A DNA stretch of 20,549 nucleotides from a virus. The translations under genes and the position numbers were made by a program. Shown here in pieces: positions 1 to 20,549 of the stretch. Numbering within the stretch: the stretch's first letter is position 1; each line of letters starts with the position of its first letter. A model generated the notes under the pieces. It did no database searches, was not told the DNA's origin, and saw only the letters and a list, made by a program, of their open reading frames with translations. The stretch spans positions 1 to 20,549 of the IMG/VR virus record IMGVR_UViG_3300008219_000139, one strand, 5' to 3'.

Positions 1-1
1 G

Positions 2-964
2 GAATATACAGATAATGGTGGGGAGTTAGTGGATGGGTTCCGCATTCAGATGATTTCGAATTGTTGGAACTGGTCGAGGACAATTGATACTGACAACTGT
101 CCCAGCGAGTATTGCTCACCGCCAGACGGCTGTGTCGGCTTCAGCACCGATATTATTGATTATAACATGACTGGCAGCCTTGTATATACAGGGCCGTATA
201 CTACGCCTGTTGCATTTACAAATTGCTCTCATCTTGTTGGTCTATTGTGTGGTTGGAATAGTACTATACATTCAGCAGCAAAGGAACTTTGGTCTGTTGG
301 AAGTGGTTGGGGTGGCACAATAAGAGTTTGTTTAAACGAAGATACTTGTCCAAAGTTGTGGGGTACTCTTGGTGAGGATGATACAAACCCATCAGGATTA
401 TGTCAGATTACTTTCCCCAACCATAAGAACCTTTGTCTCAACGAAGATGATGGTTTCAATAAATTATTGTTGGGTTATGGTTTTTCTCCCCTTCCTGATA
501 GTAGATTAAGTACTATAGAATGTTCGGCAGGAAGTGGAGATGTTGTGAACCGAGGATTGAATTTGGCCTGGAACAACTACGGAAACGAAGCCAATATAGT
601 ACCAGAAGCACCATTCCCTTGGATGAATTACGATGGTGGTATATATGGAAATCCATCTTACGATTATGCAAAGCCTATTCGCTGGCATCTAAGTGGTTGT
701 CCACGAGGCCTGGGTTATAATGATGATTGTGATGACAGCGATCAATGCTATCTTGATCCAGACACAACCTCTTGTTGTGGTGATTGTACTTATTGTGAAG
801 TACGAGATGGTGAAGTTCCGTGGCTAGACACTGGTATTTTAAGCAACTATACTTCGTGTGGTGAACCTCTTGGAAATCCAAGAAAACCAAACACATGTCT
901 ATATCGTCAGAAGAGAGCAGGAGATTTTGGTGTGTTGATCAATGTGGATAATATAGATGGATAA
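2..964 (+). CDS. Cysteine-rich protein, 5'-truncated by window edge (unknown function)
   Basis: The reading frame is open from base 2 to a TAA at 962-964. The first possible start inside the window is a GTG at 29 with no ribosome binding site before it, so the true start almost certainly lies upstream and only the last 320 residues are seen. The visible part is rich in Cys, Gly, Asn, Trp and Tyr, with Cys spaced throughout and a CC-x-x-C-x-x-C cluster near residue 260 of the visible part. There is no membrane segment and no enzyme motif I recognise. Clear G-x-C-C modules like those of the next three genes are not obvious, but composition and position place it in the same cassette. The following gene starts 20 nt downstream. 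A role as a virion appendage protein is inferred from context alone. Confidence 0.7.
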   Translation, partial: EYTDNGGELVDGFRIQMISNCWNWSRTIDTDNCPSEYCSPPDGCVGFSTDIIDYNMTGSLVYTGPYTTPVAFTNCSHLVGLLCGWNSTIHSAAKELWSVGSGWGGTIRVCLNEDTCPKLWGTLGEDDTNPSGLCQITFPNHKNLCLNEDDGFNKLLLGYGFSPLPDSRLSTIECSAGSGDVVNRGLNLAWNNYGNEANIVPEAPFPWMNYDGGIYGNPSYDYAKPIRWHLSGCPRGLGYNDDCDDSDQCYLDPDTTSCCGDCTYCEVRDGEVPWLDTGILSNYTSCGEPLGNPRKPNTCLYRQKRAGDFGVLINVDNIDG

Positions 965-972
965 TATAGGGT

Positions 973-978
973 AAGGAA
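973..978 (+). promoter_or_regulatory. Shine-Dalgarno of the 531-aa gene within a recurring leader
   Basis: AAGGAA lies 6 nt before the ATG at 985. It sits in a 15-nt leader, TATAGGGTAAGGAAC (965-979), that recurs almost unchanged at 2601-2615 before the next gene. It also resembles the bases before gp13. Confidence 0.6.
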
Positions 979-984
979 CATTTC

Positions 985-2580
985 ATGACAGATTTTATTT
1001 TCTCAAGAAAGAAAAAAAGAAAGAAAAGAAAAGGATCATTTTGCTCTCCAACAGACATAAATGGTTCTTGCTGTTATTCAAAATCTGGAATGCAAAAATG
1101 TATTTCAAAGATTTCTTGTGAAAGATGTTCTAGTCTTTATGGTGGAAGTTGGTCAAAGGTTTCTTGTGCAAAAAGAATTTCTAAGGCAGAAGAAGGTTGT
1201 TGTAAAATGTGCAACAAAAAAACAACATCTACTACTAAAACATCCAAAGATAAAAATACAAAAGTTTCTAAGTTTAGATCGATGGTTAATAAGAATGTTC
1301 AATTAACCACAAAAATACAAGATGAAAATGAAATTGCTTCTTGTGAAGAACAGTATATAAAAAATATACAAAAATGTAATAATTGTATTGGTGGTACTTC
1401 TTCTTGTAAAAAGGCATGTATTGATGTCGCAAAAACTATGAGAATATTGTGTATTGATTCTCATACAGCAGAAGAAAAAACACAAGGAAGAAATTTATCC
1501 GAAAAGACAAAGATATATTATCGTTGTATAAGTAAGACAAAAAATGAACAACTTAAAAATATACAAACATTGTTTAATAATAATGCTTGTCTATGTAATA
1601 ATGAAACACAAAAACAAGATACAAAATTATATAAAGAATTTACAACAACAATTAGTTTCTATTCTCGGTTTGAAAATGATTGTAGAAAACTAGCACCCGA
1701 AAATACATCAGAAGGAAAAGTTGGTTGTTGTTGTGAATATATTAAAAACGGAAAAGAATCGAGTGTTGTTGGTTCAAGACATACTGGATATTCTTCTGGT
1801 GATTTAAGACGATGCACTTGTACCTCATATTCAGAATGTAATTCAAAGAGAGGATTATATGATGTTTGTTGGTCAAGTGATTGTGACTGTAGTAATATAA
1901 AAAATACAACTTGTTCTGGAAAAGAAGATTCCAATAATTGTAGTTGTTGTATTAATAATTATGAAGATACTAGATGTTTTGAAATCAACAACCCAGAAGA
2001 AGTTGAAAGAAAAAATAGTAGGAGTGCTAAATGTTGGATTAGAGTTTGTAATTGTTTTGTTGAAGTTCCAGCACCATGTAATAACAATTGTTGGGAATCA
2101 TATACTGGTATTAGGATTGGGAGTAAAATACTTGGGGCCGACGATATTGAAGATTCAAAACCAGATGATAATATATGCAACGGTCGTCCTCGATCTAATG
2201 GTTGTCTTATGGAAGTTGGTGCTATTTCTAGTCCAATTAAATGTGATTTTGGCGACTGTAGTTGTGGAAAGGTATGGGCAGAGGCAGGAGAAACCAGAAC
2301 CTGTAATAAATTTATAATCTTTGACTATTCAGATAAAGAAAATGCTTGTGAAAATTGTCCAAAACAAAGTGCTGATAGAAAAGACGAAAGGGGTAGGGGT
2401 AGTTATTCAATAGAAACAAACTGTTGTAATTGTTCGAGCGGTGGTGGTGTGGAACGACGAAGTGCTACCAAAAATGAAACCAAGGCACCAAGTACATCAA
2501 GTGGGACTTCGGATGAAATCACAACAGATCAGGGCCCTGTGTTGGGTGGTGGTGGTGTTGGTAGTGGCTCTGGATATTAA
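985..2580 (+). CDS. Cysteine-rich protein with G-x-C-C modules and basic N-terminus, 531 aa
   Basis: The start is ATG 985 with AAGGAA 6 nt upstream; the stop is TAA 2578-2580. Residues 8-16 are almost all Lys/Arg. At residue 27 comes a G-S-C-C module that continues with spaced Cys and a G-G-x-W element, as in the two giant proteins downstream. A second copy starts at residue 247 (G-C-C-C), and further CC pairs follow. The stretch between about residues 60 and 245 is Lys/Asn/Thr-rich with fewer Cys and may be partly helical. The C-terminus is a low-complexity Gly/Ser tail ending in Tyr. No signal peptide, transmembrane segment or catalytic motif is visible. It lies in a + strand run of Cys-rich genes directly upstream of the neck genes, so a virion structural or appendage role is likely but unproven. 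I cannot name a family. Confidence 0.75.
   Translation: MTDFIFSRKKKRKKRKGSFCSPTDINGSCCYSKSGMQKCISKISCERCSSLYGGSWSKVSCAKRISKAEEGCCKMCNKKTTSTTKTSKDKNTKVSKFRSMVNKNVQLTTKIQDENEIASCEEQYIKNIQKCNNCIGGTSSCKKACIDVAKTMRILCIDSHTAEEKTQGRNLSEKTKIYYRCISKTKNEQLKNIQTLFNNNACLCNNETQKQDTKLYKEFTTTISFYSRFENDCRKLAPENTSEGKVGCCCEYIKNGKESSVVGSRHTGYSSGDLRRCTCTSYSECNSKRGLYDVCWSSDCDCSNIKNTTCSGKEDSNNCSCCINNYEDTRCFEINNPEEVERKNSRSAKCWIRVCNCFVEVPAPCNNNCWESYTGIRIGSKILGADDIEDSKPDDNICNGRPRSNGCLMEVGAISSPIKCDFGDCSCGKVWAEAGETRTCNKFIIFDYSDKENACENCPKQSADRKDERGRGSYSIETNCCNCSSGGGVERRSATKNETKAPSTSSGTSDEITTDQGPVLGGGGVGSGSGY
1005..1035 (+). repeat. 31-nt pure-purine tract encoding the Lys/Arg-rich N-terminus
   Basis: Every base from 1005 to 1035 is A or G, including a run of seven A at 1012-1018. 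It encodes the basic segment of the 531-aa protein. A runs of this kind can cause polymerase slippage, but the reading frame is intact here. Confidence 0.6.
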
Positions 2581-2593
2581 TTATAGTTGACTA

Positions 2594-2599
2594 TATAAT
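2594..2599 (+). promoter_or_regulatory. Possible -10 element upstream of the 2077-aa gene
   Basis: An exact TATAAT lies at 2594-2599 in the 45-nt gap before the 2077-aa gene. A -35 at standard 17-bp spacing would be TGGATA (2571-2576), which matches only four of six consensus bases. In AT-rich DNA an exact hexamer is weak evidence. It does lie at the front of the leader shared with the gap at 961-979. Confidence 0.3.
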
Positions 2600-2600
2600 A

Positions 2601-2615
2601 TATGGGATAAGGAAC
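2601..2615 (+). promoter_or_regulatory. Recurring leader with Shine-Dalgarno before the 2077-aa gene
   Basis: TATGGGATAAGGAAC is nearly identical to 965-979. The AAGGAA core (2609-2614) is 11 nt from the ATG at 2626, which is on the long side but is the only good ribosome binding site nearby. Confidence 0.5.
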
Positions 2616-2625
2616 CAATAAAATT

Positions 2626-5600
2626 ATGACTGGATTCACATTATCATTTCATACTAGTGCAATAACTGGTATTACGGGACCAACTGGTGCAACAGGTGCA
2701 GAACCTACAGGTGCTACTGGCCCAACGGGCCCAACTGGTGCAACAGGTGCAACTGGTGCGACTGGTACAACTGGTGCAACTGGAATGACTATTGTTGGTA
2801 CTTTCTTTGATGATATTGAAACAGATGGTTATTGGGGAATTAGATTTGGAGTACCAAATAGAGATGATATAGATGAAATACAAGCAATACCCAGAGGAGC
2901 ATTTACTGGCCCTTCGGGTATGGTTACTGGAACTACTGCGGATGTTCTTACTTCTGGTGCTGGTTTTACCACTATATACGAACCAACAGAAATTACATGG
3001 GCATCAAGCAGTGTTCATGGTCCTAGTGGCGCAACTTTATCTTTCCGAACAATAGGTCCCAGTGGTGATTTAAGATTATATCAAGACGATGCAAATAGAT
3101 TAGGTACAGGTGCAACATATTGGACACTTGGTATTAGTGGTCCCGATGCAGGAAGTGTTTATGGAACTGTTGTTGGTAGTACTGGTAATATTGGTTACTT
3201 GGTTGATAAAAAGAATGTTAAAAATGCTTTTGGTCTTACTTTTACAGATACAGTTACTTCAGAAGGAACAATAGGATCAACATGGGGAACTATCAGTACT
3301 CGATATGTAAATCACGCAGAATTTTATCAAGTACACGGGAACCCACATACAGGAACGACTTCTCCGTTTACAATTAAAACAAAAGACGGAAATGTTCATC
3401 ACATTTATGCTCCGTTTGCTCTTTCTGAAATTACTGTAGATTATCCAACAAACAAAGCACCAATTGCATATGCTCCAGAATGGATCGACCTATCAGGAAC
3501 AACTGCTGAATATGGAGAAAGTGTAAATGTAACTCTTATTATTGATGGTGGTCCTGGCGGTATATCTTTCTCGAATAAATTTTACTTCAATGAAGATATG
3601 AAATTTACTTCGGGAAGGGATATTATTAATTGTTTAACTTATGATAAGGGAAATAGTTGGTTCTGTACTGTTTCTGGATTTGGTTATAATCTTCCTAGTG
3701 ATGATGATGGAACTGTTTCTTATGGGGCTTGTTGTGATGCCCCACCTGAAGGAACTGGTAGTTGTACTGAATTTGTATTAGAAAGCGAATGTCCATATGA
3801 GTTTTTTGAAAATATGTTATGTACTAGTACTCCATGTGGGGCAGAGCCCGCAGTTGGTTCTTGTTGTATTAATACCGATGACAACGGTGATCCGTTCTGT
3901 GTTGACTCCATGCCTGATGGATCTCCCGTATTACAATCTTTCTGTGAAGCATTTGGTGGTGTTTTTAGAACTGTTCCATGTGATCCAAATTATCCATGTC
4001 AAGATCCATGCGATCCTGATATAGGCGAAGTGGGAGCATGTTGTAGATTTGCAGACAATGATCAGTTTATTACTTGTAGTGATCTTGTTTCTGCTTTTGA
4101 GTGTTCAGAAAACCCAGAAGGTCAATATGGTATCTATCAAGGAGATGGAACATTTTGTTTTGATATTGATTGTTGTGACTCACTTGATCATAGTGGTGCG
4201 TGTTGTTGTTCTGATGGCGAATGTGTGGGTGGAACAAATCCAACAGATTGTTTATCAGGAACTTCCTGTTTTACAGGATCGGGAGTATATATGGGACATG
4301 GTTCTGTATGTCCAGATGATGGCGGTGATATAAACTGTGAGTGTAATGAGAATCCAGAAGATATGGGTATGTGTTGTTGTCCTGATTGTATGCCAGTTCC
4401 TGCCTGCTACCCATCTCTGGGTCAGGGTGCGTGTAAGTATCTTGGTGGAGATTGGCTGCAAGGAGGGGATTGTGCTGATCCAGACGATTGTGATTTACCA
4501 GTTATACCTACGGGAGCGTGTTGTCATGGGCCCGAGGGGTCAATAACCTGTTCTTCAGTCACAGAAGATCAATGTAATATAGACAGTGGTTCCTATCTTG
4601 GAGATGATACAATATGTGAAGGTCAATGCGACGAGATTGCAGCGTGTTGTAGTTGGGAAGGGGATTGTATTGATGATCTGACCTATGATGACTGTTTCAA
4701 TATCGCCGGCGGGGATTCATGGTCGTATGGGAATATGTGCGTAGACGATTATAAGTGTCCACCCCCACCCACAGGAGCATGTTGTTATAATATTGATGGA
4801 AGTTGTGCGGGATCCCATCATGATTATGAATCATGTACTAATATTCCTGGCTGGCCCCCTGGCAGTCACACATATCAAGGTGATGGTACATGTTGTGGAG
4901 AAGACGAGTGTGATAATCATGTAGATTGTTCTACGGAACTTTATGGAGGATGTTGTATATACAAAGGTGATGGTTCTGAAGCCGAAGCACGAAGCGATCT
5001 AACCGAAGAGGATTGTGCTAAATTAAACGATCCTTGTTGTCAAGATCCAGCGCCAGACATTCACAGGGAGGGCTGGCCTAGTAATAAAGAATGTTGGAGA
5101 TGTCATTGGAAGGGATTGTTGGAGTGTGGAATCGTTGGCCAGCCCCAATCTGTAGTTTCTTGCCTAAATTTTAGATGTCCACCACACATGACACTCTGCA
5201 CGCCAACTGGAGAATGGGATCCTGGCGGAGATGTACGAAAACATCCAATTGCCTGTAAGAATTATTGGTTACTTTGGTGTCCAATGGATGGTGATGACTT
5301 CCTCGGTGTTGATGGTTTGCCTGGATGGCAATGTGATGGTGCGAAGAATATGAATGATTTTTATGATTATTATTTAAACTTTTTCATCGAGGAAACCAAT
5401 GACCAAACCTGTGGCGCATATTGTATGGGGACTCCACCATATTGTTATCCAGATGATGATGGTGCGGGGTGCGAATGGCCATATGGTGTAGATAACGATA
5501 ATTACGATGACTGGTTTAGGCTACACTTCGGACATGCTTCTAACAATCCAGGCGATTGGGAATTTAGTCAAGGTGATTGCATTCCCAACCATGAAGGATA

Positions 5601-8600
5601 TAATAAATTCTGTCAAATTGCTTGTTGTGGGAAACCACAATCAGGAGGAGGAGGCACCGACGCAGGAGTAAATTGTGACTGGAACGGAGGAACTGGAGTT
5701 CCTTGCCCAAGTGCTTTTTGGGCGAACAGGCATGATAGGGCGCGGTGTTGTGCGGAATTTGGTCCAGTCGAGGGGCCAGGCCTCATTGGGAGTTATTATT
5801 TACCCCCTGAAGAAGGCGGCGGACTCAAAGAAGGTTGTGAAAATTATTGTGGTAGATTTTCCACCGGCGGATGTGGCGGCTCTGAACATAATTCTGCTTG
5901 TTGGTCGGCTGGTGGTTGGCCTGGACCAGATTTCCACGAATGTGTGGACTGTCATGTGTGTCGGGAGTGCGATGGCACGGGGCTTGCCAACTGCGATGGT
6001 GACTTTGGGTGGCCACCACCATGCGATATATGGGAAGAGCCAGGTTGTCAAGGATCGGCAACTGGCAACTGTTATGACTGTCCTTGTATTGCTGGTTGTT
6101 GTTGTAATCAAGGCGAAACTCCACCTTGCAGCACTGTTGTTGCAGAGACACCAGTGGGAGTATGTTGTCAGGTAACTTATGATGTAGATGACGGCGTAGT
6201 ACCTACTTGTCGTACTACGACTCGTGAGGACTGCCCTGGCGGTGACTGCATTCTTGCGTTCCCTCGTGGAAACTGGAACCCGCTTGGAGGTCAGTTTGTT
6301 GGGTGCGGGGACATGCAGGGCGAGGATTCAGGTCACCCCACCTGCGGGGGCCTCTACGAAGAACATCATTGGCGTAGTCAGTGTTTCCCGTGGATTGTTC
6401 ACCACTCCGATCAAATGGGGGGTGTGTGTGACGATTTCCCCATAAATGTACCTCCTTGTGATGCCGAAGGGGACCCCCTCACGGCGTGTGGCCATTGCGA
6501 GTGCCCAAACCCGCATGATCCAGCATATCAGTGTGATGAAGAGAAATGTTGTGGTTGTGATCTCCCGCAGCGGTACTGCTTCAATTATTGCACTTATATA
6601 TGGGCGCACGGGGAAATCATAGAGAGAAGATGTTACAAGTCGATGGACCCGTCGTATCAGGGCGGCCTCGCAGGCGGCGGCATATCGATGGGCTTGATGA
6701 GGGAAATCCTTGGTGACTTTCAGGATCAGTACGACGAGGCATGGGTGGAACAATGCGGTCCTGCTCCATTGATGAACGCCGAGGGAGGGGGCTGCGATAT
6801 CGAGGAGGGGAACCTCGCAAAATGTTATCTGCGGAAGCCCAATCCCATCCCTGGCTACCAGTCTTGCGGTGGGCTCGACTGGCCAGTCGCGGGCCCTGAT
6901 GAGACATTCATGTGTAGTTGGGGTCTTCATATGTCCCCACAGCAGGCCTGCTGCATTAATTGTGCGATGTGGTTGTCTAATGAACAAGAGGGTGGTGTCA
7001 TTCATCAAGAATCGCCCATTACAATTATTGATCATGGAGATATATCTGCTACAATAGAAGGTAAGATTGATAATATGTCTTCGTTTATTAAAAGTCATAT
7101 AAATGAAAATGCTATATTTCCAGGCGATCTTGAAAGAGAAGCGTTATCAAAAGTGACAAGCAAATTATCTAGAGAAGCAAAGTATATGGTGGGTGGAAGA
7201 ACACCTTCTCGTTCACTTCGCCATTCAAATGATCCACATTTCCATCCAGTAATGCCTGCAAGTAAAGTACGCTTGTCAGGTATAATATGTTCTGATACTG
7301 GTTGTGAGAAAATAAATGATTATAATGATTATGTTTTGAAATATGGTTTACCAGAAAATGATGACGAATTTAAGAGATTTGTTCCAGCGATTCCAGATTC
7401 TGTTTATTCATTCCCAGATGGAGACAAAGAACATTTCTTGAAAATGCTTTTGGTTGGTAGTCATGGAATAAACAGATCTATGAACTTTGCAGAAATGTCT
7501 TCACTTCATGGAACATCAATAGAAAAGTTTAAATTGATGGCTCTTGCATATTCTGTTGAAAAGACTTTAACTGGATCAAATCCAGCAACAAAATATCCGT
7601 GGTTCCCTGTAAATAAGAATACAATACAAGCAGATAAAAATTATTGTCATTGTAATAGTACACATGACGATTATGAAATTGAGATTGCTGCGGTAAGATT
7701 CTTGGGAGAACATAATATTTCTAATCCTCTAGGAAACGGTAATTGTTTAGAGATTTCTGGTCCAAAGAATACAACACATCTTATTGGTACTGCTCTTGGT
7801 GGATCTGTGTCGGTGGGTGAATCTTGTGGTCGTTTCAATATAGAAAATTTACATAACTTAGAGTCTAAACCTATGTCTGATTCTAGTATAACAAAATCGA
7901 AGTCTTCTGGAAATATTGGAAGTTGTATGACACCAATGGGTGTTGTGATTGATTGTGAAGAAGATTATTGTAAAGAAGTATTGAATGGATCTTGGAGAGA
8001 GAAACTTTCGTTAAGAGATTCATATGAAGAAAGAAAACCATCAAACGAAACAACTGTTCATACCTATAAAAGTTCTGGTACATCAGAACAAAAAGGAGAA
8101 TTAACAACTATTAATACTTGTTGTCCGTGTGTGGATTGTTTATTGGATGCAATATGTGAACACGAATCGGGTGGTTGTAAATGTGAAAATGCTGATGGTT
8201 CTCCCGTTGTTAATCCTGACGATCCAAAACAATCATGTTCTGGTATTTGTGATTCCAATAAACCGTTGAATGATCCATATTGGAATGAGGTTGTGAACTG
8301 CAAGGGAGAGACATGTGTATCTAAGGGAACAAAAGACACAGATTGTAGAAAAAGAAAAGAACATTGTTGGTCGTGTGGACCAATGCAAATTAAAAAGGAC
8401 TTCTTTGATGATGCAAAATGGTCTTGCAGGGTTGAACCAAAATGTTGTGAACTCAAGAATTATAATTGGGGAAGTTTCTGTGATGGTAGTATGACTTGTA
8501 AAGAACTAAAAAGAATAAGCAAACTTGTTGCTGAATGTTATTATCGTCGATATACAAGAAACGGTGATTGTCAGTGTGCAGGAACTTGTACAGGAGAATG

Positions 8601-8859
8601 TGATGTTGTAAACACAGATTGTGATGAAGGAACTGGATGTTATACTTGTGAAGAATTGGCAAGAATGCATAACGGTGGTTCAGAATGGTGTAATAACCCT
8701 TCACTTACTGATGAATATGCTGATCTGGTGGCTGAGGCTTGGTGTGAACTGAGCGAAGAATGTCAAGATTGTTGTGAAGATGAAGGTTTGTGTAATTGCG
8801 ACCGTGTTATTGGAAATGAAGAAAAATTAAACCCACTTAGAGCAGATGAAGAGAAATAG
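2626..8859 (+). CDS. Giant Cys-rich fibre-like protein with C-terminal i-type lysozyme domain, 2077 aa
   Basis: Five regions can be read in order. Residues 13-53 are a collagen-like series of Gly-x-Thr triplets. Residues 54-366 are Gly/Thr/Ser-rich, probably beta-structured, nearly Cys-free, and look like a phage fibre module. Residues 367-1230 hold about ten modules starting G-x-C-C, each with 5-8 Cys, and the dense Cys continues to about 1446. Residues 1449-1831 are Cys-poor and more charged. Residues 1832-2065 carry the signature of i-type (destabilase) lysozymes: a C-E-H-E-S-G-G-C segment with Glu1847 as candidate catalytic acid, S-C-G-P-M-Q-I-K at 1916-1923, and A-R-M-H-N-G-G around His2015. 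By eye count the protein has about 170 Cys. I infer a virion appendage that binds the cell and cuts peptidoglycan during entry. In T4 the comparable virion lysozyme is part of baseplate gp5, a different fold. The lysozyme call is strong; the virion location is inferred from neighbours and fibre-like domains. Confidence 0.85.
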   Translation: MTGFTLSFHTSAITGITGPTGATGAEPTGATGPTGPTGATGATGATGTTGATGMTIVGTFFDDIETDGYWGIRFGVPNRDDIDEIQAIPRGAFTGPSGMVTGTTADVLTSGAGFTTIYEPTEITWASSSVHGPSGATLSFRTIGPSGDLRLYQDDANRLGTGATYWTLGISGPDAGSVYGTVVGSTGNIGYLVDKKNVKNAFGLTFTDTVTSEGTIGSTWGTISTRYVNHAEFYQVHGNPHTGTTSPFTIKTKDGNVHHIYAPFALSEITVDYPTNKAPIAYAPEWIDLSGTTAEYGESVNVTLIIDGGPGGISFSNKFYFNEDMKFTSGRDIINCLTYDKGNSWFCTVSGFGYNLPSDDDGTVSYGACCDAPPEGTGSCTEFVLESECPYEFFENMLCTSTPCGAEPAVGSCCINTDDNGDPFCVDSMPDGSPVLQSFCEAFGGVFRTVPCDPNYPCQDPCDPDIGEVGACCRFADNDQFITCSDLVSAFECSENPEGQYGIYQGDGTFCFDIDCCDSLDHSGACCCSDGECVGGTNPTDCLSGTSCFTGSGVYMGHGSVCPDDGGDINCECNENPEDMGMCCCPDCMPVPACYPSLGQGACKYLGGDWLQGGDCADPDDCDLPVIPTGACCHGPEGSITCSSVTEDQCNIDSGSYLGDDTICEGQCDEIAACCSWEGDCIDDLTYDDCFNIAGGDSWSYGNMCVDDYKCPPPPTGACCYNIDGSCAGSHHDYESCTNIPGWPPGSHTYQGDGTCCGEDECDNHVDCSTELYGGCCIYKGDGSEAEARSDLTEEDCAKLNDPCCQDPAPDIHREGWPSNKECWRCHWKGLLECGIVGQPQSVVSCLNFRCPPHMTLCTPTGEWDPGGDVRKHPIACKNYWLLWCPMDGDDFLGVDGLPGWQCDGAKNMNDFYDYYLNFFIEETNDQTCGAYCMGTPPYCYPDDDGAGCEWPYGVDNDNYDDWFRLHFGHASNNPGDWEFSQGDCIPNHEGYNKFCQIACCGKPQSGGGGTDAGVNCDWNGGTGVPCPSAFWANRHDRARCCAEFGPVEGPGLIGSYYLPPEEGGGLKEGCENYCGRFSTGGCGGSEHNSACWSAGGWPGPDFHECVDCHVCRECDGTGLANCDGDFGWPPPCDIWEEPGCQGSATGNCYDCPCIAGCCCNQGETPPCSTVVAETPVGVCCQVTYDVDDGVVPTCRTTTREDCPGGDCILAFPRGNWNPLGGQFVGCGDMQGEDSGHPTCGGLYEEHHWRSQCFPWIVHHSDQMGGVCDDFPINVPPCDAEGDPLTACGHCECPNPHDPAYQCDEEKCCGCDLPQRYCFNYCTYIWAHGEIIERRCYKSMDPSYQGGLAGGGISMGLMREILGDFQDQYDEAWVEQCGPAPLMNAEGGGCDIEEGNLAKCYLRKPNPIPGYQSCGGLDWPVAGPDETFMCSWGLHMSPQQACCINCAMWLSNEQEGGVIHQESPITIIDHGDISATIEGKIDNMSSFIKSHINENAIFPGDLEREALSKVTSKLSREAKYMVGGRTPSRSLRHSNDPHFHPVMPASKVRLSGIICSDTGCEKINDYNDYVLKYGLPENDDEFKRFVPAIPDSVYSFPDGDKEHFLKMLLVGSHGINRSMNFAEMSSLHGTSIEKFKLMALAYSVEKTLTGSNPATKYPWFPVNKNTIQADKNYCHCNSTHDDYEIEIAAVRFLGEHNISNPLGNGNCLEISGPKNTTHLIGTALGGSVSVGESCGRFNIENLHNLESKPMSDSSITKSKSSGNIGSCMTPMGVVIDCEEDYCKEVLNGSWREKLSLRDSYEERKPSNETTVHTYKSSGTSEQKGELTTINTCCPCVDCLLDAICEHESGGCKCENADGSPVVNPDDPKQSCSGICDSNKPLNDPYWNEVVNCKGETCVSKGTKDTDCRKRKEHCWSCGPMQIKKDFFDDAKWSCRVEPKCCELKNYNWGSFCDGSMTCKELKRISKLVAECYYRRYTRNGDCQCAGTCTGECDVVNTDCDEGTGCYTCEELARMHNGGSEWCNNPSLTDEYADLVAEAWCELSEECQDCCEDEGLCNCDRVIGNEEKLNPLRADEEK
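2662..2784 (+). repeat. Collagen-like Gly-x-Thr triplet repeats (9-nt DNA periodicity)
   Basis: The DNA repeats GGTGCAACT-like 9-mers and encodes G-P-T, G-A-T, G-T-T and G-I-T triplets over residues 13-53 of the 2077-aa protein, with one interruption (Ala-Glu-Pro). Such Thr-rich collagen-like tracts are known in phage fibres and in Bacillus spore-surface BclA, where they form trimeric rods. A trimeric stalk is therefore the natural inference. Confidence 0.9.
3724..6306 (+). repeat. Array of about ten diverged G-x-C-C cysteine modules
   Basis: Residues 367 to about 1227 of the 2077-aa protein repeat a pattern: G-x-C-C, a short acidic stretch with G-x-C, a further Cys after about seven residues, an aromatic-Gly element (Y/W-x-G-x-G), then one or two closing Cys. 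Module length varies from about 38 to more than 100 residues, and the modules after residue 800 are heavily expanded. There is little DNA identity between copies, so the array is old or under diversifying selection rather than a recent tandem duplication. I recall similar G-A-C-C repeats in secreted proteins of planctomycetes and other bacteria, but I cannot name a formal family. Confidence 0.75.
5650..6990 (+). other. GC-rich island inside the 2077-aa gene
   Basis: The bases rise in GC through this stretch. Row 6661-6720 has about 36 of 60 G/C, while the row at 7081-7140 has roughly a third. The drop near 6990 coincides with the end of the dense Cys region at residue 1446. Codon choice changes with it, with many GGC, CCC, CTC and GCG codons absent on either side. 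The reading frame is uninterrupted. Confidence 0.65.
8119..8820 (+). other. i-type (destabilase) lysozyme domain, C-terminus of the 2077-aa protein
   Basis: i-type lysozymes cleave the beta-1,4 bond between N-acetylmuramic acid and N-acetylglucosamine and are best known from invertebrates. Several family hallmarks are seen in order here: Cys-x-x-Cys then I-C-x-x-E-S-G-x-C near residue 1847, S-C-G-P-x-Q-I-K followed by an aromatic-Asp stretch (1916-1932), a helix with Y-x-R-R-Y, and C-x-x-x-A-R-x-H-N-G-G followed by Cys (to 2022). The usual domain is about 120 residues. This one spans about 230, with extra Cys-bearing loops, notably about 68 residues between E-S-G-G and S-C-G instead of a few dozen or fewer. 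Glu1847 fits the catalytic acid. The second catalytic Asp cannot be assigned by eye (Asp1857 or Asp1865 are candidates). Confidence 0.88.
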
Positions 8860-8893
8860 AGATAGATATATTTGAACCAATACAGGAAAAAAT

Positions 8894-11800
8894 ATGAGTA
8901 TCCAGTTTAGAACACGATCCAAAGGATGGTCAATCGATCCAACATTGCTACAAGGTGCATGTTGTAAAGATGGTGAGTGTCTTGGTCCTTTTTATAATCC
9001 ATTTGAATGTGCAGCAGCAGATGGGGAGTGGATGGGAAATGGTATAAACTGCAACGATATTGATTGTGCAGAAGGTAGCCGAGCCGCTTCTGTTGTGGGT
9101 TCGTGTTGTATTAATGGTTTTTGTTATGCAATTGATGAGGAGAAATGTAATTGTAGGGGTGGAGTATATCTAGGAACAGGTATTGATTGTGTTCAAGCAG
9201 ATTGTTGTGGAGTTAATTTACCATCAAATACTAGTACTTCCACAATGGCATGTTGTTATGATGGTGGAACTTGTAGAGATTTATCTCCATGTGAATGTTT
9301 AGAAACAAAGGGTGTTCCAAGAGGACCTGGTACGAGTTGTTCAACACATGATTGTCAGTTAACAGGTCTTACTGCTTCTTACCGTGGTGCATGTTGTATA
9401 GATGGATATTGTAAAGGACCAACAGGAGAATCTCACGAAACATATGCTCAGTATGGTTATACTGCTGGTGATTGTGTAGTACTTGGTGGTATTTTTGGTG
9501 GGTCGGGAAGTACTTGTGGAAGTAATCATGAAACTATAAGTGGTATTACTTGGCCTTGTTCCTTCCCAAGAGGATCATGTTGTTTTGGAACTGCTCCATA
9601 TGATGGTGTTTTATATTGTGGTGATGGTCATACTTGTGGAAGTTGTTTGAATCCAGTGGGAGCAGGTGGTAGTGGTGGACAGAACTGGGTTAGGGGTTTA
9701 ACCTGTGGTGATGTTATTGACGATCATGGTGGTTGGTGGGATGGAACCAGATGTTATGTAGAAGAATTTGAAACAGGATCTTGTTGTGTTCCAAATTATT
9801 ATGAATCTTCTGATGGTAGTAGAACTTTTATTGAAAACTATAATTGTCTTGATGATATCACAATTAACAACTGTGAAAGGTTGGGAGGACTCTTTAAAAG
9901 TTATACTGAAAATGTAGGTGTTTCTGGCCCACCTGAAATTAAAAGATATCTTCAGCGAGGTCAACATCCAGGCACATGTCGTGATAAACAGGATATATCT
10001 ACATTAACAGAACAAGACATGATTCGTGCATATGCAGGAATATACAAGATAAGTGGAACAAATATTTGGCCTCAAAATGGTGGGGTGCCAGGCCCGATGG
10101 ACCATGAGGGCTTTTCTCAGTTGTACTCGATAGGAGACGGCCCAGAGCGAGATAAACCAAAAAATGTCAATTTCATTCAACTCAATTATAAAGAGACTGG
10201 ACACCCCACGGGGTATGGTTGTCCTTCTTCAGATCCATCAGGAGAAGGATGTGAAAGAGACTTTAGAGATTTTTATGAATTATGTAAATCTATCGGAAGT
10301 GGAAAAATACGAATACAGCATGTTAGTGATCAACCATTCTCAACAGATGAGTATGCTTCTGACCTCACACCAGGCGATGGGCGAAAGGTCTGGGCAGAGT
10401 GGAAATATAATGATGTGAAAAATCCATTGGGACATACGAATGTATTTAGTTTTCAAGATTTAGACTATATTGACGGATCTAATGATGGTGAAATTTTCTT
10501 TGAAACTTCTGCTTGGTGTAGATGTAGAAACTGTCCAGGCTGGGGTAATTGTGAAGGAGATCCAGGCTGTAATTGCGATTTGGGCCACCCACACTATTGT
10601 TCGCCCTATTGTGGCTGCCCCTCGGCCGAGGGAACAGGAACGGATGGAGCGAATTGTTGTACTCGTCAACCAGCGTGGTACTACCATGTTTATATTATAC
10701 CAGATGAGGGGGGTATACCGTTTGATGAACTTCGATGTGCGGATGGTTTAGATTGTTGTGAAAGATATGAAGAAGACGAAGAAACAAGATGTTCCCAAGG
10801 ACCAGAAGGCGCATGTTGTTCTTTTGACAACGATGGCAAATATATTAATTGTGTTCAAAGTACACTTCTGGATTGTGATTTATTGGGTCAAAGCAATCCT
10901 TCTATTAATACATTTTTCCACGAAGAAGAAGAATGTAGTGAAGAAATTTGTGTTGATGAGGGGGTTGGTTCTGATAGAAATATAGCAAGATCTTGCTGTA
11001 GGTGGAAAAAAAGTAATGGAAAATATCTTGGGTGTTTTAGTCAAGAAGATTGCTCTCCTAGACAAGATGAAATTATTAGACATTTTAATGAACCGTGTTC
11101 TTCTCTGAAGGATAAGTGTCGATCTATAGAAATTGGAGCGTCTGTAAACAAATCCGTAAAGACTTCTAATAGATCATTAATAAGTAATGTAAACATAAAT
11201 TCAACAAATAAATGTTTAGATTCTAGAGATACCAACTATAAAATAAACAAGGATTCAGAGGTTCTTGATTATACAACTTCTATTACCAACACATTACCAA
11301 GTTCTATTGCAACGAAAATCACAGATCCTCATATGTTTGATTGTGAAACTTGTGGATCTTCGTTCAACAGAAACAGAGGAAATTGTTTTTGGCAATCCAC
11401 ATTATTAGAAAATAGAACTGCTGAAGAATGTTTAGAAATTGGTGGAGTATTTGATGGTTGTTTAGGAAGACCATACGAGACAGTCTTTGAATCGTTGGGT
11501 GGAAGGCGATCAGAAAACATTCCTGACGCAACAGCACAAAAAAACGAAAGTAATTTCAATAGATCACAAACTACTGGAACTTCTGGAACTTTAGGTGCTT
11601 GTTGTATAGCACAGAATGCAACAGATGTAACAAAAAGATCATGTCAAATAACAACTGATGCTGGTTGTTGGAATTTACAAGAAACTCTTAGTTTACCAAC
11701 CACATGGTTAGGACCAGGAACTGTTTGTGGTGATTGGAATTCGACCTATGGTTATCAAGAATGTATGGCTAATACATTTGCTTGTTGTTGCTCGGATGAA

Positions 11801-14800
11801 AGCAACACAATAATTGCAAAATATAGTGATGATTCAACACGATTGTTCTCTTGTTTGCAGATAAGTGAGTATGAACAAACTCAATATGGTTCCTGTGATA
11901 ATAGCGGTCAAATAGGGTCTGATGGTTTGGTGTGTGGTGGTTCTGGAACTGTTGGTAAGTTGGGTTCAAATTGTGTAGATAATTATTCGGGTGAGTGGGA
12001 TAAAGATTCAACAGACGGAATAGCAGACAATTGTATGCTTGGTGATAATCTTCGTGGAGCATGTTGTAGTTGTGTTGGTTGGTGTGATGGTGAATTTAAT
12101 ACAAACACCGAAAAGGATTATAGACCAGGACCACCTTGGGCAGAGTCCGAAGTTGCCTGTGGCTTTGGTACTTCGAGTGATCCGCTATCAACAGCATATC
12201 CCATGTGTTATGATTCATTAACAGAAGACGAGTGTTTAGCAAAAACAGAATATTGGAGAACACACCCAACAGATGCTAAACCAGATGTTGAATTTACATG
12301 GTTAGGACCAAAATCTAAATGTACTCATTCTGGTTTTGAAAATTATGGTGATTATGAAACAGTAGTATCAGTTGATCCAGATGGTGTTTCAAATAACTTT
12401 AGTGGATGTCTTGCTGGTTGGGCGTGTGGATCGAAGGATACTTCACCATTCTATTGTGGTGGTTCCAACGATGAACCAGACTGTAAAGGATTCCCAGGCT
12501 ATGCAGTAAATGGTGTGTCTGAAACTTGGATTAAGTGGAAATCGCCACACAATATATTTAATAATAATTGTGTAGGTAGGGATGGAATATTAAATGAAAG
12601 TTGTTTAGAAGATTCAGCGTCTTGGATAGTTAGAAACTTCTACGCAACTGATGGTTGTTATGGTGATTCTCCCTTTGAAGATTCATATCCAGTTTTGACT
12701 AATAATAATATTGATGCTGCTGGTTGTCCTTTCTGTAATGCTGCTAGTATATCACCGTCTGATTGGAATAGTTTAGATTATGCTAATTTAAGAAATTCAT
12801 ATTTCCGTTTGGGTTTTGATCATACAACTGGACCAGCAATGTGTGACGAACTTGGTAGGACATCTTATATTGATTTGTCTGATGGAACTACAGTTTCGTC
12901 ATCAGGATCATTTGGTTCTTGCTGTATAAACGGAACATGTCATAGATGGCCAGAAAAAGTTTGTGTAGAAGAACTTGGTGGTGTTTATATTAAAGATGGT
13001 GTTTGTAATGGTGTGTCATGTCCAACAAATTCTGGATTGTGTTTACTGTGTTCAGGACATTCAGCCGTTCCTGAAAATATAAAAGATGAACTTCCATGTT
13101 GTGCTGGATGGATAGACGATCAAACTAATTGTGATAAAATTGGAGGGAAGTGGTTCCCCACGGGAATTGAAAAATTAGAAGAGTTCTGTTCTAGTAATCA
13201 ATGTAATAATAAGAAAAATTTCAATATATTAGAAAGTGATGCCGTTGTTGGTGGATCTTCTACGATAAAATCTACTACTTTGGTTTCCGACGATTCGGTT
13301 AGTAAAGATTTTGCAACAGAAGAACCGCATTCAAACTGGAATCCTTGTTTATGTGGATGTTGTTTGGATGGTAATACCTGTTATGATACCGAAAGTTGGT
13401 ATGAGTGCGAAGCAGCGGGCGGAAACTGTTGGCATCATGGAACTGGTTGTGAAGGGGGAGGGTGTGAATCTTCAACAGAAAATGAAACAACACCCAATTC
13501 TAGAAACGAAGTTAATTATGAATATACAGAGTCGTGGATGCCTCCAAGTGGTAATATTAAGTATGAAAAATTCATCGATGGATGGCAATTAGGATTCAAG
13601 GATTCTATGGTTCCGTTCTTAGGATTTAAAAATATATTTGAAGCACCAATTTTAAATGATCATTCTCAATGTCCATTTGCGGCAATACCAAATCAAGTAT
13701 ATTACAAAACTTCCGATAGTGGAATTCCTTTTCCTCTAGATCCAACCAGTTTCCAGTATATACAAGGAAGGGGAGATAATAAACTTCTTATAGGTAAAGA
13801 TCCAAGGGTAAGTAGAAAATATTGGAATTCTATTAAGAATGATGTTAAAGAACTTTGGTTGACAAGATATTATCCAACACCAGACAATTCTTTGAGTTCA
13901 ACAAATATTTTAGAACCATATTTCATTAGTAAATTACATACCAGAACAGTTCCAATGTTAAAAACTTTGGTAATAAATCCCGCAAGGTATGGAAATGGTA
14001 GAAAGGTTCCAAACTTTCCTGATTCTTGGGGTAGTTGTTCTTTACATTCCTGTAATAATTGGAAATCTTCTTACGGTAGTGGATATCATCTTTCTAATGA
14101 CTTAACAGCAATAAATTCAACATTAGAGACTCTTGTTGCTGCGGATTCTAGTATTGATTCTGGAATAAGTTACTTAAAACTTCATAATTATTCAAAACTA
14201 AAGAATCTTTATATTCACAACAATTCATTATCAATTCTAGACCTTAAGAACTTAAAATCTTTAGAAAATCTTTGGGTTCAAAATAATAATTTAGGAAATT
14301 CTTCTGCTATAATTGCAAATTCTGGTTTAATGAAACAGGATAGTTTACAAGTAGATGAATATTCTTCAACCATAAAAACAATATATGCACAGAACAATAA
14401 ACTAAAAACACTTAGTGATAAGAAAAATATTAGTCTTCCTAAATTGGTAGTTTTGGATATTTCTCATAATAATATTAGTAATCTTTCGTTTAATGCTCCA
14501 TCATTAAAATATCTCAACGCAAGTGGTTGTAATCTTTCTGGTTCGGTAAACATAGGATCACCGAATTCTCTAGAAGAAATAATATTTGATTCTGTTTCGT
14601 TGAATAGTTTTACTATAGGAACCAAAAATAACAGACCAATAAATCTTAGATCACTAAGAATATCAGGATCAAATCTTGCTGTTCTAAATTGTGGTATTGA
14701 AAAGACAAATAAATATTCTGGCAACATGATGAATAATTTAGAATATATTAGTTTATCAAACAACCCAAGATTAAGAACCTTAATTTTACCATCACCGTCA

Positions 14801-15169
14801 AATTCTGAATCGGGTGTTGTTGGAAGATATCCCCGCTATATTGATGTTAATTCAACTTTATTAGATGACAGTTTCTTAGAACAAGCAGCATTTTCTCCCA
14901 ATGGGTATCCTGATGGACATTTATTAGAAGTTTCTCTTGTAGGAACTCGTATTTCAAAAGAAGCGATTGATAGATTAGTAGAGTTGTGGGATTCACATGA
15001 CAATAAACATATTTTAGTGGCTGGTTATAGAGGATTTGAAGATCCTGTCACTGATGTTTCGCGGGAAACGGATGCACGAACTCAGGGTAGTGAATCAATA
15101 ATAAGTAGAACAAGAAGAACTTCTGATGGATCTACTAGAAGTTCTGGTGGAATGTCAAGTAATTACTAA
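8894..15169 (+). CDS. Giant Cys-rich protein with C-terminal leucine-rich repeats, 2091 aa
   Basis: The start is ATG 8894 with AGGA at 8884-8887, six nt upstream; the stop is TAA just before 15170. The G-x-C-C modules begin only 21 residues in. They recur about a dozen times up to roughly residue 1530, many in the compact 38-45-residue form, separated by longer inserts (for example 330-590 and 700-880). Residues 1530-1735 are a Cys-poor, aromatic-rich linker domain. Residues 1740-2035 are leucine-rich repeats with typical L-x-x-L-x-[LI]-x-x-N-x-[LI] cores. The tail (2050-2091) is Ser/Thr/Arg/Gly-rich and ends in Tyr. There is no signal peptide, membrane segment or enzyme motif. Its length and plan resemble the 2077-aa neighbour, so the two look like partners or distant paralogues with different C-terminal effectors. 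I infer a virion surface protein whose LRR domain binds a host ligand. Confidence 0.82.
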   Translation: MSIQFRTRSKGWSIDPTLLQGACCKDGECLGPFYNPFECAAADGEWMGNGINCNDIDCAEGSRAASVVGSCCINGFCYAIDEEKCNCRGGVYLGTGIDCVQADCCGVNLPSNTSTSTMACCYDGGTCRDLSPCECLETKGVPRGPGTSCSTHDCQLTGLTASYRGACCIDGYCKGPTGESHETYAQYGYTAGDCVVLGGIFGGSGSTCGSNHETISGITWPCSFPRGSCCFGTAPYDGVLYCGDGHTCGSCLNPVGAGGSGGQNWVRGLTCGDVIDDHGGWWDGTRCYVEEFETGSCCVPNYYESSDGSRTFIENYNCLDDITINNCERLGGLFKSYTENVGVSGPPEIKRYLQRGQHPGTCRDKQDISTLTEQDMIRAYAGIYKISGTNIWPQNGGVPGPMDHEGFSQLYSIGDGPERDKPKNVNFIQLNYKETGHPTGYGCPSSDPSGEGCERDFRDFYELCKSIGSGKIRIQHVSDQPFSTDEYASDLTPGDGRKVWAEWKYNDVKNPLGHTNVFSFQDLDYIDGSNDGEIFFETSAWCRCRNCPGWGNCEGDPGCNCDLGHPHYCSPYCGCPSAEGTGTDGANCCTRQPAWYYHVYIIPDEGGIPFDELRCADGLDCCERYEEDEETRCSQGPEGACCSFDNDGKYINCVQSTLLDCDLLGQSNPSINTFFHEEEECSEEICVDEGVGSDRNIARSCCRWKKSNGKYLGCFSQEDCSPRQDEIIRHFNEPCSSLKDKCRSIEIGASVNKSVKTSNRSLISNVNINSTNKCLDSRDTNYKINKDSEVLDYTTSITNTLPSSIATKITDPHMFDCETCGSSFNRNRGNCFWQSTLLENRTAEECLEIGGVFDGCLGRPYETVFESLGGRRSENIPDATAQKNESNFNRSQTTGTSGTLGACCIAQNATDVTKRSCQITTDAGCWNLQETLSLPTTWLGPGTVCGDWNSTYGYQECMANTFACCCSDESNTIIAKYSDDSTRLFSCLQISEYEQTQYGSCDNSGQIGSDGLVCGGSGTVGKLGSNCVDNYSGEWDKDSTDGIADNCMLGDNLRGACCSCVGWCDGEFNTNTEKDYRPGPPWAESEVACGFGTSSDPLSTAYPMCYDSLTEDECLAKTEYWRTHPTDAKPDVEFTWLGPKSKCTHSGFENYGDYETVVSVDPDGVSNNFSGCLAGWACGSKDTSPFYCGGSNDEPDCKGFPGYAVNGVSETWIKWKSPHNIFNNNCVGRDGILNESCLEDSASWIVRNFYATDGCYGDSPFEDSYPVLTNNNIDAAGCPFCNAASISPSDWNSLDYANLRNSYFRLGFDHTTGPAMCDELGRTSYIDLSDGTTVSSSGSFGSCCINGTCHRWPEKVCVEELGGVYIKDGVCNGVSCPTNSGLCLLCSGHSAVPENIKDELPCCAGWIDDQTNCDKIGGKWFPTGIEKLEEFCSSNQCNNKKNFNILESDAVVGGSSTIKSTTLVSDDSVSKDFATEEPHSNWNPCLCGCCLDGNTCYDTESWYECEAAGGNCWHHGTGCEGGGCESSTENETTPNSRNEVNYEYTESWMPPSGNIKYEKFIDGWQLGFKDSMVPFLGFKNIFEAPILNDHSQCPFAAIPNQVYYKTSDSGIPFPLDPTSFQYIQGRGDNKLLIGKDPRVSRKYWNSIKNDVKELWLTRYYPTPDNSLSSTNILEPYFISKLHTRTVPMLKTLVINPARYGNGRKVPNFPDSWGSCSLHSCNNWKSSYGSGYHLSNDLTAINSTLETLVAADSSIDSGISYLKLHNYSKLKNLYIHNNSLSILDLKNLKSLENLWVQNNNLGNSSAIIANSGLMKQDSLQVDEYSSTIKTIYAQNNKLKTLSDKKNISLPKLVVLDISHNNISNLSFNAPSLKYLNASGCNLSGSVNIGSPNSLEEIIFDSVSLNSFTIGTKNNRPINLRSLRISGSNLAVLNCGIEKTNKYSGNMMNNLEYISLSNNPRLRTLILPSPSNSESGVVGRYPRYIDVNSTLLDDSFLEQAAFSPNGYPDGHLLEVSLVGTRISKEAIDRLVELWDSHDNKHILVAGYRGFEDPVTDVSRETDARTQGSESIISRTRRTSDGSTRSSGGMSSNY
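8954..13470 (+). repeat. Array of about a dozen G-x-C-C cysteine modules in the 2091-aa gene
   Basis: Modules are seen from residue 21 (G-A-C-C) to residue 1489 (C-G-C-C) and its closing Cys near 1530. The compact form is clearest at the N-terminus and at the end: G-x-C-C, G-x-C, a Cys after about seven residues, G-G-x-[WYF]-x-G-x-G, C, then C four to five residues later. They share no long DNA identity with each other or with 3724-6306. Confidence 0.75.
14111..15000 (+). other. Leucine-rich-repeat domain, C-terminus of the 2091-aa protein
   Basis: LRR cores are seen at residues 1769 (L-K-N-L-Y-I-H-N-N), 1827 (I-K-T-I-Y-A-Q-N-N), 1851 (L-V-V-L-D-I-S-H-N-N), 1949 (L-E-Y-I-S-L-S-N-N) and 2010 (L-L-E-V-S-L-V-G-T), with weaker copies between. 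Spacing is irregular at 20-30 residues. LRR solenoids are protein- or glycan-binding platforms; the ligand is unknown. The DNA here is AT-rich like the rest of the phage. Confidence 0.85.
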
Positions 15170-15177
15170 AATCCCTA

Positions 15178-15206
15178 TTGACTAGAGATATATACTATGG
15201 TATGAT
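15178..15206 (+). promoter_or_regulatory. sigma70-like promoter before the 156-aa gene
   Basis: TTGACT (15178-15183), a 17-bp spacer, then TATGAT (15201-15206): five of six matches in each hexamer at ideal spacing. It falls in the 66-nt gap between the 2091-aa gene and the 156-aa gene. Transcription would start near 15213, before the GGAG ribosome binding site (15226-15229). If real, it would drive the 156-aa gene and perhaps gp13-gp17. No T4-type late TATAAATA element was found in the gap. Confidence 0.5.
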
Positions 15207-15235
15207 TTTGTATCTTATTTTTAATGGAGTAAATT

Positions 15236-15706
15236 ATGTCTGAAGAAAAGAAATCTATTAGTGAAAAAATTAAAATGGCTAAGAGTTATGCACAAGCAAT
15301 AATTTCTAGAGGAATTACAAACAAAAAAACAGATAAACTTACAAAACAATTACGAGTAATTAGTTGTTTTGGTGATGGTGGTGAACTTATTCCTTGTGAA
15401 TATTTAGCAAAGAGTAAAACTGATGACACTAAGAATATTTGTGGTGGCTGTGGATGTGGTGATAGAAAAGGAACTTGGCTACAAACAGAAGGCGAAGAAT
15501 ATAGTAAACTAGATTACCCCAATTTAAATTGTCCCCTTCAAATGCCTGGGTTCACTAATTATGAACAAAGTGCGATTGATGAAGCAGAAGAACCAGTTAC
15601 CAGAAGATATTATATCGAAGAAATGGAACAGGATAGGGTTGAAAAGGTTGAGGTTTCTTTACCAGAAAAACCAGAAAAACCAAAACCAAAAGAAAGCAAA
15701 GAATAG
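15236..15706 (+). CDS. Small protein with CxxCxC cluster, 156 aa (unknown function)
   Basis: The start is ATG 15236 with GGAG six nt upstream; the stop is TAG 15704-15706. The N-terminal 40 residues are Lys-rich and probably helical. The middle holds six Cys (44, 54, 69, 72, 74, 99), including an I-C-G-G-C-G-C-G cluster followed by D-R-K-G-T-W-L and, later, N-C-P-L-Q-M-P-G-F. The C-terminus (from about 140) is a Lys/Pro/Glu low-complexity tail. The Cys spacing would suit zinc or iron-sulfur binding or a redox role, but no family is recognised. It sits between the Cys-rich cassette and gp13, has its own promoter-like sequence, and is followed by a hairpin that covers the gp13 ribosome binding site. 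It could assist assembly of the Cys-rich proteins, but nothing shows this directly. Confidence 0.75.
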   Translation: MSEEKKSISEKIKMAKSYAQAIISRGITNKKTDKLTKQLRVISCFGDGGELIPCEYLAKSKTDDTKNICGGCGCGDRKGTWLQTEGEEYSKLDYPNLNCPLQMPGFTNYEQSAIDEAEEPVTRRYYIEEMEQDRVEKVEVSLPEKPEKPKPKESKE

Positions 15707-15715
15707 CCATTTATA

Positions 15716-15766
15716 ATTCTCCTTACCTGCCATTGTTATACATATTATGGGGTAGGTAAGGAGAAT
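15716..15766 (+). promoter_or_regulatory. 16-bp hairpin occluding the gp13 ribosome binding site
   Basis: Bases 15716-15731 pair with 15751-15766 as 16 consecutive pairs (one G-U, at 15729/15753) around a 19-nt loop. The 3' arm contains the gp13 Shine-Dalgarno AAGGAG (15758-15763), eight nt before the ATG at 15772, so it is fully base-paired when folded. No U-run follows, so it does not look like an intrinsic terminator. Likely roles are translational attenuation, where gp13 is made only when the stem is opened or absent, or an RNA processing site separating gp13 from the upstream message. Confidence 0.75.
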
Positions 15767-15771
15767 ATTGT

Positions 15772-16572
15772 ATGTCCAATCCAAATTCAGTTGATACTCT
15801 TATAGATTATGCTTTTAGGCGACTTGGTTCGCCTGTTGTTGATATTAATGTAGATAGGCAACAAGCAGTAGAAAGAGTAGATGATGCGTTGGATATGTTT
15901 GCAGAAAGACACTTTGACGGTGTTGAGAGACACTACTATAAACATTCTGTAACTAGTGATGATATAACTAATGGGTATATTAACACCAGTGGTTTAACTG
16001 CTGGTGCGGGCTATACTGCTGCTCCAGGCGGATCAAATATATTAGCAGTAACAAAGGTTGTTCCTTTTGGTGGTAATGTAAATAGTATGTTTAATATTAA
16101 ATATCAAATGTCGTTAAATGATTATTTTGGAATAAACAGAAATCTTCATTATAGTTCTGCTCTTGGTATGGCAAGTTATGATTCAACAAAACGATTTATA
16201 AGTTTGGTTCAACAAATGTTTGATCCTGAAAAAATGATTCGTTTTAATAAAGTATCAAATAAGTTATTTATTGATATGGATTGGAGTGCGGATGTTGATG
16301 CTGGTGATATTTTAGTAATTGAAGCATATTCAAAAATAAATGCAAATGCTAATCCTGAAATATTTAATGATAAACTTTTAAAAGAATATGTGACAGCATT
16401 ACTCAAACGACAATGGGGTTCTAATTTATCAAAATTTGAAGGGGTACAGTTGCCAGGCGGTGTTACAATTCGAGGAGCAGAATTATTTACTGAAGCAAAC
16501 GAAGAAGTTATAAGAATTGAAGAAAAGATTCAACTGGAATATGAGTTACCAATCGATTTTATGATTGGATAG
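15772..16572 (+). CDS. 13: T4-like neck protein gp13, 266 aa
   Basis: T4 gp13 helps form the neck at the portal vertex after DNA packaging, allowing the tail to join. The N-terminus matches the family in marine T4-like phages: an L-I-D-Y-x-x-R-R-L-G-x-P-V-V-x-I-N-V-D segment followed by a helix with E-R-V-D-D-A-L-D and the H-Y-Y-K-H strand. The T4 protein is about 309 aa; this shorter form is usual for marine relatives. The start is set by AAGGAG at 15758-15763, which lies inside a hairpin. The stop TAG is four nt before the gp14 ATG. The order gp13-gp14-gp15-gp16-gp17 confirms the assignment. Confidence 0.9.
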   Translation: MSNPNSVDTLIDYAFRRLGSPVVDINVDRQQAVERVDDALDMFAERHFDGVERHYYKHSVTSDDITNGYINTSGLTAGAGYTAAPGGSNILAVTKVVPFGGNVNSMFNIKYQMSLNDYFGINRNLHYSSALGMASYDSTKRFISLVQQMFDPEKMIRFNKVSNKLFIDMDWSADVDAGDILVIEAYSKINANANPEIFNDKLLKEYVTALLKRQWGSNLSKFEGVQLPGGVTIRGAELFTEANEEVIRIEEKIQLEYELPIDFMIG

Positions 16573-16576
16573 TAAT

Positions 16577-17500
16577 ATGGCTAGAAATAAGTATTTTCGA
16601 GACTATAGCGGTGAGCAAGACGCCGTAGAAGATCTTACCATTGAAGTTATAAAAACAATGGGTAGGGATATGATATACATTCCTCGCGAAATTGTTACAA
16701 AAGATAAACTTTTTGGAGAAGACACATTATCAAAATTTGATGATGGTTATCATCTAGAAATGTATGTTCAGTCGGTTGATGGGTTTGAGGGCGAAGGTGA
16801 TATTATATCACGGTATGGTTTAGAGATACGAGATAGAATGGAATTAATCGTATCACGAAAAAGATTTACAGAAGATGTAACCACATATGAAGGAATTGAT
16901 CGACCAAGAGAAGGCGATTTAGTTTATTTTCCATTAAGTGGTACTTTGTTTGAGATTAATTTTGTGGAACACGAAAACCCATTTTATCAATTGGGCGCCC
17001 TTTATACTTACAGATTATCTTGTGAAGTCTTCAGTTATTCGGAAGAACAAGAATTTGATACTGGAATTACTGTTATCGATAAGGTAGAAGATGATAGAAA
17101 AGAATATGCAATTAAACTTACTTTGGGCAATAAACTCAGCACTGCAACAGATTATATTCTTGGAGAAAGTATATTCCAAGTATCTGGAGCAACTGGTGGT
17201 ATATACTCGGATGCTAGTGTTACTGGTGTTGTTGTTGATTGGGATGCCACAAATAAGGCTCTAACGGTTGGTGATCTTTCTGGAACTCTTTCTACTGGAA
17301 GCACTACAGATAGCGTTATGGGAACTCAGTCTACAGCAGAATATGAACTTACTAGCACTACGGAAACAACAACAATTATTATTAAGGAACCAGAAGATGG
17401 TGACATCATGGGTGATAATGAAGATATAGAATTCATTAGTGATTCAGATAATATCTTTGACTTTACAGAGACAGATCCTTTCTCAGAGGGTAACTATTAA
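16577..17500 (+). CDS. 14: T4-like neck protein gp14, 307 aa
   Basis: gp14 acts with gp13 in head completion and neck formation. I chose ATG 16577 (M-A-R-N-K-Y-F), four nt after the gp13 stop, rather than the in-frame TTG at 16565, which overlaps gp13 and lacks a ribosome binding site. The family pattern is visible: E-D-L-T-I-E-V-I-K-x-x-G-x-D-M-x-Y-I-P-R near residues 17-38, and later the P-F-Y-Q-L-G and Y-R-L-S-C-E-V-F-x-Y-S segments. From about residue 195 to 275 there is a Gly/Thr/Ser-rich, probably beta-structured insertion absent from T4 gp14 (about 256 aa) and, as I recall, common in marine relatives. The acidic tail ends at TAA 17498-17500, which shares one base with the gp15 ATG. It has no clear Shine-Dalgarno, so translation is probably coupled to gp13. 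Confidence 0.9.
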   Translation: MARNKYFRDYSGEQDAVEDLTIEVIKTMGRDMIYIPREIVTKDKLFGEDTLSKFDDGYHLEMYVQSVDGFEGEGDIISRYGLEIRDRMELIVSRKRFTEDVTTYEGIDRPREGDLVYFPLSGTLFEINFVEHENPFYQLGALYTYRLSCEVFSYSEEQEFDTGITVIDKVEDDRKEYAIKLTLGNKLSTATDYILGESIFQVSGATGGIYSDASVTGVVVDWDATNKALTVGDLSGTLSTGSTTDSVMGTQSTAEYELTSTTETTTIIIKEPEDGDIMGDNEDIEFISDSDNIFDFTETDPFSEGNY

Positions 17501-18411
17501 TGTTTACTTCATATTACAATGAATCTATAAGAAAAGTAGTAGTTGCTTTTGGTTCTCTGTTTAATAATATACAGTTAAAGAAAACGAACAGTAGTGGTGT
17601 TGTTGAATACCATAGGGTTCCTTTATCATATGGTCCAAAAGAGAAATTCTTAAGAAGAATAGAACAGCAAAGTTCTATATCAAATTCAACAAAGGTTTTA
17701 ATTACACTTCCAATATTAGGATTTAATATTACAGATATTTCTTATGATGGTGGTAGAAAAAGAAATACAATTCAGAGAAGAAGAAATCATGTTGCGGGTG
17801 GATCTGCTGAGTATATGAGGTATAACTACACTGAAGTTCCATATAATTTTAATATATCGTTATATGGTTTTGTTAGACACATGAACGATTCTCTTCAGAT
17901 AATGGAACAAATTTTACCATACTTCACACCTGAGTTTAATGTTACTATTAATTTTAATGATGTTCATAAGAAGGTTGATATTCCTATTATATTAAATACA
18001 GTATCAATGGAAGAAGACTATGAAGGTGAGTTTGATACCAGAAGAAACATAACAACTGAGTTTTCTTTTACAGTTAAAGGAAATGTATATGGACCGATTA
18101 AGAAAAATCATGTTATTGCATATACAGAAACAACATTCTTTAATTTGTTTGATGAACAATGGTCGTCGAGTGGGCCAACTGGTGCTATGTCTAGAATTGA
18201 TGTCGGTATTAGTGGTGCTTCTTTAGATACTACACTTGGAATTGCTGGAGCGTCTATTAGTGATTACACAACATATACAAATATATATTCTGCTGGTACA
18301 AGTGGTACAACAGGTGGTGATCCTGGCGGAACATATGGATGGACACATATAGATACTTATGGTAATACTTATTATGGTGCATATAGATATCCACCTGCAC
18401 CAAATGAATAA
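17500..18411 (+). CDS. 15: T4-like tail sheath stabiliser and completion protein gp15, 303 aa
   Basis: gp15 forms the ring that caps the tail tube and sheath and joins the tail to the neck. Matches to T4 gp15 include the start F-x-x-Y-Y-N-x-S-I-R, then L-F-N-N-I-Q-L-K-K, R-V-P-L-S-Y-G-P-K-E-K-F near residue 45, and M-E-Q-I-L-P-Y-F-T-P-E-F-N near residue 138. The T4 protein is 272 aa. This one has an extra C-terminal tail rich in Gly, Thr, Ser and Tyr (about 225-303) that may be flexible or beta-structured. The ATG overlaps the gp14 stop by one base (TAATG), and AGAGGG lies nine nt upstream, giving tight translational coupling. Confidence 0.92.
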   Translation: MFTSYYNESIRKVVVAFGSLFNNIQLKKTNSSGVVEYHRVPLSYGPKEKFLRRIEQQSSISNSTKVLITLPILGFNITDISYDGGRKRNTIQRRRNHVAGGSAEYMRYNYTEVPYNFNISLYGFVRHMNDSLQIMEQILPYFTPEFNVTINFNDVHKKVDIPIILNTVSMEEDYEGEFDTRRNITTEFSFTVKGNVYGPIKKNHVIAYTETTFFNLFDEQWSSSGPTGAMSRIDVGISGASLDTTLGIAGASISDYTTYTNIYSAGTSGTTGGDPGGTYGWTHIDTYGNTYYGAYRYPPAPNE

Positions 18412-18422
18412 TGGGGAATTGA

Positions 18423-18914
18423 ATGAGCAATAAAAAAACAACAAATGAAAAAATATCAGAAGCATTAGATGTTGAGTATGATTCGGATGAATCTATTATT
18501 AAAAAAGAAGACAATCTTCCTGTTGTAAAAAAAGAAACAAACAAAGACTTACCGAAGGACTATGATGAGGTCAGGGGTAATTTAAAAGATCTAATTGATA
18601 CTGGAAAAAGTGCAATCGATGGAATTTTGAATGTTGCCTTAGACAGCGATTCTCCAAGAGCATATGAAGTTGCTGCTCAAATGATAAAAACTGTATCTGA
18701 AGCAAATAAAGATTTGATTGGTTTACACAAGCAAATGAAGGACATTAATAAAGAGGAAGTCACTATCAACACAAACACAACAAATGCTTTGTATGTTGGG
18801 TCTACTTCTGATCTTCAAGACTTGATTAATCAATCTAGAAGTGCCAAAAAAGTACTTACTCAAAAGTATAATGATATTATTGATGTTGAAGCGGAGGAAG
18901 TAGATGACGACTAA
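18423..18914 (+). CDS. 16: Small terminase subunit gp16, 163 aa
   Basis: gp16 forms a ring that recognises phage DNA and regulates the large terminase at the start of packaging. The length is nearly that of T4 gp16 (164 aa). Order and motifs agree: D-Y-D-E-V-R-x-N-L, then a long helix with D-S-D-S-P-R-A-Y-E-V near residue 78, the second helix ending L-I-G-L-H-K-Q-M-K-D-I, and the Y-V-G-S-T-S-D-L segment near residue 122. The N-terminal 35 residues are charged and variable. GGGGAA at 18413-18418 sits five nt before the ATG. The gene overlaps gp17 by 11 nt. Confidence 0.93.
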   Translation: MSNKKTTNEKISEALDVEYDSDESIIKKEDNLPVVKKETNKDLPKDYDEVRGNLKDLIDTGKSAIDGILNVALDSDSPRAYEVAAQMIKTVSEANKDLIGLHKQMKDINKEEVTINTNTTNALYVGSTSDLQDLINQSRSAKKVLTQKYNDIIDVEAEEVDDD

Positions 18915-20549
18915 GAAGATTGGATATCTTGGCAATCCAAACTTAAAGGCGGGTGGCGTTGAACTTGAATTTACAAAAAAGCAAGTTCAAGAATATATTA
19001 AATGCTCTCAAGATCCATCATATTTTATCCAAAAATATATTAAAGTAGTATCTTTGGACGAGGGCTTAGTTCCTTTTAATCTTTATGATTATCAAAAAGA
19101 GATAGTAGATATAATTCACAATAATAGATTTGTTATTGCAAAATTACCAAGACAGTCTGGTAAGTCTACCACTGTTGTTGCTTATATTTTACATTATATT
19201 CTTTTTAATCAGAGCATGAATGTTGCTATTCTTGCTAACAAACAAGCAACTGCAAGAGAAATTCTTAGTAGATTAAAATTAGCATACGAATATTTACCCC
19301 TCTGGTTACAACAAGGTATTATTGAGTGGAATAAAGGATCTGTTGAATTAGAAAACGGATCTAAGATCGTAGCGTCTTCTACTTCTGCATCTGCAATTCG
19401 TGGTGGTTCATTCAATATGATTTTTCTTGATGAATTTGCCCATGTCCCTCAAAATATTGCAGAGGAATTCTTTAGTTCTGTATATCCAACAATTACTTCT
19501 GGTCAAACAACTAAAGTTCTTATGGTTTCAACCCCGAATGGACTTAATATGTTCTATCATTATTGGAGAGGTGCTACAAAAAAAGTAGGAGAAGAAGGAA
19601 AGAATGAATATGTTCCAATTGAAGTTCATTGGCAACAAGTTCCTTTATATCCAGGCGGTCCTCTTAGGGGAGAAGAGTGGAAAAAAGAAACAATAAGAAA
19701 TACAAGTGAACAACAGTTTCAATCAGAATTCGAATGTGATTTCATCGGTTCACAAAATACTTTAATCAGTTCGTATAAATTAAAATCATTAGCGTGGATT
19801 ACTCCTATAGTTAAGAATCAAGAAGGTCTTTCTATATACGAAGAACCAAAAGAAGGACATGTTTATGTTTGCACTGTTGATACAGCACGAGGACAGGGAT
19901 TAGATTATAGTGCTTTTTGTATAGTTGATATATCAGATCCACCATATAGAGTTGTTGCAAAATATAGAAACAATATAATCTCTCCTATGGTATTTCCAAC
20001 AGTAATTAAGAGACTATGTGAACAATATAATAGTGCATTTGCTTTAATTGAAATTAATGACATCGGTGGCCAGGTTGCAGATGTTCTTCATGAAGATCTA
20101 GAATATGAACATGTTCTCATGTGTGCAAACAAGGGGAGGAAAGGCCAAACTATAAGTGGTGGATTTGGTTCTGGAGGAATTCGTTTTGGTGTTAGAACAA
20201 CAACAGTTGTTAAGAAATTAGGATGTTCAGTCCTTAAAAGCCTTGTGGAGGAAGATAAACTAATCATAGAAGATATGGATATTGTAAACGAATTGACCAC
20301 ATTTGTTGCAAAAAAACAATCATATGAAGCAGATGATGGTCATAATGATGATCTTGTTATGTGTTTAGTCCTTTTTGGTTGGTTGACGAGACAAGAGTAT
20401 TTTAAAGATTTAACAGATGTTGATACTAGAACTGAAATATATGAAAAGAAAATACATGAATTGGAAGAAGAGATGTCTCCGTTTGGTATTATTGTCAGTC
20501 CAGAGGACGAAGAAGTTACTGGTGTGTGGGACGGAGAAGATCGGTGGTA
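18904..20549 (+). CDS. 17: Large terminase subunit gp17 (ATPase and nuclease), 3'-truncated by window edge
   Basis: gp17 docks on the portal, cuts concatemeric DNA and pumps it into the head using ATP. The ATG at 18904 lies inside the end of gp16, six nt after a strong GGAGG (18893-18897). The frame stays open to the window's end, giving 548 complete residues; T4 gp17 has 610, so about 50-60 are missing. The ATPase domain shows Walker A L-P-R-Q-S-G-K-S-T at about 81-89, Walker B M-I-F-L-D-E-F (172-178, Glu177 catalytic) and the coupling motif S-T-P-N-G. The nuclease domain shows Asp326 (T-V-D-T-A-R-G), Glu383 (L-I-E-I-N-D) and the late H-N-D-D at 480-483, matching the T4 Asp/Glu/Asp metal-binding set. 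All key residues are present. Confidence 0.96.
   Translation, partial: MTTKKIGYLGNPNLKAGGVELEFTKKQVQEYIKCSQDPSYFIQKYIKVVSLDEGLVPFNLYDYQKEIVDIIHNNRFVIAKLPRQSGKSTTVVAYILHYILFNQSMNVAILANKQATAREILSRLKLAYEYLPLWLQQGIIEWNKGSVELENGSKIVASSTSASAIRGGSFNMIFLDEFAHVPQNIAEEFFSSVYPTITSGQTTKVLMVSTPNGLNMFYHYWRGATKKVGEEGKNEYVPIEVHWQQVPLYPGGPLRGEEWKKETIRNTSEQQFQSEFECDFIGSQNTLISSYKLKSLAWITPIVKNQEGLSIYEEPKEGHVYVCTVDTARGQGLDYSAFCIVDISDPPYRVVAKYRNNIISPMVFPTVIKRLCEQYNSAFALIEINDIGGQVADVLHEDLEYEHVLMCANKGRKGQTISGGFGSGGIRFGVRTTTVVKKLGCSVLKSLVEEDKLIIEDMDIVNELTTFVAKKQSYEADDGHNDDLVMCLVLFGWLTRQEYFKDLTDVDTRTEIYEKKIHELEEEMSPFGIIVSPEDEEVTGVWDGEDRW

Follow-up and report, generated by a model that had tools for sequence, protein, structure and literature searches.

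The window analyzed here is the whole stretch of a virus record, 20,549 bases long, and carries a single run of plus-strand genes: four large open reading frames (ORFs), mostly Cys rich, followed by a 156-amino-acid (aa) ORF and a T4-like block. Its features are as follows.

2626 to 8859, plus strand: giant fiber-type protein of 2,077 aa (ORF; PHROG tail-fiber match; Pfam Collagen below cut-off)
2665 to 2784, plus strand: collagen-like Gly-X-Y repeat, residues 14 to 53 (PHROG tail-fiber families, Pfam Collagen)
8119 to 8766, plus strand: core of an i-type-like lysozyme domain, residues 1832 to 2047, 216 aa with 30 Cys (alignment with the domains of two other phage contigs, L001 and L033; hhalign; shuffles)
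8155 to 8178, plus strand: C-E-H-E-S-G-G-C, residues 1844 to 1851, the C-x-x-E-S block with the candidate general acid Glu1847 (8164 to 8166)
8359 to 8364, plus strand: Glu1912-His1913, with the acid nearest to the place of catalytic Asp30
8368 to 8394, plus strand: W-S-C-G-P-M-Q-I-K, residues 1915 to 1923, the GH22i signature beta-hairpin (definition in PMC2976769)
8536 to 8553, plus strand: C-Y-Y-R-R-Y, residues 1971 to 1976, matching the animal i-type Y-M-K-R-Y
8647 to 8691, plus strand: C-E-E-L-A-R-M-H-N-G-G-S-E-W-C, residues 2008 to 2022, a C-x4-R-M-H-N-G-G-x3-C block (animal counterpart C-x3-A-R-x-H-N-G-G-P-x-G-C)
8894 to 15169, plus strand: giant protein of 2,091 aa that starts MSIQFR, as do its counterparts in the clade (ORF, Pfam)
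15236 to 15706, plus strand: 156-aa clade-marker protein (64% identity to the L001 counterpart over 121 aa)
15772 to 20549, plus strand: T4-like head-tail and packaging block (PHROGs; T4 gp13-gp17 order)

The ORF at 2626 to 8859 runs for 2,077 codons without interruption and encodes, in order, a collagen-like Gly-X-Y start, about 1,100 aa of Cys modules, a Cys-poor region, and the i-type-like lysozyme domain at the C terminus. The collagen-like start matches PHROG tail-fiber families (best E value, 9.7e-8), and Pfam Collagen scores 19.7 bits on the protein, under its cut-off of 27.2. Between 3550 and 7200, as at other loci of the clade, tandem Cys modules (GACC..G.C...C..GG.Y.GD.T.C....C) extend over hundreds of residues, and such arrays in virion-type proteins are unusual for products of the bacterial cytoplasm. 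The MSIQFR protein downstream is a conserved neighbor of the lysozyme and is likely an adhesin. It combines Cys modules with leucine-rich repeats near its C-terminal end (14372 to 14491, residues 1827 to 1866; Pfam LRR_4, 8e-8), whereas its L033 counterpart has a weak Lcl_C match in their place (E value, 0.006), and thus the C-terminal domain of the adhesin appears to have been swapped among phages.

The block at 15772 to 20549 encodes a head-tail adaptor, a head closure protein, a sheath stabilizer, and the small and large terminase subunits. At about 57% identity to gp17 of marine cyanophages, the terminase points to a T4-like myovirus, probably a marine one. Near the head-closure or sheath-stabilizer genes, some members of the clade carry a free-standing ORF with a GIY-YIG-like start (EEKYGFVYIWYDRKHKRYYIGCHWG; L030 at 12205, L035 at 4584, and L036 at 12339) that is possibly a homing endonuclease.

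A first-pass annotation proposed that residues 1832 to 2065 of the fiber-type protein form an i-type lysozyme domain about twice the usual length, with extra Cys loops. Those residues correspond exactly to 8119 to 8820, contain 34 Cys in 234 residues (14.5%), and include all four hallmark blocks in the order given. The length was fairly described, as the 216-aa core is 1.7 to 1.9 times as long as animal i-type domains (116 to 124 aa). The excess is due to Cys-rich insertions, and in the alignment large ones sit between Glu1847 and the hairpin.

Direct scans of the domain against Pfam, PHROG, and NCBIfam gave no match. Moreover, the Pfam Destabilase family (PF05497), against which the annotation had proposed a search, exceeded its curated cut-off for none of the window, L001, and L033 domains, while leech destabilase, the positive control, scored 103.7 bits. 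Because the window domain lies below Pfam detection, homology had to be sought by profile-profile comparison and through an intermediate sequence. The proposed comparison with i-type lysozymes in the PDB fared better: the L033 domain, searched against 177,635 PDB sequences, had the leech destabilase lysozyme 8bbu as its sole significant match (E value, 4.1e-4; next, 0.55), and an alignment of the three phage domains retrieved only an 8bbu chain (E value, 0.0028). Furthermore, hhalign aligned the three-phage profile to a clam/leech i-type profile with 97.1% probability (E value, 4.7e-11; score, 69.5); the i-type profile comprised three PDB sequences only, and its clam and leech letters were verified against the PDB chains. 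When columns were shuffled 200 times with the Cys-rich composition kept, the score fell to 13.3 ± 2.5 (maximum, 22.2), and the reversed profile scored 15.7. An hhalign score of 55.5 likewise compared with a mean of 13.5 in 300 column shuffles of the same composition (standard deviation, 2.9; maximum, 29.4). Hen c-type lysozyme scored 13.5 against the phage profile (probability, 0.3%), and a c-type identity was rejected. A T4-type (GH24) identity was also rejected, as the domain matched no Pfam phage lysozyme and no PHROG.

The significant profile alignment takes in the hairpin as well as the Y-x-R-x-Y helix and the HNGG block. By itself, the N-terminal CxxES block was not significant (score, 12.7; shuffles, 10.8 ± 2.1); it is kept in all three phages, in the right order, and lines up with the CxxES of animals. 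The three phages all keep Glu-Ser, W-S-C-G-P-x-Q, Y-x-R-x-Y, and R-M-H-N-G-G, and the L001 and L033 domains are 41 to 49% identical to that of the window. Given the PDB match of L033 and a profile score far above the shuffle and c-type controls, there is good support for homology to i-type lysozymes, as the first-pass annotation had it. Because the domain misses the PF05497 cut-off and raises a question over Asp30, we do not class it with the standard members of that family; it is a divergent homolog that probably works like one. AlphaFold2 models for the domains of the window and L001, made from two-sequence input, had a mean pLDDT of 34 to 35, too poor for a fold search, and we infer both the fold and its disulfide pairing.

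A search of IMG/VR proteins with the domain returned one relative, L001, at 39% identity. The 156-aa marker served as a query for syntenic contigs and retrieved 19 contigs of one phage clade, including the third copy of the domain, in L033. A tblastn search of 50,697 isolate phage records with the window domain and its homologs returned no relative, a viral motif scan found L001 only plus one chance match, and a scan with the hairpin motif found L001 only plus chance matches. PF05497 was absent from all 795 genomes sampled from Bacteroidota and Pseudomonadota, an absence that is only suggestive as no positive control matched there. Five genotypes of the clade for which the region is covered lack the domain (L030/L031, L032, L036/L039, L037/L038, and L040/L042), such that about three of eight genotypes have it. 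Thus, the domain is not essential and behaves as an optional, exchangeable module.

The phage structural setting recognized at the outset extends to the homologs, and the domain is encoded among virion structural genes in all three contigs. The L001 contig (40,855 bases) is T4-like, with baseplate wedge proteins upstream, a tail-fiber-type protein and collagen-like fibers, and then Cys-module proteins followed by a 313-aa lysozyme protein, a 664-aa protein, the MSIQFR protein, and the marker. In L033, a Cys-module protein precedes a 546-aa lysozyme protein, the MSIQFR protein, the marker, and gp13-gp17. The L033 domain occupies about residues 22 to 256 of its protein. The common order is therefore collagen-fiber and/or Cys-module genes, lysozyme, MSIQFR protein, and 156-aa protein, except for the one extra gene between lysozyme and MSIQFR protein in L001, and gp13-gp17 come next in the two contigs long enough to reach that region. 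Placement of the domain at a fiber tip holds in part: the window domain is fused to the end of a collagen-like fiber protein, but in L001 and L033 it is a separate gene, and thus the fusion, which the annotation had proposed to look for in other phages, is peculiar to the window. We note that the sequence just upstream of the window domain is similar to the beginning of the stand-alone genes and that the ORF ends soon after the domain. In L001, seven FG-GAP repeats (Pfam FG-GAP_2, 2e-127) lie within a Cys-module protein at 4843 to 9921, an integrin-like propeller that neighbors the lysozyme gene. A His-containing segment and a GDSGS motif in the 664-aa protein (10859 to 12853) recall trypsin-like proteases. 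That protein had no Pfam or PHROG match, and a 708-aa protein of L032 (6016 to 8142), which like it is tagged at the C terminus, had no PDB match.

The tag is shared by 14 ORFs of the fiber cluster, a count that includes near-identical copies on different contigs. Each ends 2 to 7 residues after G-[EDR]-C-x-[WYL]-[MIV]-x-C-x(2-5)-C-P-Y-x-x-C, with an approximate consensus of G-E-C-x-W-M-x-C-x(2-5)-C-P-Y-P-x-C. Carriers are found in L026, L030 to L032, L035 to L038, L040, L042, and the L001 contig (ORFs 30106 to 35184 and 36122 to 38116), and a search of isolate phages did not find it. It is possibly an assembly or sorting signal, and its presence at the ends of several proteins suggests a shared fate in assembly. 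The 546-aa lysozyme protein of L033 ends in the tag; the 2,077-aa protein of the window does not. Moreover, the stand-alone forms in L001 and L033 have no N-terminal hydrophobic segment suited to an exported endolysin. Together, the shared tag and the absence of a signal-peptide-like start indirectly favor a virion component over an endolysin.

In the lysozyme of Tapes japonica, Glu18 is the general acid, Asp30 is the general base, and Ser35 and Gln40 also belong to the site (PMC2976769). Glu1847, the candidate acid of the first-pass annotation, aligns with Glu18 and is invariant in the three phages. Hairpin residues Ser1916 and Gln1921 correspond to Ser35 and Gln40, and the S, C, G, P, Q, and K of the hairpin are likewise invariant. 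The nearby Asp partner that had been anticipated is not conserved at its aligned position: Asp30, which precedes the hairpin Ser by five residues, aligns with Lys1911 in the window. Acids do occur near that place in all three phages: Glu1912 at Ser-4 in the window and, at Ser-3, where the window has His1913, a Glu in L001 and an Asp in L033. GH23 lysozymes act although conservation of their Asp97 is only partial, and no general base is listed for the lambda-type enzyme (PMC2976769). Thus, loss of Asp30 need not abolish catalysis.

We favor, with a probability of roughly 0.6, a reading that makes the domain a diverged relative of animal GH22i lysozymes, rich in disulfides, which a marine T4-like clade carries as an exchangeable payload of its fiber/adhesin gene cluster. 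As part of the virion, it would act locally on host peptidoglycan while the phage adsorbs and enters, cleaving the glycan strands with Glu1847 as the general acid and with the second acid either relocated or absent. The 30 to 34 Cys count against this reading, as pairing them into disulfides would be difficult in a reducing cytoplasm. So do the lack of a direct Pfam Destabilase match, the missing acid at the aligned Asp30 position, and the five genotypes without the domain. The Cys might pair following release, or an oxidizing route might come from the host or the phage. We speculate, and hold it doubtful, that the exchangeable virion enzyme of this clade is an i-type lysozyme of animal style, locked by disulfides that would form only after release into oxidizing seawater; it would then stay inactive inside the cell that makes it and become active once outside.

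The question over Asp30 makes a catalytically dead i-type fold the main rival, one that serves as a glycan- or peptidoglycan-binding module and grips the wall or surface sugars without cutting. Besides the lack of a second acid at its aligned position, the domain sits among fiber/adhesin-type genes and is fused to one in the window, and the cleft would be reshaped by the large Cys insertions that separate Glu1847 from the hairpin. Against this rival, the general acid Glu and the hairpin Ser and Gln are invariant in three diverged phages, and the GH23 and lambda-type precedents (PMC2976769) weaken the argument from Asp30. We regard a binding-only role as rather unlikely, and cutting by a virion enzyme remains our preferred reading. 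Overall, the domain probably aids the virus in cutting or gripping the cell wall of bacteria.

Other explanations are less probable still. The domain might be an endolysin that moved into the late structural operon and became fused to a fiber protein in the window, as its stand-alone genes in L001 and L033 and the apparent signal peptide of the destabilase-like Callevirus lysozyme would allow. That account is improbable given the lack of a signal-peptide-like start, the Cys modules after the domain, the fiber-cluster tag in L033, and the fusion to a collagen-like protein; moreover, no holin-like gene was recognized beside the domain in the general annotation of the region. It is very improbable that the domain is a destabilase-type isopeptidase that cuts epsilon-(gamma-Glu)-Lys or similar cross-links and not glycan; most animal i-type enzymes have been studied as muramidases. 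The closest solved relative is nonetheless leech destabilase, for which isopeptidase and muramidase activities have both been reported (PMC4654880). Finally, chance resemblance within a Cys-rich structural protein could account for the missing Pfam match and the insignificance of the N-terminal block by itself, but it is strongly disfavored, the least probable of all, by the shuffled and reversed controls, the PDB match of L033, and the presence in three diverged phages of all four blocks in an unchanged order.

The i-type lysozymes are known mainly as animal enzymes of defense and digestion, and clams and leeches direct theirs at bacteria. A Cys-rich relative in a phage structural operon would add a further lysozyme class to the virion-associated lysins, and the three phage sequences bear on the origin of the animal enzymes. 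They also raise the question of how folding is achieved, in a bacterium under phage infection, by a protein with at least 30 Cys. The first-pass annotation knew of no described phage virion lysozyme of this class. Destabilase-like phage lysozymes as such, recorded as annotated or predicted proteins rather than as established virion parts, are not new: Callevirus Calle_1 carries a gene annotated "lysozyme (Destabilise-like protein)," and in PhaLP 2.0 "destabilase" domains are noted for some predicted phage lysins (PMC13237592). The main text of PhaLP 2.0 makes a single remark, with no sequences, fiber fusion, Cys-rich form, or virion role (PMC13237592), and in the open-access literature searched we found no account of a phage fiber cluster that includes a Cys-rich i-type domain resembling those of animals.

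The lysozyme of the Callevirus Cellulophaga phages Calle_1 and phi38:1, known from annotation, has i-type lysozymes as its best PDB matches (E value, 0.005) and shares the R-x-HNGG and Y-x-x-RY blocks with the window domain. It differs in being 143 aa long and Cys poor (2 Cys), with a signal peptide-like start and a weak Pfam SLT match, and it matched the phage-domain profile poorly (score, 21.4). We rejected it as a close relative and consider it a distant parallel. The gene for this i-type relative lies at 3731 to 4162 of L020, and Microcystis phage Mel-JY01 encodes a distant relative of it (E value, 4e-4).

Among i-type lysozymes (GH22i, PF05497), the closest solved structures are Hirudo destabilase (8bbu/8bbw) and then the clam lysozymes 4pj2, 3ab6, and 2dqa. 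The phage domains and these enzymes have in common, in the same order, CxxC..CxxES(G)C, SCGPxQIKxx[YF][WF]x[DE], Y-x-R-x-Y, and C-x4-R-x-HNGG-x3-C, and L033 additionally retains the i-type ending HNGGP..G...TLGY. Unlike the animal domains, the phage domain is 1.7 to 1.9 times as long, has 30 or more Cys, has no acid at the exact Asp30 position, falls below Pfam detection, and is encoded by a phage in fusion with or beside fiber proteins. The T4 gp5 tail lysozyme (GH24) differs in another way, being a hub gene product with an unrelated motif set, whereas the window domain has no Pfam phage lysozyme match and belongs to a fiber cluster. Like gp5 and other virion-associated lysins, however, it is encoded in a T4-like virion gene cluster and is proposed to cut peptidoglycan locally at entry.

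Follow-up and report, generated by a model that had tools for sequence, protein, structure and literature searches.

We propose, with considerable confidence, that the neck protein gene gp13 of an uncultured T4-like phage is controlled by a T4-type translational lock, a hairpin covering its ribosome binding site, which would be bypassed by a late promoter situated in the hairpin loop. Read-through RNA arriving from upstream, as expected from a sigma-70-like promoter before the gene at 15236-15706, would carry both arms of the hairpin; on this RNA the arms would fold, the Shine-Dalgarno sequence (SD) of gp13 would be hidden and gp13 would stay untranslated. The phage late polymerase, with a gp55-type sigma factor as inferred from T4, would start at TATACATA in the loop, and gp13 would be translated from the resulting late RNA, which begins near 15750, because the 5′ arm is missing there.

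Results

The gp13-gp17 gene block

The 20,549-base window, by which we mean the whole stretch of DNA analysed, is the complete IMG/VR record IMGVR_UViG_3300008219_000139, and its gp13-gp17 genes, recognised by PHROGs and Pfam, identify the phage as T4-like and uncultured. No isolate of the lineage was found in the collection searched, the identities reaching at most 44% for gp13 and 59% for TerL among 50,697 phage records. A contig from another sample (L033), which ends short of gp13, encodes a TerL 100% identical to that of the window, and the phage thus recurs. The genes of this block lie on the plus strand. gp13 (15772-16572; neck protein, head-tail adaptor Ad2; PHROG 211, E 2.6e-35) is followed by the neck protein gene gp14 (16577-17500; PF11649, E 1.1e-37), which starts 4 nt past the gp13 stop, and by gp15 (17500-18411; tail sheath stabiliser, PF16724), gp16 (18423-18914; small terminase subunit, PF11053) and gp17 (18904-20549; large terminase subunit, PF03237 and PF17289), which continues beyond the record end. 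In the list of open reading frames (ORFs) gp15 and gp17 each overlap the preceding gene. Judging from gene spacing alone, it is plausible that the gp13 lock would time the whole gp13-gp17 block through coupling.

Two giant ORFs of the window (2626-8859, 2077 aa; 8894-15169, 2091 aa) are, by eye, packed with short Cys-rich repeats; the first begins with a collagen-like G-x-T stretch and the C-terminal end of the second contains apparent leucine-rich repeats, both also seen by eye. The leaders of the window genes at 985 (960-984) and 2626 (2590-2625), TATAGGGTAAGGAAC and TATGGGATAAGGAAC, resemble the gp13 leader TATGGGGTAGGTAAGGAG and perhaps represent a common start region.

A hairpin buries the gp13 Shine-Dalgarno sequence

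Arm pairing and RNA folding delimit a 5′ arm at 15716-15731 and a 3′ arm at 15751-15766 of the plus strand. They form 16 pairs with no mismatch, 15 Watson-Crick and one G-U at 15729/15753, around a 19-nt loop (15732-15750). A sequence-only reading of this DNA had described a near-perfect 16-bp hairpin at 15716-15766, beginning nine nt after the upstream stop codon and burying the ribosome binding site of gp13. All three points are borne out: the upstream stop codon has its last base at 15706, and the SD AAGGAG (15758-15763, plus strand), 8 nt ahead of the ATG at 15772, lies entirely within the 3′ arm. Folding of 15700-15800, which the same reading had proposed as a check, gave -26.5 kcal/mol (z -2.9), a stability equalled by 1 of 200 dinucleotide shuffles, and the predicted mean unpaired probability of the SD on long RNA was 0.001.

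The stem length by itself is only modestly unusual, as 3 of 100 dinucleotide-shuffled versions of the complete window somewhere contain an ungapped Watson-Crick hairpin with an equal score (13); the inverted repeats listed for the window include no second one of such length within 60 nt. These shuffles leave some room for a chance inverted repeat, which we nevertheless regard as extremely improbable because the stem sits on the SD with a late promoter in its loop and recurs with other arm sequences in relatives. Rfam returned four chance-level matches to microRNA families, all under the gathering score, and a tRNA search nothing relevant. An RNA thermometer or riboswitch was sought through Rfam only; the promoter in the loop gives a simpler switch. 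That the arm might be a mobile repeat was rejected, the pattern GGTAGGTAAGGAGA being present in 93 viral_contigs stretches and the opposing arm in none of the 80 checked.

A candidate late promoter in the loop

The octamer TATACATA (15737-15744, plus strand) in the loop is of the T4 late promoter type and departs from the T4 late promoter TATAAATA at one base. Late promoters of cyanophages are given as NATAAATA in PMC2984593. According to PMC2988020, T4 late boxes start at -13 and span -13 to -6, roughly a helical turn upstream of the start; a late box at -13 places the predicted transcription start at 15750 on the plus strand, one base ahead of the 3′ arm. RNA starting at 15750 carries no part of the 5′ arm. 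The computed cost of opening the SD was 15.6-16.3 kcal/mol when the RNA began at 15716 or earlier, and for later 5′ ends it was 10.3 at 15720, 2.6 at 15726 and 1.6 kcal/mol at 15750. One relative, L052, is an exception, as its late RNA keeps a computed structure of 11.9 kcal/mol over SD and ATG.

The sequence-only reading had suggested that gp13 would be silent on read-through transcripts and active if the stem was opened, cleaved or bypassed by an internal start. Silence on read-through RNA with activation by an internal start is the reading best supported by the loop promoter and the covarying arms described below, and the opened and cleaved routes would be unneeded. We reject its further suggestion that transcripts starting between the arms would speak against the switch: given a late promoter between the arms, such transcripts would be the expected ON state.

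Elsewhere in the clade, TTATACATA occurs 11 times in nine viral records (0-3 each), usually once and mostly at gp13. Many other late-type sites in the same nine records are TATAAATA, whereas gp13 keeps the C variant.

Upstream gene and candidate source of read-through RNA

The gene preceding gp13 (15236-15706, plus strand) encodes a conserved protein of 156 aa, an adjacent homolog of which is found in 94 of 153 related loci; it had no match among the 50,697 phage records and none in Pfam or PHROGs. Its middle is Cys-rich (CGGCGCG). A sigma-70-like promoter at 15178-15206 of the plus strand (TTGACT-17-TATGAT, with TG before the -10; 1.5% of 200 shuffles as good) is a candidate source of read-through RNA, and the terminator scan lists no terminator between it and gp13. 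Sigma-70-like promoters better than 95% of shuffles precede the upstream gene in 15 of 31 testable TATACATA loci, none being detected in the other 16, and in 21 of 90 loci overall, compared with 2 of 90 in a control scan before gp13. Locks were present in 48 of 94 loci with the upstream gene versus 9 of 59 without it, a difference to which common ancestry contributes. HTVC008M, whose gene upstream of gp13 has the opposite orientation, has no lock (gain -0.6).

Conservation and covariation of the lock in relatives

A blastn search with 15600-16600 returned just five weak phage records, so that isolates were unusable for covariation. Relatives' loci were obtained by protein similarity searches with gp13 and TerL and from isolate and single-cell records, and were pooled with loci from an arm-pattern search. 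The resulting 344 loci were reduced to 212 with a gp13 match near its start, then to 172 non-redundant 110-nt leaders and finally to 153 with a promoter-like octamer, 83 of which have exactly TATACATA (39) or TATAAATA (44) before gp13. The 5′ flank native to each locus was tested against foreign flanks, and a lock was called when at most 3 of 60 swaps were as good and the gain was -6.5 kcal/mol or lower, a criterion chosen after the data were seen.

By this criterion 19 of the 39 TATACATA loci, the window counted, have a lock. In the swap control, the statistics of which ignore phylogeny, as do those of the lock and lock/terminator tests, 57 of 153 loci had at most 3 of 60 foreign flanks as good, where about 9 are expected. 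When the native flanks were ranked by plain duplex energy against those of all other loci, 30 of 153 fell in the best 1% (1.5 expected), namely 18 of 39 TATACATA loci, 9 of 44 TATAAATA loci and 3 of the remaining 70. Clustering of gp13 at 85% identity gave 99 clusters, 18 representatives of which stood at or below 1% in the swap control; independent locks were found in 41 clusters and argue against a chance repeat, as do the swap control and the placement of the stem over the SD with a conserved promoter enclosed.

Several loci combine the octamer in the loop with differing arm sequences (e.g. L052, L044, L066, L079, L339 and L092). A MAFFT alignment of 17 locked TATACATA leaders put the arms out of register, and pairs were tabulated per sequence from minimum free energy (MFE) folds anchored at the SD. 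At offsets -2, -4 and -7 from GGAG we counted 5, 4 and 6 pair types, with all four Watson-Crick types at -4, whereas SD pairs showed 1 or 2. These loci were selected for having a lock and the paired fraction is therefore not independent evidence; the swap controls are. G-U pairs are present in several relatives' stems. The inverted repeat could alternatively act as DNA, as a palindromic operator around the promoter-like octamer that it flanks. We consider this highly improbable: a protein site would keep its sequence, but here the arms vary while their complementarity stays, and the 3′ arm follows the SD or the ATG rather than the distance to the promoter. The pair pattern is that expected of an RNA helix rather than of a sequence-specific operator.

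Stems of the relatives have between about 13 and 25 bridging pairs, and some have moved onto the start codon. This variation bears on a processing site for RNase III or a similar enzyme, at which cleavage would free the SD and set the 5′ end of the gp13 mRNA. A long and nearly perfect intergenic stem within one transcript would suit such a site, with nothing specific to it; a processing site gives no reason for the varying length or for the move, and the loop promoter would yield a free SD without cleavage. Processing is accordingly a very unlikely explanation, and we retain the translational lock.

Arm conservation and covariation in related phages had also been put forward as a check, and pairing is indeed kept with covarying arms. 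The exceptions are the seven closest relatives by gp13 (68-72%: L206, L061, L343, L036, L050, L038 and L207), which fail the lock criterion, and this missing strong lock is the other point in favour of chance. Two of them (L343 and L036) have a strict terminator, L061 has a terminator by eye, and in the rest the SD is paired more weakly or the pairing is with the start codon. A comparable gp13 lock is absent from all 20 leaders of isolates or single cells, 15 having an SD opening cost of at most 6.6 and 5 being without a recognisable SD. The T4-type phages L366 (RB32) and L370 (Ac42) carry a GC-rich hairpin in the interval from wac to gene 13, where it does not cover the SD.

Among the gene starts of five long contigs, 59 have a late-promoter-like octamer, as listed by a crude gene caller that mis-started gp13 of G003 and left gp13 of G005 unlisted. 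A gain of -13 was reached by two: gp13 of G002 and a start in G005 with a hairpin ahead of its SD. Near 14351 on the minus strand of G005:C1 (L359), arms ATTAGGATCGTAT and ATACGACCTAAT surround TATAAATA before a 509-aa gene; this hairpin lies at the promoter, ahead of the SD, and does not hide the ribosome binding site.

Terminators and other devices before gp13

Part of the evidence could be explained if the hairpin was mainly an intrinsic terminator before gp13, with the loop promoter restarting transcription late and the hiding of the ribosome binding site as a by-product. Among 49 lock loci, 23 have TTTT between SD and ATG, versus 5 of 77 others, and in the TATAAATA class the figures are 14 of 18 versus 0 of 22; moreover, in no TATACATA locus does a lock coincide with a separate strict terminator. 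However, the window stem lacks a U-tract, being followed by ATTGTATG, and is absent from the terminator scan, so that it does not qualify as an intrinsic terminator; TTTT is absent from 10 of the 19 TATACATA locks, and the 3′ arm is invariably on the SD or the start codon. We therefore judge a mainly terminating role unlikely and favour the translational lock, while roughly half of the locks, those with a U-tract and not that of the window, may terminate too.

A strict intrinsic terminator lies directly upstream of the promoter in 7 of 39 TATACATA loci, none of which passes the lock test, and four further loci have a terminator by eye (L061, L300, L222 and L080). The 39 loci thus comprise 19 with a lock only, 7 with a strict terminator only, none with both and 13 with neither, an exclusion (Fisher 0.008) that is partly built in, since flank terminators and locks compete within the folding score. 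Duplex complementarity is weaker in the terminator loci (7 strict and 4 by eye; Mann-Whitney 0.003), and L326 and L106 run contrary to this trend, with duplex-energy fractions of 0.01 and 0.02. One gp13 cluster at 85% identity contains both L317 and L223, with a terminator, and L098, with a lock.

The reverse complement of the start pentamer occurs upstream in 28 of 172 leaders (3.8 ± 1.7 in shuffles). It overlaps the promoter in 19 cases, and in 13 of these 19 the next base pairs too (T-A, A-T and C-G seen). Such leaders would hide the start codon. In L210, L212, L301, L297, L090 and L097 the ATGGC start region can pair with the left end of the promoter (GCCATAAATA, GCCATGTTATACATA), and the adjoining base frequently shows matching changes as well; a promoter of this kind would double as a start-codon lock.

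A broader reading, to which we give slightly less than an even chance, is that a late gate on gp13 is kept by selection while its parts turn over fast. The gate would be an SD lock, a start-codon lock with a 5′ arm overlapping the promoter, a terminator, or a combined element that is at once a terminator for upstream polymerase, a read-through lock and a late promoter, and these devices would substitute for one another even between close relatives.

Discussion

The proposed gp13 lock is a known type of T4 switch at a new, operon-leading gene. PMC3014915 describes the same anatomy of a hairpin on the ribosome binding site at T4 e, soc, 49 and I-TevI and gives a 100-fold effect at e. As predicted here, the long RNA of e, soc and 49 folds over the SD; their late promoter falls within the 5′-strand region, and late RNA is therefore without that strand. 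The gene concerned here is instead gp13, at the head of the neck and packaging block, the octamer is TATACATA, no isolate represents the lineage in the searched collection, and covariation is seen across many sequences. For I-TevI, I-TevII, I-TevIII, segB and Aeh1 mobE, PMC2988022 likewise describes a ribosome binding site hidden on early or middle RNA and freed by a late promoter just upstream, a bypass that is predicted for gp13; the endonuclease hairpins serve mobile elements, whereas gp13 is an essential virion gene. The lock also resembles intrinsic terminators before late genes, such as those just before the promoter in some TATACATA loci, in insulating the gene from upstream RNA, but terminators act on transcription and the window stem has no U-tract. 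Such a lock at a neck gene was not found in the open-licence literature searched, and the available portion of PMC3037559 makes no mention of hairpins or gp13.

A classical T4 control, known from a lysis gene, a capsid decoration gene and mobile endonucleases, would thereby reach the gene that leads the neck and DNA-packaging block, in a phage group known here from metagenomes only, and the results add covariation evidence from many sequences to the T4-type switch. Prediction of late promoters in pelagimyophages was reported unsuccessful in PMC7029224; a late promoter inside a lock would provide a sequence signature by which late genes of uncultured T4-like phages could be called. With the gp13 lock it also becomes testable why neck or terminase proteins must not be made early.
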